From Thiomonas sp. FB-Cd (GTDB lineage: Bacteria; Pseudomonadota; Gammaproteobacteria; Burkholderiales; Burkholderiaceae_C): a stretch of 64,000 nucleotides of DNA. The stretch lies in contig NZ_JPOE01000002.1 in the NCBI RefSeq assembly GCF_000733775.1, positions 1,054,001 to 1,118,000 on the forward strand. Reading direction: 5' to 3'. The position numbers and the translations under genes are program-made. Below are positions 1 through 64,000 of this stretch, piece after piece; the first letter of the stretch is position 1; the number at the start of each line of letters is the position of its first letter. The notes under the pieces are model-generated. The model had not been told where the DNA came from and searched no databases. It was given only the letters and a program-made list of their open reading frames with translations.

Positions 1-2
1 TT

Positions 3-776
3 GTGTCGGTGACGCTGCGCGTACCCGATGCGGCCTGTGCGCGGCCGCGCACCGCCGACATGCGGCGTGGCGTGGATTTCGGGATCAACGACTGGGCCAC
101 ATTCGACGCGGGTCCGCCCATCGCGAACCCGCGCTGGCTGCGCACCGAACTGCCTCGCTTGGCTGCGTTGCAGCGCGAGCGTGCACGCAAACGCAAAGGC
201 TCAGTGCGATACAAGCGATTGAGCCGCGGCATCGCGGTGCTGCATGACCGCATCGCCAACCTGCGCCGGGATTTCGTGCACAAGGAAACAACCACGATGG
301 TGCAGCAATGCGCCGTCCTGGCCACGGAGCAACTGACTCCGAAGACCATGAGCCGCAGCGCGAAGGGCACGGTGGAAGCACCGGGCCGTCGCGTCAAGCA
401 GAAGGCCGGACTCAACCGCGAGATCCTCTCGGCGGGGTTCGGCATGGCGCATCAGATGCTCGCGTACAAAGCGGAAGAAGCTGGTACGCGCCTGCATCTG
501 AGCCATACGCGCCAGCTCAAACCGTCGCAGCGCTGCTCGGCGTGCTGGGAACTCGTTCCCAAGACGTTGGCGCAGCGTGTGCATGTGTGCCCGCACTGCG
601 GGCATACGGCCCCGCGCGACCAAAACAGCGCGTTGGTGGTGCTCATCGACGCGTTCAATACGCAAGACACGCCTGGGACGGGCGTGGCGGCGAGACCCAA
701 ACCTCTGCCCCGGCAACGGGGCAAGTCCAAGTCTGTGACCCGCGAAACCCCCACGACAGCGCCGTCAGGCGCTTAG
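3..776 (+). CDS. tnpB: IS605-type TnpB nuclease, N-terminus beyond the window edge
   Basis: This is the C-terminal part of an RNA-guided TnpB nuclease; the frame is open to the left edge, so the N-terminal domain lies outside the window. RuvC-like acidic positions are visible: Asp in GVDFGI near the start, Glu in ATEQL, and Asp in RDQNSA near the end. A zinc finger is formed by CSAC and CPHC. The tail after the last Asp is basic and low in complexity, and it encodes sequence shared with three other sites in the window. TnpB enzymes of IS200/IS605 elements cut DNA using an RNA made from the element's right end. No tnpA is visible beside it. The right end follows directly and the next gene fragment is an antitoxin, so the element sits inside a TA gene. 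Confidence 0.8.
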   Translation: MSVTLRVPDAACARPRTADMRRGVDFGINDWATFDAGPPIANPRWLRTELPRLAALQRERARKRKGSVRYKRLSRGIAVLHDRIANLRRDFVHKETTTMVQQCAVLATEQLTPKTMSRSAKGTVEAPGRRVKQKAGLNREILSAGFGMAHQMLAYKAEEAGTRLHLSHTRQLKPSQRCSACWELVPKTLAQRVHVCPHCGHTAPRDQNSALVVLIDAFNTQDTPGTGVAARPKPLPRQRGKSKSVTRETPTTAPSGA

Positions 777-792
777 TGGCGGGAGAGTTCAT
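751..792 (+). repeat. IS605-type right end with terminal hairpin (copy 1)
   Basis: The end of tnpB and the following bases form a hairpin (CCAC with GTGG, AGCGCC with GGCGCT) followed by GGCGGGAGAGTTCAT. The same ending recurs at 9155-9193, 36604-36646 and 41400-41438, always just after a TnpB C-terminus. In this family the right end is the transposase recognition hairpin and also the 3' end of the guide RNA, with guide bases taken from the flank beyond TTCAT. Here that flank is antitoxin coding sequence. Confidence 0.75.
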
Positions 793-1002
793 GAGAACGA
801 TCCCGCGCTGCTGGCCGCTGCCCTCGGCGACATTGCTCGCGCACGCGGTATGTCCCAGGTTGCGAAGGATTCCGGCATTGCACGCGAAGCCCTGTACAAA
901 GCCCTTCGACCCGGCAGCGAGCCGCGCTTCGAGACGATCAGCCGTGTTTGCGCAGCCTTGGGCGTGCGCCTGGTCGCGCAACCGATGCACCCAGCGCACT
1001 GA
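793..1002 (+). pseudogene. Addiction-module antidote (HI1420/HigA-like) C-terminal fragment
   Basis: Directly after the element's right end an open frame of 69 codons reads ENDPALLAAALGDIARARGM..., the C-terminal helix-turn-helix of the addiction-module antidote family (DNA-binding antitoxins encoded beside RelE/HigB-like toxins). The helices GDIARARGMSQVAKDSGIAR and EALYKAL are intact but no start codon or N-terminal part is present. The gene was evidently cut by insertion of the upstream IS605-type element. No matching toxin gene is visible within the window; it may lie left of the edge. Confidence 0.7.
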
Positions 1003-1229
1003 CGCCGCTCTCGTGCGCCCGAGGCATCTCCACTCGCCGAAAAACCAACTCACCGCCCCGCGCGCCACAGCCCATCGTGATGGTCGTTTGCGACTTTGCT
1101 GGCACCCCCTGGGAAGGAGCAGCCCACCGCCATCGCTGTTTTCGACTTTAATTGCACGGAACATCATGACGTGACGGGCGCTTGGCGCAACGCCGTGGCG
1201 CAACGTTCTCAACCAACGCAAAGACTTGC

Positions 1230-2195
1230 ATGATCCACACAACCTTGATGAAGACCTTGGGCATTCGCCATCCGGTGATCCTCGCACCCATGGGCGGGGT
1301 TTCGGGCGGACAATTGGCTGCAGCCGTCTCCAACGCGGGCGGGTTGGGCCTGGTCGGCGGCGGGTATGGCGACGCCGCGTGGCTCGACACGGAGCTGGCA
1401 ATCGCCGCCAAGGCGGCTCAGGCGCCCTGGGGGGTCGGATTGATCACATGGAGGGCAAACCGGCAACTCGTCGACCAGTGCCTGCGCTATGCGCCTGCAG
1501 CGTTCATGTTGTCGTTCGGCGACCCCACGCCCTACGTGCAAGCGATCAAAGATGCGGGCTGCACGCTCATCTGCCAGGTCCAGGATCTGGCCGGCGCCCT
1601 GATGGCGCGCGACGCCGGCGCCGACATCATCGTCGCCCAGGGCACCGAGGCGGGCGGGCATGGCGGGCAGCGCGCCACGTTCCCGCTCGTGCCCGCGGTG
1701 GTCGATGCCGTCGCGCCCATCCCGGTTGTGGCCGCCGGTGGCATTGCCGACGGCCGCGGCCTGGCCGCCGCACTCATGCTCGGCGCGCAGGCCGCGCTCA
1801 TCGGCACGCGCTTTTATGCCTGCCGCGAAGCGCTGGGAAGCGACGAGGCCAAGCGCCGCATCGCAGCGGGCCACGGCGACGAGACCGTGCGCACCCGCGT
1901 GTTCGACATCGTGCGGGGATACGACTGGCCGTCCCCATACACGGGGCGGGCGTTGCGCAATGCTTTCCTGCAGCGATGGCACGGGCACGAGCCTGAGCTG
2001 CAAGCCCAAGCGGATGCACTGCGCGATCCGTTCTTTTCCGCAGCAGCGCGGGGCGACTGCGACACGGCCATGGTCTGGGCGGGCGAAGCCATCGATCTGA
2101 TCCATGACGTTCCAACGGCAGCCTTCCTGCTTGCGAGCATCGTCGCCCAGGCCGAGTCGCAGATCCGGCAGGCGTATACCGATCTTGCCCTCTAG
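1230..2195 (+). CDS. Nitronate monooxygenase-like FMN enzyme
   Basis: This 321-residue TIM-barrel flavoprotein belongs to the nitronate monooxygenase / 2-nitropropane dioxygenase family, which oxidises nitronates with FMN and oxygen. Visible marks are the N-terminal HPVILAPMGGVSGG, the FMN phosphate-binding AQGTEAGGHGG, and PVVAAGGIADGRG followed by ALMLGAQAALIGTRF. The ATG at 1230 is chosen because the family motif begins about ten residues later; an upstream in-frame start would add unrelated residues. The TAG stop (2193-2195) is itself part of the CTAG target of the IS1182 copy that follows, so the insertion happened exactly at the gene end. Natural substrate unknown; the family is broad. 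Confidence 0.8.
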   Translation: MIHTTLMKTLGIRHPVILAPMGGVSGGQLAAAVSNAGGLGLVGGGYGDAAWLDTELAIAAKAAQAPWGVGLITWRANRQLVDQCLRYAPAAFMLSFGDPTPYVQAIKDAGCTLICQVQDLAGALMARDAGADIIVAQGTEAGGHGGQRATFPLVPAVVDAVAPIPVVAAGGIADGRGLAAALMLGAQAALIGTRFYACREALGSDEAKRRIAAGHGDETVRTRVFDIVRGYDWPSPYTGRALRNAFLQRWHGHEPELQAQADALRDPFFSAAARGDCDTAMVWAGEAIDLIHDVPTAAFLLASIVAQAESQIRQAYTDLAL

Positions 2196-3795
2196 GAGTC
2201 TGTCGGACTTGAGTTCGAGCGAACCCGGATAATCAGTGCGGCGCGTTTTTTTGGACGGCGGCGCGCTGATCGAGTGTTCTGGAGGGTTCAGGCGGCGCAG
2301 TGAGGGGGCATGAGGCCGCCTGAGGACTCGGTTTTAGCGTGATTGGGGCGCATTTTCCCTCACGCCGCGCGCAGCACGTACATGCGCTTGATGTTCCAGG
2401 CCATGGTCACCAAGCTCCACTCGCCTTGCGCTTTGGCCAGCCCACGCAGGCTCATCTGGCGCCAGCCCATCACCCGCTTGATGATGCCGAACACCGGCTC
2501 CACCGTCTGCTTGCGCAAGCTGTAGAGGGCTCGCCCAGCCTGTGTGCGCAGCCGGTGCGCCATCCGCTCCACCGCATCCGTCGTCTGAGGGTCGGGCGCA
2601 TCGGATGCGAAGCGCTCCATCACGGGCGTGTGATGCGACTGCCTCTTGAGCACCAGCAGCGGCTCGACCCCGGCATCGCCGCAGGCGATCACGTTGGCCT
2701 GGCTGCAGTAGCCGTTGTCCGCAATCAGGGACTGCACCTCGCCCAGCACCGCAGGCAACGCCACAATCTGCTCCAGCGTGGGCACGACTTCGCGCTTGTC
2801 GTTGGGCGCCTGGCTCACATGCCGGGTGATCACCATCATCGTCTGGGTGTCCACGCCGGCTTGGGCGTTGTAACTCTGCTCGAAGCTCCCGCCCGACACG
2901 GGCATGATGCGTGACTCCTCATCCGTGAGGTTGACTTGGTCGCTGTCCATGGGACCCGCCTGGGGCGGCTCGGGGTCCTTGCCGCGGGGTTTCTTGCCCG
3001 CGTCGCGCTGGGCCTGGCGCTTGGCCTGCTTGGCCTCGAACTCCTGCTGCTCCGTCTTGAAGCGTTCGGCTGCGCGCTGCGCGATCTTGGCCTTGGCCTG
3101 CGCAATGGCTCTGAGGCGATCCTCCCGCCGGGCGATCTCGGCGGGCACATCCATGCCGTCGGGCGCGCTGGCGCGATCGCTCGTCTCCGCCAGCGCCAGC
3201 AGGCCCTGGACTTCCTCGCGCAACTGCGCCTCAATCTTGTTGGCATGCGCCCACGACAGCGCCTTGTGCTTGCTGGCGTTGGCGTCGATCTTGGTGCCGT
3301 CCAGCGCAATGTGTCCGAGTTTGAGCAGCTTCATCTCGCGTGCGAGCACCAGCACCTGCACAAACAGGGACTCGACTTCCTTGAGGAAGCGGTGGCGGAA
3401 CGTCGCCAGCGTGTCGTGATCGGGGTGGGTATTGGCGGCAACAAAGCGAAACGCCACCGAGTCGTAGGTCGCGCGCTCAATCTTGCGGCTCGAATGCACG
3501 CCGTTGGCGTAGCCGTAGATCAGCAGCCCCAGCAGCACGGCAGGGTGATGCGCCGCCGATCCGCGCCCCGCATACTGCTTGACCAGATCGTCCAGATCAA
3601 GGCGATCGATGACTTCCACAACGAACCGTGCCAAGTGATCCTGCGGCAACCACTCGTCCACCGATGGCGGCAGGAGGTAGGCAGTGTCTCGGTCAACGCT
3701 AACGAAGCGGCTCATCGCAAAAAACCCAGGAATGCACTGCCTCCATTGTCATGCATCGCCTTCAAATCCGAAAGCCTCGAAAGTCCGACAGGCTC
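2196..3795 (-). mobile_element. IS1182-family insertion sequence, copy 1
   Basis: A 1600-bp element with near-perfect 15-bp terminal inverted repeats: GAGTCTGTCGGACTT on the left and the complement of GAGCCTGTCGGACTT on the right. It is flanked on both sides by CTAG (2192-2195 and 3796-3799), most simply a 4-bp target duplication. It carries one transposase gene on the minus strand. An equally long copy lies in opposite orientation at 5849-7448, so the two bracket about 2 kb holding an aldo/keto reductase and the prlF antitoxin. Confidence 0.9.
2360..3715 (-). CDS. IS1182-family transposase
   Basis: A 451-residue DDE transposase. The N-terminal DUF772-type domain reads LLPPSVDEWLPQDHLARF and later GLLIYGYANGVHSSRKIERA, typical of IS1182. 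Catalytic-core landmarks are HIALDGTKIDANAS, a charged coiled segment rich in Lys, Gln and Ala around residues 200-250, and SLIADNGYCSQANV. The C-terminal DDE_Tnp_1-type end has GRALYSLRKQTVEPVFGIIKRVMGWR. The frame is full length, and its translation is the same as that of the second copy, which implies recent duplication. Confidence 0.92.
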   Translation of the reverse strand: MSRFVSVDRDTAYLLPPSVDEWLPQDHLARFVVEVIDRLDLDDLVKQYAGRGSAAHHPAVLLGLLIYGYANGVHSSRKIERATYDSVAFRFVAANTHPDHDTLATFRHRFLKEVESLFVQVLVLAREMKLLKLGHIALDGTKIDANASKHKALSWAHANKIEAQLREEVQGLLALAETSDRASAPDGMDVPAEIARREDRLRAIAQAKAKIAQRAAERFKTEQQEFEAKQAKRQAQRDAGKKPRGKDPEPPQAGPMDSDQVNLTDEESRIMPVSGGSFEQSYNAQAGVDTQTMMVITRHVSQAPNDKREVVPTLEQIVALPAVLGEVQSLIADNGYCSQANVIACGDAGVEPLLVLKRQSHHTPVMERFASDAPDPQTTDAVERMAHRLRTQAGRALYSLRKQTVEPVFGIIKRVMGWRQMSLRGLAKAQGEWSLVTMAWNIKRMYVLRAA

Positions 3796-3905
3796 CTAGC
3801 GGCGTCGAATTGGTACGCTGACGGGCGTGCCTGCAAGACCCTGCGGGCACGCACCACCCTTGTTGCATTCGCGCTCGAGCCCAACCCAAACCCAGGCATC
3901 CGCAC

Positions 3906-5042
3906 ATGATGACCATCGAATCGATCCACATCCAGGGAATCCCCATCCCCGTGTCGCGCGTGGGGCTTGGCACATGGGCCATCGGCGGGTGGATGTGGGG
4001 TGGCGCCGACGATCAGGCGTCGATTGCCACCATCCGAGGGGCCATCGAGCGCGGCGTCAACCTGATCGACACGGCGCCGGTCTACGGTTTTGGGCACTCG
4101 GAGGAGATCGTCGGGCGCGCGCTCGAAGGCATCCGCGACCGCGCGGTCATCGCCACCAAGGTGGCCTTGCAATGGGACGGTGGCAGCATCACGCGCAATT
4201 CCAGCGCGGCGCGGATCCGCCAGGAGGTCGAGGACTCGCTGCGCCGACTGCGCACCGACCGCATCGATCTGTACCAGGTCCACTGGCCCGACCCGAGCGT
4301 TGCGTTCGAGGAAACCGCCGCCGCGCTGGAGACGCTGCGGCGCCAAGGCAAGATCCTTGCCATCGGCGTGAGCAATTACGCGCCGGCGCAAATGGACGCG
4401 TTTGCCAGCGCGGCGCCGCTGGTCGCCGTGCAGTCGCCGTACAACCTGTTCGAGCGCGCCATCGAAGCCGACGTGCTGCCCTACGCGCGCGACAAGGGCC
4501 TTGTCGTGCTGGCCTATGGGGCGCTGTGCCGCGGCTTGCTGTCGGGCCGCATGCGCGGCACGACCACCTTCAGCGGTGATGACTTGCGCCGCGCCGACCC
4601 CAAATTCCAGCAGCCGCGCTTTGGCGAATACCTGGCCGCGGTGGATGCGCTTGCCGAACTCGCCCGTGACACCTATGGCAAATCGGTGCTGGCCCTGGCC
4701 GTGCGCTGGGTTCTGCAGCAAGGCCCGACGATTGCACTGTGGGGGGCGCGCCGGGCCGATCAGCTGGTGGCGATCGACGAGGTGTTCGGGTGGAGCATCG
4801 CTGCAGCCGACCTGGCCCGCATCGATGCCCTGCTTGCGCAGCACGTCCTGCATCCGGTCGGCCCCGAATTCATGGCGCCGCCGCTGCGCACGCCCCCGCC
4901 TGAGCTTGGGGCGGCCTCCATGGCGTGCCGCCGCTGCGCTTGCCCTTGGATCCCGGGTTGCGGGCCACCAGGGCCCCTTGTCGCCGCGCCGATGTGTCGA
5001 CCGGCCCGCGACACACGCCACCTCACCCCAAAGAGGATCTGA
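3906..5042 (+). CDS. Aldo/keto reductase with an odd C-terminal tail
   Basis: An NADPH-dependent (beta/alpha)8 oxidoreductase. The catalytic tetrad is recognisable: Asp and Tyr in LIDTAPVYGFGHSEE, Lys in VIATKVAL, and His in LYQVHWPDP. The cofactor-binding end is seen in GPTIALWGARRADQL. Family members usually run to about 320-330 residues; here the fold ends near PVGPEFMAPP and is followed by roughly 45 Pro/Cys/Arg-rich residues that resemble nothing in the family, so the true 3' end was probably lost or frameshifted. It lies just inside the IS1182 pair and is followed by a 5' fragment of a transporter gene, suggesting an old reductase-transporter operon. Confidence 0.82.
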   Translation: MMTIESIHIQGIPIPVSRVGLGTWAIGGWMWGGADDQASIATIRGAIERGVNLIDTAPVYGFGHSEEIVGRALEGIRDRAVIATKVALQWDGGSITRNSSAARIRQEVEDSLRRLRTDRIDLYQVHWPDPSVAFEETAAALETLRRQGKILAIGVSNYAPAQMDAFASAAPLVAVQSPYNLFERAIEADVLPYARDKGLVVLAYGALCRGLLSGRMRGTTTFSGDDLRRADPKFQQPRFGEYLAAVDALAELARDTYGKSVLALAVRWVLQQGPTIALWGARRADQLVAIDEVFGWSIAAADLARIDALLAQHVLHPVGPEFMAPPLRTPPPELGAASMACRRCACPWIPGCGPPGPLVAAPMCRPARDTRHLTPKRI

Positions 5043-5045
5043 CGC

Positions 5046-5105
5046 ATGATGACACCCCAGCGGGTGGATCGCCGCTCGATCCTCGCGCTCAACGCGCTGT
5101 CACTT
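5046..5105 (+). pseudogene. 5' fragment of an MFS transporter gene
   Basis: The bases after the reductase encode MTPQRVDRRSILALNAL, clearly related to the start of the transporter at 9739 (MTTRQPVDRRSILALNAV), but similarity ends abruptly at about 5105 where the prlF promoter region begins. The DNA match is imperfect, so this is an older paralogous gene start rather than a fresh duplication. It marks the left border of the block carrying the PrlF-YhaV module. Confidence 0.6.
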
Positions 5106-5173
5106 CCGGATCCGTTGTTGGCACCCACACGCTTTTACGATTAGCCGCTTTTGGACAGCATGATTGGGTTTTC

Positions 5174-5214
5174 AATGCATCTGCATTGACATGGCAATGC
5201 AGATGCATTACCAT
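5174..5214 (+). promoter_or_regulatory. prlF promoter overlapped by a perfect inverted-repeat operator
   Basis: Two 14-bp arms, AATGCATCTGCATT (5174-5187) and AATGCAGATGCATT (5196-5209), form a perfect inverted repeat with an 8-bp spacer. The repeat overlaps a good sigma-70 promoter: TTGACA at 5186-5191, a 17-bp spacer, and TACCAT at 5209-5214. TA antitoxins of the PrlF type autorepress their operon, so this is the likely PrlF binding site; that role is inferred from position and symmetry. Confidence 0.75.
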
Positions 5215-5248
5215 GCAGAGCATTCGCCTTTTGCCCCTGGAGACCGCC

Positions 5249-5602
5249 ATGCCCGCCGCCCTTGAGGTCGAATCCACACTCACCGATCGATACCAAACCA
5301 CGGTGCCGGAGACGGTACGCCGCGCCCTTCGGCTCGGCAAGCGCGACAAGATCCACTACACAATCCGCCCCGGCGGCGAAGTCGTGCTGACCCGCGTCGA
5401 CGCATCCGAAGGTGACGACCCGGTGCTCGGTCAGTTCTTGGGCTTCCTAGCCCGCGACATTGCCAGCCATCCCGAACGCCTGCTGGCCATCGACGCCAAC
5501 TTCGTGCAGCGCCTCCACTCGCTGACCGGTGGCATCGAAGTTGACCTCGACGCCCCCCTGTCGGCCGACGATGAACACATGCCCGCGCATTCCCCTTCCT
5601 AG
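5249..5602 (+). CDS. prlF: PrlF (SohA) antitoxin, 3' end altered by insertion
   Basis: An AbrB/SpoVT-type swapped-hairpin antitoxin of the PrlF-YhaV module; it binds operator DNA and neutralises the YhaV ribonuclease. The DNA-binding part is STLTDRYQTTVPETVRRAL with GKRDKIHYTIRPGGEVVL after it, and the C-terminal toxin-binding part runs LGQFLGFLARDIASHPERL to LSADDE. ATG 5249 follows a GGAG site and a strong promoter-operator. The native stop is displaced: after DDE the IS605-type element begins and adds nine codons (HMPAHSPS then stop). Placing the bases at 9194 directly after 5575 restores a TGA stop overlapping the yhaV ATG. The antitoxin is probably functional, but its toxin partner now lies 3.6 kb away. 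Confidence 0.85.
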   Translation: MPAALEVESTLTDRYQTTVPETVRRALRLGKRDKIHYTIRPGGEVVLTRVDASEGDDPVLGQFLGFLARDIASHPERLLAIDANFVQRLHSLTGGIEVDLDAPLSADDEHMPAHSPS

Positions 5603-5654
5603 CCCGGCCCGACGCGCAGCGTTGCTTAGGCAACGCCGACCGGGCAGGAGGGGG

Positions 5655-5848
5655 TCAAGCGGGCGGTTTTCGCTTTTTCGCCTCGGACTTGCGCGCATGT
5701 TCCACGGTTCCTTGCGCATCGACGTAGGCGCGCACCGTCTCCAGCGTCGCACCGCCAACGCTCCCCACGTAATAGGCGCGGTGCCAGAACACGGGCTTGG
5801 CGTAGAAGGTGCTGAGGTGCTCGGCGAATCGCGCACGCGTGCGCCTAG
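5655..5848 (-). pseudogene. tnpA: tnpA (IS200/IS605 Y1 transposase), C-terminal half
   Basis: Reading on the minus strand from the IS1182 border, the frame encodes RFAEHLSTFYAKPVFWHRAYYVGSVGG and then ETVRAYVDAQG, the end of a Y1 single-strand transposase. The catalytic tyrosine is expected in the AYYVGSVGG segment. The N-terminal half with the HUH motif lies on the other side of IS1182 at 7449-7663. The CTAG at the junction is the duplicated target. Confidence 0.85.
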
Positions 5849-7448
5849 GAGCCTGTCGGACTTTCGAGGCTTTCGGATTTGAAGGCGATGCATGACAATG
5901 GAGGCAGTGCATTCCTGGGTTTTTTGCGATGAGCCGCTTCGTTAGCGTTGACCGAGACACTGCCTACCTCCTGCCGCCATCGGTGGACGAGTGGTTGCCG
6001 CAGGATCACTTGGCACGGTTCGTTGTGGAAGTCATCGATCGCCTTGATCTGGACGATCTGGTCAAGCAGTATGCGGGGCGCGGATCGGCGGCGCATCACC
6101 CTGCCGTGCTGCTGGGGCTGCTGATCTACGGCTACGCCAACGGCGTGCATTCGAGCCGCAAGATTGAGCGCGCGACCTACGACTCGGTGGCGTTTCGCTT
6201 TGTTGCCGCCAATACCCACCCCGATCACGACACGCTGGCGACGTTCCGCCACCGCTTCCTCAAGGAAGTCGAGTCCCTGTTTGTGCAGGTGCTGGTGCTC
6301 GCACGCGAGATGAAGCTGCTCAAACTCGGACACATTGCGCTGGACGGCACCAAGATCGACGCCAACGCCAGCAAGCACAAGGCGCTGTCGTGGGCGCATG
6401 CCAACAAGATTGAGGCGCAGTTGCGCGAGGAAGTCCAGGGCCTGCTGGCGCTGGCGGAGACGAGCGATCGCGCCAGCGCGCCCGACGGCATGGATGTGCC
6501 CGCCGAGATCGCCCGGCGGGAGGATCGCCTCAGAGCCATTGCGCAGGCCAAGGCCAAGATCGCGCAGCGCGCAGCCGAACGCTTCAAGACGGAGCAGCAG
6601 GAGTTCGAGGCCAAGCAGGCCAAGCGCCAGGCCCAGCGCGACGCGGGCAAGAAACCCCGCGGCAAGGACCCCGAGCCGCCCCAGGCGGGTCCCATGGACA
6701 GCGACCAAGTCAACCTCACGGATGAGGAGTCACGCATCATGCCCGTGTCGGGCGGGAGCTTCGAGCAGAGTTACAACGCCCAAGCCGGCGTGGACACCCA
6801 GACGATGATGGTGATCACCCGGCATGTGAGCCAGGCGCCCAACGACAAGCGCGAAGTCGTGCCCACGCTGGAGCAGATTGTGGCGTTGCCTGCGGTGCTG
6901 GGCGAGGTGCAGTCCCTGATTGCGGACAACGGCTACTGCAGCCAGGCCAACGTGATCGCCTGCGGCGATGCCGGGGTCGAGCCGCTGCTGGTGCTCAAGA
7001 GGCAGTCGCATCACACGCCCGTGATGGAGCGCTTCGCATCCGATGCGCCCGACCCTCAGACGACGGATGCGGTGGAGCGGATGGCGCACCGGCTGCGCAC
7101 ACAGGCTGGGCGAGCCCTCTACAGCTTGCGCAAGCAGACGGTGGAGCCGGTGTTCGGCATCATCAAGCGGGTGATGGGCTGGCGCCAGATGAGCCTGCGT
7201 GGGCTGGCCAAAGCGCAAGGCGAGTGGAGCTTGGTGACCATGGCCTGGAACATCAAGCGCATGTACGTGCTGCGCGCGGCGTGAGGGAAAATGCGCCCCA
7301 ATCACGCTAAAACCGAGTCCTCAGGCGGCCTCATGCCCCCTCACTGCGCCGCCTGAACCCTCCAGAACACTCGATCAGCGCGCCGCCGTCCAAAAAAACG
7401 CGCCGCACTGATTATCCGGGTTCGCTCGAACTCAAGTCCGACAGACTC
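5849..7448 (+). mobile_element. IS1182-family insertion sequence, copy 2, inside tnpA
   Basis: The second 1600-bp copy lies in inverted orientation relative to 2196-3795, with the same terminal repeats and CTAG on both flanks (5845-5848 and 7449-7452). It interrupts the tnpA of the IS605-type element, giving an order of events: TA operon, then IS605-type insertion, then IS1182 insertion. The two copies appear identical where compared, so recombination between them could invert the 2-kb interval. Confidence 0.9.
5929..7284 (+). CDS. IS1182-family transposase (second copy)
   Basis: A 451-residue DDE transposase with the same translation as the gene at 2360-3715, including LLPPSVDEWLPQDHLARF, HIALDGTKIDANAS, SLIADNGYCSQ and the GRALYSLRKQTVEPVFGIIKR ending. 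The frame is intact, so both copies may be active. It is transcribed toward the N-terminal tnpA half, which runs the opposite way. Confidence 0.92.
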   Translation: MSRFVSVDRDTAYLLPPSVDEWLPQDHLARFVVEVIDRLDLDDLVKQYAGRGSAAHHPAVLLGLLIYGYANGVHSSRKIERATYDSVAFRFVAANTHPDHDTLATFRHRFLKEVESLFVQVLVLAREMKLLKLGHIALDGTKIDANASKHKALSWAHANKIEAQLREEVQGLLALAETSDRASAPDGMDVPAEIARREDRLRAIAQAKAKIAQRAAERFKTEQQEFEAKQAKRQAQRDAGKKPRGKDPEPPQAGPMDSDQVNLTDEESRIMPVSGGSFEQSYNAQAGVDTQTMMVITRHVSQAPNDKREVVPTLEQIVALPAVLGEVQSLIADNGYCSQANVIACGDAGVEPLLVLKRQSHHTPVMERFASDAPDPQTTDAVERMAHRLRTQAGRALYSLRKQTVEPVFGIIKRVMGWRQMSLRGLAKAQGEWSLVTMAWNIKRMYVLRAA

Positions 7449-7663
7449 CTAGCGCTCGCGGTCTTGAGATTGTTGATCAGCACCGAGATGTTCAGCGCCG
7501 GATGGATGTCCACGAGCAGATGGACGTGGTCGGCTTCGCCGCCAAACTCCAGCAGGGTGCACCGCCACGCCGCCAGGCAATCCGCGAACGCGCCGCGCAG
7601 GTCGTCGAGTCGTTCGGCGTTGAGCGTCTTGCGGCGGTATTTCGTCACGAAGACGATATGCAA
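7449..7663 (-). pseudogene. tnpA: tnpA (IS200/IS605 Y1 transposase), N-terminal half
   Basis: The minus strand encodes HIVFVTKYRRKTL, then FGGEADHVHLLVDIHPALNIS and VLINNLKTASAR, the N-terminal two thirds of a Y1 transposase with its HUH pair in DHVHLLV. Similarity continues upstream of the internal ATG at 7663 through SSSHAVYSIKL (to about 7700) with no ATG, so the original start codon is missing or non-standard. The frame stops at the IS1182 border. Neither half can encode a working transposase, so the element now depends on other TnpA in the cell. Confidence 0.85.
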
Positions 7664-7740
7664 CTTAATACTGTAAACGGCGTGCGAGCTAGACTGAGTG
7701 GTGTCTTTTATTATTGCAGCTTAACGTCGTTACTGGTAGC

Positions 7741-9177
7741 ATGTCCAGTATGCAAACGGCCTTCCGCTTCCGCTGCTACCCGAGCGCCACACAGGAGCAA
7801 ACGCTGCTGCGCTGGGTCGGGTGCCAACGCTTCATCTACAACGCGAAGGTCGGCGAAGACCGTTATTTCCGCACGTTCGCGCGCAAGAGCTTGCAGCATG
7901 CGGGCCAGTTTGCTCCGATCGATCAGCAGTACAGCCACTTCATCACCGAGTCCACACGGTGGCTACGCGAAGTGCCTAGTGTTGTGCTTCGCAACGCCGC
8001 CACGCGCTGGAAGCAGGCGTATTCGCGCTATTTCAGCAAGCTGGGCGGGCGCCCGACCATCAAGAAGCGCGATCGCTCTTCGTCGGTATGGCTCACGTCG
8101 GAGCTGTTCCAGTTCGTGCCGCATACCGATGCGGCGACAGGCGAGATCACGCACCGTCTGTTGGTCGGCACGAAGAAATTCCCACTGGGCGAGATCTGCT
8201 TCGTTGCGGATCGCGACTTCAAGATCCCAGCTTCGATCACGCTGAGCATCAAGGCCGGTCGCTGGTTCGTCTCTGGCACCTGCGACGATGCCACGGTCCA
8301 GCCGACGTTCGAAGAAACGGCGGACTGGCTGCAAACCTTTGGGCAGGACGAACTGCTCCAGCGCACGGTCGGCGTCGATCGTGGCGTTGCCATCCCGGCG
8401 ATGGCGTCCAACGGCGTCGCCTTCGACATCAGCGACGTGCAAAAGGCGCGCATCGCCAAGAAGCAATCTGCGGCGAAGCGGTGGCAGAGGAAGCTCTCGC
8501 GCCGCGCCAAGGGCAGCGCCAATCGGGAAAAGGCAAAGCGCCGCATTGACCGGCTGCGCCAGTACGAGCGCGACGTGCGCCGGGACTTCGCGCACAAGGC
8601 CAGCCACGCAATCGTCAACGATCCTCGCGCAGCGATGATCGTGTTCGAAGACCTGGGCGTGCAGCGCATGACCCGCAGGGCCAAGCCCAAACAGGATGCA
8701 TCAGGTCGCTGGATGCGCAACAACGCCGCAGCCAAGTCCGGACTCAACGCCGCCATCCTGGCGTCGAGCTGGGGCCACATCAAACAGTTCAGCGTCTACA
8801 AGGCGCTGCGTGCGGGCAAGCTGTGCCTGGACGTGTCCGCGCATCACACCTCGCAGGAATGCGCCGCTTGCGGCCATAGTCATCCGGAGAACAGGACCAC
8901 ACAGGCCCTGTTTCTTTGCCAACGCTGCGGGCATCAAGACAACGCCGACGCCAATGCCTCGAAGGTCATTGCTCGGCGCGGAGTCGACCTGGTTCGATCG
9001 GGCCAGTACAGGGACAAAGACCGCAAGCGCACGATGCGCCTGCGCTCGAAGCAACAACTAGGGCCGGAGCGGTCCGAAGTTATGCCTGGGGAGTCGCGCG
9101 TAAGTCACGGCACTGGAAACGGTGCCGCGCTGCTGACGCAGAACCAGGAAACCCCCGCTACAACGCTCTGCGTTTAG
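7741..9177 (+). CDS. tnpB: TnpB RNA-guided nuclease of the IS605-type element
   Basis: A full-length, 478-residue TnpB. The N-terminal part begins QTAFRFRCYPSATQEQTLLRWVGCQ in family style. RuvC catalytic acids are in GVDRGVAIPAMASNG (Asp), MIVFEDLGVQRM (Glu) and DNADANAS (Asp). The zinc finger is CAACGHS with CQRCGHQ. It ends in a long basic tail whose last codons form the right-end hairpin, so coding and guide-RNA sequence overlap. ATG 7741 is preferred over the TTG at 7714 because the family start is near MQTAF. With tnpA broken this may be an active nuclease stranded in a dead element, guided by bases from yhaV just beyond TTCAT. Confidence 0.88.
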   Translation: MSSMQTAFRFRCYPSATQEQTLLRWVGCQRFIYNAKVGEDRYFRTFARKSLQHAGQFAPIDQQYSHFITESTRWLREVPSVVLRNAATRWKQAYSRYFSKLGGRPTIKKRDRSSSVWLTSELFQFVPHTDAATGEITHRLLVGTKKFPLGEICFVADRDFKIPASITLSIKAGRWFVSGTCDDATVQPTFEETADWLQTFGQDELLQRTVGVDRGVAIPAMASNGVAFDISDVQKARIAKKQSAAKRWQRKLSRRAKGSANREKAKRRIDRLRQYERDVRRDFAHKASHAIVNDPRAAMIVFEDLGVQRMTRRAKPKQDASGRWMRNNAAAKSGLNAAILASSWGHIKQFSVYKALRAGKLCLDVSAHHTSQECAACGHSHPENRTTQALFLCQRCGHQDNADANASKVIARRGVDLVRSGQYRDKDRKRTMRLRSKQQLGPERSEVMPGESRVSHGTGNGAALLTQNQETPATTLCV

Positions 9178-9193
9178 CGGCGGGAGAGTTCAT
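9155..9193 (+). repeat. IS605-type right end with terminal hairpin (copy 2, complete element)
   Basis: CCGCTA (9155-9160) pairs with TAGCGG (9175-9180), with an inner AACGC-TCT-GCGTT stem and one bulged C, followed by CGGGAGAGTTCAT. Compared with copy 1 at 751-792 the stem bases differ but pairing is kept, pointing to selection on structure. The expected guide, the bases after 9193, is the start of yhaV. Confidence 0.78.
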
Positions 9194-9699
9194 TGAGAGC
9201 GAGCAAGCCCGCGCCATTGGTCATTCATGGCTGGACGGTTTTTGCCCACCCACTGTTCCTCGCGCAACTTGAAGCCTTGGCCCAGCAGGTCGAGACATTC
9301 AAGCAAAAGGACCCCGTCGGGTATGTGAAGAAAAACGCCAGCAAGCGACTGGCGGCGATCACCAAACTGGCGTTCGACGTCATCCCGCAAGACCCGACAC
9401 GGCCAGAGTACCGCCAAGGCAACACGCTTGGTGAAGATCACAAGCACTGGCTCCGGGGCAAGTTCTTCCAGCAATACCGGCTGTTCTTCCGCTATCACGC
9501 ACCCAGCAAGGTGATCGTGTTCGCTTGGGTGAATGACGACGACACCAAGCGCGCCTACGAGAGCAGCGACGACGCCTATCGGGTGTTCCGCAAGATGCTG
9601 GAGAGCGGTCGTCCGCCAGACGGCTGGAGCCAGTTGCTGGCCGAGGCGCACGCCGAGGGGCAACGCCTGCGGCGGTTCGCCGCAGGCGTTGCGCCGTGA
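9193..9699 (+). CDS. yhaV: YhaV-family ribonuclease toxin, start displaced by insertion
   Basis: The toxin of the PrlF-YhaV module, a ribosome-dependent RelE-fold ribonuclease. Matching blocks are GWTVFAHPLFLAQLEALAQQ, KNASKRLAAITKLAFDVIPQ, DPTRPEYRQGNTLG, KFFQQYRLFFRYH, FAWVNDDDTKRAYESSDDAY and RVFRKMLESGRPPDGW. The native ATG would overlap the prlF stop; the insertion split that ATG, leaving TTG made from the element's last T plus TG. Everything after the first codon is intact. Expression now depends on transcription through or out of the element, so dosage relative to the antitoxin has probably changed. A cell carrying this must still neutralise any toxin made. Confidence 0.88.
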   Translation: MRASKPAPLVIHGWTVFAHPLFLAQLEALAQQVETFKQKDPVGYVKKNASKRLAAITKLAFDVIPQDPTRPEYRQGNTLGEDHKHWLRGKFFQQYRLFFRYHAPSKVIVFAWVNDDDTKRAYESSDDAYRVFRKMLESGRPPDGWSQLLAEAHAEGQRLRRFAAGVAP

Positions 9700-9738
9700 G
9701 GCTTGGCTTCTGCCAAGAACAGCGTTATCGGGCGACGC

Positions 9739-10914
9739 ATGACGACACGCCAGCCAGTTGATCGCCGTTCGATCCTCGCGCTCAATGCCGTATCCACGCT
9801 TTCCCAGGTCGGACAGTACGGCATCGGTTTCATCGTGCTGCCGCTGTGGTTTGCGCAACAGGGGCTTGGCCCCTCGCGCCTGGGGCTCATCACGGCGCTG
9901 CCGTGGGTGGGCATGCTGGCCGGGCTGGCGGTGGGACCGCGATGGATCGCGCGCAGCAGCGCGCGGCGGGTGGTCGCCCTGGGCCTGGCCTGCACGCTCA
10001 TCGCCTTCGCGGTCATTCCGCGTTCGGCCGGGGCGGCATGGCTGGTTGCCTCAGCCCTGGCGGGGCTTGGCATCGGGCTGCGCTGGATCGCGCTCGAGCC
10101 CTGGCTCTACGGGCTGGTGCCGGCGCGTGCCCGCGGCCGCGTCGTCGGTTTGCATGAGACGCTGATCGGGCTTGCGCCCATCATTGCGCCCTCCCTCGTC
10201 GGCTGGTTTGGAACTGGCGAGAGCGCGGTGTTCACCATCGGGCTGGCCTTCACGGCGCTGGCTGCGCTGCCGTTGGCCCTGGCCCGGCCGCCGCAGGCGC
10301 GACAACCCCTGGCTGCAGTCCCGACCACCGCCGCGCTGGCTCCTGGGCGCCCTGCCTCCTTGCCCGGCGCCATACTCGCGCTCGGCCTTGCCATTGCCAT
10401 GGCCGGCGGTCTCGTCGAGGGCGCGTTCGCGGGTCTGTTCCCGCTGTTTGGCACCGCGCGCGGATTGGGCGCGGCGCAAATCGCCTGGCTGCTCTCCATC
10501 TTCGGCGCCGGCGGCCTGCTGTTCCAATACCCGCTGGGCTGGCTGGCCGATCACCGGGGACTGCGCCTCACGGCGATGCTGTGCACCGTGGGCACGGCCC
10601 TGGCCTTGGCGGTGCTTGCCTTGCCTGCTGCGATGGGCCCGCTGGCCGTGGCGCTGTTCATCCTGGGCGGCTTTCTCCCCGCGTTCCTCACGCTGGCCAT
10701 GATTGCCGCAACCGATACAGCCCACGACAAACCGGCGACCACATTCAGCCGCATCACGATGACGTATACGGCGAGCTCGGCGCTGGGCCCGCTTGTGGGC
10801 GGCGCCGTGATGCAAGCGCTCGGAGGCTCTGCGTTCGTCGCACTGATGGAACTTGCCTTGGTCGCGCTGGCCGTCTACATCGTCTGGCGCAGGCGCAAGG
10901 CCGCGCCAGCCTAA
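9739..10914 (+). CDS. MFS transporter
   Basis: A 391-residue, strongly hydrophobic protein with about 12 predicted membrane spans, matching the major facilitator superfamily. The cytoplasmic basic loop GPRWIARSSARRVVALGLA and the second-half equivalent GWLADHRGLRLTAMLCTVG correspond to the A-type motifs of each half. A longer loop rich in Pro, Ala and Arg (about residues 185-215) separates the halves. ATG 9739 gives the cytoplasmic N-terminus TTRQPVDRRSILALNAVS. Fragments of a related gene lie at 5046-5105 and 12115-12156. Substrate cannot be deduced. Confidence 0.85.
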   Translation: MTTRQPVDRRSILALNAVSTLSQVGQYGIGFIVLPLWFAQQGLGPSRLGLITALPWVGMLAGLAVGPRWIARSSARRVVALGLACTLIAFAVIPRSAGAAWLVASALAGLGIGLRWIALEPWLYGLVPARARGRVVGLHETLIGLAPIIAPSLVGWFGTGESAVFTIGLAFTALAALPLALARPPQARQPLAAVPTTAALAPGRPASLPGAILALGLAIAMAGGLVEGAFAGLFPLFGTARGLGAAQIAWLLSIFGAGGLLFQYPLGWLADHRGLRLTAMLCTVGTALALAVLALPAAMGPLAVALFILGGFLPAFLTLAMIAATDTAHDKPATTFSRITMTYTASSALGPLVGGAVMQALGGSAFVALMELALVALAVYIVWRRRKAAPA

Positions 10915-11003
10915 CGGGGTGGGGGGCATGCCCCCACCCCGTTCTGCACAGCTTGTCCATTCGGGACTATCATGGGTCTCGAATGGACACCACGGAGACG
11001 GCG

Positions 11004-11615
11004 ATGACTGCGGCAATCTCGACGGACAGCGACGTGCGCACGGCACGGCGCGCAGCGGCCAAAAGTTCGCCTGCGAAGACGGCGAAGAAACCCGTCCCCG
11101 TGAAGGTGAATGGCAGGATCCAGAGCTCCACGCTCTTCAGTGTGTTCTCCCCCGGCGCCTCGCATGCCTTGCTCAAGAAGGCTGACTTCGTCGAAGCGCT
11201 GCGCGATGCCACGACGATGGATCTGGTGAACATCGAGCGCCAGGGAGTCCCTGCCGAACTCTTCGTGTTCCTCTCCGAACGGATGGAGGTTCCACTGGCG
11301 GACGTCCTGCGTTTCACCGGAGCGCCGCGTTCTACGGCGCTGCGAAAGCTGAGCCAAGGCGCGCGCATGGACGGCGTGGCCGGGCAGGCGGCGCTCGGTG
11401 TGACGCGGCTGCTGGCGAAGGCCAAGGCGATGGCGGAAGACTCCACCCACCCGGATGCGGCGTCGTTCGACACCTCGCGATGGCTCGGCGCGTGGATCAG
11501 GAAGCCGCAACCGGCCCTCGGTGGCCGCCGACCTGAAGAATTGCTCGATACCCCGACTGGAATCGATGCCGTCATGCGGGTGCTCGGCGCGATCCAGAGC
11601 GGAGCGTCGCTTTGA
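11004..11615 (+). CDS. Xre-type (DUF2384, ParS/MbcA-like) antitoxin
   Basis: The antitoxin of a RES-Xre TA module. After a basic Ala/Lys-rich N-terminus, a helix-turn-helix-like region (ERMEVPLADVLRFTGAPRST) is followed by the DUF2384 toxin-binding domain ending RKPQPALGGRRPEELLDTPTG, a hallmark of the family. ATG 11004 has GGAG seven bases upstream; ATG 10983 is an alternative. Its stop overlaps the start of the RES toxin, so the two are translationally coupled. Family antitoxins repress their own promoter and block the toxin active site. Confidence 0.88.
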   Translation: MTAAISTDSDVRTARRAAAKSSPAKTAKKPVPVKVNGRIQSSTLFSVFSPGASHALLKKADFVEALRDATTMDLVNIERQGVPAELFVFLSERMEVPLADVLRFTGAPRSTALRKLSQGARMDGVAGQAALGVTRLLAKAKAMAEDSTHPDAASFDTSRWLGAWIRKPQPALGGRRPEELLDTPTGIDAVMRVLGAIQSGASL

Positions 11616-12085
11616 TCTGCTGGCGCGTCGCGGCCGAAACCCGCAGGTATCGCGCCAATGACCTCAGCGGCCTGGGCGCAGCGGCCAATCCCGGGCGGTG
11701 GAACGCGTTCGGTGAGGCTGTTGTCTACGCGGCGCAAACGCGCGCCCTTGCCGTGCTCGAGACCGCCGCGCATGTGGACGACGGCGCCTTTCCCTTAAAC
11801 AGGTTTCTTGTTGAGATCGAGGTCCCCGATGCGCTATGGGACGCTCGCGAAGTCACCGACCCCAACACACTTAACCCGGCATGGGCAGCGATCCCGTGCG
11901 GCATGGCCAGTGTCGATCACGGGTCAGCCTGGATTCGTTCTGCCCGAAGTCTCATCCTGCTCGTGCCCTCGGTGATCGTGCCCGAAGAGTTTGTCGTGCT
12001 GATCAACCCCGCGCATGCCGACGCTCCGCGCCTCTCGGCGACCAACAGGCGGTCGCTCGAGTACGACCGGCTGTTCCGCCGCTGA
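11612..12085 (+). CDS. RES-domain toxin
   Basis: A 157-residue RES-domain protein. Family RES toxins act as NAD+-consuming or ADP-ribosylating enzymes, with conserved Arg, Glu and Ser that give the domain its name. Landmarks are the early Arg in ICWRVAAETRRY, GRWNAFGEAVVYAA, the Glu in ALAVLETAAH, and the C-terminal PSVIVPEEFVVLINPAHAD. It starts with TTG (TTGA overlap with the antitoxin stop), which may lower toxin output. Length and all three motif regions look intact. Confidence 0.88.
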   Translation: MICWRVAAETRRYRANDLSGLGAAANPGRWNAFGEAVVYAAQTRALAVLETAAHVDDGAFPLNRFLVEIEVPDALWDAREVTDPNTLNPAWAAIPCGMASVDHGSAWIRSARSLILLVPSVIVPEEFVVLINPAHADAPRLSATNRRSLEYDRLFRR

Positions 12086-12114
12086 GGTCTGGGTGAACAT
12101 TTGCCTTCGGATTC

Positions 12115-12156
12115 CTGCCGCTGGCGATGATGGTCGCAACCGATACGGCCCACGAC
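12115..12156 (+). pseudogene. Remnant of an MFS transporter gene
   Basis: These 42 bases match 10687-10728 of the MFS gene at about 36 positions (the AATDTAHD-coding region). No reading frame continues. Together with the 5' fragment at 5046-5105 it suggests that an older transporter gene was broken up when the TA-MFS block arrived. The rest of 12086-12424 holds no supported gene. Confidence 0.5.
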
Positions 12157-12424
12157 AGCTCGCTCCGCAGTGCCCGCGCCTGTCTGCGGTCCAGCCGCCG
12201 GGTGGACGAACCGGAGCACGTCCCGATCTCGACAGCCACGGGGCCAAAGATCGCTGTCGTCTAATAACCCGCCTCGGCGGTTGCTCCATGCAGACCCCGA
12301 TCTCGTACGGCCGAGATTGCATTACCATCGCGACATGGCCCAAGTTTGTTGATTGAAGGTCGGAAACTCAGCTAAACAAGAGGGAGCGGGCGCCCAGGAT
12401 TGAGGGTTTGAAAGGACGATTTGC

Positions 12425-13222
12425 ATGACACCAGATTCGCTGCTCACCATTGAGGAAGCATCCAAGTTTCTTAACGTGAGTAAAACCTCGTTGCGCCGGT
12501 GGACCAAGTTGGGTCAGTTGCCGTGCGTGCGAATTGGGGCGCGGCAGGAGCGACGCTTCAAGACGTCGGATCTCCAGTCTTTGCTGCTTGAGCCACCGGC
12601 GGTGCACACGCCGGCCCATAAGGTGCCGGCCACCGGGCGCTTGGCCCCGCTCGACGCACTCGACGAAGCCGCGGCGCAGAGCATTCCGCGCCATGTCTGT
12701 CTGCATTACCGCACGCCCAGCGAACTCTGGGCTTTGTTTCTCCCCTACGTGAAGCAGCATCTGGAGCGCGGCGCTCCCATGTTTTACATCCACCGTGAGG
12801 GGTGCGGCGACGAGGTGATCGCCGAGTTGGCCGCCCTCGGCTATAACGCGAAGGAACTCATCGCGCAGGGTCGCTTGACGCTCCTTGAGCCCTCCCAGGC
12901 GTACCTCAGGGACGGACGGTTCTCCGCGCAACGCATGATTGAGTTCATGGACGCGGCAATCCAGGAGCACGCCCGGCTCGGCTTTGGTGAGATGCTGATC
13001 GCTGGGGAAATGAGCTGGTACCTGAGCGGCGCGGAAGGGGTGCAGGAGATGATTCCCTACGAGGACGCGCTCAACGACATGCTTCTTCGCTACCCCGATG
13101 TCACGATCGTGTGCCAATATGACATCAATCGACTTTCCGCCGAGATCAACCTGGGGGCGATTTGCTCGCATACCCATGTCCACATGGCGGACCGATTCGT
13201 GCAAGGCTTTTACGGGAAGTAA
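12425..13222 (+). CDS. MerR-type HTH plus MEDS domain regulator (DcmR-like)
   Basis: A 265-residue transcription regulator. Residues 5-55 form a MerR/excisionase-like winged helix (LLTIEEASKFLNVSKTSLRRW, then RFKTSDLQSLL). The rest (about 85-265) is a MEDS sensor domain: HVCLHYRTPSELWALFLPYVKQHLERG, the HREG segment, then DVTIVCQYDINRLSAEI near the end. DcmR, the best known relative, represses dichloromethane dehalogenase, and MEDS domains are thought to sense small hydrocarbon-derived ligands. AAGGA lies 8-9 bases before the ATG. It points toward the 3' end of the epoxide/CoM operon, which runs the other way, and is a plausible regulator of it; that link is inferred from proximity and family. 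Confidence 0.82.
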   Translation: MTPDSLLTIEEASKFLNVSKTSLRRWTKLGQLPCVRIGARQERRFKTSDLQSLLLEPPAVHTPAHKVPATGRLAPLDALDEAAAQSIPRHVCLHYRTPSELWALFLPYVKQHLERGAPMFYIHREGCGDEVIAELAALGYNAKELIAQGRLTLLEPSQAYLRDGRFSAQRMIEFMDAAIQEHARLGFGEMLIAGEMSWYLSGAEGVQEMIPYEDALNDMLLRYPDVTIVCQYDINRLSAEINLGAICSHTHVHMADRFVQGFYGK

Positions 13223-13322
13223 GGCACCCGGCCTCGAATCTTTGACGCGACAGGACGGCGCCACAGGAATCGAGGCCACACGGAACACACCGCTGCCTGC
13301 GGGTTGGTGACGTGGGAAACCC

Positions 13323-13360
13323 CCGCGACAACGCCATGCGTGTCGCGGCCCGCGGATTCA
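13323..13360 (+). repeat. Solitary IS605-type right-end hairpin remnant
   Basis: CCGCGAC (13323-13329) pairs with GTCGCGG (13342-13348), with an inner ACGC-CAT-GCGT stem and one bulged A. This is the layout of the right end at 9155, with different bases but preserved pairing. The bases before it encode WETPATTPCV, matching the TnpB tail ETPATTLCV. The terminal GGGAGAGTTCAT is degraded. It lies between two converging genes and may also slow transcription from both sides. Confidence 0.55.
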
Positions 13361-14695
13361 GGCCATTTTGTGCAGGACATCTCCGGCGAGTTGGACGGGC
13401 GCCAGTACGGGAGAAAACGGCGGGGCATAGGCCAAATCCAGATCGGCAAGATCGTTGGCGTGCAGCTTGCCCCAGATTGCGGTTGCCAGAATATCCACAG
13501 TCTTGTCGACTGCATCCTCCCCGCTGACTTCTCCCCCCAACACAAGGCCGGTGCCGCGCTGCACCGTCAGGGCAATCTTCAGCGTCCGGGATCCGCGCAT
13601 GTACCGCGCACGGCTGGGCGCCTCGAGGACTTCCGTGACAGGATCGAAACCCGCGGCCAGCGCCTGCGCATGGTTGAGGCCGGTGCGCGCCACGGCGAGT
13701 TCGAAGACCCGGAAAATTGCCGTGCCGAGCACACCGGGGAAAGCGGCGACGCCCCCCGTCATATTGATGCCGGCGACCCGACCCTGACGATTGGCGACAT
13801 CGCCAAGTGGCATCCAGACGGGCGCATTCGTCAGCCAATGTCTTGACTCGACACAGTCGCCGGCTGCATAGACATGCTCCACATTGGTGACCATGCGGGT
13901 GTCGACGACGATGGCGCCGGTCGGGCCAAGGGCCACGCCCGCCGCTGTGGCCAGCTGCGTGCGGGGCCGCACCCCCATGGCTGCCAGCACGACGTCCGCC
14001 ACCAGCGCCGTGCCGTCCGCAAGCACCACCCGCCCCTCGTCAAGACCCACAACGCGCTGCCCGGTGAGCACCTCGGCGCCGTGCTGCTCCAAGGCGTCAC
14101 GCGCCGCCTCCCCAATGACCTCGGCAAAGTTTGGGAGCAGGCGCGGCATCATTTCCACAAGGCACACCTGCAGCCCACGCCGCAACAGCGTTTCTGCCAT
14201 TTCCAGTCCGATGTAGCCGCCCCCAATGATCACTGCGCGCTGCATGGTGGGCAGGATCTGCGAAAGGTGATCAGCATCGGCAATGGAGCGCAGGTACGCA
14301 ACCACGGGCGTGGAACCGATTCGTGGAATATCCAGCGCGATGGCTTGGGCGCCTGTGGCCAGCAGCACGTTGTCGTACGGCTCGTCATAGGTGCGGCCCG
14401 TTGCCCGATCGCAAATACGTGCGCTGGCGCGATGCACGTCGAGTTGCTCGACACGCTGCGACGTTCTCACCTCAATGCGGTCGCGCGCAAATGCCTCCGG
14501 CGTGCGGGCGATGAGTTTGTGGCGATCAATGCCCTCATCCTGAGCCAACCAATAAGGCAGCCCGCAGGCCGAGTACGAGATGTTCAACTCATCTTGGACC
14601 AGCACGATATGCGCAGACGGATCCCTTCGTCGTGCGACTGCTGCTGCTTTCGCGCCAGCAGCCACACCACCGATGATCAAAAGCCGATTGGCCAT
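13358..14695 (-). CDS. CoA-disulfide-reductase/NADH-oxidase-like flavoprotein
   Basis: A 445-residue FAD- and NAD(P)H-binding enzyme of the single-cysteine disulfide reductase group. FAD binding is seen in LLIIGGVAAGAKAAAVARR, the active-site Cys in ISYSACGLPYW (residue 44), NAD(P)H binding in AVIIGGGYIGLEMAETLLRR, and the second FAD site in NVEHVYAAGDCVE. The C-terminal dimer domain ends KLHANDLADLDLAYAPPFSP, also usual for this group. Known members reduce CoA disulfide, polysulfide or oxygen. As the last gene of a CoM operon it could plausibly keep CoM or CoM-CoA mixed disulfides reduced; that substrate is inference. It lies 60 bases after the aldehyde dehydrogenase. Confidence 0.82.
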   Translation of the reverse strand: MANRLLIIGGVAAGAKAAAVARRRDPSAHIVLVQDELNISYSACGLPYWLAQDEGIDRHKLIARTPEAFARDRIEVRTSQRVEQLDVHRASARICDRATGRTYDEPYDNVLLATGAQAIALDIPRIGSTPVVAYLRSIADADHLSQILPTMQRAVIIGGGYIGLEMAETLLRRGLQVCLVEMMPRLLPNFAEVIGEAARDALEQHGAEVLTGQRVVGLDEGRVVLADGTALVADVVLAAMGVRPRTQLATAAGVALGPTGAIVVDTRMVTNVEHVYAAGDCVESRHWLTNAPVWMPLGDVANRQGRVAGINMTGGVAAFPGVLGTAIFRVFELAVARTGLNHAQALAAGFDPVTEVLEAPSRARYMRGSRTLKIALTVQRGTGLVLGGEVSGEDAVDKTVDILATAIWGKLHANDLADLDLAYAPPFSPVLAPVQLAGDVLHKMA

Positions 14696-14755
14696 GACAA
14701 GATGTCTCCCGGTTGCAAATGGCGATGAAAGCGTTGAAGCACGCCGAAAGCGTGC

Positions 14756-16182
14756 TCAACGACCATGCGCCGCCCAGTGGCCGGCAAACAGGCTTTCATC
14801 CGTGATGGGCGTGGCAGTTGGGTTCACCAGGCGCGAGACCCACGTGTAGTTCAAGAAGTGCCGAACATTGACGTTTTCCGTGGTGATGTTGCCCCCCAGG
14901 TTCCACAGGACAGGGACAGGGTGTAGGGCATGCCATTGCGCGGGCTGCCAGCGCCTTCATTCAGGTCTTGATTGACCATCACCCGCGCCGTGCGCGTGCC
15001 CATCGCGAGCGCCTCGACGTGGGCGTCATTGGTGGTGTGAATGCCGCACGTGTGCCCGAGGCCTTGGTAGCTGGTGATGGCGTTGACCAGATCGACGGCC
15101 TTCGCGATGGAGCCGGCATAGCGGTAGGCAGCAAGAACCACGGACAGTTTTTCGCCGGAGAAGGGGTGCTCGGGGCCGGTGCCGTCGTCCTCGACGATCA
15201 GGAACGAGGCGCCCTGCGGAATCTCGAACCCGGCAAGCTTGGCAATGTGCGAGGCCGATTTTGCGATGACATCCAGCACCGGGATCGCTTGGCCTGGAGT
15301 GGGCCACATGAGCCGTTGCAACTTCGCCTTTTCGCTGCTGTTGAGAACGTACCCGCCGCGCGCCGTCAATTTGGTCAGCAGCGAGGCATAGACAGATGCA
15401 TGCGCAACCAGCGCGTTGTCGGCCAGGCAACTCGTGGCGAAATCGAACACCTTGGCGCGCGCGATCATCGCGGCCGCGTCATCGAGATCGCCCGTCTCGT
15501 CAACCACGTGCACGCCGTTGCCGACGCCAACGCCGTATGCTGGCGTGCCCGAGCTGTAGGCGGCCTTGACCATCGCCTCGCCCCCGGTCGCCACCACCAG
15601 GTCCGCTTGCCGCATCAGCTCAGCCGTCTTGCCAATCGATGGGCGCGTGACGATCTGGATCAAATCCTCGGGAGCCCCCACTTTTTTGCAACCGTCGCGC
15701 ATGAGCTGCACGGCCAGTGCGGACGTCCCCGCCGTGCGTGGGTGTGGCGCAACGATGATGGCGTTGCGGCCCTTGAGCGCTGCCAACGCATTCACCGGAG
15801 GCGTGGCATCCGGGCCCGTGGTTGGAATGAGAGCGGCAATCACGCCGACGGGTTTTGCGATCTTGACGATGCCGCGCTCGGGAATCTCCTCGCACACCCC
15901 GACCGTTTTTTGCCCCTGCATGTCCCGAATGGTGCCGGTCACGCGGTTGCGGATCTTCATGACCTTGGATTCGTAATTCCCAAAGCCGCCTTCGTCCACG
16001 GCGGCCCTGGCCAGCGCTTCCTTGTTCTTGACGACGTTCCACCCAACGGCAAGCACGAGCGCATCAACCTGCTCTTGCGTGTATTGACTGATGGCCTCTT
16101 GCGCCGCACGCGCGCGCTGCATGAACGCGGCGATCTCCGCTTGAGAATCGGCTTTTGCTGCAGTTGTATCGGTCTGACTCAT
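14756..16182 (-). CDS. CoA-acylating aldehyde dehydrogenase, C-terminus frameshifted
   Basis: An NAD(P)-dependent aldehyde dehydrogenase of the acylating type (semialdehyde or sulfoacetaldehyde dehydrogenase-like), forming acyl-CoA from an aldehyde. Landmarks are PVGVIAALIPTTGPDATPP, VVATGGEAMVKAAYSSG and the catalytic Cys in FDFATSCLADNAL. The plain frame stops at 14851 after CGTWGATSPRKTSMF. If the run of six C at about 14891-14896 had one more base, the frame would continue GGNITTENVNVRHFLNYTWVSR to a stop at 14756, the expected family ending, about 475 residues in all. It is therefore a one-base deletion in a homopolymer: a recent mutation, a sequencing error or a slippage switch. The start overlaps the upstream gene's stop as ATGA. 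Confidence 0.85.
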
Positions 16183-18245
16183 GTCTCCATCCCTTTTGTG
16201 CGCATGCGCGCGTCGACAACAAGAAAACGATCGCCGCTTGCCAGCAGCGGGTTCACATCCACCTCAAGGCACCACGGGGCACGCGCGAACATTTGCGAAA
16301 ACGCGCTCACCAGGCGCGCCAGCGCCTGGATGTCCACAGCCTTGGCCCCCCGGTAGCCTTCCAGCGCCCTGGCCCCGCGCAAGCGTTGAATCGCCTGGTG
16401 CGCCGCTTCGGGACTCAGGGGCGCAAGCGCCATCTGCACGTCCGCGAGGATCTCCGTCCACACGCCCCCGAGCCCAATGACCACCAGCGGGCCGAATGTG
16501 GCGTCCCGAATCCCGCCAAGAATGATCTCGATACCGGGCTGCGCCTGCGCCTGGACCAGAATGGGGCCCGGGCCGAGGCGCGACTCCAGAGCCTGGAAAC
16601 AGGCTTGCACGGAGCTCGCATCGCGCAAACCCAAGTGCACCGCATGCGCTTCGCTTTTGTGGAGCAAACCGGGCCGGATCGCTTTGAGCACGCAGGGCAT
16701 CCCGACCGCGTGCGCCGCGCTTGCGGCGTCCCCCGCGTCATGAGCCAGGCGCCACGCCGCCACGGGCATGCCCCAGAGCTCCAATTCGCCGAAGGCATGC
16801 TCAGGCGCCAACCAGCCATCGGCTTGCGGGGCATGGCGCTGAGCAAGCGCCCCTGCCTCCAAGGATGGCGCCATAGGCGCCGTGCGCTCCCCGCATAGCG
16901 CCAGCACGCGCGCTGCGCGCGCAGCCCATTCATGACACGGGATCCCGGCCGCAAGCAGCTTGCTGCGCACCGCCGCACCCTCGGCCGGCGCCACCCAGCA
17001 CACGTGCACCGGCTTGGACGTGCCCAGCGCCTGTGCCTGGCGGGTTTCGGCAATGATCGCATCGGCCACGGCCATGTCCAGCGCCGAGCGTTGAAGCAGA
17101 ACCGGCACAACGGCATCGATTTCGTCACTGGCCAGCAGTGCACGCAGGCTTTGCCCATACATCTGCGCAAAGCGTGGCCAGGCCGTGGTGACATCGACCG
17201 GATTGAGCGCCGATCCATGCGGGGGAAGATGCTTGGCCACAGCCGCCTGGAGCGATGGGGATAGCGCTGGCACCTGCAACCCCTGCGCCTCGCACAAGTC
17301 CGTCAACTCGGCTCCGGTGCCTCCGGAGTTCGTCACGATCGCGACCCGGTTGCCCTTCCAGGGCGGCTGCATGTCAAGCGCCGCAGCCACATCAAACAGG
17401 GTCATCCCGTCATCCACCATGATCGCCCCCGCCTGGGTGAGGGCGGCGTGGATCACGCCATAGCTCTGCGCCAACGCTGCGGTGTGGCTTGACGTGGCAC
17501 GCGCGCCGCCTGGAGTGCGCCCGGTTTTCAGGATGACCACCGGCTTGGACGGCGTAATGGCCCGAAGCGCCCGCACCAAACCCGGCCCATCGGCGATCGA
17601 CTCCAGCACCAGTGCGATGACCCGTGTGTGCACATCCTCCCCGAACACGCCCAAGGCGTCGAGCTCATTGATGTCGGCCTTGTTACCTGCAGAGAGCACC
17701 TTGGAAAAGCCGATAGCCCCCTCCTGGGAGCGCGAAAACGCCGCCATGCCATACGAGCCGCTTTGGGTGAAAAGGGACACACCGCCTGTCTTTGGCAGGC
17801 CCATGGCCAGGGAGGCGTTGAGCGCGCACCGCGTGTTGAGCAGACCAAAGCAATTGGGGCCGATCAGGCGCATTCCACCGGCTTGCGCCACGGCCAGCGC
17901 CTTCGCTTGCAGGGTGGCGCCATCATGGCCCGTCTCGGCAAACCCGCCGCTGAGGACCAGGGCCGTGATCACGCCTGCGCGCACGCAATCCTCGAGAATT
18001 GCCGGCACCGAGGCAGCGGGCGTGACGATCACCGCCAGATCGACCGGATCCGGCACGTCTGCGACGCAGGGATAGGCACGGCTGCCCAGGATGTGCGCGA
18101 CTTGCGGGTGAATGGGCACGACCTCGACCGACGTGGCGGCGGACAGGTTGTCCCACAGCAGGCGTCCTGCCTTGCCGGCCTCGGCTGACGCGCCAATCAG
18201 CGCGATGCGCCGTGGTGAGAACGTGGCCTGTGCCCAGTTTGTCAT
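16179..18245 (-). CDS. ADP-forming acyl-CoA synthetase (acetate-CoA ligase type)
   Basis: A 688-residue single-chain NDP-forming acyl-CoA synthetase, interconverting acyl-CoA, ADP and phosphate with acid, CoA and ATP. The order is a CoA-binding Rossmann domain (RRIALIGASAEAGKAGRLLWDN), succinyl-CoA-ligase-like domains with the phosphohistidine region ARATSSHTAALAQSYG, then a C-terminal ATP-grasp domain (GMPCVLKAIRPGLLHKSEA, later GGVWTEILADVQMALAP). ATG 18245 is chosen because it follows the previous stop by four bases and precedes the domain start; an upstream start would run into the neighbouring gene. With the acylating dehydrogenase it could conserve energy from a CoA thioester, or activate an acid product of the pathway. 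Exact substrate unknown. Confidence 0.85.
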   Translation of the reverse strand: MTNWAQATFSPRRIALIGASAEAGKAGRLLWDNLSAATSVEVVPIHPQVAHILGSRAYPCVADVPDPVDLAVIVTPAASVPAILEDCVRAGVITALVLSGGFAETGHDGATLQAKALAVAQAGGMRLIGPNCFGLLNTRCALNASLAMGLPKTGGVSLFTQSGSYGMAAFSRSQEGAIGFSKVLSAGNKADINELDALGVFGEDVHTRVIALVLESIADGPGLVRALRAITPSKPVVILKTGRTPGGARATSSHTAALAQSYGVIHAALTQAGAIMVDDGMTLFDVAAALDMQPPWKGNRVAIVTNSGGTGAELTDLCEAQGLQVPALSPSLQAAVAKHLPPHGSALNPVDVTTAWPRFAQMYGQSLRALLASDEIDAVVPVLLQRSALDMAVADAIIAETRQAQALGTSKPVHVCWVAPAEGAAVRSKLLAAGIPCHEWAARAARVLALCGERTAPMAPSLEAGALAQRHAPQADGWLAPEHAFGELELWGMPVAAWRLAHDAGDAASAAHAVGMPCVLKAIRPGLLHKSEAHAVHLGLRDASSVQACFQALESRLGPGPILVQAQAQPGIEIILGGIRDATFGPLVVIGLGGVWTEILADVQMALAPLSPEAAHQAIQRLRGARALEGYRGAKAVDIQALARLVSAFSQMFARAPWCLEVDVNPLLASGDRFLVVDARMRTKGMET

Positions 18246-18249
18246 GGGG

Positions 18250-19245
18250 TCACACCATCCCATGGGCGAAAAGCGCAGGCTCCCCGCCCGTGTGGATGAA
18301 GACTGTCGGCGCCGTGGTGCTCCAGTGTCCACGACGCGCCAACTCGGTCACTCCCGCAAACGCCTTGCCCGTGTACGTCGGGTCCAGAAACACACCCTGT
18401 GTGCGCGCTGCCAGAACGATCGCCGCGTTTCCCGCCGGGCTTGGGACGCCGTAATCAGAACCAATGAACCCGTCGTGCACGATGATTTCATCGCCGGGCA
18501 CGGCATTCGTCACACCCAGCAGCGCGGCCGCCTCCGCGATCAGGCTCGACACCCGCGCGCGCACCTCGGACGGCGGGCGGCTCACCGTCACGCCCTCGAC
18601 CGTCCAGGGCGCGCCCCAAAGCGCCGTTCCAAGCATCCATCCCGCCAGCGTGGTTCCCGAACCCACGGCCAGCACGACATGGCGTGGCGCGATGCCGCGG
18701 GCGATGCATTGCTGCAGCAGCTCCTGCGCCGCCAGCACATGGCCCAGCACCCCCAGCGCGCAGGCGCCCCCACGGGGAATGACGTAGGGAACATGGCCGT
18801 CTGCAAGCCACTGTTGAGCTTCAATGCGCATTGCATCGTCGACCTGGCCACGATCGGCATGACCCGTAAATCGGGTCTGGGCCCCGACAAGACGTGTCAA
18901 GCGCAGGTTGCCCTGCGCTGCAGCGGGCTCCTGCCCCCAATACACGGCGACAGCCTGCATGCCGAAGGCGGCTGCGCACGCCGCCGTCGCCCGCACGTGG
19001 TTCGACTGGGCCCCGGCCCCGGTGATCATGACGTCGGCGTTCTTGCCCAAGGCGTCTGCCAGCAGAAACTCCAGGCCGCGGACCTTGTTGCCGCCAAATC
19101 CGAAGCCGATGAGCTCATCGTGCTTGATCCACAACGCGGGGACACCCACGGCGCGGCCGAGCACGGGAGCTGGAGTGAGCGGCGTGGGCAGGCTGCCCAG
19201 GGGATGCCGCGCAATGGCCAACAACCGGGTCAAGGCTGGATTCAT
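18250..19245 (-). CDS. xcbE: PLP enzyme of the D-cysteine desulfhydrase/ACC deaminase family, XcbE-like
   Basis: A 331-residue fold-type II PLP enzyme. The PLP lysine is in FGFGGNKVRGLEFLLADAL, followed by TGAGAQSNHVRATAACAAAFG, the substrate-binding segment of this family, and VLAVGSGTTLAGWMLG, the phosphate-binding turn. Close annotated relatives are D-cysteine desulfhydrases and ACC deaminases. Its place directly after two aspartase/fumarase-superfamily genes and a ComA homologue matches the order xcbB-C-D-E of bacterial CoM biosynthesis in Xanthobacter autotrophicus Py2, where the PLP enzyme acts late, in delivering the thiol. The symbol rests on this order. The start overlaps the previous stop as ATGA. 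Confidence 0.8.
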   Translation of the reverse strand: MNPALTRLLAIARHPLGSLPTPLTPAPVLGRAVGVPALWIKHDELIGFGFGGNKVRGLEFLLADALGKNADVMITGAGAQSNHVRATAACAAAFGMQAVAVYWGQEPAAAQGNLRLTRLVGAQTRFTGHADRGQVDDAMRIEAQQWLADGHVPYVIPRGGACALGVLGHVLAAQELLQQCIARGIAPRHVVLAVGSGTTLAGWMLGTALWGAPWTVEGVTVSRPPSEVRARVSSLIAEAAALLGVTNAVPGDEIIVHDGFIGSDYGVPSPAGNAAIVLAARTQGVFLDPTYTGKAFAGVTELARRGHWSTTAPTVFIHTGGEPALFAHGMV

Positions 19246-20654
19246 GCGAAATGCTCCGCAGGCAAGCGTGCAGGGGATCGCACCGGCGTCGCCGCGGGCG
19301 ATGGCCCGGCCGCCAGGACCCGATCGACCATGGCAGCGCAATGTCCGGTATGACGCGCATAGTCGCTCAGCCGCTCCAGGGTTGCGGCGTCGAGATGACT
19401 GCGCACCGTTGGATCCAGGCGCAGCACCTCCAGGAGCTGTGTGCCTTGCTCGCGCGCTTGCGCGGACAGTGCGTAGAGCAGCCGATGTGCGCTGTCGCGC
19501 CCGATGGTGGGGGCCAGCTCCAGCATCACCGCTTCGGAAAGCACAAAGCCGCCACTGGCCTCAAGATTGGCGCGCATGCGTGCCGCATCCACCTCGACGT
19601 TTGCCAGCAGCTCGCCAACGAGCTCGATGGCGCGCCCGGCGAGCATTGTGGCTTCCGGGATCGCGTGCCACTCCGTTTTCCACGCGCGCCCATCGCGCTC
19701 ATGATCCTGAACCTGGCTTTCGGCCACGGCCGCTGCGAGATGGCGCACCAGGCGTGCCAGCGTGCCCAGATGCTCGGCAATCTCGGGGTTGCGCTTGTGC
19801 GGCATCGTGATGCTGCCAACCACGCCGCGCACAGCCCCCTCGCGCACTTCGGCGATTTCGCTGCGCTGGAGGTTGTAGATCTCGTGCCCAATGCGATCGG
19901 CCGTGCCGGTGACGAGCGTGAGCAAGGCGCACCATTCGCCAAGGACATCGCGACTGCTGGTCCAGGAAATGCCCGGCGCAGCCAACCCGAGCCGCTCGGC
20001 AACCCGCCGCTGGACCTCCAAACCACGGGGTCCCATCGACGCCACGCTTCCCACACCCCCGCAGAGTTGCACGACATCCATGCGTGAGCCAGCCTGCACC
20101 ATGCGCTCGCGATGGCGCCGGAATTCGGCCAGCCAGCCCGCGGTCTTGAATCCGAACGTGATGGGCAGCCCGAGCTGGCCATGCGTGCGCCCGGCCATCA
20201 CGGTGGTGCGATGCGCACGCGACAGTCCCACCAGTGCCGCGTCGACCGCGTCCAGATCCTCCAGCATGCCCGTGCGTGCCGCTCGCAGCGCCAGCATCAG
20301 CCAGGTGTCCGTCACGTCCTGCACCGTGGCTCCCGCGTAGACCCACTGGGCCGCCGACGCCGGCAAGCGGCGCTGCACACACTCAATGAGCCCCTGCGTC
20401 GAGTGACCGCTGGCCTGCCGACCCTTGCGCACCTCCTCCAGGAAGGCCGTGTCCACAGGCACGCTGCGGCAAACTTCGGCAATGGCCTGCGCGGCCTCGC
20501 CCGGGATCAACGCAAATTCGCCTTGCACCTCGGCCAGCGTCGCAATGATGTGCAGCCAGGCCTGCGTGCGGGGAATCTCTTCGAAGACAGCCCGAAGACG
20601 CGAACTGCTCCACAACGCGGCATAGACGATCGAGTCCATCATGGTTGCGGCCAT
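19242..20654 (-). CDS. xcbD: Aspartase/fumarase-superfamily enzyme, XcbD-like
   Basis: A 470-residue protein of the fumarase/aspartase superfamily, closest in style to adenylosuccinate lyase and carboxymuconate cycloisomerase. The signature loop is GSITMPHKRNPE; the catalytic-site segments are TVMAGRTHGQLGLPITFGFK and VYAGATVQDVTDT. These enzymes add or eliminate groups across a C-C bond next to a carboxylate. By gene order it corresponds to XcbD of the bacterial CoM pathway, which works on a sulfonated substrate; the substrate assignment is inference and the order of C and D could be swapped. The gene begins one base after the stop of the preceding gene. Confidence 0.8.
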   Translation of the reverse strand: MAATMMDSIVYAALWSSSRLRAVFEEIPRTQAWLHIIATLAEVQGEFALIPGEAAQAIAEVCRSVPVDTAFLEEVRKGRQASGHSTQGLIECVQRRLPASAAQWVYAGATVQDVTDTWLMLALRAARTGMLEDLDAVDAALVGLSRAHRTTVMAGRTHGQLGLPITFGFKTAGWLAEFRRHRERMVQAGSRMDVVQLCGGVGSVASMGPRGLEVQRRVAERLGLAAPGISWTSSRDVLGEWCALLTLVTGTADRIGHEIYNLQRSEIAEVREGAVRGVVGSITMPHKRNPEIAEHLGTLARLVRHLAAAVAESQVQDHERDGRAWKTEWHAIPEATMLAGRAIELVGELLANVEVDAARMRANLEASGGFVLSEAVMLELAPTIGRDSAHRLLYALSAQAREQGTQLLEVLRLDPTVRSHLDAATLERLSDYARHTGHCAAMVDRVLAAGPSPAATPVRSPARLPAEHFA

Positions 20655-20655
20655 C

Positions 20656-22188
20656 TCACGCCTCCCTTGCGAAATCGTGGGCCCAGCGCAGCAGATTGGC
20701 CTGCGCGCCGGCGCTGGCCTGCTGCGCCGCGGTGAGCCAAGCGCTCATCTCGGCAAGGCTTTGCCGGATGCTCTCAAACATGACCTGCATTGGCACGTCG
20801 GCTGCGCCTCCTGCACCCAGGCGCGAGGCGATCGCCGCGCGCGGGTCGGTCGCCTGCCCAAGCCAACCCGGGTCAATGGCGTGTGCGTGCCCGGTCACTT
20901 CAAACAGCGCCTGCTCCAAGTCGGCAGGCGTCAGGCCTGTTGCGGGCCGGCCCGCGTCGTGCAGCATGCGCGCCAACGAGCCCACCACACGGTGCGCGCT
21001 GCGCGGGTCCAGGCCGGCGTGCAGCACGAGCAACTCGGCCACATCGGTGGCGAGCACAAAGCTGGTCTCGAGCGTGCGCTCACCCCGTTCGGGGCGGAAC
21101 GTGAGCGTGCCCAGGCTCGCACGCATCAGTTGTGCCGCGCCCGTGGCCAGGCTCAGCGCCCGTGGCAGCTCGCCGTAGGCCAGAAGGCGGTTGTCCATTT
21201 GCCCCGAAGGTGTGCGCCCCGACGCAGCCAGCGAAGCCTGGATGCCGATGCACTGGTTGGCGGCCGAGCGGATCCACGCCAGGGCGTACGGATTCTTCTT
21301 CTGCGGCATGATCTTGCTCGAGCGCGTGAGCGCATCGCCCAGCTCGACCAATCCGAATTCCTGGGTGTTGAAGATCATGAGATCCTCGGCCAAGCGATCC
21401 AAGTTGATCAACGCCGCGACCACGAGGGCGAGTCCCTCGATGGGGCCGTCGGCCTGCCACATCGCATCACGCGCGTGCATGACCACACCGTCAAAGCCAA
21501 GCAGGTCGGCCAGGCGTTGGCGATCGGGTGCGAGACGCGATCCGTTGGTGCTGCCGCACCCTGCCGGGCTGCGGTTGTAGCGCTCATGGAAGCTGCGTGC
21601 CCGGTCCAGATCCCGCAATAGCGGACCTGCAAAGCCCAGCAGGTAGTGGGCCAGCGTCGTGGGCTGGCCCGCTTGCAAATACGTATAGTCGGCCATCAGC
21701 GCGTGGCGGTGCTCACCGGCCGTGTCCGCGATCTGATTGCCCGCTTGCAGCAGCGCTTGCATCAGTGCGCGCACGCGTTCGCAGACGACCAGATGCAAGG
21801 CGGTTGTGGTGGCCTCGCGCCGCGCCCGCCCCAATCCCAGCCACCGGGCTGCGGGTGTGCGCGCGAGCAGCCAGGACTCGCGATTGGTGTAAAGGTCCCC
21901 CTGGGCGGCGTCCGGCTCGAGCTGCTGGGGATGGGCATGGAGCGTCAGCAGGGCGGCCATGAGTTCGCGCCCTTCATCGCGCGGCAAGACGCCGCCGGCA
22001 ATCTCGGCAATTGCATGGGCCATGTCCACGAGGCCCATCGCCTGCTGCAGGCCGCGCTGGTGGTTCAGCTCGTCAGCGAAGGCATGCTGGATCAGGTCCG
22101 CTGAGGGGGGAGCTGCGATGCGCCCGCCCACCTCGAGCACGTCGCGAGCAAGATCGGTTGCCATGGCGCCCGGCTCCGGCTTATACAT
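20656..22188 (-). CDS. xcbC: Aspartase/fumarase-superfamily enzyme, argininosuccinate-lyase-like, XcbC-like
   Basis: A 510-residue member of the same superfamily but of the argininosuccinate lyase branch: [21 protein letters not shown] and the signature [21 protein letters not shown]. In Xanthobacter, XcbC1 is a superfamily member that eliminates phosphate from phosphosulfolactate to give sulfoacrylate, and it directly follows the phosphosulfolactate synthase gene, as here. The family helix 2 context [17 protein letters not shown] differs from true argininosuccinate lyases. ATG 22188 overlaps the previous stop; ATG 22164, with GGAG eight bases upstream, is an alternative start. Confidence 0.82.
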
Positions 22189-23062
22189 GGGTCAGCCCTG
22201 CCGGGACGGCGTCGGGGCTGGGCTCGAGCTGTGCCGGAATCCAGTCGCCGGAGGCGGCCAACCCGTCGGCGATGGGCTTGAGCGTTTCAAAGCGCAAACC
22301 GGCGCGCAAGGCCTCCAGTGCCAGCACATCGGTTGGCGCAATGTTCCCCAATCCCACGTTGACCCCGAAGCGCTCGACCAGCGCGGCCTGCTGGCTTTTC
22401 AGGGGCGCCTCCCAAATCAGGCGCTGCACGCGCGGCCCCATGGTGGACTCGAATATGTCGAAGGCTCCGCCAGCGACGAGGCCCGCGTCGTCGTAGACCC
22501 CCACGCCCTTGCCCGACTCGCGTCCTTCCACGATGACCCATTGCGCGCCGTCGTCCAAGTCCCTGAGAGCCTGTTGCGCAAGATCCGCGAGGGGCGGCTG
22601 CGCCTTGGGATCCTTTTTTCCGACTTCGGAGACGACGACCAGGTCCACATCACGCGCACACTCGATCACGCGTTGCCGACGGTGAGCAGGCAAGTCGATC
22701 GTGCCATCGGAGATTTCCACGGCGGTGAAGCCGGTTTCAACCGCGCAATCCATGTACACCCGACAGTGGTGCTGCAAGATGGCCGCTTCGAACAGGGTTC
22801 CGCCAGGGCACGTCATGATCCCGTGGCGATTGATGAGGGCAATCTTTTGCCGAAGCACCTCACGCTTGAGAAACACGGAGGTGCCGAAGCTGAACTTCCA
22901 CAGATCAATGAACTCGCCGGCGACCTCGAGCACATCCTCGGTGGCGCGCAGGCCAAGGCCCGTGTCGATGATCATCGTCAGCCCGCTTTGACGCGGAGCC
23001 GTTGCGCGCTGCCGTCGCAAACTCGCAATGACCGCCAGATCCTCCCATGCTCTACCGGTCAT
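22181..23062 (-). CDS. xcbB: Phosphosulfolactate synthase (ComA/XcbB family)
   Basis: A 293-residue ComA-family TIM-barrel enzyme, which adds sulfite to phosphoenolpyruvate to give (R)-phosphosulfolactate, the first committed step of CoM synthesis in this route. Typical blocks are [76 protein letters not shown] and [18 protein letters not shown]. The family is mainly archaeal; in bacteria it marks CoM-making alkene oxidisers, although spore-formers use relatives for sulfolactate. The start chosen overlaps the upstream stop by 11 bases. Confidence 0.9.
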
Positions 23063-23978
23063 GGCCCACCTCGTCCACGAGTTGGCGCAAGGCCCGCTCC
23101 ACCATGGCCAGGTCCGTGCCCCATGGCACCACCATGGTCTGGCCATCGCGCTCGATGTCGAACTCCAGCAAACAGCACTTGAGCATGGTCAGCTCGCTGC
23201 GGTTGCCTGCGATGCGTCGCGGGCACATCTCGATGCGCGGGGGCTCGTCGCCGTAGTAGTGGCGGTGAAACTGCAGGCTTCGCTCGCATCCGATCAGGGT
23301 CCAGGCCCGGCGCTCGGCCGGGCGCTCGTCGAGGAAGCTCACATGCCCGCCGATCTGATCCAACCCTCCCGAGCGGCAGGGCACCAGATATTCCTCGGCC
23401 GGCGTCTTGCGGGCCAATTCGGCAATCTCGATGCGCTCGAGCTCCACGACAATGGCCGGCAGATCGGCGTAGCTCAGCACGTGGCGAACCAGGTCGAAAA
23501 GCTTGGGAGGCTCGGGCGGGGCCACTTCCACAATGCGCAGCACCAGTGGGTCGGGGTGATGAATGAAGTTGATATGGTCGTAGCGGCCCTGCACCACCAC
23601 GGTGCCCTGCCCCGTCACCCCGTTTTGGCGCGCACACAGCGCAAGCGCCGAGCGGTTTGCACAGTCGGTGGCGGCATCGTGCACGAACGTCGTGGTCTCG
23701 GGCAGGCTGAGCACCTCCACCGCGATGATCGGCGAAAACAGGGGCTCGTCCGACCTTCGCTCCACGGCCACCACGGCGAGCGCGCCGCTGGCGACGCTGC
23801 CGCCGTGCAGCACGATGAAGTTGGTACGGCGGTAGGCTTCGCGGCCCATCAGGTGCTGCGTGATGGCCTGCTGCGTCATCGCTCCGGCATAGGGCTGCAC
23901 GCTCACCTGCCGATAGGGAAGCGGCACCAGGTTGCGTTGGTTGCGCAATCCCGCGATGGAACCTTGGGCTTTGTCCAT
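23052..23978 (-). CDS. Unrecognised conserved-looking protein within the CoM operon
   Basis: I do not recognise this 308-residue protein. It has no signal peptide or membrane span. Several segments look like a soluble enzyme or cofactor-binding protein: NFIHHPDPLVLRIVEVAPPE, LPAIVVELERIEIAELARK, EEYLVPCRSGGLDQIGGH and RSLQFHRHYYGDEPPRIEMC. Conserved-type Cys and His residues recur. A good AAAGGA site precedes the ATG. It lies between the CoA-transferase genes and the phosphosulfolactate synthase gene, overlapping the latter by 11 bases, so it must be co-expressed with CoM biosynthesis. A role in an incompletely assigned step (for example decarboxylation) or in CoM handling is possible but not shown. 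Confidence 0.75.
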   Translation of the reverse strand: MDKAQGSIAGLRNQRNLVPLPYRQVSVQPYAGAMTQQAITQHLMGREAYRRTNFIVLHGGSVASGALAVVAVERRSDEPLFSPIIAVEVLSLPETTTFVHDAATDCANRSALALCARQNGVTGQGTVVVQGRYDHINFIHHPDPLVLRIVEVAPPEPPKLFDLVRHVLSYADLPAIVVELERIEIAELARKTPAEEYLVPCRSGGLDQIGGHVSFLDERPAERRAWTLIGCERSLQFHRHYYGDEPPRIEMCPRRIAGNRSELTMLKCCLLEFDIERDGQTMVVPWGTDLAMVERALRQLVDEVGHDR

Positions 23979-23992
23979 GGCCGTTTCCTTTC

Positions 23993-24838
23993 TCAGGCGG
24001 GACCGATCACAAAATGCCGTTGACGCTCACTGGCACGCAACTCCTTGACGTGCACGTTCAACGGATCGAGCTTGCGCAGGAAGGCCACGCTGTGCGCGTC
24101 GGGCAAGGGCAAGGTTCTGACCTCATCGGCCAGCCGCAGCGCAAAACCGGTGTTTTGCGCGACGTCGTCGGGCGTGACATCCGGGTACAGACCACACAAG
24201 CGCAGATGCCCCTCGGCGTCGAAGTCAAAGAGCCCCAACTCGGTGAGCAGCCAATCGGGCCCTCCCCCGCGATGGCGCAGGTCTTGGCGGGTGCGCCCAT
24301 CGACCGATCGGTGCCCCAGATTGGTCACGAAGTCGCAGCGCTCCACCAGACGAAACTGGCGGCTTCCATCCTTGCCCACCGCCGCCCGGTGCGCGGTGGT
24401 CCACAGGGTCAGATGGCCGACATCGCACGACAGGTTGCATCCGCCACCGCCGCCGGGCAATTTGAGCTTGAGCGCCTCGGCGCCCAGGCGGGTGACGTTC
24501 GCATTGCCCCAGGGGTCGATCTGCAGCCCGGACAGAAACATGCGATCAAGCCGCCCGGACGCGGCCAGATCGAAGAGCTCTTCAATGTCCAGCGCACACT
24601 CGGCGCCCCGGTCGAGCGCCCAGTCGTTGGACGTCGGGGTGAGAAAGGGAGGGGTGGGATTCAGGCCATAGGTGGCACCGGCAACGAACACCAGATTGGG
24701 GGCGTGCGTGTGCTTGGCCAGATGCAGCGCGAGCTGAACCAAGGGTGAGCCGTAGCCATGAAAGACGACCGTACCGTCGACCACCGTTTGCGCGAGGTTG
24801 TACACCATTGCCTCGCCAAAAGTGCACGTGTTGCTCAT
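23993..24838 (-). CDS. CoA transferase subunit B (glutaconate CoA-transferase type)
   Basis: A 281-residue protein resembling subunit B of family I CoA transferases of the glutaconate type (GctB-like): TFGEAMVYNLAQTVVDGTVVFHGYGSPLVQLAL, DRMFLSGLQIDPWGNANVTRLG and the glycine-rich LPGGGGGCNLSCDVG, with DFVTNLGHR later. Such enzymes move CoA between acyl groups through a glutamyl thioester. It overlaps subunit A by ATGA. GctAB-like pairs are also found in ethene and vinyl chloride operons near epoxyalkane:CoM transferase genes. Here it could activate acetoacetate made by the carboxylase, but the acyl specificity is not readable. Confidence 0.8.
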   Translation of the reverse strand: MSNTCTFGEAMVYNLAQTVVDGTVVFHGYGSPLVQLALHLAKHTHAPNLVFVAGATYGLNPTPPFLTPTSNDWALDRGAECALDIEELFDLAASGRLDRMFLSGLQIDPWGNANVTRLGAEALKLKLPGGGGGCNLSCDVGHLTLWTTAHRAAVGKDGSRQFRLVERCDFVTNLGHRSVDGRTRQDLRHRGGGPDWLLTELGLFDFDAEGHLRLCGLYPDVTPDDVAQNTGFALRLADEVRTLPLPDAHSVAFLRKLDPLNVHVKELRASERQRHFVIGPA

Positions 24839-25779
24839 GCCGACTCCTCACCGTACAAACGCATCCATGCCGCATCGCTATGGCTCCAACTCGCCAGCCG
24901 CGATTGGGTCGCCTTGCCGCCCACCCGTTTCAGGTAGTCCTGGTGATCCGGGCAATCGAGCACATAGGGTTCGAGGTACTGCGTGGCAAACGCCTGCGCG
25001 CCGGCACTGGCCGCTGCGAAATACAGCGCGGTGTGGGGCCGGTCATAGGCATACATCGGATAACACGCCGTGGGATGTGCGCCAAAGGGCACCTCGGCAA
25101 GGGCGGCCACGTAGAAATAGGGGATGGTGGCGCCGCCGAGCGCGCGCAGCTCGGCGTTGCTGACGATGCGCTCAACCGTGGCCACGACCTTCTTCGCCGC
25201 ACGGCTTGCCAGAAGATCGGCCACGGGCGGCCCCTCGATGCGCAGATTGCCGTGCGCATCCCCGTACTGGGCGTGAATCAGGGCGACGTCGGGCTGCAGC
25301 GCCGGCACGAGCAACAGGGGGTCGCCGGTATAGGGGCATGGCATGGCGACGTACTCGGGGTGGAGGCCCTCGAAGCTTGTGCCGCGCACCGAGCGTACAG
25401 GCAGGAAGGGAAGCCCATACGCGGCGGCCCGCAATTGCTGCACCACGGTGTAGCAGCAGCTATCGGCGACTTCCACGGCCCCCGATTCGCACGCCCGCCG
25501 GAAATTGGGCGCCAGGCCAAAGTCCTGCTCGAATCCCACGTAGCTCTCGGCGCTCGTGGCCACGCAGCCGCCGCCGCAGAGCATGTCAATGTCGATGCCG
25601 TGCGCGGACCCGACCACCTTGAGGCCTTTGCGTCCGGCGCGAATGATCGCGCGGATGGCTGCCATGGGCTCGCGCGACGAAAGGCCGCCACCAACGGCGA
25701 GCCAATCGCCGTCCTTGATGTGCGCCACGAGCTCGTCCAGATCGACGCGCTTGTCAAGCGCTGGATAGGTTGCGTTCAT
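24835..25779 (-). CDS. CoA transferase subunit A (glutaconate CoA-transferase type)
   Basis: A 314-residue partner of the following gene, resembling GctA-type subunits: [46 protein letters not shown], and [27 protein letters not shown], the usual end of the N-terminal CoA-transferase fold. The start overlaps the stop of the S-hydroxypropyl-CoM dehydrogenase gene as ATGA, tying this enzyme to epoxide metabolism. Substrate inferred only from context. Confidence 0.8.
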
Positions 25780-26543
25780 ATGGCCGTCATGCCTCCGTCG
25801 ACCGCGACGATGGACCCCACGCAGAAGCCAGCGGCATCGGACAACAAAAAGGCAACGGCTTCGGCAATGTCATCGGGCGTGCCAAAGCGGCCGATGGGAT
25901 ATTTCGCCAGGCGCCTGTTCATCGCCTCCTCGCTGGTGTCGCTGCCCAGCAGCGAGCGCCCCATGGCGGTTTCGGCAACGGTGCCCGGGCACACGCAGTT
26001 CACGCGCACCCCATGCTTGGCGTATTCAGCGCCCATCTGGCGCGTCAGATTGACGATGGCGCCCTTGGCTGCGCAGTACGCGGCCATGTTCGGGATGCCC
26101 ACAAGTCCGGCGACCGAGCCCACGTTCACGATCGCGCCGCGCTTTGCAGAGACCATCTCGGGCAGCACGGCCTTGGATGCCAGGAATGTGCCCAGGACGT
26201 TGACGTCCCAGACGCTTTTCCAACTCTCGAGCGTGGAATCATGCACGGCACCGAATCCGGCGATCCCTGCGTTGTTGAAAAGCCCGTCGATGGCGCCCAG
26301 CGCCTCGTGCGCCGCCTGCACTGCCCGGCTCACGCTTTGCTGGTCGGTGACATCGCACACGAAGCCATGCGCGTTGGCTCCTTGCTCCCGCAATGCGCCA
26401 GCCGCGCTTTGCGCCACGGCGCCGTCCCGATCCAGAAGGGCCACGGCCGCGCCTTCGCGCACCAGCGTGCGCGCCGTGCGCAAGCCGATCCCTGCTCCGC
26501 CGCCCGTGATCACCACATGGCGTCCTGTCAATGTGCCTTGCAT
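25776..26543 (-). CDS. xecE: 2-(S)-hydroxypropyl-CoM dehydrogenase
   Basis: A 255-residue short-chain dehydrogenase. NAD-binding [10 protein letters not shown], catalytic Ser143, Tyr156 and Lys160 ([20 protein letters not shown]) are present. It closely follows the S-specific hydroxypropyl-CoM dehydrogenase of Xanthobacter: NNAGIAGFG with VHD, then [21 protein letters not shown] and the ending VDGGMTAI. Arg211 and Lys214, which bind the CoM sulfonate in that enzyme, sit at identical positions. It oxidises the S-alcohol CoM adduct to 2-ketopropyl-CoM with NAD+. ATG 26543 follows AAGGAG; the upstream extension is unrelated sequence. Confidence 0.93.
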
Positions 26544-26592
26544 CGTTATCTCCTTTTGGTCTGTTGTGTTCAATGCCCGGTGTGACCATCCA

Positions 26593-28940
<2,348 letters not shown>

Positions 28941-29144
28941 TTAAAAGCTGCAGCAAGGGCACGTGCTGCGGTATGTCCCCGAGCCGTCCCACGGATGGCC
29001 ATGCGTGATGGGCATTGCTTTTGGCATGACCGCCTGGCTGGCGCACTGCGAGCACACCCAGACATCGGGCGGCTTGGTGCCAGCCATGACCAGACTCAGG
29101 AACTGGTGCCCACAGTCTGGGCACTCGAGCGCGAGAACGGGCAT
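28941..29144 (-). CDS. Small zinc-ribbon protein
   Basis: A 67-residue protein with CPDC near the N-terminus, CSQC in the middle and CPCC at the end, probably one or two zinc knuckles of the FmdB/rubredoxin-like sort. ATG 29144 starts directly before the first motif (MPVLALECPDCGHQF). It lies between xecA (75 bases away) and xecC (42 bases away) on the same strand. Function unknown. Possible roles are zinc delivery to the zinc-dependent CoM transferase or regulation; neither is shown by the sequence. Confidence 0.7.
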   Translation of the reverse strand: MPVLALECPDCGHQFLSLVMAGTKPPDVWVCSQCASQAVMPKAMPITHGHPWDGSGTYRSTCPCCSF

Positions 29145-29219
29145 GGCACTGTCTCCTTGGGGCTGCATTGCGAGCGGGGAGCGCCCCCTTCGGATGACGC
29201 TCCGATGGATGTGCCGGCC

Positions 29220-30344
29220 CTAGGCCGCTTTTTTCTGCGCGGCCAGCTCGTTGCGCACGAGCTGCGTTCCCGCCACCAGCGCATGCAGCTTGTCCTTGGC
29301 GATGTAGCGCTGCAAAAGAATGAGCCCGCAGTCGGTTGTGACGCCCAGGCGATCGGCCGGCACGTACTCCAGCAGCTTGCGGATGCGCGAGGCCACCTCT
29401 TCCGCGGTTTCGGTGATCGTGCTTTTGACGTCGATGACGCCGGCCCAGAAATCCACGTTGGGTGGAAGTGGATGCTTTTTGATCACGTCCAAGCCGGACA
29501 GATCGTCGGCGCGCCGCCCACAGTTCTCCAGATTGAGGACATTGATGTGTGCCTCGTAGGCCTTGGGAATGATGGTGGCCGTGGCGGCCGGCTGCTCGCC
29601 CTTGCGCTGTGTCAGGTCAAAGATCTCGCCGGACTGTGCGGTGGAGTCCGGCATGTAAGCCGGCGTGCCACCCCAATTTCCCCAGCAGACATGCACGATG
29701 ATCTTGGCCTTGGTGATGCCTTCGACAGCGCGGTTGAAGGCTTCGATCGCATAGTCCTCGAAGAAGTACGGCCACGTGAATTCGTCGATCTGAATGAAAT
29801 CCGCACCAATGGCCTCCACCTCCTTGAGGTCCTCATTGATGGCTGCGGCCATCGCCATGGCGCGGTCACGGCTGGATTTGTAGTGCAAATCGTTGGTGCA
29901 TTGCGCCAGAACCTGAATGCCCGTGTATTGCACCTTGATCGGCTTTTGGGTCGCCTTGCGCAACGCCTTGGCCTGCTCGACCATCAAGGCGCCATGGCGC
30001 TTGATGGGCTGGGTCAGCGTGCCCGCATGCAATCGGCTGTAGATCGGGAAGCCAAGATGGCCGCCTTTGAGGTCGTACCCCAGGCGCTTCATGTAGTAGT
30101 ACAGCACCTGGTCCGCGTAGTTGTCCCCGTGCACACGCGCATCGGAGATGATGTCCAAGCCTGCTGCTTCCTGATCAGCCACCACCGCATTGATGACGTC
30201 TTCAAGCGCCTCCTGCCACATGGAATCCGGCGGCTGCTGATCGCCGCTGAATGATCGTGAAAAGGTTGCGTCCCACCAGCGAGGATTGGGGTAGTTGCCC
30301 ACCATGCTGGTCGGAATCAAGATCTCCTTGGTGCCAATTTTCAT
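29220..30344 (-). CDS. xecA: Epoxyalkane:coenzyme M transferase
   Basis: A 374-residue zinc enzyme of the MetE/methylcobalamin-CoM transferase barrel family that opens an epoxide with the CoM thiol, the entry reaction of the pathway. Zinc ligands are His218-x-Cys220 (IIVHVCWGNWGG) and Cys339 (TTDCGLILL), as in known epoxyalkane:CoM transferases. Other matches are PTSMVGNYPNPRWWD at the N-terminus and ADFIQIDEFTWPYF. ATG 30344 has AAGGAG seven bases upstream. It is the first gene of the 15-gene operon, which implies that epoxide consumption and CoM synthesis are expressed together. Confidence 0.94.
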   Translation of the reverse strand: MKIGTKEILIPTSMVGNYPNPRWWDATFSRSFSGDQQPPDSMWQEALEDVINAVVADQEAAGLDIISDARVHGDNYADQVLYYYMKRLGYDLKGGHLGFPIYSRLHAGTLTQPIKRHGALMVEQAKALRKATQKPIKVQYTGIQVLAQCTNDLHYKSSRDRAMAMAAAINEDLKEVEAIGADFIQIDEFTWPYFFEDYAIEAFNRAVEGITKAKIIVHVCWGNWGGTPAYMPDSTAQSGEIFDLTQRKGEQPAATATIIPKAYEAHINVLNLENCGRRADDLSGLDVIKKHPLPPNVDFWAGVIDVKSTITETAEEVASRIRKLLEYVPADRLGVTTDCGLILLQRYIAKDKLHALVAGTQLVRNELAAQKKAA

Positions 30345-30430
30345 GCTTTGTCTCCTTAGGTGCTCGTCTCGCAGCACATCTCTGAGCCCGACGTGCAATT
30401 GCTGCGTACCACACGCCTTTGTTATCCAGA

Positions 30431-30459
30431 CATATGCAGAGTAGATCTAACTATGCCAA
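30431..30459 (-). promoter_or_regulatory. Candidate promoter of the epoxide/CoM operon
   Basis: On the minus strand TTGGCA (30454-30459) is followed after 17 bases by CATATG (30431-30436), about 90 bases before the xecA ATG, in a locally AT-richer stretch. The match to the -10 consensus is weak. No other clear promoter was found upstream of xecA. Confidence 0.3.
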
Positions 30460-31090
30460 ATGAAGAGGGGACATTCCCTTTGCGGACATTCCCCTTTCGG
30501 GATTTCCCGTAGAAGTCGGGCGAGCATGCGCTGCGCAGCGCGCCTCTGACGACGTCCTCTGCGTTGGGACGTTGAGCGGTGCTCGCGGGCTGTCGATGGG
30601 CCACGCGGATTGGCGCGGATGGGGGTGCCGCGCCAGCATGTCCTTCGGTGGCAAGCTCTGTGTGTGTCCGCACGGGCGCCTCACACCGCGCCGGCGTCGG
30701 ATGCCGAAGCCCGCCTCACCAGCGCAGCGGGCGTGTCCAGGCCGGCTTCGTCGACGGGCGCGGCGGCGCTGCGGACAACCGCGGCACCAACACATCCTGC
30801 GTGGATGTGCAGCGCGGTGTGAATCATGCCTGCGCCGCAACGACCGGGAGACGATCGCTCAGCAGACCTCGCGCCGGGGACACCAGCAAGGCCGGGTGCC
30901 GCGATCGGGCGTCATGCCCATGAGCACACCGTTCGTCGTGGCGCTGGACGCAACCATGCATTCGGGTCGAGCAAGGCGAAGGCCCTGACTGCGCAACCAG
31001 CTTGCATGCCCAAAGGTGATCCATCAGCCCCCGCGGCATGCAGGCCTCGTATCGGCAACCCACCCTTGGGAAACGGCTTGCCGGCCACGC
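30460..31090. other. Intergenic stretch without a supported gene
   Basis: Between the start region of xecA and the end of the XRE-type gene I see only Arg/Ala-rich open frames typical of non-coding high-GC DNA on both strands. A short direct repetition in GGGGACATTCCCTTTGCGG-like sequence (about 30468-30500) is the only local structure noted. Confidence 0.5.
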
Positions 31091-31573
31091 TCAACCCTTG
31101 TGAGCAGGTGGCTGCTGGTTCTTAATCCACTCTGAAATGGCTTGCGAATTGATCTCGCTGTTCCGCTCGTTGTCTTGCGCGTCGTCCCATCCGCGCTGCC
31201 ACCGGCCCATATGTGCGACACGGGGGACCTCATCACGCTTCTTGCCATTTCGATAGGCCTCGGAGCCCGCCTGGAACGACAGCTCACCCCACGAGCCCCC
31301 CAAGGATTTGATGCAAAAAAGCTCCCACGCCGCTCCTGGCATTTGGTGTGTGCCGGCTTCCCAAAAGGCGTACCCGCGGCGCGTCGTGCGCAACAACGCA
31401 GCCGCCTCGGTCAGCGAAAGCCCAAGCGCCTTGCGCAACACGCGGAGTTCACCCGGCTGCGGCATCTGAGGCCCCTCGGCATCAGCCCCTGCATTTGCCA
31501 AGCGATGCAGTCGCTGGTCCTCGATCCAAGGCTCATCCTCAGGATGAGGACATTCGTCATGACTGCTGTTCAT
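31091..31573 (-). CDS. XRE-family HTH protein with an RMF-like C-terminus
   Basis: A 160-residue protein. About residues 40-90 form a Cro/XRE helix-turn-helix (GELRVLRKALGLSLTEAAALL, then TTRRGYAFWEAG). The C-terminal part EAYRNGKKR with GRWQRGWDDA resembles the short ribosome modulation factor motif (Ala, Gly, then Trp and Gly-Trp spacing). It is divergent from the recombinase region across an AT-rich intergenic stretch with a strong promoter on the other strand. It could be an element-encoded regulator of that region. The RMF resemblance is by eye. Confidence 0.65.
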   Translation of the reverse strand: MNSSHDECPHPEDEPWIEDQRLHRLANAGADAEGPQMPQPGELRVLRKALGLSLTEAAALLRTTRRGYAFWEAGTHQMPGAAWELFCIKSLGGSWGELSFQAGSEAYRNGKKRDEVPRVAHMGRWQRGWDDAQDNERNSEINSQAISEWIKNQQPPAHKG

Positions 31574-31633
31574 CGCCCGCTTCGCCTGTCTAGTGAATTC
31601 CTTTCATTATCGAACATTTTCCACGCAGCGGAC

Positions 31634-31661
31634 TTGACAGATTGGGTTTGTAGTGTATTTT
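31634..31661 (+). promoter_or_regulatory. Strong sigma-70-type promoter upstream of the recombinase
   Basis: TTGACA (31634-31639), a 16-base spacer and TATTTT (31656-31661) lie in a markedly AT-rich stretch, 130 bases before a small frame with a strong ribosome site and 310 bases before the recombinase. The base composition differs from the surroundings, as is usual for mobile-DNA control regions. Confidence 0.6.
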
Positions 31662-31790
31662 ATTCACTGACGTTGATAGACATTTCTTCTTATGACGTCT
31701 TTCGTAGTCTCTTTATGCTTGTTTTAAACAACTGTTCCTCAGCTGCAGTCGATCAAGCTGCATTGAGGACGCTCAAATCCAGGAGGATGA

Positions 31791-31982
31791 ATGATTTGCA
31801 CAAACGCATTGCGTCGCGCTGTCTGGCTGGCTTTTGTCTGGCCAGCGCCGACGCAGGACTGCTCCGCAGGCCGGGTCTGGCTGTGCAGTGGGGGCCTGAA
31901 TTGCGGAGATCGCAAGCAGGCGACTGCACCCCGGCACAGGCGCTTCTGTTTCAACAGTAACGTGGGGAGGGGGCATGCCTAA
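31791..31982 (+). CDS. Possible small protein coupled to the recombinase
   Basis: A 63-codon frame starts four bases after a perfect AGGAGG and overlaps the recombinase start by eight bases. The product is Cys- and Arg-rich (MICTNALRRAVWLAF...) and resembles nothing I know. An alternative ATG at 31787 in another frame touches the same ribosome site. It may act only as a leader that couples translation into the recombinase. Confidence 0.3.
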   Translation: MICTNALRRAVWLAFVWPAPTQDCSAGRVWLCSGGLNCGDRKQATAPRHRRFCFNSNVGRGHA

Positions 31983-32937
31983 GCCCGTTACCGAGCAGAC
32001 GAAAAAGCAGTACAGCAAGCGCTGCGGCGACCTTTACCGCCTATACAAGGCCGAGGTGGCTCACCTGTCCGGCGAGCCCAGCATGGAGGGGTTCATCGCC
32101 TGGCTCGTCGCGCGCCGGCCCACCTTGGCGAAGGCCACATGGCGGCAGTATCGCGCCGCAGTCTGCTGGTGCCTCGGCCAGCTCCCGCACTCAGACAGGC
32201 ACAGACTGATCGAGGAACTGCGCAGAGCAGCGAATCCCGCCGATCCCTCGACCCTTCCATCCAGAACCTCGCATGGGAAGGCGAAGCACATCTCACCCGA
32301 TGACCTTCGCGCGCTTCAGGACCGGCTTTTGCAACATCCTTCGCGCTGGTCGGCCCTCGCGAATGCGTGGCTCCGGTGGACCGTTGTGACGGGTCTTCGA
32401 CCCACGGAGTGGCGGCACTGCCAGGTCTCCCAGGAGCAACCTGGCCGAGTTGTCATGGCAGTTCAAAACGCCAAGGCGACCCAGGGACGCGCCCATGGGG
32501 AGATGCGGACGATCGCCTTTGCGGGCCTCGACTTGCAGCAAACGCGCGAACTCGCGGATTTCGCCTTCGCGATGCGGGCGTTTGCCCAACAGGGCCATTT
32601 CGACCGCGTATACGACGGGGTGCGCTTGACCATCCACCGTGTGGGACTCAAGCTCTGGCCGAGGCGAAAACGCCCCATCACGCTGTACTCGGCCAGGCAT
32701 CAGTTTTGCGCCGACGCGAAGTCTGCTGGGCTCTCAGCCGAAGCCATCGCGGCTCTCATGGGGCATGCCGTGACGGTCACGCACGAAGAACATTACGGGA
32801 GGCGGCGCTATGGCCGCGGCCAAGTGGACGTGGAGCCGGACCAGGCGGATATGGCGCGGGTTCGCCGTAACTCCCCCGGAAGGACACCGAAACCGACCTC
32901 CGCACCCCTGAAGGATTCACGGAGGCCCAAGGGCTAG
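31975..32937 (+). CDS. Tyrosine recombinase (phage-integrase type)
   Basis: A 320-residue site-specific recombinase. The N-terminal SAM-like core-binding domain (residues 5-90) contains YSKRCGDLYRLYKAEVAHL and TWRQYRAAVCWCL. In the catalytic domain the first Arg is in TGLRPTEWR, the His/Arg box is TLYSARHQFCADAKSAG, a further His is in LMGHAVTVTHEEHYG, and the Tyr nucleophile is most likely in that HYG. The C-terminus is basic and Pro-rich. The position before a ParM-like cassette fits a plasmid- or ICE-derived island; no tRNA attachment site is visible nearby. It could serve integration or dimer resolution. Confidence 0.8.
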   Translation: MPKPVTEQTKKQYSKRCGDLYRLYKAEVAHLSGEPSMEGFIAWLVARRPTLAKATWRQYRAAVCWCLGQLPHSDRHRLIEELRRAANPADPSTLPSRTSHGKAKHISPDDLRALQDRLLQHPSRWSALANAWLRWTVVTGLRPTEWRHCQVSQEQPGRVVMAVQNAKATQGRAHGEMRTIAFAGLDLQQTRELADFAFAMRAFAQQGHFDRVYDGVRLTIHRVGLKLWPRRKRPITLYSARHQFCADAKSAGLSAEAIAALMGHAVTVTHEEHYGRRRYGRGQVDVEPDQADMARVRRNSPGRTPKPTSAPLKDSRRPKG

Positions 32938-32942
32938 CCCAT

Positions 32943-32984
32943 TTCTTAATTCTTAATTCTTAATTCTTAATTCTTAATTCTTAA
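32943..32984 (+). repeat. Six tandem 7-bp repeats (TTCTTAA) before the ParM-like gene
   Basis: Six perfect direct copies of TTCTTAA fill nearly all of the gap between the recombinase stop and the ribosome site of the actin-like gene. The array is pure A/T apart from the C. Type II partition systems have iterated centromere/operator repeats in exactly this position, bound by ParR. The same array could change copy number by slippage and alter expression of the next gene. Function is inferred from location. Confidence 0.8.
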
Positions 32985-32998
32985 TTTTGGAGATTTTC

Positions 32999-33901
32999 AT
33001 GACAGCAGTTGGAATCGACATTGGTCGCTCGGGCGTCAAAATTGCAGGCCCTCGTGCCCGCGTGCCAATTTTTCCCGCCCTGGCGTGTCCCGCCGTGGCC
33101 GTGGAACCGGGGCCCGAGCGACAACGCGCCGAGCACGATACCGTGCAGGTCGATGGACAGGCCTGGTTTGTCGGGGAATCGGCCCAGATCCATGGAGGTG
33201 CAACAAACTCCACGTACGCCGGGTTTGAGGCGAGCCCGCAATACGTCGCGCTGGCCGAAGCGGCACTGCGCCGGGCCACAGAGGCAGACGGGGTCGCGCC
33301 GAAACGGATTGTCGTCGGTGTGCCGAGCGAGGCTGGGCACACCGAGCGCGCGCGCGTCGAATCCACATGGCGTCGCATTGCCCCACACGCTGCACTTCGT
33401 GTGGTGGCCCAGCCGGCTGGGGCGTTAATTGCCGCGGCATCTGACCATCCGCGGCTTTTAGAGGAGACCGTGATCGTGGCCGACGTTGGGCAATATTCAA
33501 GCGACCTTGTCATCAGCGCCCAGGGCCGGCCGATGGCCGGCAGCTTTGTCTCCCTGCCAGGCGTGCGGTTCGCAGTCCAGCACCTTGCAGCCGCCCTGCG
33601 CGAACGCCTGGTCGGGTCGCCAACCCACGACGCTTTGGAACGTGCTCTGAGGGATGGACGCTTGCCCCATCTCCTTAAAGTCCATGATGTCCACGACGAA
33701 GCGAAGGCAGCGGTCGCTGCGATGACCGCCCTGATCCGTGCGGGAATCCAGCGATTGATGACTGCGCGCCAGGATGTTCAAGTGCTGCTCTTGGCGGGTG
33801 GAGGAGCGCCACTCTTGGATCTCGATTTGCCAAGCCTCACTGCACCCGGCGGGCGCTACGCCGTGGCGAATGGCTTTGCGATGATTGCTCAGGATCTTTG
33901 A
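32999..33901 (+). CDS. ParM/StbA-like actin-family ATPase
   Basis: A 300-residue actin-like ATPase. Phosphate loop 1 is VGIDIGRSGVKIAG, loop 2 is VIVADVGQYSSDLVIS, and the adenosine motif is VLLLAGGGAPLL; RIVVGVPSE is the connecting strand typical of plasmid segregation actins. Such proteins polymerise to push plasmid copies apart. ATG 32999 has TGGAG seven bases upstream. It follows the 7-bp array and precedes a small basic gene, the layout of a parC-parM-parR cassette. Its presence suggests a plasmid or integrative element origin of this segment. Confidence 0.8.
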   Translation: MTAVGIDIGRSGVKIAGPRARVPIFPALACPAVAVEPGPERQRAEHDTVQVDGQAWFVGESAQIHGGATNSTYAGFEASPQYVALAEAALRRATEADGVAPKRIVVGVPSEAGHTERARVESTWRRIAPHAALRVVAQPAGALIAAASDHPRLLEETVIVADVGQYSSDLVISAQGRPMAGSFVSLPGVRFAVQHLAAALRERLVGSPTHDALERALRDGRLPHLLKVHDVHDEAKAAVAAMTALIRAGIQRLMTARQDVQVLLLAGGGAPLLDLDLPSLTAPGGRYAVANGFAMIAQDL

Positions 33902-33910
33902 GGGCAAATC

Positions 33911-34207
33911 ATGGCAAAAAACCCCACCATTGGCCTTGCAGTCTCCTCGGACTTGTATGCACGGTATGCAGCTCTTGATCTGGCGCGGCGCCGCAGGGTA
34001 CTCACCGCGCTGCGCCAAACGCTGGCGCGCGAACTCGGGGATCAAGACAGAGATCCTGCGCCAAGCCCGCCTGCCGCCGAGCCCACGGCTCACCAGCACT
34101 CAGGAGCCCCGAAAACGCTCCAGAATCCTGCTTTGCCGTCGTCGACGCTTCCCGTTAGCCCGGATCGCCCGCAGGCGCGGCCACACTTGCCGCTCGACGG
34201 TTGGTGA
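33911..34207 (+). CDS. Small protein after the ParM-like gene, candidate ParR-type adaptor
   Basis: A 98-residue protein beginning nine bases after the actin-like gene. Its N-terminal half is helical and basic (LYARYAALDLARRRRVLTALRQTLARELG) and could dimerise or bind DNA; the second half is Pro/Ala/Ser-rich and probably disordered. I do not recognise the family. Its size and position match the DNA-binding adaptor of type II partition systems, which are highly variable in sequence. Confidence 0.5.
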   Translation: MAKNPTIGLAVSSDLYARYAALDLARRRRVLTALRQTLARELGDQDRDPAPSPPAAEPTAHQHSGAPKTLQNPALPSSTLPVSPDRPQARPHLPLDGW

Positions 34208-34221
34208 TGCGACGCATGGCC

Positions 34222-34863
34222 CTACGGACAAACCCGCTGTCGCGGCTGTCCGTCAGGGCCTGGGCGCACCTGAAAATGTCCGCGCCCGCTGAGCGCGCAG
34301 GCTAGACGCGCCAGGACCGGGTTCGAGGGAAAGCGCTCGCCGTAGGTCGGAAGCATCAGAACCACGAGACTGATGACGACGAACACACCGCGCAGCGGCG
34401 CCTGCAGACGGCGCCCGAAGCGCCACAAAAAAGCAAGCGCAAAACTGACGCCGACCATGCCGCCGAGGACGGCCTCGATCGGCGTGTGCGCATGCACGGC
34501 GACGCGGGAGATGGCGATCGCCAGGGCAAGGCCAAACCCCAGGGCCGTAGCCACGAAACGCACGCCGGGGCGCGCCCTGGATGCCGCCAGGCAACCCAGC
34601 ACCGGCCACACCAGGAACGACAAGGCGGTATGACCGCTCAGGCCGATGAAGTCAAACCCCGGCAGGCCGATGCCCCACCCCATGTAGGCCACCTTGGTTG
34701 CGGCCACCACGGCGATGTCCAAACCCAGGACCGCAAGCCAAGCCAGGGCCACCGCCCGGGTCTGCGCCCGCGCCGCCAGCCACAACGCCACCAGCGCTGC
34801 AACCGGCAGCAGCACCGCACTATCGCCGAGATTGGTCAGGCGCAGCCAGTCAAGCTGCGTCAT
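34222..34863 (-). CDS. PAP2-family membrane phosphatase
   Basis: A 213-residue membrane protein with about five or six spans. The PAP2 signature is partly visible: FIGLSGHTALSF (SGH box) and ISRVAVHAHTPIEAVLGG (SRxxxxxH box), with Glu replacing the usual Asp; the first KxxxxxxRP box is not clear. Members remove phosphate from lipid phosphates or undecaprenyl pyrophosphate. It follows manC by 29 bases on the same strand, which suggests a role in surface polysaccharide or lipid-carrier metabolism. ATG 34863 is chosen because upstream codons lie antisense-free within manC's end and do not look native. Confidence 0.72.
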   Translation of the reverse strand: MTQLDWLRLTNLGDSAVLLPVAALVALWLAARAQTRAVALAWLAVLGLDIAVVAATKVAYMGWGIGLPGFDFIGLSGHTALSFLVWPVLGCLAASRARPGVRFVATALGFGLALAIAISRVAVHAHTPIEAVLGGMVGVSFALAFLWRFGRRLQAPLRGVFVVISLVVLMLPTYGERFPSNPVLARLACALSGRGHFQVRPGPDGQPRQRVCP

Positions 34864-34892
34864 GCGACATCCCGTGCAGCGCGCCTGACGCC

Positions 34893-36335
34893 TCAGTCCC
34901 CATTGCCGCGCCCGTAGTGATCCTCGAACCGGACGATGTCGTCCTCGCCCAGATACCCGCCCGACTGGACCTCGATGAGTTCGAGATCGATTTTCCCCGG
35001 GTTTTCCAGGCGGTGCCGGTGACCCAGAGGGATATAGGTGGACTCGTCTTCGGCCAGAAGCGTGTCGCGCTCGCCACACACGACGCGCGCCACGCCCTTG
35101 ACCACCGTCCAGTGCTCGGCACGGTGGTGATGCATTTGCAGCGACAGCCGTCCGCCGGGTTTGACGAAGAGGTGCTTGACCAGAAATCGCGGCCCCTGCG
35201 CCACCGTCTCGTACCAGCCCCAAGGGCGGTACACCCGGGTATGCTCGCGCGCCTCCTTGCGCCCCTCGCTTCTGAGGCGCTCCACCACGGCCTTCACGTC
35301 CTGCAGCCGCCCCTTGTCGGCCACGAGCACGGCGTCCCGCGTGGTGACCACGACCAGATCCTCCACGCCGAGCAGCGTGAGCAGGCCACTGTCGGCATAG
35401 GCGCTCGTGCCCTTGCAGTCCTGCAGCATCACGTCGCCGTGCGCCACGTTGCCCTGCGCATCCGCCGCGGACATCTCCTGCAGAAACCGCCACGAGCCCA
35501 CGTCGTCCCAGCCCGCATCCAGGGGGACGAGCGCCGCCTTGTCGGTGCGCTCCATCACCGCGTAATCGATCGACTCGCTGCGCGCCTGGGCAAACGCGGC
35601 TGCATCGAGCCGGCAGAAATCCAGGTCTTCGGTGCTGAGCGCCACGGCGCGGGCGCACGCGTCGGCCATCTGCGGCTCCAGCCGCGCCAGCTCCTGCAGG
35701 AACGCGTCCGCGCGAAACGCGAACATGCCCCCGTTCCAGAAATACTCGCCACTGTCGACGAAGGCCTGGGCGCGCGCTGCGTCGGGTTTTTCGACGAAGC
35801 TTGCAATGCGCCAGGCGCGGGCATCCCCATGCGCGGGCTCCAGCGCGTCGCCCTTGCGCAGATAGCCAAATCCCGTCTCGGCCCGTGTGGGCTTGATGCC
35901 AAAGCTCACGATGCAGCCGGCTTGCGCCGCGTCGATGGCCGCTTCAACGGCCAGCCCGAAGGCATCGACGTCGGCCACGACCTGATCCGCCGCAAGCAGC
36001 AAGACGATGGCCTGTGGCCCGTGCTGCGCCTGCACCCATTGCGCGGCGCACGCTGCCGCGGGCGCCGTGTTACGCGCCTGTGGCTCCAGCATGACCTTGC
36101 CGCCCTGGATGCCGGCTTCGCGCAGCTGCTCGGCCACGATGAAACGGTGGGTTTCCCCGCAAATCGCCAGGGGCGCCCCGGCGCCGGGCAGGGTTGCGGC
36201 GCGCAGCGCCGTGTTCTGCAACAGGCTTTGCGCGTCCACCAGCGACAGGAACTGCTTGGGATACAGCTCGCGCGACAACGGCCACAGCCGCGTGCCGGAG
36301 CCGCCAGCGAGAAGAACAGGAATGATGATCGGCAT
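34893..36335 (-). CDS. manC: Mannose-1-phosphate guanylyltransferase / mannose-6-phosphate isomerase
   Basis: A 480-residue bifunctional type II enzyme making GDP-mannose. The nucleotidyltransferase domain starts IIPVLLAGGSGTRLWPLSRELYPKQF and has FVEKPD and FWNGGMFAF; the C-terminal cupin isomerase domain has RPWGWYETV, FLVKHLFVKPGGRLSLQMHHHRAEHW and STYIPLGHRHRLENPG. ATG 36335 starts directly at the family motif. Upstream lies a TnpB remnant on the other strand, so the native promoter region may have been disturbed. The product is used for exopolysaccharide, LPS or capsule sugars. Confidence 0.92.
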   Translation of the reverse strand: MPIIIPVLLAGGSGTRLWPLSRELYPKQFLSLVDAQSLLQNTALRAATLPGAGAPLAICGETHRFIVAEQLREAGIQGGKVMLEPQARNTAPAAACAAQWVQAQHGPQAIVLLLAADQVVADVDAFGLAVEAAIDAAQAGCIVSFGIKPTRAETGFGYLRKGDALEPAHGDARAWRIASFVEKPDAARAQAFVDSGEYFWNGGMFAFRADAFLQELARLEPQMADACARAVALSTEDLDFCRLDAAAFAQARSESIDYAVMERTDKAALVPLDAGWDDVGSWRFLQEMSAADAQGNVAHGDVMLQDCKGTSAYADSGLLTLLGVEDLVVVTTRDAVLVADKGRLQDVKAVVERLRSEGRKEAREHTRVYRPWGWYETVAQGPRFLVKHLFVKPGGRLSLQMHHHRAEHWTVVKGVARVVCGERDTLLAEDESTYIPLGHRHRLENPGKIDLELIEVQSGGYLGEDDIVRFEDHYGRGNGD

Positions 36336-36432
36336 GCTTGCTTGGTAAAAACGGGTGAGTGACGGTTGCAACCCGCGGCTCGCGCCGCGTGGTGCGCCTG
36401 GCGCTGCGCGGGTGCAGCAAAAATCGTGCGCG

Positions 36433-36630
36433 ACACATGTGTGCCCGCACTGCGGGCATACGGCGCCGCGCGACCAGAACAGCGCAATGGTGGTTCTCAT
36501 CGACGCGCACAACACGCAGGACGCGCCTGGGACGGGCGTGGCGGCGAGACCCAAACCTCTGACCCGGCAACGGGGCAAGTCCAGGTCTGTGACCCGCGAA
36601 ACCCCCACGACAGCGCCGTCAGGCGCTTAG
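36433..36630 (+). pseudogene. tnpB: TnpB C-terminal remnant (second zinc knuckle to tail)
   Basis: The frame THVCPHCGHTAPRDQNSAM through GTGVAARPKPLTRQRGKSRS to SGA matches the end of the TnpB at 3-776 almost residue for residue. Everything before the second zinc knuckle is missing. The right end that follows is intact, so the guide-RNA scaffold may have outlived the nuclease. Confidence 0.8.
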
Positions 36631-36646
36631 TGGCGGGAGAGTTCAT
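36604..36646 (+). repeat. IS605-type right end (copy 3)
   Basis: The same hairpin and GGCGGGAGAGTTCAT ending as at 751-792, virtually unchanged. The bases beyond TTCAT are vapC coding sequence, in frame from the first base. Confidence 0.75.
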
Positions 36647-36856
36647 ACCATCCCGGTGCTGCCGCTGGATCGTCCGGCTGACGCCGAATATGGCGGCATC
36701 CGCGCAGAGCTCGAAGCGGCTGGCCAGCCTATCGGCATGAATGATCTGCTGATCGCTGCGCACGCCCGTGCGCTGGGCCTCACGCTTGTCACGGACAACA
36801 CGCGCGAATTCGGCCGCATCCGTGGCCTCAGCGTCCAGAACTGGCTGGAAAGATAG
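36647..36856 (+). pseudogene. vapC: VapC-type PIN toxin, C-terminal fragment
   Basis: Immediately after the right end the frame reads TIPVLPLDRPADAEYGGIRAELE, IGMNDLLIAAHARALGLTLVTDNTREF and ends GLSVQNWLER. This is the second half of a VapC ribonuclease, including the conserved NDLLIAAHA acidic segment and TDNTREF. The N-terminal half with the first catalytic Asp and any vapB antitoxin gene are missing on this side. The fragment is clean to its stop, so the breakage is not ancient. Confidence 0.82.
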
Positions 36857-36934
36857 ATGGGCTATCCACGATCCAATTGGAGGCCTCTCCGCAATCGAAA
36901 ATCATGCACCACCACGGACGGGGGCCAGCTCGCA

Positions 36935-37330
36935 TCAACGATCGTTTGCAGGACTGGCAAGATGCGACCACGCGATAGAGGGGCAGGAGAGCAACGACGG
37001 AGGTTGTCGGAGAAGACCCGGCAAACTTGAGTTGACGGACAGCGATCGCCGACGCAGGGCACGCCATGCGCTATGCGTCGCCTTCGCCATCCCCAAGGAC
37101 ACCTCCAGGCAACGCTCGGCCTCCGCCAGTACATCCGCGTCGACGCGACCAAAGACTGGCCCGATCTTGTCGCGCAGGATCGATAGGTCCTTTTTGCGGC
37201 GGCATGAACGGCGCCTTGGCGCCAATCCGCGAACGGTCAAGCAGGTCCTCAACCTTGCCCGCGTCGGTGCCAATGCGCGCGCCCGCATCCAGGCCCAGGC
37301 GCACGCCGTTCGGGGAGCTGTGTGAGCACG
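36935..37330 (-). pseudogene. Degraded gene, possibly a PemK/MazF-like toxin
   Basis: The minus strand has two overlapping frames that together read PNGVRLGLDAGARIGTDAG and then KKDLSILRDKIGPVFGRVDADVLAEAERCLEVSLGMA. The second part resembles the C-terminal end of PemK/MazF toxins (a Lys/Arg stretch, IG, then a short helix before LG). A frameshift is needed near 37190 and no start is visible. The identification is by eye and could be wrong. Confidence 0.3.
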
Positions 37331-37396
37331 AACGATCCGGGGTTGTTTGCGCCGATCGTGGAAGCCGGGTGTGCCCGCGATGCCGAATCAGCATGC

Positions 37397-37485
37397 GTGG
37401 CGGCCAGACCCAAACCGGCACGCCGGCAACGTGGCAAGTCCAGGTTCCTGGCCCGCGAAGCCCCCATCACAACGCCCTGTATTGA
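37397..37485 (+). pseudogene. TnpB tail remnant without an intact right end
   Basis: VAARPKPARRQRGKSRFLAREAPITTP matches the tail of the TnpB proteins in this window (VAARPKPLPRQRGKSKSVTRETPTTAP). The hairpin and GAGAGTTCAT ending are decayed. It shows that this region received more than one insertion of the family. Confidence 0.6.
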
Positions 37486-37575
37486 GCGACGGGCGCGTGG
37501 GTTTTCTGCCCAAGCACCGGCGCAACAGTACTATTGCGGCCGACCATCCTCGACCACCGTCTCCACGCAAACCCG

Positions 37576-37992
37576 ATGCACCCGCGGTCCTTCAGGCCAC
37601 AGCTGTCCCCCTTCGCGCAACGACGACCTTGGCGTGCAGGTTGGGGCTTGGCATGGCTGGCCTTGCTTTGGCAAACGTTGTTGCCGCTGGCGCCAGCCGC
37701 GGTCGCAGCGCAAAGCCAAGGGGTGGAGGTGCCCTATTGCCACACGCTGCAAGCGGGCCCGAACGCAGGCCCGGGCCTGCCTGACCACACCAAACTCCGC
37801 TTCATCTCGCTGTCCGGCGCGGCGCTTTTAAGCTACACAGGTTTGCACACGGCGGGACCTGCGCCCGCAGTCCCGCACACGTGGGCCCCCGTCCACGCCC
37901 AGCGCGCTGCTCGCGCGCCCACATTGAGGCCGATACGGCAATCGTCCGCGCTCTTGCGGCCGCCTTGCCGGGCCCCGCCCTCTCGCGTCTGA
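37576..37992 (+). CDS. DUF2946-like exported protein
   Basis: A 138-residue protein with a long hydrophobic N-terminal segment after a basic start (WGLAWLALLWQTLLPLAPAAVAA), then PYCHTL. The size, the CH-type motif after the signal segment and the position directly before a copper-type TonB receptor resemble DUF2946 proteins, which often accompany metal uptake genes. Its molecular role is not known. The C-terminal third is Arg/Pro-rich. Confidence 0.5.
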   Translation: MHPRSFRPQLSPFAQRRPWRAGWGLAWLALLWQTLLPLAPAAVAAQSQGVEVPYCHTLQAGPNAGPGLPDHTKLRFISLSGAALLSYTGLHTAGPAPAVPHTWAPVHAQRAARAPTLRPIRQSSALLRPPCRAPPSRV

Positions 37993-38174
37993 AGTTCGTC
38001 CGGCAGATCCCGCGCAACCCAAGCGCGGCTTCTGGCCGGATCGTCTAGCGCGATGCACGCTCAGGCGTGTGTTGCGCATCGCCACACCCCGCACCCCCGC
38101 GTCCAGCGTCGGCATGAAGCCACGCCAACGGACCCGGTGTGCAAACCATGACTTCGACCGAGAGCAAACCCATC

Positions 38175-40382
38175 ATGCATCGAATTGCCATGCAATGCTT
38201 GGCGCTGGCCGTCTTACCTGCCACCGCATTTGCGCAAACCGCAGCGCAGCTCCCCCTCATCACCGTCACCAGCACGCCCAGCAGCCTGCCCTGGCGCACC
38301 TGGCTGCGCGACAGCGATTTGACCGCCCGCCGCGCCGCCACCAATGACACCGCGAGCCTGCTCCTGGGCATTCCGGGGCTGTCCGTCAACGCCGCTGGCG
38401 GGGCCTCGGGCCTGCCGCAGTTCGACGGCCTGTCGGATGACAACCTCAATATCCAGCTCGACGGCATGGGGCTGATTGCCAGTTGCCCCAACCACATGAA
38501 CCCCGTGCTGTCCTACGCCTCGCCCAGCCAGGTCGAGTCCATCACCGTCTATCCGGGCGTGGTGCCGGTGTCGGTGGGCGGAGACGCCATCGGCGGGGCC
38601 ATCGATGTCAAGACCAATCCGCCGCGCTTTGCCCCACTGGGGCAGACGAGCATCGCTGGCGGTGAGGCCAGCGGCGGTTACGCCAGCAACGGCAACGCCC
38701 GCAGTCTGGGGCTGGGCGCCTACTACGGCACGCACGCGTTCTCCATCCGCTACGACGGCTCCATCACCAAGGCCGACGACTACGCCGCTGGCGGCAACTT
38801 CAAGACGCTCACCGCCACGGGACGTCCTGGCGTGAGCCTGGGCCGCGACGTGGTGGGCTCCACGGCCTACGACGTGCGCAATCACAACCTGGGGTTCGCG
38901 TGGAAGGGCAGTGAGCAGTTGCTCGAACTCGGTCTGGGCTATCAGGAGGTGCCGTATCAGCTCTACCCCAACCAGCGCATGGACATGCTGGGCAACACCG
39001 AAAAGCGCGTGAATTTGCACTGGCTGCGCAACTTCGCATGGGGCAGTCTGGACGCACGGGTCTATCACGAGTCGGTCGATCACCACATGAATTTCGGCAA
39101 CGACAAGCAGTACCTGTACGGTACCGCCCCCGGCATGCCGATGACCACCCAAAGCCACACCACCGGTGCCAAGCTCAAGGCCAGCCTTGAGCTGTCGCCG
39201 CAGGACGTGCTGCGCACCGGGCTGGACTATCAGCGCTACCGACTGGAAGATTGGTGGGCGCCGTCAGGCACCGGCGTGATGGCCCCCAACGCCTTCCTCA
39301 ACGTCGATGATGGCCGGCGTGATCGGGTTGGCCTCTGGGCAGAATGGCAAACGCAACTGGCGACGTCGTGGCAGGTGCTCAGCGGCCTGCGCGTGGAGCA
39401 AGTGCGCACCGACGCCGGACCGGTGCATGGCTACGCCAACAGCAACGGCATGGGCGTCATGATGAACAATCAACTGCGCGACGCCAACGCCTTCAACGCC
39501 AGCAGCCGCGCACGCACCGACACCAATGTCGACGCCTCGGTGCTGTCGCGCTGGACGCTCGGCCCCACGCAGGACATCGAGCTCGGCCTGGGCCACAGCG
39601 AGCGTTCGCCCAACCTCTACCAGCGCTATGTTTGGAGCACCTGGAGCATGGCCGCGGTGATGAACAATTTTGTCGGCGACGGCAACGGCTACATCGGCAG
39701 CCTCAACCTCAAGCCAGAGAAGGCCACGACGCTCAGCGCCAAATTCGACTGGCACGCCGTTGACCGCGCCTGGGCGTTCAGCGCCCAGCCGTTTTACACC
39801 CATGTGACCGACCACATCGACGCGGTACAGTGGAATCCGGCCACCAACGCTGCGGCGGCAACACTCACCAAAGACAAGTTCGTCATCCTCCAATACGTGA
39901 ACCAGACCGCACGGCTGTACGGTCTGGACCTCTCCGGAAAAATGCCGCTAGGGGCCAGCGTCATTGGCCAGCTCGGGCTGCAGGGCTTGGTCAATTACAC
40001 GCGCGGGGAGAACACCACCACGGGCGACAACCTCTACGCGATCATGCCGCTGAACACCCGCTTGTCCCTCACCCAGCACCTGGGCGATTGGAACAATGCG
40101 CTGGAGTGGGTGCTGGTGAAAGCCAAGACGCAGGTTTCTGCCATGCGCAATGAGATCCCAACGCCTGGCTATGGGCTGCTCAATCTCCGAGCCAGCTATG
40201 CCTGGAAGCAAGCGCGCGTGGACTTCGGGGTGGAAAACCTGTTGGACAAGCTCTACGCGCTGCCCACCGGTGGCGCCTATGTCGGTCAGGGCACGACCAT
40301 GTCGCTCAACGGCCTGCCATGGGGCATCGCCGTGCCCGGCCCCGGTCGCTCGGTCTATGCACGGGTAAGCGTGAAGTTCTGA
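38175..40382 (+). CDS. TonB-dependent outer-membrane receptor, OprC/NosA-like (copper)
   Basis: A 735-residue TonB-dependent receptor. A signal peptide (MHRIAMQCLALAVLPATAFAQ) is followed by ITVTSTP, a plug domain (DTASLLLGIPGLSVNAAGG, then QVESITVYPGVVPVSVGGDAIGGAIDV) and a 22-strand barrel ending in the aromatic SVYARVSVKF. The plug loop GLIASCPNHMNP contains a CxxxM pair as in OprC, where it binds copper. Copper is therefore the likely cargo, possibly for copper enzymes; that is a family-based inference. ATG 38175 is chosen for the signal peptide. Confidence 0.85.
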   Translation: MHRIAMQCLALAVLPATAFAQTAAQLPLITVTSTPSSLPWRTWLRDSDLTARRAATNDTASLLLGIPGLSVNAAGGASGLPQFDGLSDDNLNIQLDGMGLIASCPNHMNPVLSYASPSQVESITVYPGVVPVSVGGDAIGGAIDVKTNPPRFAPLGQTSIAGGEASGGYASNGNARSLGLGAYYGTHAFSIRYDGSITKADDYAAGGNFKTLTATGRPGVSLGRDVVGSTAYDVRNHNLGFAWKGSEQLLELGLGYQEVPYQLYPNQRMDMLGNTEKRVNLHWLRNFAWGSLDARVYHESVDHHMNFGNDKQYLYGTAPGMPMTTQSHTTGAKLKASLELSPQDVLRTGLDYQRYRLEDWWAPSGTGVMAPNAFLNVDDGRRDRVGLWAEWQTQLATSWQVLSGLRVEQVRTDAGPVHGYANSNGMGVMMNNQLRDANAFNASSRARTDTNVDASVLSRWTLGPTQDIELGLGHSERSPNLYQRYVWSTWSMAAVMNNFVGDGNGYIGSLNLKPEKATTLSAKFDWHAVDRAWAFSAQPFYTHVTDHIDAVQWNPATNAAAATLTKDKFVILQYVNQTARLYGLDLSGKMPLGASVIGQLGLQGLVNYTRGENTTTGDNLYAIMPLNTRLSLTQHLGDWNNALEWVLVKAKTQVSAMRNEIPTPGYGLLNLRASYAWKQARVDFGVENLLDKLYALPTGGAYVGQGTTMSLNGLPWGIAVPGPGRSVYARVSVKF

Positions 40383-40683
40383 TCGCGCCACGCGCATCCC
40401 AACGGGGCAGACCTGCCGCAAGCGCGGCGGGTCTCGGGGGCTGGCGAACGCCCTCACCGTCCATCGATTGGGCACCGAATCGGTGATATCGACGGCGCCT
40501 CGCACGCGCTCGATCAGACTGTTGAGTCCGTGACCCAGCGAGGCGTCGCCTTGGGAAGGCCCATGCAGCCGACGCCACGCACGCGCCCATGGCTTTGTGC
40601 GCGCCCTTGCCGTGCCCGGATCGCAGTGCCCCGCTCGACACCCCGGCCGCGCAGCGTGCCGCACCCCTCACCACACGCTTGCG
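40383..40683. other. Intergenic stretch without a supported gene
   Basis: No frame here resembles a protein family. GC-rich, Arg-rich frames occur on both strands. It separates the TonB receptor from the truncated GlcG-like copy. Confidence 0.5.
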
Positions 40684-40957
40684 TCAAAACGCCAGGCCGC
40701 CCTCGATGGCCGCGATGCCAGCCTTGGCGCAGGTGTCGTTGTTGGCGCCATTTGGCGCACCGGACATCCCGTTGGCGCCAACGCGCTGCCCGCCGGCTTC
40801 AATGGGCATGCCGCCACCAATGACCACGACCCCCGGCAGATGCACGATCGCCTCGTCGGCAGAACCCGGCTTCACGGCGCGCCCGGCAATGCTTGTCGTG
40901 GACTCCCGCCAGCTTGCCGCCGTGCGCGCCTTGCCAATTGCTGCGTCCACCGTGTGC
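40684..40957 (-). pseudogene. Truncated GlcG/heme-binding-family gene, copy A
   Basis: TVDAAIGKARTAASWRESTTS, PGSADEAIVHLPGVVVIGGG and ending CAKAGIAAIEGGLAF match the C-terminal 90 residues of the full-length gene at 50953-51468. The N-terminal part and signal peptide are missing and the upstream bases belong to other fragments. The frame is intact to its stop. Confidence 0.8.
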
Positions 40958-41020
40958 GCGCCACACCGGCGGCCTCGCCCACGGCGCCGCAGCGCCCGAG
41001 GCACCAGGCAGGAGCCCGGT

Positions 41021-41422
41021 CGGCGAGTGCGGCAGAAGGCCGGACTCAACCGGGAAATCCTCTCGGCGGCGTTCGGCATGGCGCATCCGATGCTCGCGTA
41101 CAAAGCGGAAGAAGCGGGTACGCGACTGCACCTGAGCCATACGCGCCAACTCAAACCGTCGCAGCGATGCTCGGCCTGTTGGGAACTTGTCCCCAAGACC
41201 CTTGCCGAGCGCATGCATGTCTGCCCGCACTGCGGGCACGTCATGCCGCGCGACCGCAACAGCGCGTTGGTGGTTCTCATCGACGCCCATGCAGCGCAGG
41301 AAATCCCTTTTCGGGACACACCTGGGACGGGCGTGGCGGCGAGACCCGAACCTCGGCCACCGCAACGCGGCAAGTCCAGGTCCTTGACCCGCGAAACCCC
41401 CGCTACAGCGCTACGCGGCTAG
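41021..41422 (+). pseudogene. tnpB: TnpB C-terminal half remnant
   Basis: The frame RQKAGLNREILSAAFGMAHPM through CSACWELVPKTLAERMHVC to CGHVMPRDRNSALVVLIDAH and the basic tail is a clear relative of the TnpB at 3-776. The N-terminal half, including the first catalytic Asp, is missing; upstream the frame runs into antisense glcG-like DNA. The right end follows. Confidence 0.8.
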
Positions 41423-41438
41423 CGGCGGGAGAGTTCAT
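41400..41438 (+). repeat. IS605-type right end (copy 4)
   Basis: CCGCTA at 41400-41405 pairs with TAGCGG, with a looser inner stem, followed by GCGGCGGGAGAGTTCAT. The first base beyond TTCAT is 12 bases from the stop codon of the antitoxin gene on the other strand. Confidence 0.72.
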
Positions 41439-41450
41439 CAGCGGGTGCCA

Positions 41451-41708
41451 TTATCGTGCTGCGCCTGGCGGCTGCCATGTATCGCCTGCGACCGGCTCAG
41501 CGTCCGGGCTAGCCTCCAGCCAGGCGTCGAACGCCGTGAGATCACCACGGCTACGCCGCTGCGCGAAATAAGCGCTCGTCTTGAGCGCTGACACCTTTTC
41601 GGCAATGGCCGTCACAAAAAACTGGTTCATCGAGACATGCTCATCGAGCGCCACTTTCTTGGCGTACTCCATGAGCGAATCCGGCACGCGCAAGGCATAG
41701 TTGGCCAT
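41451..41708 (-). CDS. HicB/CopG-like antitoxin of a PIN module
   Basis: An 85-residue protein with ribbon-helix-helix style: YALRVPDSLMEYAKKVALDEHVSMNQFFVTAIAEKVSAL, the usual pattern of small DNA-binding antitoxins, then a polar tail. It starts on the last base of the upstream PIN gene's stop (TGATG), so the toxin comes first in this operon. The IS605-type right end lies 12 bases beyond its stop. Confidence 0.8.
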   Translation of the reverse strand: MANYALRVPDSLMEYAKKVALDEHVSMNQFFVTAIAEKVSALKTSAYFAQRRSRGDLTAFDAWLEASPDAEPVAGDTWQPPGAAR

Positions 41709-42142
41709 CAGAATCTCTCCAGTTGAAGGGTTTGCAAAAAGGCTCCGGGCGCGAGGACCGGAAGGCCAAACCGATGAGCGGGCACGAAATCGCGCCCATT
41801 GAGTGTGATCAGCGCATCGGCCCGGCCATTGAGCGCGGTTTCCAACACCATCTCATCGGCGGCATCGCGGAGCTGCGGCCGCCAGAGAAAGAACAACTCC
41901 ACAGGTTCGGCCAGCAGGCAGAACGCGTCCAGGAAAGCCTCCACCATCGGTGCCGTCCTGTGACTCGCAGCGAGCTGCTCCGGGCGCGCGAGCACGGCCT
42001 CATACTCAAGCACCAGGGGCACCGATGCCAGCGCCAACAATTGGCCCTCACGCATCGCGCGCAGTACGGCGAACGATGCGCCAAGGCGACTGCGTGATGC
42101 AGCGACCAAGACGTTGGTATCGAGCACGACGCGCTTTTTCAT
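41708..42142 (-). CDS. PIN-domain toxin (COG1569-type)
   Basis: A 144-residue PIN-domain ribonuclease. The first catalytic Asp is in VVLDTNVLVAASRS; later acids are in LRDAADEMVLETALNGRADALITLNGRDF. This matches the putative toxin component family of PIN proteins paired with small RHH antitoxins. ATG 42142 begins directly before the first strand; the upstream in-frame extension is not family-like. The module looks intact. Confidence 0.85.
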   Translation of the reverse strand: MKKRVVLDTNVLVAASRSRLGASFAVLRAMREGQLLALASVPLVLEYEAVLARPEQLAASHRTAPMVEAFLDAFCLLAEPVELFFLWRPQLRDAADEMVLETALNGRADALITLNGRDFVPAHRFGLPVLAPGAFLQTLQLERF

Positions 42143-42241
42143 ACTGCCGATGATATAAGAAGAAGGATCTGTTTGCCCAAAGTGCAACCCACCAGCGCCA
42201 CTCGGCAGGCATGGTCACTGCCTCAGCACGGCGCCTCGCCA

Positions 42242-42525
42242 TCAAAATGCCAGGTCGCCCTCCATGGCCGCGATGCCGGCCTTGGCGCAGGTGTCATTGT
42301 TGGCGCCATTTGGCCCCATTTGGCGCCCCCGACACCCCGTTGGCGCCAACACGCTGCCCGCCGGCATCAATGGGCATGCCGCCGCCAATGACCACGACCC
42401 CCGGCAGATGCACGATCGCCTCGTCGGCAGAACCCGGCTTCATGGCGCGCCCGGCAATGCTTGTCGTCGACTCTCTCCAGCTTGCCGCCGTGCGCGCCTT
42501 GCCAATGGCCGCATCCAAGGTGTGC
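42242..42525 (-). pseudogene. Truncated, frameshifted GlcG/heme-binding-family gene, copy B
   Basis: LDAAIGKARTAASWRESTTSI and HLPGVVVIGGGMPIDAGGQRVGANGVSGAPNG match the gene at 50953-51468, but an extra CATTTGGC-containing stretch near 42307-42325 shifts the frame before the final CAKAGIAA. Copies A and B share the same foreign bases upstream of the truncation (about 42526-42545 and 40958-40990), so truncation came before duplication. Confidence 0.75.
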
Positions 42526-44901
<2,376 letters not shown>

Positions 44902-44905
<4 letters not shown>

Positions 44906-45195
44906 CCCGCTGGCAGGCCAAGCCGGAGGAGCCGGACGCCTTGCTCAAGGAGGCGGCACGCCGCAGCGAGCGCCACCGCCGTGGCCAGGATCAAGGCGAA
45001 GCGTCGGTGGCGCACCTCCTGGCGCAAATTGGCGTCCTGGGCTGGATCATCGTCGTGCCCACGCTGCTGGGCCTGTTCGCCGGGCGCTGGCTTGACCGGA
45101 TCGTCGGCTCCGGGCTGTTTTTCACGGCCCCCTTGCTCATGCTCGGACTGGCGTTGGGTTGCTGGTCAGCCTGGAAATGGATGCACAGCGCATGA
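44902..45195 (+). CDS. atpQ: N-ATPase AtpQ (AtpI-like membrane protein)
   Basis: A 97-residue protein with a charged N-terminal half and two membrane segments (IGVLGWIIVVPTLLGLFAG and GLFFTAPLLMLGLALGCWSAW), as in AtpQ/AtpI proteins thought to help assemble the c ring or bind cations. It overlaps atpC and atpR by ATGA on each side, so it is translationally coupled. Confidence 0.85.
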
Positions 45196-45497
45196 ACTTC
45201 GGGGCCATCACCATGCTGAGCGCCTTGCCCATGCCGCTTGCGCTGGCCGCGCATGGGCTCGCCGGGGTGCTGCTCGGCGTCGTGTATTTCCGCGCCCTGT
45301 GGTGGAACGTGCAGTTGATGGGGCACGGCGGGCGCACGGCGGCAGCCATCGGTCTGATGATCGGCCGCCTGGCTCTGATGATCGGGGCGCTGGGCCTTGC
45401 CAGTCGTGACGGCGCGCTGCCTTTGCTGTTGATGGCCCTGGGCGTGCTCGCAGGGCGTGCCTTCGTCGTGCGCAGGTTGCGGCGGGCTCCAGCATGA
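45192..45497 (+). CDS. atpR: N-ATPase AtpR membrane protein
   Basis: A 101-residue protein with three hydrophobic segments. The pattern GVLLGVVYFRALWWNVQLM with a later GLMIGRLALMIGALGL is usual for AtpR of N-ATPases, a small membrane protein found only in this operon type. ATG 45192 overlaps the atpQ stop; an upstream start would lie deep within atpQ. Confidence 0.85.
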   Translation: MNFGAITMLSALPMPLALAAHGLAGVLLGVVYFRALWWNVQLMGHGGRTAAAIGLMIGRLALMIGALGLASRDGALPLLLMALGVLAGRAFVVRRLRRAPA

Positions 45498-46198
45498 ACT
45501 CGCCTCTGCACAGCACCATCATGTTTCATCTCGGCCCGGTGCCGATTGCCTCAGCCGTGGTCGTCACCTGGGCAATCATGACGGTTCTCGTCCTGGGCAG
45601 CGTGCTGGCCACGCGCCGGCTTGCGCTCGTACCCTCGTCCATGCAGGCGCTGCTCGAGCTGATCGTGGACACCATGGACAGCCAGATCCGCGACACCATG
45701 CGCGCGCAGCCCGAGCCCTACCGCGCCTTCATCGGCACCCTCTTTGTCTTCATCTTCGTGGCCAACTGGTCAACGCTGGTGCCCGGCGTGGAGCCGCCCA
45801 CGGCCCACCTTGAAACCGACGCAGCGCTTGCGTTGCTCGTGTTCGTCGCGGTGATTTATTTCGGCATCCGCGCCAGCGGGGTCCGCGGCTATCTGGGCAC
45901 CTTCGCCTCGCCCAATCCCATCATGATCCCACTCAATTTCGTGGAAAGCCTGACGCGAACCTTTTCCCTGCTGGTGCGGCTGTTTGGAAACGTGATGAGC
46001 GGCATGTTCGTCATCGGCATCGTGCTCTCACTCGCCGGCCTTCTCGTGCCGGTTCCGCTGATGGCGCTCGATCTCCTCACAGGCGCGGTGCAGGCCTACA
46101 TCTTCGCCGTCCTTGCCATGGTCTTCATCGCCGGGGCGATCAGCGAAGGACAATCCAACCCGACATCTTCGGCCCCCAAAGGAAAGGACTCTCCTTGA
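45494..46198 (+). CDS. atpB: N-ATPase a subunit
   Basis: A 234-residue a subunit with about five or six spans. The essential Arg is in TFSLLVRLFGNVMSG, and the last long helix carries LLTGAVQAYIFAVLAMVFIAGAI. It overlaps atpR as ATGA. After its stop at 46198 the mobile tnpB element begins almost at once, and the next operon gene, atpE, starts 1.3 kb later. The last residues (SEGQSNPTSSAPKGKDSP) look native, so the protein is probably whole. Confidence 0.92.
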   Translation: MNSPLHSTIMFHLGPVPIASAVVVTWAIMTVLVLGSVLATRRLALVPSSMQALLELIVDTMDSQIRDTMRAQPEPYRAFIGTLFVFIFVANWSTLVPGVEPPTAHLETDAALALLVFVAVIYFGIRASGVRGYLGTFASPNPIMIPLNFVESLTRTFSLLVRLFGNVMSGMFVIGIVLSLAGLLVPVPLMALDLLTGAVQAYIFAVLAMVFIAGAISEGQSNPTSSAPKGKDSP

Positions 46199-47493
46199 CT
46201 GCTCCCCTCCCTAAAGGGAGAAGATTCCCACTTCACAGAGTCCAGCCCATGCCGCTTTACAGCGAGACGGGACTTACAGCCTCTCCATGGGCTGACACCG
46301 CAAGTCCTGCGGCCAATACGTTGCGCGCGGCGTTGATGTCGCGGTCGTGGGTCGTGCCACACTCTGGGCAAGCCCAGGTGCGCACGCACAGCGGCATCGT
46401 CGTCTTGGTGTGGCCGCACACCGAGCATCGCTTGCTGGATGGATACCAGCGATCGATGCCGATCAATGTGCGCCCGTACCACTGCGCCTTGTACTCGAGC
46501 TGCCTGACGAATTCCGCCCAGCTGGCGTCGCTGATGGATTTCGCCAGGCTGCGGTTGCGCTGCATGTTCGACACGGACAGCGTCTCGACGGCGATCACTT
46601 GGTTTTCGCTGATCAGTCGGGTCGAGAGCTTGTGCAGGAAGTCCCTGCGCGCGTCCGTGATGTGCGCATGCAGCGCAGCAACTTTCAACTTCAACTTCGC
46701 CCGGTTCTTCGATCCGAGCTTGGCTCGCGCCATGCGGCGCTGCCATTTCGCAAGTCCAGATTCGTTCTTGCGAAAGGTTTTCGGGGATGCGATCTTCTCG
46801 CCATTCGAGAGGACCGCGAAATGGGTGAGCCCCAGGTCGATGCCGACCCGCGACTCGACGGCTGGCTTGCTCGCCACGGCGTCGTCGCACAGCATCGAGG
46901 CGAAGTACCGACCGGCCGCATCCCTGGAGATGGTCACGGTCGTGAGCTTGGCCGCCTGTGGCAAGGTGCGCGACCAGCGGATGTCCAGCGGCGTGTCCAT
47001 CTTCGCCAGACGCAACTCGCGCCGGCCCGCGTCCCATCGGAATGCGCTGGTGGTGTACTCGGCCGCCTGCGGCCCGTCCTTGCGCTTGAAGGACGGGTAC
47101 CGGGCTCGCTTGGCGAAGAAGTTCGAGAACGCGGTGTTCAGGTGCCGCAGCGCCTGCTGCACGGGCACGCTGCTGACTTCGTTCAGCCACGCATGCTCGG
47201 GCGTCTTTTTCAGCGCAGTCAGCGCCGCGGAGGTTTCGTGGTAGCCCACGCGCTCTCGCCGCAGCATCCAGGCGTCGCTGCGCAGTCGCAGCATGTGGTT
47301 GTAAGCGAAGCGTGCGCACCCGAAGGTTCGAGCCAGTGCGTCAACTTGCTCGGGCGTCGGGTCGAAGCGAAAGCGATAGGCGCGCTTGACCTGCATGCTT
47401 CACATGCTATGCGTTTTCCGTGTAAATTGTCAACACAGCACCGATCTTCGATCGGCGCTCCTTTCCTCCCCGCCCTAAACGGCGGGGTTTCTC
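46199..47493 (-). mobile_element. IS1341-type (tnpB-only) element within the N-ATPase operon
   Basis: The element holds a tnpB on the minus strand and no tnpA. Its right end lies just after atpB (hairpin CTCCCT-AA-AGGGAG, 46207-46220) and its left end just before the atpE ribosome site (hairpin CCCCGCC-CTAAAC-GGCGGGG, 47468-47487). Such subterminal hairpins are usual for IS605-group elements without tnpA. Borders are estimated to within a few bases. It breaks the otherwise gap-free operon. Confidence 0.8.
46257..47396 (-). CDS. tnpB: TnpB nuclease (IS1341 type)
   Basis: A 379-residue, full-length TnpB. The N-terminus is KRAYRFRFDPTPEQVDALARTFGCARFAYNHML; catalytic acids are in RVGIDLGLTHFAVLSNG (Asp), VIAVETLSVSNM (Glu) and HDRDINAARN (Asp); the zinc finger is CSVCGHT with CPECGTT. 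It is unlike the TnpB at 7741 in length and sequence. It is transcribed against the ATPase operon. Its guide RNA would end in bases from the 3' end of atpB read antisense, and so could recognise an uninterrupted copy of this site. Confidence 0.92.
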   Translation of the reverse strand: MQVKRAYRFRFDPTPEQVDALARTFGCARFAYNHMLRLRSDAWMLRRERVGYHETSAALTALKKTPEHAWLNEVSSVPVQQALRHLNTAFSNFFAKRARYPSFKRKDGPQAAEYTTSAFRWDAGRRELRLAKMDTPLDIRWSRTLPQAAKLTTVTISRDAAGRYFASMLCDDAVASKPAVESRVGIDLGLTHFAVLSNGEKIASPKTFRKNESGLAKWQRRMARAKLGSKNRAKLKLKVAALHAHITDARRDFLHKLSTRLISENQVIAVETLSVSNMQRNRSLAKSISDASWAEFVRQLEYKAQWYGRTLIGIDRWYPSSKRCSVCGHTKTTMPLCVRTWACPECGTTHDRDINAARNVLAAGLAVSAHGEAVSPVSL

Positions 47494-47503
47494 GGAGCAA
47501 CGG

Positions 47504-47749
47504 ATGAACTGGCTTGCAGCCCTCAGCATTGTCTCTGCCGCCGTGGCGGTATCGTTCGGCGCCATCGGCCCCGCACTTGCCGAAGGCCGCGCAGTGGCCG
47601 CCGCCATGGATGCCATCGCGCGCCAACCCGACGCCGCCAACACGATCTCGCGAACCCTGTTCGTGGGCCTGGCGATGATCGAGACGATGGCGATCTACTG
47701 TCTGGTGATCGCGCTGCTGCTGCTTTTTGCCAATCCTCTGCTGAAATAG
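47504..47749 (+). CDS. atpE: N-ATPase c subunit
   Basis: An 81-residue two-helix c subunit. The ion-binding carboxylate is in GLAMIETMAIYCLVIALLLLF, with Thr after Glu and Tyr five residues later, and Gln in AIARQPD on helix 1; this set resembles sodium-binding c rings (Gln, Glu, Ser/Thr, Tyr). Sodium coupling is likely but not certain. GGAG lies six bases before the ATG. Because of the upstream insertion, transcription must read through 1.3 kb of antisense tnpB DNA or start anew. Confidence 0.9.
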   Translation: MNWLAALSIVSAAVAVSFGAIGPALAEGRAVAAAMDAIARQPDAANTISRTLFVGLAMIETMAIYCLVIALLLLFANPLLK

Positions 47750-47753
47750 CGCC

Positions 47754-48491
47754 GTGACCATCGACTGGTGGATGCTTGCCCTGCAGGCCATCAATGTCCT
47801 GGTCCTGGTCTGGTTGCTGGGCCGATTTTTCTGGCGCCCGGTGGCGCAAGTGATTGCGCAGCGCCGCGCCACGGCGCAGCAGATGCTCGCCGACGCGCAG
47901 GGCAAGCTTGACGCGGCCCAAAGCGCGCTGGCGGCCATCGAGGCCACGCGCGCCGGGTTTGCCCAGGAACGCGAAGCCATCCTCGCTGCCGCGCATGACG
48001 AGGCCGAACGCACCCGCGTGGCGCGCCTGCAGGAGACGGCGCAGGAGACGGATGTGCTGCGCGCCGCGGCACGGGCGGAGATCGCCAAGACCCAGGAGGC
48101 CGCCGCGCGAGCGCGCGCCGAGGAGGCCAGCCAGCTTGCAATCACGATTGCGCAGCGCCTGGCTGCTCGACTCGACAGCACGGCCGTGCGCGAGGCATTC
48201 CTTGACTGGCTGCGCCGGGCCATCAGCGCCCTGCCCGAGGCGCAGCGGCAATCCGCGGCAAGCAGCGGTGTGGCGCTTGACGCCATCTGTGCCACGCCGC
48301 TCAGTGCGGCCGAGCAGGAGCGCTACCGTGCCCGCATCGGCGAGGCCCTGGGGGCCCATCCTGACATCGTCTTCAAGGTCGATCCGGCGCTCATCGCCGG
48401 CCTGGAACTGCGCGGCCCGCATTTCATCGTCACCAACAGCTGGCGTGCCGATCTGGACCGCATTCTCGCGGAGCTCACCCATGAGCAGTGA
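47754..48491 (+). CDS. atpF: N-ATPase b subunit with a delta-like C-terminal domain
   Basis: A 245-residue protein starting with GTG four bases after the atpE stop. One N-terminal membrane helix ([23 protein letters not shown]) is followed by a long Ala/Arg/Glu-rich coiled coil to about residue 150. The C-terminal part, [23 protein letters not shown], resembles the end of the delta subunit (DP-LIGG type). N-ATPase operons lack atpH, so this fusion probably supplies the delta function. It overlaps atpA by 11 bases. Confidence 0.88.
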
Positions 48492-50043
48492 CTTCGAATC
48501 CCCCATGCACGCATGGCTGGACGACGCGCGCGCCAGAGTCAGCGCCACGGAACTGGGCGCGCGGGCCGAGCCGGTCGGGCGGGTCGAGGAGGTGGCCGAC
48601 GGCATCGCGCTCATCTCCGGCTTGCCCCAGGCGCGGCTTGATGAGCTGCTGCATTTTGACAGGGGGCAGTTTGGCTTCGCGCAAGTGCTCGAGCGTGATC
48701 GCATTGGCTGCGTGATCCTCGACGCGGCCGATGCCATCGAGGCCGGGGACACCGTGCGGGGCAGTGGCGATGTGGTCCGCGTTCCCGTGGGCACGCCGTT
48801 GCTGGGGCGGGTCGTGGATCCGCTCGGGCGCCCGCTTGACGGCAAGGGGCCGATCGCGGCCGACACGCGCGAGCCCATCGAGCGTCCGGCGCCTGCGATC
48901 ATCGAACGCGATCTGGTGACCGAGCCTGTGCAGACGGGCCTCGTCGTGGTCGACACGCTGTTCGCCCTGGGGCGCGGCCAGCGCGAGCTCATCATCGGCG
49001 ACCGCGCCATCGGCAAGACCACGATCGCCATCGACACGATCATCAACCAGAAGCACAGCGACCTGTATTGCGTGTACGTGGCGGTTGGCCAAAAGAGCGC
49101 AAGCGTGCGACGTGCCATCGACGCCATCCAGGCGCACGGCGCGCCCGAGCGGTGCATCTTCGTGGTGGCCCCTGCCGCGAGCTCCCCGGGTCTGCAATGG
49201 ATCGCGCCCTTTGCCGGCTTCACGATGGCGGAGTACTTCCGCGACCGCGGCCAGCACGCGCTGGTCGTCATTGATGACCTGAGCAAGCACGCAGCGAGCC
49301 ACCGCGAGATCGCGCTGCTGACGCGCCAGTCGCCGGGACGCGAGGCATACCCGGGCGATGTGTTCTACGTGCATGCGCGGCTGCTTGAACGCGCCGCCAA
49401 GCTGTCCCGCTCCAGGGGCGGCGGCTCCCTGACCGCCCTGCCCATTGCCGAAACCGACGCTGGCAACTTGAGCGCGTACATCCCCACCAACCTCATCTCA
49501 ATCACCGATGGGCAGATCGTGCTCGATGCCAGGCTGTTCCACGAGGGCCACAAACCTGCGGTGGACGCCGGCACCAGCGTCAGCCGGGTCGGGGGCAAGA
49601 CCCAGGCGCTGGCATTGCGCCAGGCGGCGCAGACCTTGCGCCTGGACTATGCCCAGTTCCTGGAGCTGGAAGTGTTCACGCGCTTTGGCGGCATGCCCGA
49701 CACGCGCGTGCGCCAGCAACTCACCCGCGGCGCGCGCATCCGGGCGATCCTTGTGCAGCCCCAGCACGCACCGCTTCGACTTGCCGACGAGGTCGCCTTG
49801 GTGCTGGCCGTGCAGTCGGGTTTTCTCGATGCGTTGCCGCTTTCTGCGGTCGCCACGTTCCGTCAGGGGCTGGCCGACGTGCTCGACCGCGACGCCGCCG
49901 GGGCGGTGCGGCAAATCCAGGAGCATGGTCTGCTTGACGAGGCCAACAAGCAGGTGCTTGGCCTCGCGTTGCAGCGCCTTGCGCTGAGCCTCATGCCACC
50001 GGCGCCTGCCCTTGCCCCTGCCCCTGCACCGGCGCGATCATGA
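48481..50043 (+). CDS. atpA: N-ATPase alpha subunit
   Basis: A 520-residue alpha subunit. The nucleotide loop is [18 protein letters not shown], followed by [38 protein letters not shown] and [27 protein letters not shown], the family signature. Ala-Ile replaces the common Gln-Thr in the P-loop, as seen in divergent alphas. The tail is Pro/Ala-rich. Overlaps with atpF and atpG show tight coupling. Confidence 0.93.
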
Positions 50044-50903
50044 CCGAGCGCTTCGCCGAGATCAGTGCGCGCATCGCAGACATGCGCCAGCTCGGCGTGA
50101 TCGTCAACGCCATGCGCGGCATTGCCGCAGCCCGCGCGCAGCAGGCTCGCAACCAGCTCGCTGCGGTGGACAGTTACGCGGCGACCCTCGCTGCGGCGAT
50201 CGGGCGCATTGTGGCGCTCGCCCCGCCCGCACAGCCGGCAGACGCGCGCCACGCCGCCGGCAAAGCGCTGGTGGTGTTCGGCGCCGAGCAGGGGTTTGCC
50301 GGCGCGTTCAGCGAACGGGTGTTTGAAACCATCGGGGCTGAACTCGGAGGCTGCGAGCTGTTCCTCGTCGGCACCCGCGCCAGTACGCTTGCAGCCGAAC
50401 GCGGGCTCAACCCGGTTTGGACGGACATGATGCCGTCGCATTCGCTCGGCGTTCCCCGACTTGCCGAGCACATCACCGAGGCGCTCTATCGCCGCATGGC
50501 CAGCACCGTGATCGACAGCATTGAAGTTGTATTCAGCCTGTGGCAGCCCGGTCGAAGCATTCAGGTCATACGCCGCAGCATCCTGCCCCTGGACCTTTCC
50601 GCCTATCCACATCCGGCCGAGACCAACCTGCCCATCTTGAATCTTGATCCCGAGGCCCTGCTGCGCGAGCTCACGGCAGGCGACCTGCACGCGCAGCTTT
50701 GCCATGCTGCCCTTCATGCCTTCGCCGCCGAAAACGAAGCGCGCATGGAGGCCATGGCGGCGGCGCACCGACAGATCGAGCGTCAGCTCACAGCGCTGGA
50801 GGCGACGCAGCGGCAGGTTCGCCAGGAGGAGATCACAGCGGAAATCATTGAGCTTGCCGCAGGTGAAACGGCAAGCCGGTTCGCGGAGGGACCCGATCGG
50901 TGA
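50040..50903 (+). CDS. atpG: N-ATPase gamma subunit
   Basis: A 287-residue central-stalk subunit: helix 1 is [30 protein letters not shown], the middle Rossmann-like domain follows ([17 protein letters not shown]), and the C-terminal helix has [24 protein letters not shown], the usual ENxxRMxAM pattern. It completes the operon; the next gene converges from the other strand. The start overlaps the atpA stop as ATGA. Confidence 0.9.
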
Positions 50904-50952
50904 AGGCGTGTTGCGCGCAACTTGCCGCATCCCTCGCCACGGCCCGGCACCA

Positions 50953-51468
50953 TCAAAACGCCAGATCGCCATCGATGGCCGCGATGCCGGCCTTGGCGCA
51001 GGTGTCATTGTTGTCGCCGTTTGGCGCACCCGACACCCCGATGGCGCCGACGCGTTGGCCGCCCGCGTCAATCGGCATGCCCCCGCCTATGACCACGACC
51101 CCCGGCAGATGCACGATCGCCTCGTCGGCAGAACCCGGCTTCATGGCGCGCTCGGCAATGCTTGTCGTCGACTCCCGCCAGCTTGCAGCCGTGCGCGCCT
51201 TGCCAATCGCCGCATCCACCGTGTGCCAGCCGGCATACCTGTCGCGCAGCAAGACCAGAGGCAGTCCCGAGGGATCCGTTACGGCAACCGTCACCTGCCA
51301 GTTCTGCTTCTGGCACGCGTCTTTCGCCGCCAGCGCGGCTTTCAGGGCAACCTCCGGTGTGATGATTTTCTGGGACCACGTTGCGGCCTCGGCGGCCTGC
51401 GCGGACAGGGGCATCGTGGCCGCCAGCGCGAACGCCGCGGCCAGGGTGGTGTTGCGGATCGTGTTCAT
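50953..51468 (-). CDS. Exported GlcG/HbpS-type heme-binding-family protein
   Basis: A 171-residue secreted protein. ATG 51468 follows AGGAG and begins a signal peptide (MNTIRNTTLAAAFALAATMPLSAQA). The mature GlcG/DUF336 domain reads ITPEVALKAALAAKDACQKQNWQVTVAVTD, then GKARTAASWRES and the glycine-rich VVVIGGGMPIDAGGQRVGAIGVSG. Members bind heme or cobalamin-like ligands, or have unknown roles. Two truncated copies of its 3' half lie upstream of the N-ATPase operon, so this gene or a relative has been duplicated in the area. Confidence 0.8.
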   Translation of the reverse strand: MNTIRNTTLAAAFALAATMPLSAQAAEAATWSQKIITPEVALKAALAAKDACQKQNWQVTVAVTDPSGLPLVLLRDRYAGWHTVDAAIGKARTAASWRESTTSIAERAMKPGSADEAIVHLPGVVVIGGGMPIDAGGQRVGAIGVSGAPNGDNNDTCAKAGIAAIDGDLAF

Positions 51469-51710
51469 GTGCGTGCTCCTCCAAGGGGTTGGTTTGCACG
51501 CGCCGATTGTGCACCTTTTGTTACAAAAGTCCACATTTACGTCGCGACCCGAGGCACCATGCGCCGCTACTGCCCTCGTCCGCTGCCCCAAAGCATGATC
51601 CTGTGGACGGCCCCACTTGACCCGTGCCCTGCCCCGCGTCGAACACGCGGGTGCCAAACCCGCGCTGCGCGCGCCCCACCGGTCACGCGTCCATTGGGCC
51701 GCGCCGGCAA

Positions 51711-52697
51711 TCAGTCGTCGAACACCAGCGCCTGGGCGGTCAACACCAGGACGGGTCCGAGAATCAGCCCCACCAGGCCGAACACTTCCACGCCACCGAA
51801 GATCGCCAGCAGCACCAGCAGGAACGGAGCGTGGCTGGTGGCGCCGATGATTTCAGGCTTGACGATGAAGTCTCCCGTCATCGTGATGACGTGGCCCAGC
51901 ACCAGCACGGCAAGAGCCGCAGCAATGTGGCCCTGCGCGCCCAGCAGCGCGGTGGCCAGGACCAGGGCTGCGCCCGTGCCGCCCGGCACCGCCGACAGCA
52001 TCCCGATGGCCACGCCCCAGGCAAACCAGGACGGAAGCCCGGTCAGGGCAAACAGCGGCATGGTGAGCAGGCCTTCCCACAGCGCCAGGGCCACCATGCC
52101 CAGCATGACGGCCTGCGTGGAGCGCAGCGCATGGCCCTCGATGCGGCTGGCCAGATCCTTGGAGACGACGCGACGCAAGCTGTGCTGCAGTGCGCCGGCC
52201 ACTTGCGCGCGCCGGGTGAGGACCGCCCACAGCACAGCCAGGGCAAGAGCGGCATGCAGTGCCAGCGTCGCCAGGCGCGCACCGATCACGCGAAGGTCGG
52301 CAAGATGCTGTGTCAGCACCGTGTCGGGCTGGTTGTGCGCAATCCAGGCGCGCACTGCATCCTGGTGGCTCGCCACGAGTGCGCCAACCCACGGCGCCTG
52401 CGTGGCTGCGCGAATGAGCGCATCGGGATTGAGGCTTGCCTGTTTGAGCGCCGGCAGCAGGGGCGCCAGCAGCGAGACGATGGCCACCACCGGCAGCACG
52501 GCCATCGCCAGCCACAACGCCGTGACGATGGACGCGGCCATCCACGCGGGCATGCGCGACTCCAGGCGCCGTTGCAGCGGCAGGCTTGCCGCGGCCAGGG
52601 CCATGCCAGCCACGATCGGCACCGCAAATGGGGCGAAGGGAACCAGTCCGAGCCCCGCCAGGAAGGCCAGCACCCACGGATCCAGGCGGCGGCTCAT
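51711..52697 (-). CDS. AI-2E/PerM-family membrane permease
   Basis: A 328-residue membrane protein with about seven or eight spans, matching the AI-2E transporter (PerM) family: an N-terminal span pair, a large amphipathic middle region (residues 75-190), then RSTQAVMLGMVALALWEGLLTMPLF, GVAIGMLSAVPGGTGAALVL and the C-terminal IGATSHAPFLLVLLAIFGGVEVFGLVGLILGPVL. The last block, with GG...G..G..LGP, is the family signature. Members export autoinducer-2, sodium/protons or other solutes; the cargo is not known here. Confidence 0.85.
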   Translation of the reverse strand: MSRRLDPWVLAFLAGLGLVPFAPFAVPIVAGMALAAASLPLQRRLESRMPAWMAASIVTALWLAMAVLPVVAIVSLLAPLLPALKQASLNPDALIRAATQAPWVGALVASHQDAVRAWIAHNQPDTVLTQHLADLRVIGARLATLALHAALALAVLWAVLTRRAQVAGALQHSLRRVVSKDLASRIEGHALRSTQAVMLGMVALALWEGLLTMPLFALTGLPSWFAWGVAIGMLSAVPGGTGAALVLATALLGAQGHIAAALAVLVLGHVITMTGDFIVKPEIIGATSHAPFLLVLLAIFGGVEVFGLVGLILGPVLVLTAQALVFDD

Positions 52698-53064
52698 GGC
52701 TCGGCCCTTCTGGTGTGGGACGTCACAGGCTGCCCGGTGTGTTGCGCGCTGCGCGAGCGATTGCTCCCCGGGTGGGGCCCGCCTTCGCGCTCAGGCCACG
52801 GCGCACGCGCAAAGCCGCCACCAAGGCTGCGGCTTTGCGGTGCTAGCCATCGAGCGATGTGCCGGAACAAACGAGGTGAGGTAGACGGCAAGCGGCGCCC
52901 CGAATCAAGGTTGAGCCTCTCAGTGTAGAGGGTGCCTTTGTGCCGGCCTTTGCCGGCATGGGGCAGCACGTCGGCAGGCCTGGTGCGATTGGTGTGACCA
53001 GGCGTGCGGCGACGCACGATGCACGACGCGCGGTGCCCGGGCGCCGGCGTCACGGCGCACCGCC
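52698..53064. other. Intergenic stretch without a supported gene
   Basis: This stretch lies between the permease start and the end of the giant signalling protein. No frame resembles a protein family and no clear terminator hairpin with a T run was found. Confidence 0.45.
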
Positions 53065-56000
53065 TCAGGGCTCGGCGCCCTCCTGCACGCGTGCCACCAG
53101 CCACCGCGTCAGATTGTCGGACGCTGCAGCCGGATCCGTGCCGTCGTGCACTTGCGCGTGCCACGCCGCGGCCTCCTCACCGCTTGGCGCCATGCGGTCC
53201 TTCAGAAAATGCGTCACCGGGCAGTCGTCGACCGCGCAATCATGCGCCCGGTCGCCCGCATGCATGCGCTGCCAGTGGTAGGCCAGCGCGCCCAGCTCGT
53301 GCTGGATCGCCGAGCGATCCGCAGCAGGTGGCCGGGCCTGATGCCAGGCCAGCAGATCGGATGCCGGCATCGGCCGCGCAATGCCATAGCCCTGGCCGAA
53401 GGATGCGCCGAGGATGCTCACGGCTTCCATCACCGCGTCGTCTTCCAGGCCTTCGACCACCACGTCGCGCCCGAAGTCACGTCCCATCTGCAGGATATTG
53501 CTCACCAGGCTCAAGGTGCGCACCGGGTTGTCGCGCACGTGCAGCAGCAGGCCCTGGTCGATCTTGATCGTGTCGAACGGCAAGGTGGACAGGCGCAGCA
53601 GACTGCTGTAGCCCGAGCCCAAGTCGTCCATGGCAAGTTTGACGCCAAGCGTGCGCAGACGCGCGATGGCCAGATCCTGGATGGAGGCGTCCACGGACTG
53701 GCTCTCAAGCAACTCGAGCGTCAGCCGGCTGGGCGCCAGGCCATAGTGGTGCAGCGATCGCTCGACCCAGTGGGCGCACCCCGGATCGAGCAGGGTGCTC
53801 GGCGGCAGATTCACCGAAACCCCAATGCGCAGCCCCTGCGCGTCCCATTCGGCCACGTGCGCCAGGGCGCGGTCCAGGCCGAGGCGAAACAGCCGGTCGA
53901 GCTCGGCCGTGCCGAGCAGGGGCAAAAACACGCTCGGCGCAATGATCTCGCCGCCGGGCATCACCAGGCGGGCCAGCGCCTCCACGTACGTCACCGCACC
54001 GCTGCGCAAATCCACCACCGGTTGCATGAACATGCGCAGGCCATCGGTGAGGATGGTCTGCCGGTACAGCTGCGCCTGGTCCTGTTCCACAACGGGCGCG
54101 GGCACCATCGACAGGGCCCAGATCTGCTCCCACCGGTGCTGCAGGCCGCGCGCGAACTGGCGCATCACGGGTGATTCGAACTGATGGGGATAGGCGCCAA
54201 AAAAACTGATCACCACCACCACCTGGCCGGCGCTGTTGAGCACGGGAATGCTCAGCGTGGAGCGAATGCCCAGGCCCCTCGCCTGCGAAGTCCACGGCGC
54301 ATAGCGCACGTCCTGGCCGTACGAGGGCGCGGACATGATCTGCAAGCTTCGCCACGCCTGGGCGGTCATGCCCTGCCCGCGCGCCGATGCGGGATCGAGC
54401 ACCGCTTCCATGCCCGGCGTCTGCAAAGCCAGCGCCACGTCATGGGCGTGCGGACCGGCGCTGGCCTCCACGGCAAACGCGCCGTCGGGCTTCAAGCGCA
54501 TCAGCGCCACCGCCTGCACGCCAGGCAAGGCGCCGAGCACCTCCACGCCTGCGCTGCTGGCGTCCACCCAGCGCGAGCCCTGCGGTGGCAGGGCCGAGGC
54601 CAGCACGTTCAGATAGGCCGCCGTGGTCTGCGCCTCCATCTCCAGCTCGGCCTGAATGTCCTCCTGAATGCGGTTTTCGGCTGCGCGCAAGATGCGGTAA
54701 CGCTCCCGCGCATGCAGCAAGGCATGATTGAGGTGCTCGCCCAGCAGCTGGCGATACAGGCTCTGGGACTTGGACAGCCAGGCCCCGCTGACGCCCACCA
54801 GCGCATGCACCTGCCCCAGGTGGCGGGCGCGCGCGACAATCGCCTCGCGCGTGGTGTCCGGGTGCAGCAGAAAACCCAGGTGTTCGGCCTGGCGCACCTT
54901 GAGTGCGCTCAGCTCCTCGGCGCTGAGCGTGCCCAGGATGGCGTGCGGCACGCCATCCTGGCTGAGTTCGGCATAAAACTTCTCCACGAATTCATCGGCC
55001 ACGCTGTGGAAATGGCCCTGGACCTTGCCCAGCAGCGCCACCGCGGCCGGCCCGAAGGCATCGGCATCGAATTCCGTTTCCGCGTGGGGCATGCGCGCCG
55101 CATCCAGCCCCCACCACTGCGCCCGGTCGTGCTTGCGCAGCTTGACCTGGTACATCGCGCCATCGGCGTGGCGCACGAGCGCGTCGGCATCCTGCGCATC
55201 CATGGGAAACAGGGCCACGCCCATGCTCATGCCCACGACGGCCTGCGCCCCGTGGCCCACGGCAAAGGGCGACTCGACCGCCTCGTGCAGACGGTTGAGC
55301 ACATGCCCGAGCTGCGCGGCGGCGTGCTCGAAATCGAGGTCCTCGATGACGACGACGAACTCATCGCCGCCGATGCGCGCCAGGATGTCCGAGGCGCGCA
55401 GCCGCGCCTGCAGCCGCTGCGCCAGCTCGCGCAGCAGGTGGTCGCCACTGGCGTGCCCGAACACGTCGTTGACGGGTTTGAAGTCATCGAGATCGATCAT
55501 CCCCACGGCCACTGCCGTGCCGCTGCGGCGCGCCCGGGCCAGCGCCTTGGGCAGGTCGTGGTCCAGCGCGCGGCGATTGGGCAGCCCGGTGAGCGTGTCG
55601 TGCAGCGCCTCGAACTGGATTTTTTCGTGCAGTCCATCGCGCTCGGTCACATCGATGGCCGTCCAGACCACCAGGCCCTGCCCGACCGTGCCCGCCACAC
55701 TTCCCGACAGATCGCAGGTGATGACGCGACCATCCCGGCGCAGCAGGCGCACGCTGGTGAGCTGCGCCGAGCCCAGGGCGCGCAATGCGGCGTCCAGCGC
55801 CCTCACCCGCGCAAACGCGCGCTCGTCGGGGTACAGACTGCGGGTGGGCTGCCCCACCAGATCGCGCTGATGGGCGTAGCCCAGCATCGTCGCAAAATGG
55901 GCATTGGCATCCACGATCCGGGGGCCTTGCGTCATCACGATGCCCGCCAGCGCATTGCTCAGGAGACTTTCGCGCACGAGCGAGCTCTGGCGCTCGCGTG

Positions 56001-57165
56001 CAATGAGATCGAGCCGATCGAGTCCGCGCGAGACATCCAGCGCCAACGCCTCCAGCACGGCTTTGAGCTCCGCATCGAGCACCTGTTCCTGCTCGTCATA
56101 CACCGTAAACACGGCCCAGATGCGCGCATCGCGGTACAGGGGCAGCGAGGCATTGGCCCGCAGACCCAGGTTTCGGGCCCAGGCCCGCCAGGGCTTGAGC
56201 GCCATCGTGCCGGCGAAGGACTGGTTGAACGACGCCACCCCATCGCGCCAGGCTCGGCCCATGCTGCCCTGGCCCTGCGGCACGTTGGGGTCGGCCGACA
56301 CCTCAACGGCCTCCAGATACGAGACCTCGCCGCTGGCGGCCACCTTCTGGAAGCGACCCTGCGCATCGGGGCGGGCGATCCACGCCAGCTTCAGGCCCCC
56401 GTAATGCACGGCCAGGTCACAGATGGCCTGTAGCAGCGAATCCTCGTCGTCGTGCACGGTGATGGCCTGGTTGATCTGGGCCAGCAGCGTGTTGAAATCC
56501 TTCAGACGCGTGAGCCGGTGCTCCATGCCGTTGCGCTGCTCGATCTCGGCCTGCAGTTTGCGGTTCAGGTCCAGCAGCGCGAATGTGCGATGGCCCAGGG
56601 CGTCATTGAGCCGGCTGACCGAGTCCACGAGCACATCTTCGGCCGTGGGCTGCTCAAGCTGCCCCGGCTGCGCGAGCGCCGCGGAATCGGGTGCGTCCTG
56701 CAGTGCGCGGATCTGGCGCGCCATGCGGGCGTCCACACCCATGATGTGATGGAGAAGCCACTGGGCGAGGAACGCGAGCAGATCCACCGCCACGTCAGCC
56801 GGGTTGGATTGAGCCAGGGTCTGCGCCCGTCGCAGAAAGTCGATGAAGCTCTGGTGCGCCCGCAGGTGCATGGACCGATGCGCGGCGCTCGGCGGCCAGG
56901 CCTGCATGAGTTCGGCTTCGGTGCGGAAGTGATCACGCGTGTAGCGCACCAGCTCCTCGAAGAGCGCGTCCATCGTCTGCGCTTCAAGCCCCCGCGCCTG
57001 CGCTGCGGCAAGCGCATTGAAGATGCCCACGAGCGTCTTGTGCTGCTCGTCAATGACCTCAAGACCGGTGCGCAGATCGTCGCTCCAGGTCAGCGCCATG
57101 CCCTCCGGACTCGCAGCATCGTGAGCGAGATATTCAGGCGCCTGACCTTGATGGTGACCCAACAT
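53065..57165 (-). CDS. Hemerythrin-GAF-PAS-GGDEF-globin-GAF-EAL protein
   Basis: A 1366-residue cytoplasmic c-di-GMP protein. In order: bacteriohemerythrin (about 23-150; GLEVIDEQHKTLVGIFNAL, HFRTEAELM, HLRAHQSF, HHIMGVD), GAF (215-370), PAS (400-510), GGDEF (520-690) with intact IGGDEFVVVIED near 598, sensor-globin (700-860; DEFVEKFYAEL, LGQVHALVGV), a GAF-like domain (880-1030), EAL (1045-1285; EALARL near 1062, MDDLGSGYSSLLRL, VVEGLED) and a tail with CAVDDCPVTHF. Both cyclase and phosphodiesterase motifs look functional. Two oxygen- or NO-binding domain types suggest redox or gas sensing. ATG 57099 is an alternative start. It is divergent from a paralogue at 57904. Confidence 0.88.
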   Translation of the reverse strand: MLGHHQGQAPEYLAHDAASPEGMALTWSDDLRTGLEVIDEQHKTLVGIFNALAAAQARGLEAQTMDALFEELVRYTRDHFRTEAELMQAWPPSAAHRSMHLRAHQSFIDFLRRAQTLAQSNPADVAVDLLAFLAQWLLHHIMGVDARMARQIRALQDAPDSAALAQPGQLEQPTAEDVLVDSVSRLNDALGHRTFALLDLNRKLQAEIEQRNGMEHRLTRLKDFNTLLAQINQAITVHDDEDSLLQAICDLAVHYGGLKLAWIARPDAQGRFQKVAASGEVSYLEAVEVSADPNVPQGQGSMGRAWRDGVASFNQSFAGTMALKPWRAWARNLGLRANASLPLYRDARIWAVFTVYDEQEQVLDAELKAVLEALALDVSRGLDRLDLIARERQSSLVRESLLSNALAGIVMTQGPRIVDANAHFATMLGYAHQRDLVGQPTRSLYPDERAFARVRALDAALRALGSAQLTSVRLLRRDGRVITCDLSGSVAGTVGQGLVVWTAIDVTERDGLHEKIQFEALHDTLTGLPNRRALDHDLPKALARARRSGTAVAVGMIDLDDFKPVNDVFGHASGDHLLRELAQRLQARLRASDILARIGGDEFVVVIEDLDFEHAAAQLGHVLNRLHEAVESPFAVGHGAQAVVGMSMGVALFPMDAQDADALVRHADGAMYQVKLRKHDRAQWWGLDAARMPHAETEFDADAFGPAAVALLGKVQGHFHSVADEFVEKFYAELSQDGVPHAILGTLSAEELSALKVRQAEHLGFLLHPDTTREAIVARARHLGQVHALVGVSGAWLSKSQSLYRQLLGEHLNHALLHARERYRILRAAENRIQEDIQAELEMEAQTTAAYLNVLASALPPQGSRWVDASSAGVEVLGALPGVQAVALMRLKPDGAFAVEASAGPHAHDVALALQTPGMEAVLDPASARGQGMTAQAWRSLQIMSAPSYGQDVRYAPWTSQARGLGIRSTLSIPVLNSAGQVVVVISFFGAYPHQFESPVMRQFARGLQHRWEQIWALSMVPAPVVEQDQAQLYRQTILTDGLRMFMQPVVDLRSGAVTYVEALARLVMPGGEIIAPSVFLPLLGTAELDRLFRLGLDRALAHVAEWDAQGLRIGVSVNLPPSTLLDPGCAHWVERSLHHYGLAPSRLTLELLESQSVDASIQDLAIARLRTLGVKLAMDDLGSGYSSLLRLSTLPFDTIKIDQGLLLHVRDNPVRTLSLVSNILQMGRDFGRDVVVEGLEDDAVMEAVSILGASFGQGYGIARPMPASDLLAWHQARPPAADRSAIQHELGALAYHWQRMHAGDRAHDCAVDDCPVTHFLKDRMAPSGEEAAAWHAQVHDGTDPAAASDNLTRWLVARVQEGAEP

Positions 57166-57903
57166 GCAATTGGTTGTTGTTTTGAAAGCCGCAAGCCGTT
57201 GCAGCGCTGCGCGTCAGGCTCGCATCCAGCGTCGCTGTCAGCGTGAAGCATAGAGTCTTTTCGGGATGCGGCGACAGAGGCCGTCACGCGCAGTGGTATC
57301 TTTTTGTGACATCCCGAACCCGGCGGCGTGCGTGCCTGCAACGGCATTGCCGATCGCATCCATGAAAACGGCTTTTTCGTTAACGAATTAACAGAATGCG
57401 TTGGCCCGTCCGCATACGCTGTGAGCACGCTGCAAGGTCGCGGTCTCAAGGCCCGCAGCGGCGCATGCGCGCCAAGGCTGGCGTGCATGATTGTGGCGTT
57501 TTCACCCCGACCCGTGCGCAGCGCATCCGGCGGGGCATCAAGGGGCAACCCCTATGTTGGGAGCTGAAGGCAAAGCGGCGCAAGGCGAGATGGCATCCAT
57601 CGTGGCCGGCCCATGGCTGTCGCGCTGGTGCAGCTCGCCTGACATGCCTGGATGCATGCGTGAATGCGCCGGCGCTTTCATGCCGCATGCCCAGCGCACA
57701 CGCGGGCGCATGATGCGACACCGCCTTGCTGGATCCATGCCGCCCGGGGCGGCCGCGCGCAGACCTTCCCGAAGCCCGAGGATGCGACGTCCGCGTCTTG
57801 CACAACGCCCACCCTGCGCGCCCCTGCGCGCCACTTCTGCAACCGCCGTGGACCACCGGTTGGCTCCGGCCCGCTCAATGCGCCGCTGTGCGGGGACGAC
57901 GCC
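57166..57903. other. Divergent intergenic region between two giant c-di-GMP genes
   Basis: About 740 bases without a supported gene. An AT-rich patch at 57361-57400 (GCTTTTTCGTTAACGAATTA) is the best candidate for promoters serving the divergent pair. No operator symmetry was recognised beyond GTTAAC. Confidence 0.45.
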
Positions 57904-60900
57904 ATGACGTCACGCCCGGTTCACAGTGTCGCCCTGCTGGAGGAGGACGACGACATCACGGCCGAACAGTTGCGAAGCATGCTGCAACTGCAGCGAGCCC
58001 TGCTCGACGCCGCCACGGGCCTGGAGCCCGCACAGGTGCGCATCGAGCGCGCATGCCGGCTTTTCGAGCAGGCCGTGCCCGGTGCGCTCGCCTCCGTCAT
58101 GCTGCTCGATGCCGACGGGTTGCTGCAGGTCTTTTGCGCCCCCAGCATTCCGCCGGCCATCGTCCGCGAGCTCAACGACCTCAGCCCGGGTCCCGGCGCG
58201 GGCTCGTGCGGCAACGTGATCTACCGGCAAGAGCCCGTCTTTGTCAGCGACACCCTGTCGGACCCGCGCTGGGAGGATCTGCGGCCGCTGGCCGTGGATC
58301 ACCAGCTGAAGGCGTGCTGGTCGACGCCGATTCGCGATGCGCAACACAGCATTGTGGGCACGTTCGCACTCACCAGTCTCGAGCATGGCCTGCCCCGGGC
58401 CTTTGAGCGCCAGCTCCTGGAGCTTGGCGCCTCGGTGCTGGGCCTGCTGCTGCAGCAGCAGCGCGAGGAGGTCGAGCGCCAGGCGCAGGAGGCCGACACG
58501 CGCCGCCTCGCCCTGGTGGCCAGCCAGACGACCAACGGCGTGCTCATCCTGGACCCGCAAGGCTCGACCGTTTGGGCGAACCAGGGCTTTCAGGCCCTGT
58601 CAGGCTATGCCGCGGACGATCTCATGGGCCGCACGCCGGCGGAAGTCCTGCAGGGCCCGCAAAGCGACCCCAAGACGGCCGAGGCCCTGCGTGAAGCGGT
58701 TCGCACCGGCCAGCGTTTCGACGGCGCGATCGTGAACTACACGCGCTCGGGCAACCCCTACTGGGTACAGATTGCCCTGTCGCCCATGCATCGCGCCGAC
58801 GGCAGCCTGGAGGGGTTCATCAGCGTCGAAACCGACATCACGGCGCTGCGCCGCCTGACGCAGTTCAACGCCCTGCACGCCGCCGTCAACCAGGTCGTCG
58901 CATCCTGCGACGACGCCACCGTCTTGCTGCAGTCGATCTGCGACCTGGCTGCGCGCAACGCCCACCTGGAGCTGGCCTGGATCGGCAAGCCCGATGCGTC
59001 GGGGCGCTTTGCGTTTCTCGCCTACTCCGGCGCGGCCAGCGGTTATCTGGACGATGTCCTCATCAGCGCCGACCCCGATCGTCCCGAAGGCCAGGGCTCA
59101 AGCGGCCGCGCCTGGCGCGAAGAACGTGCCTACTACAACCCGGCGTTTGCAACGACCGCCTTCCTGGCGCCTTGGCACGCGCGTGCACGCGAGTATGGCC
59201 TGCAGGCCAGCGCTGCCCAGCCCATCTTCCGGGCTGGCGCCATCTGGGCCGTCCTCAACGTCTACCACGCGCAGGCCAACATCTTCGATGCTCCGCTTCA
59301 GGCGCTGCTGGAGGAGCTTGCCCGGGACATCTCGCGGGGCCTCGATCGCATTGATCTGCTCACGCGCGAGCGGCAGCTGGCTGCGGCCCAGAAGCAGCTC
59401 AGCGAACAGCTCTACCAGGAAAAGGAGCTCGCCCAGATCACACTGGCCTCCATCGGGGACGCGGTGATCACGACCGACGTGCAAGGCCGCGTGACATTTC
59501 TCAACCCGATTGCCGAGCGCCTCACGGGCTGGCCATCGAGCCTCGCCGTGGGGCGCGCGGCGACGGACATTCTTCGCCTCGTGCATGAGACCACCGGGGA
59601 TGCGGTGGTCAACCCGGTGGACGTGGTGCTGCAAACCGCCGAGACCGTCGAGCTTGCCAATCACACGGTGCTCATCGCGCGCGACGGCGCACGGTACAAC
59701 ATCGAAGACTCGGCCGCCCCGATTTCGACGCAGGACGGCACGCTCCAGGGATGCGTGCTGGTGTTTCGGGACATCACGGAAAAATACGAAGCCCAAAAGC
59801 GCCTGAAGTGGCAAGCCACGCATGATCCGCTCACGGGCCTTCCCAACCGCTATGCGCTTGAGCTGCATCTGCGCGACTGCATCGAGCGCGCCCGCCTTGG
59901 CGGGACCGAGATCGCGGTGGGCCTGCTCGATCTGGACGATTTCAAGCCGCTGAACGACGTGCATGGTCACGCGATGGGCGACCGGCTGCTTCAGCAGCTG
60001 GCGCAGCGCCTGCAAGCACGCTTGCGGGCGTCGGACATGCTGGCGCGCCTCGGTGGCGACGAGCTCGTCGTGGTGTTCGACGACATGGCTGAGACGGCCG
60101 GCCCGCAAAGCCTGGAGCGCGCGCTTGCACGGCTGCATGAGGCGGTCGAGACACCTTTTGAGCTGGCGCCCGGCGTGCAGGTTGAACTGGGCATGAGCAT
60201 GGGCATTGCCACCTACCCCCACGATGCGACGGATGGCGATGGGCTGCTGCGGCAAGCCGATGCGGCCATGTACGCCTCCAAATCCAACAAGTTTACGCGC
60301 AGCCACTGGTGGCGCTTTGCTGCCTCGGACGTGTCCCTGCACGCCGACGATGACCCCATCGATCCCTACGGGCGCGTCGCCAGCGAGCTGTTGCGCAAGG
60401 CGCATGAGCATTGGCTCGGCATGGGGGACGCATTCATCGAGGCCTTCTACGCCAGGCTTGCGCAGCAGCCGCGGGCGGCGCGCATCCTGGGCTTTCTGGC
60501 CCCAGGCGAGCTGGTCGATCTCAAGGAGCGCCAGGCGCATCACCTGCAACACATCACCGCCGCAGACTTGCGCGATGCCGAGCACGACGCCATGGGCACG
60601 CACCTGGGCCGGGTGCACGCCACGATCGGGGTGGATGCGTCCGACGTCATTGCCGCCATGAGCCGCTATGGCGAGCTGCTGCATGCGGCGACCCAGAAGT
60701 TGCCCTGGCGCACCGATGCCCGGCTGGCTCTGAACACCATCTTGCAAGCGCGCCTGGCTCGCGAGCTCCAGGCCCAGAGCCTCGGGCGCGACCAGGTCGA
60801 GCAGGGGCGCCTGGCCCATCTGGCGGATCTGGAAACGCACATGCAGGGCTGGATCCAGGCCGGCGATTTTGCCGAGCACCTGGCGAAGTATCTGACCACG

Positions 60901-62181
60901 TTGCCGTGCATCACGGGCGTGGCAATCGGACGACCCGACGCAAGCGACGAATACGTCCTGGAATTCGCTGCGGGAAACGCTGCGCCGTACGTGGAGGAGA
61001 TGCGCAAGCATGGCATCCGGTTGGGCTTGCAGCCGGCTGGCCACGGCAAACGCGGCAAGCGCGGCCCGCCCCAGCGCGCCTGGCTCACCGGGCATATCCA
61101 GGTCTGCAGCAGCGAAGTTCTCGAGGCCGAATCGGACATCGTCGCGGCCATCGCAACCCGCCTTGGCATCCGCAGTTCAGCGGCCATTCCGATTGTGGAC
61201 GCGCAGGCATGCCCCATGATGCTCATCACGCTGCTCGGTGCCTATCCGGGACAGTTCGAGTCCCCATCGATGCGCATGTGGCTCGAGTCCCTGCAGCATC
61301 TGGCCACCCCGGTCTTCCAGCGCCTGGAGCGAGGCATCCACGCCGCGCCCATCGATGCCGGGATGCGGCAGCACCTCCATGACCTGCTGTTCGCAGACAA
61401 CGTCGAGATGGTTGTCCAGCCCATCGTCACCCTCGCCACGGGCGCAGTCGACAAGGTCGAGGCGCTCGCCCGCCTGCGCGATGGCAACAGGCTGCTCAAC
61501 CCGGGCGAGTTCCTGCCGGCGTTCGGCCATCAGGAACTCCAGGTGCTGTTCCACAAGGGCTTGCGGCAAATCCTGGAATGGCTCGTACGGTGGGATGCCC
61601 AGGGCCTGCACATCGACGCCAGCATCAACCTGCCGCCCAGCGTTTTGGTGGCCCGCGACTGCCCGCGCTGGATCGAGGAAGAACTCAAGGCCACCGGGCT
61701 TTCACCATCGCGCTTGTACCTCGAGCTGCTGGAAACCGAGGAGGAGGCCTTCGATACGCAGCGGCGCGATGCCGCGGTCACGCAATTGGCGGCGCTGGGT
61801 GTGCGTCTGGTCATGGACGATCTCGGTGCCGGCTATTCCAGTCTGCAGCGCCTGCGCACGTTGCCGTTTCACACCGTCAAGATCGACCAGAACCTGGTCA
61901 AGCATGCGCAGGCCGATGCGAAGCAAACGGTGCCCTTCATCGGGTCCCTTGTGCGCATGGCCCAGACCCTGGGCCTGAGCGTCGTGGTCGAGGGTCTGGA
62001 AAGCCCCATCCTGGTGGACATGGCCTGCGGCCTTGGGGCCGAATACGGTCAGGGCTTTGCGCTGTCGCGGCCCTTCGCACCCGACGCGCTGGCCCACTGG
62101 ATGGCGCAGCGGCAGTGGCCTGCGGACCCGAGCGGGCGCGACGCCGCGCTGGGCCGACACGCCGGGGTTTCCGGGGAGTAG
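57904..62181 (+). CDS. GAF-PAS-GAF-PAS-GGDEF-globin-GAF-EAL protein
   Basis: A 1425-residue paralogue of the divergent neighbour. Domains in order: GAF (30-175; GSCGNVIYRQEPVFVSD), PAS (195-310; LOV-like spacing GRTPAEVLQGPQS but no photoactive Cys), GAF (320-475), PAS (505-625), GGDEF (630-800; LGGDELVVVFDD near 715, Leu for Phe), globin (814-935; DAFIEAFYARLAQ, LGRVHATIGV), GAF (960-1120) and EAL (1165-1400; EALARLRDG near 1182, LELLETEEEAFD, MDDLGAGYSSLQRL, VVEGLES). ATG 57904 precedes the first domain; the longer upstream frame is not protein-like. GGDEL may lower cyclase activity, so the enzyme may act mainly as a phosphodiesterase. Confidence 0.88.
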   Translation: MTSRPVHSVALLEEDDDITAEQLRSMLQLQRALLDAATGLEPAQVRIERACRLFEQAVPGALASVMLLDADGLLQVFCAPSIPPAIVRELNDLSPGPGAGSCGNVIYRQEPVFVSDTLSDPRWEDLRPLAVDHQLKACWSTPIRDAQHSIVGTFALTSLEHGLPRAFERQLLELGASVLGLLLQQQREEVERQAQEADTRRLALVASQTTNGVLILDPQGSTVWANQGFQALSGYAADDLMGRTPAEVLQGPQSDPKTAEALREAVRTGQRFDGAIVNYTRSGNPYWVQIALSPMHRADGSLEGFISVETDITALRRLTQFNALHAAVNQVVASCDDATVLLQSICDLAARNAHLELAWIGKPDASGRFAFLAYSGAASGYLDDVLISADPDRPEGQGSSGRAWREERAYYNPAFATTAFLAPWHARAREYGLQASAAQPIFRAGAIWAVLNVYHAQANIFDAPLQALLEELARDISRGLDRIDLLTRERQLAAAQKQLSEQLYQEKELAQITLASIGDAVITTDVQGRVTFLNPIAERLTGWPSSLAVGRAATDILRLVHETTGDAVVNPVDVVLQTAETVELANHTVLIARDGARYNIEDSAAPISTQDGTLQGCVLVFRDITEKYEAQKRLKWQATHDPLTGLPNRYALELHLRDCIERARLGGTEIAVGLLDLDDFKPLNDVHGHAMGDRLLQQLAQRLQARLRASDMLARLGGDELVVVFDDMAETAGPQSLERALARLHEAVETPFELAPGVQVELGMSMGIATYPHDATDGDGLLRQADAAMYASKSNKFTRSHWWRFAASDVSLHADDDPIDPYGRVASELLRKAHEHWLGMGDAFIEAFYARLAQQPRAARILGFLAPGELVDLKERQAHHLQHITAADLRDAEHDAMGTHLGRVHATIGVDASDVIAAMSRYGELLHAATQKLPWRTDARLALNTILQARLARELQAQSLGRDQVEQGRLAHLADLETHMQGWIQAGDFAEHLAKYLTTLPCITGVAIGRPDASDEYVLEFAAGNAAPYVEEMRKHGIRLGLQPAGHGKRGKRGPPQRAWLTGHIQVCSSEVLEAESDIVAAIATRLGIRSSAAIPIVDAQACPMMLITLLGAYPGQFESPSMRMWLESLQHLATPVFQRLERGIHAAPIDAGMRQHLHDLLFADNVEMVVQPIVTLATGAVDKVEALARLRDGNRLLNPGEFLPAFGHQELQVLFHKGLRQILEWLVRWDAQGLHIDASINLPPSVLVARDCPRWIEEELKATGLSPSRLYLELLETEEEAFDTQRRDAAVTQLAALGVRLVMDDLGAGYSSLQRLRTLPFHTVKIDQNLVKHAQADAKQTVPFIGSLVRMAQTLGLSVVVEGLESPILVDMACGLGAEYGQGFALSRPFAPDALAHWMAQRQWPADPSGRDAALGRHAGVSGE

Positions 62182-62216
62182 GCGCGGCACACCGCCGCCG
62201 AGGGCGCCGGAGCTTC

Positions 62217-62786
62217 TTACTGATGAGCCGCTGTGGCGCGCGCCAGCGCCTGCTCGACCGTGCAGATCGTTGCGAACCGGTCCATGAGAACCGTGGCCGT
62301 GCGCTGCACGATATCGTCCGCGCGCAGGACCGCCCCATCGGGCTGCTGCATGTCAAAGGTCAGCGTGGCTTCGCTGACGAAATCCACGTCCCATCCCAGA
62401 TCCGAAGCATGACGGGTGGTGGTCTCGCAGCATTGCTCCGTGCGGATGCCGCTGACCATCAGCTTGCGCACGCCATTGCGGATCAGCCAGACATCCAGGC
62501 CCGTGCCCACCAGCGCGCTGTGGCGCGACTTGATGAATGTGGCCGCCGGCTCCGCGCCGGCGAGCCCATCCATCGGTCGCACGTAACCGGAGGCTCGCGC
62601 AAAGGGGTTGTCTGCACGCTCCGGACCGTCACTGTGCAGGATGCGCACGATCGGGATCGCACGGGCTTCGCATCCCTTGATCAGGGCATTTTGCGCAGCC
62701 AGATAGGTTGCGGCCCGAGCGGCGTCGAAATACGGGCGACGGCGGAACGATTCCTGGGCGTCGATGACGAGCAGACAGGTGTGCAT
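62217..62786 (-). CDS. Isochorismatase-family cysteine hydrolase
   Basis: A 189-residue alpha/beta hydrolase of the isochorismatase/nicotinamidase group. The catalytic triad is visible: Asp in CLLVIDAQESF, Lys in FIKSRHSALVGTGLD, and Cys in GIRTEQCCETTTRHASDLGW. ATG 62786 begins directly before the first strand. Family substrates include isochorismate, nicotinamide and various amides; this one is not assignable from sequence. It converges with the giant signalling gene. Confidence 0.85.
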   Translation of the reverse strand: MHTCLLVIDAQESFRRRPYFDAARAATYLAAQNALIKGCEARAIPIVRILHSDGPERADNPFARASGYVRPMDGLAGAEPAATFIKSRHSALVGTGLDVWLIRNGVRKLMVSGIRTEQCCETTTRHASDLGWDVDFVSEATLTFDMQQPDGAVLRADDIVQRTATVLMDRFATICTVEQALARATAAHQ

Positions 62787-63309
62787 ACAGAATTCCCTTT
62801 GCGTGCAAAGCATCTATTGTTGCTGCTGGCGGCCCGCTGCGCGCCACGCTGCTTAAAGCCCCCATCAAGGCTACAGAGGTCGTGCTGTTGCCGTGTGACC
62901 CACTGCGATGTCTCGACTGGCACGCTCGCAGTGGGTCCAAATTCGCGTCAGTCACGGTACAGTGTGCGTTGAACGTCAACGTGAAAGTGAACACCGAGGC
63001 ATAGCGGCAACACCACAGTCGACTCACGCGATGTGCGCATCCATACCAGGGCAAGGCCTCGCCCTCGGTGCAGTGTCCATTGCAGTTCTGCATCGCGACC
63101 ACGATGGCGATGGCCATGCCGATCGTCCCGGCGCAAGTGCAGTGATTGGCGTTGGCACAACGCCACCACAAGGCGCATCGGCAGGACCATCGGCTCGGCC
63201 CGGACGCCTAACGACGTGTGGCGTCGCGCCTGTGGCATCCGAGCTAGCCTTCCCCGCCCTGAAGGATCGCGCTTGTCGCGCATCTGGTGACACAGGGAGG
63301 GCAGATCCC
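62787..63309. other. Intergenic stretch without a supported gene
   Basis: No frame of protein-like composition was found. The stretch lies upstream of the HigBA promoter and contains no recognised RNA gene or repeat. Confidence 0.45.
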
Positions 63310-63338
63310 TTGCCATAGTCCCATTTTGGGACTATGCT
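63310..63338 (+). promoter_or_regulatory. higBA promoter with perfect palindromic operator
   Basis: TTGCCA (63310-63315), a 17-base spacer and TATGCT (63333-63338) form a promoter. Its spacer is almost wholly a perfect inverted repeat, CATAGTCCC-ATTTT-GGGACTATG (63314-63336), the likely HigA binding site. A start of transcription about seven bases after the -10 would place the first base at or next to the higB ATG (63346), so the mRNA may be nearly leaderless. Confidence 0.78.
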
Positions 63339-63345
63339 TCAGCCC

Positions 63346-63648
63346 ATGCGAGTGATTGCTGTGTCGACCCTTCGGGCCTTTTGGGAACGCTATCCCGACG
63401 CCGAGCAGCCGCTGAAGGCGTGGTACGAAGAAGCCACGAATGCGACCTGGACACAGCCCGCTGACATCAAGGCGCAGTACCGCAGTGCCAGCGTGCTGAA
63501 GAACCGTCGCGTGGTCTTCAACATCAAAGGCAATGACTACCGGCTGATCGTGGCTGTTGCGTACAAGTTGCAGATCGTCTACGTGAAGTTTGTCGGCACC
63601 CACAAGGAGTACGGCGCAGTGGACGCAGAAACCGTTGAAATGGCCTGA
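63346..63648 (+). CDS. higB: HigB-family mRNA interferase toxin
   Basis: A 100-residue RelE-fold ribonuclease of the HigB type: MRVIAVSTLRAFWERYPDAEQPLKAWYEEA, SASVLKNRRVVFNIKGNDYRLIV and VYVKFVGTHKEYGAVDAETV are close to the family pattern. The toxin gene comes first, as is typical of hig loci. No Shine-Dalgarno sequence is visible before the ATG, in keeping with a near-leaderless message. Confidence 0.92.
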   Translation: MRVIAVSTLRAFWERYPDAEQPLKAWYEEATNATWTQPADIKAQYRSASVLKNRRVVFNIKGNDYRLIVAVAYKLQIVYVKFVGTHKEYGAVDAETVEMA

Positions 63649-63665
63649 CCGGCCACGGAGAAACA

Positions 63666-64000
63666 ATGGACATTCGCCCTATCCACACCGAAGCCGACTA
63701 CAAGGCCACTCTCAAAGAGATTTCGGCCTTGATGGATTCCGACCCTGATCTGGGCACGCCGGAGGGTGACCGTCTGGACATCCTCGCCACGCTGGTGCAG
63801 GCCTACGAGGCCAAGCACGTACCTATCACTGCGCCCGATCCGGTGGAGGCCATCAAATTCCGGATGGATCAAAGCGGTCTGTCGGTCAAAGATCTTGAGC
63901 CGATCATTGGCAAGAGCAACCGGGTCTACGAAGTCCTGAACCGCAAGCGTCCGCTGACGCTGGCCATGATTCGCAGGCTGCACCAGAGCCTGGGTATCCC
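63666..64000 (+). CDS. higA: HigA antitoxin (runs off the right edge)
   Basis: The frame starting at 63666, 17 bases after higB, encodes at least 111 residues. It begins MDIRPIHTEADYKATLKEISALMDSDP, the N-terminal toxin-binding part of larger HigA antitoxins, and continues into an XRE helix-turn-helix (EAIKFRMDQSGLSVKDLEPIIG, then YEVLNRKRPLTLAMIRRLHQSLGIP). The 3' end lies beyond the window. It represses its operon by binding the palindrome upstream of higB. Confidence 0.9.
   Translation, partial: MDIRPIHTEADYKATLKEISALMDSDPDLGTPEGDRLDILATLVQAYEAKHVPITAPDPVEAIKFRMDQSGLSVKDLEPIIGKSNRVYEVLNRKRPLTLAMIRRLHQSLGI

Follow-up and report, generated by a model that had tools for sequence, protein, structure and literature searches.

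The closest described systems are two clusters on pXAUT01 of Xanthobacter Py2, the ethene clusters of JS614 (Nocardioides) and NBB4 (Mycolicibacterium), and the epoxyethane clusters of methanotrophs. Py2 cluster 1 runs xamo-MEDS-xecA-C-D-E-xcbA-E, from the alkene monooxygenase through a MEDS regulator to the epoxide carboxylation and coenzyme M (CoM) synthesis genes. Py2 cluster 2 carries SDR1-SDR2-CTa-CTb-XcbA-B-C-D-CoA ligase-CoADR, with remnants of xecA and xecC. The ethene clusters hold CoADR, SDR, CTa, CTb, CoA ligase, EtnE and Xcb genes, with monooxygenase genes within the cluster. The methanotroph clusters, in the available part of their description (Toppings 2024, PMC11507031), combine EtnE, SDR, CTab, CoM genes, an acyl-CoA synthetase, a sulfoacetaldehyde-type dehydrogenase and a MEDS regulator, with no alkene monooxygenase; that part treats the sulfoacetaldehyde-type dehydrogenase as a functional analogue of XcbA.

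The locus described here lies in a window of 64,000 nucleotides, the whole stretch of DNA analysed, from Thiomonas sp. FB-Cd. Fifteen genes, all on the minus strand (window 13358-30344), stand opposite a divergent MEDS regulator, and their strand and spacing suggest that they would form a single transcript. An earlier note had named most of this set; each gene that it named was found, on a single strand, at the positions listed below. Its total of 15 stands, although it left the fifteenth unnamed, a 67-aa zinc ribbon (28941-29144). Its CoM synthesis genes are real and score over the NCBIfam cut-offs, but they number five rather than four, xcbA having been missed.

12425-13222, plus strand: regulator with HTH and MEDS (DcmR sensory) domains (PF14417, 130.8 bits; HTH_17)
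13358-14695, minus strand: CoA-disulfide-reductase-like flavoprotein (CoADR homologue), redox Cys44, ACGLPY motif (TIGR03385, 354.5 bits, below the cut-off of 578.8)
14851-16182, minus strand: CoA-acylating aldehyde dehydrogenase, SauS-like (NF047625, 458.9 bits, below the cut-off of 600 for SauS identity)
16179-18332 (ORF bounds; start uncertain), minus strand: ADP-forming acyl-CoA ligase (ATP-grasp_5, Succ_CoA_lig, CoA_binding_2)
18250-19245 (ORF opens at 19341; start probably M33), minus strand: xcbE, PLP enzyme of CoM synthesis (NF052537, 452.5; cut-off 450)
19242-20654, minus strand: xcbD, aspartase/fumarase family (NF052536, 615.4; cut-off 600)
20656-22188, minus strand: xcbC, aspartase/fumarase family (NF052535, 633.5; cut-off 575)
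22181-23146 (ORF bounds; start probably near 23062), minus strand: xcbB, phosphosulfolactate synthase, ComA type (TIGR03849, 309.5; cut-off 280)
23052-23978, minus strand: xcbA, DUF7714 (NF052538, 466; cut-off 150)
23993-24838, minus strand: CTb, glutaconate-CoA-transferase-family B subunit, Ala53 at the catalytic Glu position (phmmer to AibB variants, ~1e-28; fold match 5n00, E 2e-18)
24835-25779, minus strand: CTa, A subunit (PF01144, 96 bits; solved matches include GctA, AibA and IpdA)
25776-26543 (ORF opens at 26693), minus strand: xecE-type (S)-hydroxypropyl-CoM dehydrogenase (63% to Py2 XecE; solved match 4gh5; R211/K214)
26593-27345, minus strand: xecD-type (R)-hydroxypropyl-CoM dehydrogenase (58% to Py2 XecD; R152, R196)
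27342-28919, minus strand: xecC, 2-ketopropyl-CoM oxidoreductase/carboxylase (2-KPCC; 67% to Py2; 1mo9; F503/H508)
28941-29144, minus strand: 67-aa zinc ribbon (CxxC...CxxC...CxCC; Py2 counterpart Xaut_4866)
29220-30344, minus strand: xecA, epoxyalkane:CoM transferase (76% to Py2 XecA; Zn ligands)

On the evidence of its sequence, the locus is very likely a complete, laterally acquired operon for the CoM-dependent catabolism of toxic epoxides. Clusters of this type are known already, and one on pXAUT01 is a broken copy that keeps the gene order. With Py2 cluster 1 it shares the order xecA, small ORF, xecC, xecD, xecE, xcbA-E at 49-76% identity, and its regulator is 37% identical to the Py2 counterpart, which adjoins Py2 xecA. 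Cluster 1 differs in its adjoining alkene monooxygenase, in an xcbA match split over two frames in the record, and in having no match to CTab, the CoA ligase, an acylating dehydrogenase of the window type or CoADR. All of these but the acylating dehydrogenase are shared instead with cluster 2, where the run from SDR1 to CoADR keeps the window order, CTb likewise has Ala and the CoADR homologue is 62% identical; xcbE and the acylating dehydrogenase are missing from that run, and no zinc-ribbon match was found there. The JS614 and NBB4 clusters have EtnE 45-49% identical and Glu in all three CTb proteins. The window carries both an acylating dehydrogenase and XcbA, in contrast to the analogue view in the available text of PMC11507031. 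The novelty claimed earlier was overstated, since public genomes hold relatives with identical gene order and methanotroph clusters without an alkene monooxygenase are in print (PMC11507031, in the part available).

The betaproteobacterial host proposed earlier is borne out by SufB, which shares 90-93% identity with named Thiomonas proteins, the next group reaching no more than 83% among the 120 matches listed. Lateral spread likewise fits the patchy distribution of XcbA, which is present in one of 27 other genomes of the genus, in none of eight of the same family and in none of 24 of the same order. Across 74 xecA loci, two of them partial, XecA identity is 62-99% at 73 and 58% at one.

The union of CoM synthesis and epoxide carboxylation in one cluster is supported by gene identities and key residues. 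XecA has the MetE fold and the His-x-Cys...Cys ligands (H218, C220, C339), invariant in all 75 aligned rows. 2-KPCC is distinguished by a redox Cys pair and by a Phe/His pair that replaces the usual His/Glu dyad; the window protein has C86/C91 and F503/H508, equivalent to Py2 C82/C87 and F501/H506, and among solved structures it matches the Py2 enzyme best (1mo9, E 4e-240). XecD retains R152 and R196, and the 255-aa XecE retains R211 and K214, pairs that we take to bind the sulfonate. In 15 methanotroph loci, by contrast, His506 (Py2 numbering) has changed to Tyr, at least twice, and xecD is absent from all 15. With its Phe/His 2-KPCC and both dehydrogenases, the operon of the window would therefore be of the propene type. 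All five XcbA-E family models score above their cut-offs within the one cluster. The XcbA model is confident (AF2 pLDDT 92.4) and seven Cys/His are kept in 40 of 40 rows; at E<=0.001 the model had no PDB match.

From these genes we infer the fluxes and substrate range as follows. CoM would be made by XcbA-E, with phosphoenolpyruvate, sulfite and a sulfur donor as starting materials, a pathway for which we draw on the available part of PMC8727900 and on other published work. XecA would use CoM to open short terminal epoxides; XecD would then oxidise the R form of the hydroxyalkyl-CoM product and XecE the S form. The Phe/His 2-KPCC would cleave the ketone from CoM and carboxylate it, so that epoxypropane ends as acetoacetate. 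The CoA ligase is the probable activator of the acid formed by carboxylation, and recycling of CoM or CoA disulfides is the probable task of the CoADR homologue. A C2 (epoxyethane) branch is where the acylating aldehyde dehydrogenase probably belongs; its solved relatives are acylating dehydrogenases, and one Cys, presumably catalytic, aligns with a Cys of 8cei.

The most likely role of the zinc ribbon is to assist XecA. It was found at 66 of the 74 xecA loci, on the xecA strand in all 66 and within 200 bases 3' of xecA in 45; among 274 genomes of the class it was found in just two, its own genome and one other, which are also the only two with xecA. A possible but less favoured view is that the protein is an FmdB-type transcriptional or redox regulator, or a thiolate epoxide sensor, rather than an XecA assembly factor. 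There is weak similarity to FmdB/Zn_ribbon_8: the window protein falls below both cut-offs (TIGR02605, 18.7 against 31.3; PF09723, 29.9 against 34.4), and L017 alone among five homologues tested passes the Pfam cut-off, at 39.9. In Acidimicrobiia loci the gene lies ~5 kb from xecA, which also suits a regulator, whereas the close spacing and shared strand elsewhere, and the failure to find it at the JS614 and NBB4 loci, argue against one.

CTab was earlier assigned to product handling as a CoA transferase. Its glutaconate-CoA-transferase fold is indicated for CTb by a middling model (pLDDT 75, TM ~0.62, rmsd 7-8) and for CTa by sequence; CTb itself matched no Pfam or NCBIfam family. At the position of the catalytic Glu, window CTb has Ala53. 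Ala occurs in 38 of 58 rows, forming one proteobacterial clade that reflects a single change in a quick tree (support 92, not starred), and Glu in the other 20. Moreover, 2-KPCC is absent from the locus in 15 genomes, and 13 of these carry CTab without any 2-KPCC match. Product handling by a transferase is not supported because of these two observations, and CTab is most likely not a transferase, judging by sequence and model. That it still transfers CoA, to acetoacetate, malonate or carboxymethyl-CoM, through another residue or a direct mechanism, appears unlikely. The Glu and Ala types have much of their sequence in common, and the gene is annotated as a CoA transferase in the available parts of PMC11507031 (methanotrophs), PMC6440738 and PMC8727900 (malonate named). 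Yet five annotated relatives have Glu (three haloarchaeal B subunits) or Val (two of roseobacter type), and a PDB title labels CtfAB E46S 'active site mutant inactive'. As a non-transferase, CTab might, as our first guess, decarboxylate a CoA thioester or act on it as a lyase. AibB is its closest solved relative by sequence and fold; AibB C56A heads the fold list, in a near tie with other AibB entries, and this variant still decarboxylates (PMC7756340, in the part available). Neither Cys56 nor Glu72 of AibB is kept, however. The AibB loop is one residue shorter, and Cys56 therefore falls at 53-55 depending on the alignment. Glu72, the proposed proton source, maps in our own alignment onto Asn71 of CTb, which is kept in all 40 rows, and this makes a decarboxylase less likely.

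As the earlier note had observed, no alkene monooxygenase lies alongside. No dedicated one was found genome-wide, and AMO and P450 gave no match, the AMO search having had no positive control. The only PF02332 diiron oxygenase matches belong to a phenol hydroxylase ~150 kb from the cluster. The epoxide would come from adventitious oxidation, for instance by this enzyme, or from outside. It is quite conceivable, if somewhat short of an even chance, that the operon mainly detoxifies epoxides made accidentally by the phenol hydroxylase rather than serving growth on alkenes. The oxygenase survey favours this view, although it leaves out two FA_desaturase-family proteins, and the available text of PMC11507031 offers a precedent in Methylohalobius, with pMMO as epoxide source (Methylohalobius is not among our loci). 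Against it, the phenol hydroxylase is distant and has its own XylR/DmpR-type regulator, and the full carboxylating set with both dehydrogenases and a CoA ligase suggests carbon use.

Considered jointly, and as a tentative proposal below even confidence, the zinc ribbon, conserved across three phyla or more, may be a zinc-thiolate partner that serves epoxyalkane:CoM transferase specifically, either donating zinc or sensing epoxide; the protein labelled 'CoA transferase' in the proteobacterial clusters may be a repurposed Glu-less enzyme with different CoA-thioester chemistry; and methanotrophs may twice have remade 2-KPCC, by changing His506 to Tyr, to suit a C2 substrate. The cluster broken in the model organism Py2 is intact here, and the whole set can therefore be tested in a single operon. 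The CoA transferase label of the proteobacterial protein is to be doubted, the zinc ribbon is an unnamed conserved gene and a candidate to test, XcbA is a CoM synthesis protein without a clear structural relative, and a natural active-site change in 2-KPCC recurs in methanotrophs. Through these parts, open steps in bacterial epoxide and ethene metabolism become directly testable.

The operon comprises 15 tightly packed genes on the minus strand at 13358-30344, beginning with xecA (30344) and ending with a CoA-disulfide-reductase homologue, CoADR (13358). This bears out the 15-gene, one-strand cluster described in an earlier note. The diagnostic residues claimed there for xecA, xecC, xecD, and xecE are likewise present in XecA, 2-KPCC (the xecC product), XecD, and XecE, which are 76%, 67%, 58%, and 63% identical, respectively, to the proteins of Xanthobacter autotrophicus Py2. 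The proposed four-gene CoM synthesis set is present but numbers five genes, as XcbA (DUF7714) had been overlooked; XcbA, XcbB, XcbC, XcbD, and XcbE each score above the NCBIfam cut-off. Two further features are:

12425, divergent to the operon: MEDS-domain regulator
Between xecA and xecC, minus strand: 67-aa zinc ribbon, the fifteenth gene, unnamed by the earlier note

Relatives were collected in a single XecA-alignment scan of species genomes, which confirmed 165 loci; the best 80 were retained. XecA identity exceeds 50% at 74 of these 80, and the other six are weak. Flanks extend at most 10 kb, so the absence of a gene at a locus is partial evidence only. The zinc ribbon was detected at 66 of the 74 xecA loci, always on the xecA strand. 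At 45 loci it sits no more than 200 bases 3′ of xecA, at 10 it is farther 3′, and at 11 it is up to 600 bases away on the 5′ side. Among the eight loci where it was not detected, L024, L026, and L068 are truncated by a contig end close to xecA, while absence looks real at L005, L025, L037, L042, and L045. The ribbon was also unmatched at the six weak loci (L079-L084) and at the ethene clusters of Nocardioides JS614 and Mycolicibacterium NBB4. Four Cys residues are conserved in 68/68 rows; in the C-terminal CxCC the first Cys is kept in 56/68 and the last two in 67/68 and 65/68. A profile trained on xecA-linked copies, with at most 22 first-look candidates scored per genome, was positive in two of 274 genomes of the class (the window's own and G273). 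The XecA profile was positive in the same two, and in both the ribbon immediately follows xecA. We infer that the zinc ribbon is a zinc partner of XecA.

CTab, the two-subunit ‘CoA transferase’, was analyzed through its CTb subunit, which has no Pfam or NCBIfam match. By sequence and by fold (model pLDDT 75, TM ~0.62) CTb is nearest to AibB, then to GctB and IpdB. Glu72 of AibB is not kept, and the CTb of the window has Ala where transferases have the catalytic Glu. At this position 38 of 58 rows (the window plus 57 loci) have Ala and 20 have Glu; of five annotated CTb relatives, three haloarchaeal proteins have Glu and two roseobacter-type proteins Val. In a quick tree computed without this column, the Ala/Glu split takes one change (support 92, not starred), with Glu-type rows from Chloroflexota as sister. 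Taxon titles agree with the split except at L014, titled Pseudomonadota with a Glu-type CTb, and L071, titled Nitrospira with an Ala-type CTb and identical there to L070. When neighbors are restricted to homologues of window genes, xcbA adjoins CTb at 36 of 37 Ala-type loci (gaps of 7-168 bases, once 852); at L070, the remaining one, none is called before the contig end. The next gene at the 20 Glu-type loci is a CoA ligase in 18, 2-KPCC in one, and none in one. Fifteen genomes were picked for a locus lacking 2-KPCC; 2-KPCC is unmatched throughout 13 of them, and each of these 13 has both xecA and CTab. Retention of CTab in these genomes makes a CoA transferase working only after 2-KPCC unlikely. 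We infer that CTab may be a decarboxylase or lyase.

XcbA, with a predicted structure of pLDDT 92.4, has no PDB sequence match, and Foldseek gave none at E≤0.001. Residues H135, C201, C231, H238, C252, C268, and C269 are invariant in 40/40 rows, and our guess would be a metal site. Since XcbA and the SauS-like dehydrogenase, a CoA-acylating aldehyde dehydrogenase, both occur in the operon, the latter is not needed as an XcbA substitute. The XcbA family model also gives matches below cut-off in the control genome of Methanosarcina acetivorans, which may thus encode an archaeal relative of XcbA.

In 2-KPCC, Cys82, Cys87, and Phe501 are conserved in 47/47 rows (45 loci, the window, and Py2), and 32 rows have His at residue 506, the remaining 15 Tyr. 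All 15 Tyr506 loci carry methanotroph titles and none has xecD, which is present at 27 of 30 His506 loci. The best genome-wide XecD match is at most 44% in the 15 Tyr genomes, some of them MAGs; two His controls give 54 and 68%. Two His-to-Tyr changes are required on the quick tree and forced by its starred branches, one in Methylococcaceae and kin (13 rows) and the other in Methylocystis (2 rows). Methylocapsa aurea (L073) and a USC-alpha MAG (L040) are methanotrophs with His506 and xecD. Tyr506 may represent an adaptation to the achiral C2 substrate.

Some clusters do without 2-KPCC. L060, L071, L072, L077, and L078 have a minimal cluster of xecA, zinc ribbon, CTab, xcbA-E, and the acylating dehydrogenase, with 2-KPCC unmatched genome-wide; two are titled Candidatus Porisulfidus and three are near-identical MAGs. 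A flavoprotein comes before xecA in L077, the one cluster checked for it, and third-position GC in L077 (0.29-0.46 in cluster genes versus 0.73-0.79 in neighbors) suggests recent transfer. The Burkholderiales-type clusters L007, L009, L010, and L075 hold xecA and CTab-xcb, again with 2-KPCC unmatched genome-wide. Between these parts lie a second MetE-family gene in L007, L010, and L075 and E1-type TPP dehydrogenase genes in L007 and L010 (the two checked for these). The CoM conjugate may be processed differently in these clusters.

The window sits within a 2.78 Mb contig. The flanking SufB shares 90-93% identity with named Thiomonas proteins; among the 120 hits listed, the group after these is at 83% or lower. 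PF02332 matched the genome at two places only, both inside one phenol hydroxylase operon ~150 kb from the window that includes DmpM, a reductase, a catechol-2,3-dioxygenase-like gene, and an XylR/DmpR-type regulator. No P450 was matched in the genome, nor any AMO, for which the controls likewise gave no match. This genome search, proposed in the earlier note, found no dedicated alkene monooxygenase by PF02332, P450, or AMO, two FA_desaturase-family proteins lying outside the comparison. The epoxide would come from incidental oxidation or external supply.

XcbA occurs in 1/27 other same-genus, 0/8 same-family, and 0/24 same-order genomes. The one carrier, G003, aligns piecewise to 1104-29813 at 89-94% and lacks 2196-3795 and 5096-9732. 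G021, with no XcbA match, has the left flank in common up to 12353 and then runs into a repeat at its contig end, so the insertion site of the operon is putative. A DDE transposase, IS605 OrfB genes, a YhaV toxin, and a PRTRC/ParM-like gene surround the operon. An aldo/keto reductase is flanked by two oppositely oriented ORFs (2360-3715 and 5929-7284), each 451 aa long and equal in codon-position GC. The former is a DDE transposase by Pfam, the latter lying outside that scan, and the inserted DNA containing both is missing from G003. Farther along are ATP synthase genes at 42978-50903 (two alpha/beta-family, A, and gamma), presumably an N-ATPase-type second operon, and two very large GGDEF/EAL proteins (53065-57165 and 57664-62181) that carry PAS, GAF, and protoglobin-like domains and, in one of the two, hemerythrin.

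The gene-order comparison with pXAUT01 of Py2 showed that the second, broken cluster of this plasmid follows the order of the window from an xecA remnant through the CoADR homologue. In cluster 1 of the plasmid, an xcbA match (L085 24774-25642) falls in two frames of the record, where the gene table lists no gene. MAGs of Rhodoferax (L006), Rhodocyclaceae (L058), and REEB268 (L069) share xecA-xecC-xecD-xecE-CTab-xcbA-D with the window as far as the loci extend. Methanotroph clusters without an alkene monooxygenase are reported in Toppings 2024 (PMC11507031). According to PMC6440738, CoA-transferase/synthetase genes accompany ethylene, not propylene, degraders; the operon described here holds both gene sets. 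Collectively, the second Py2 cluster, the gene order in the three MAGs, and the published methanotroph clusters establish that the operon type was already known, and the Thiomonas operon is another case of it.
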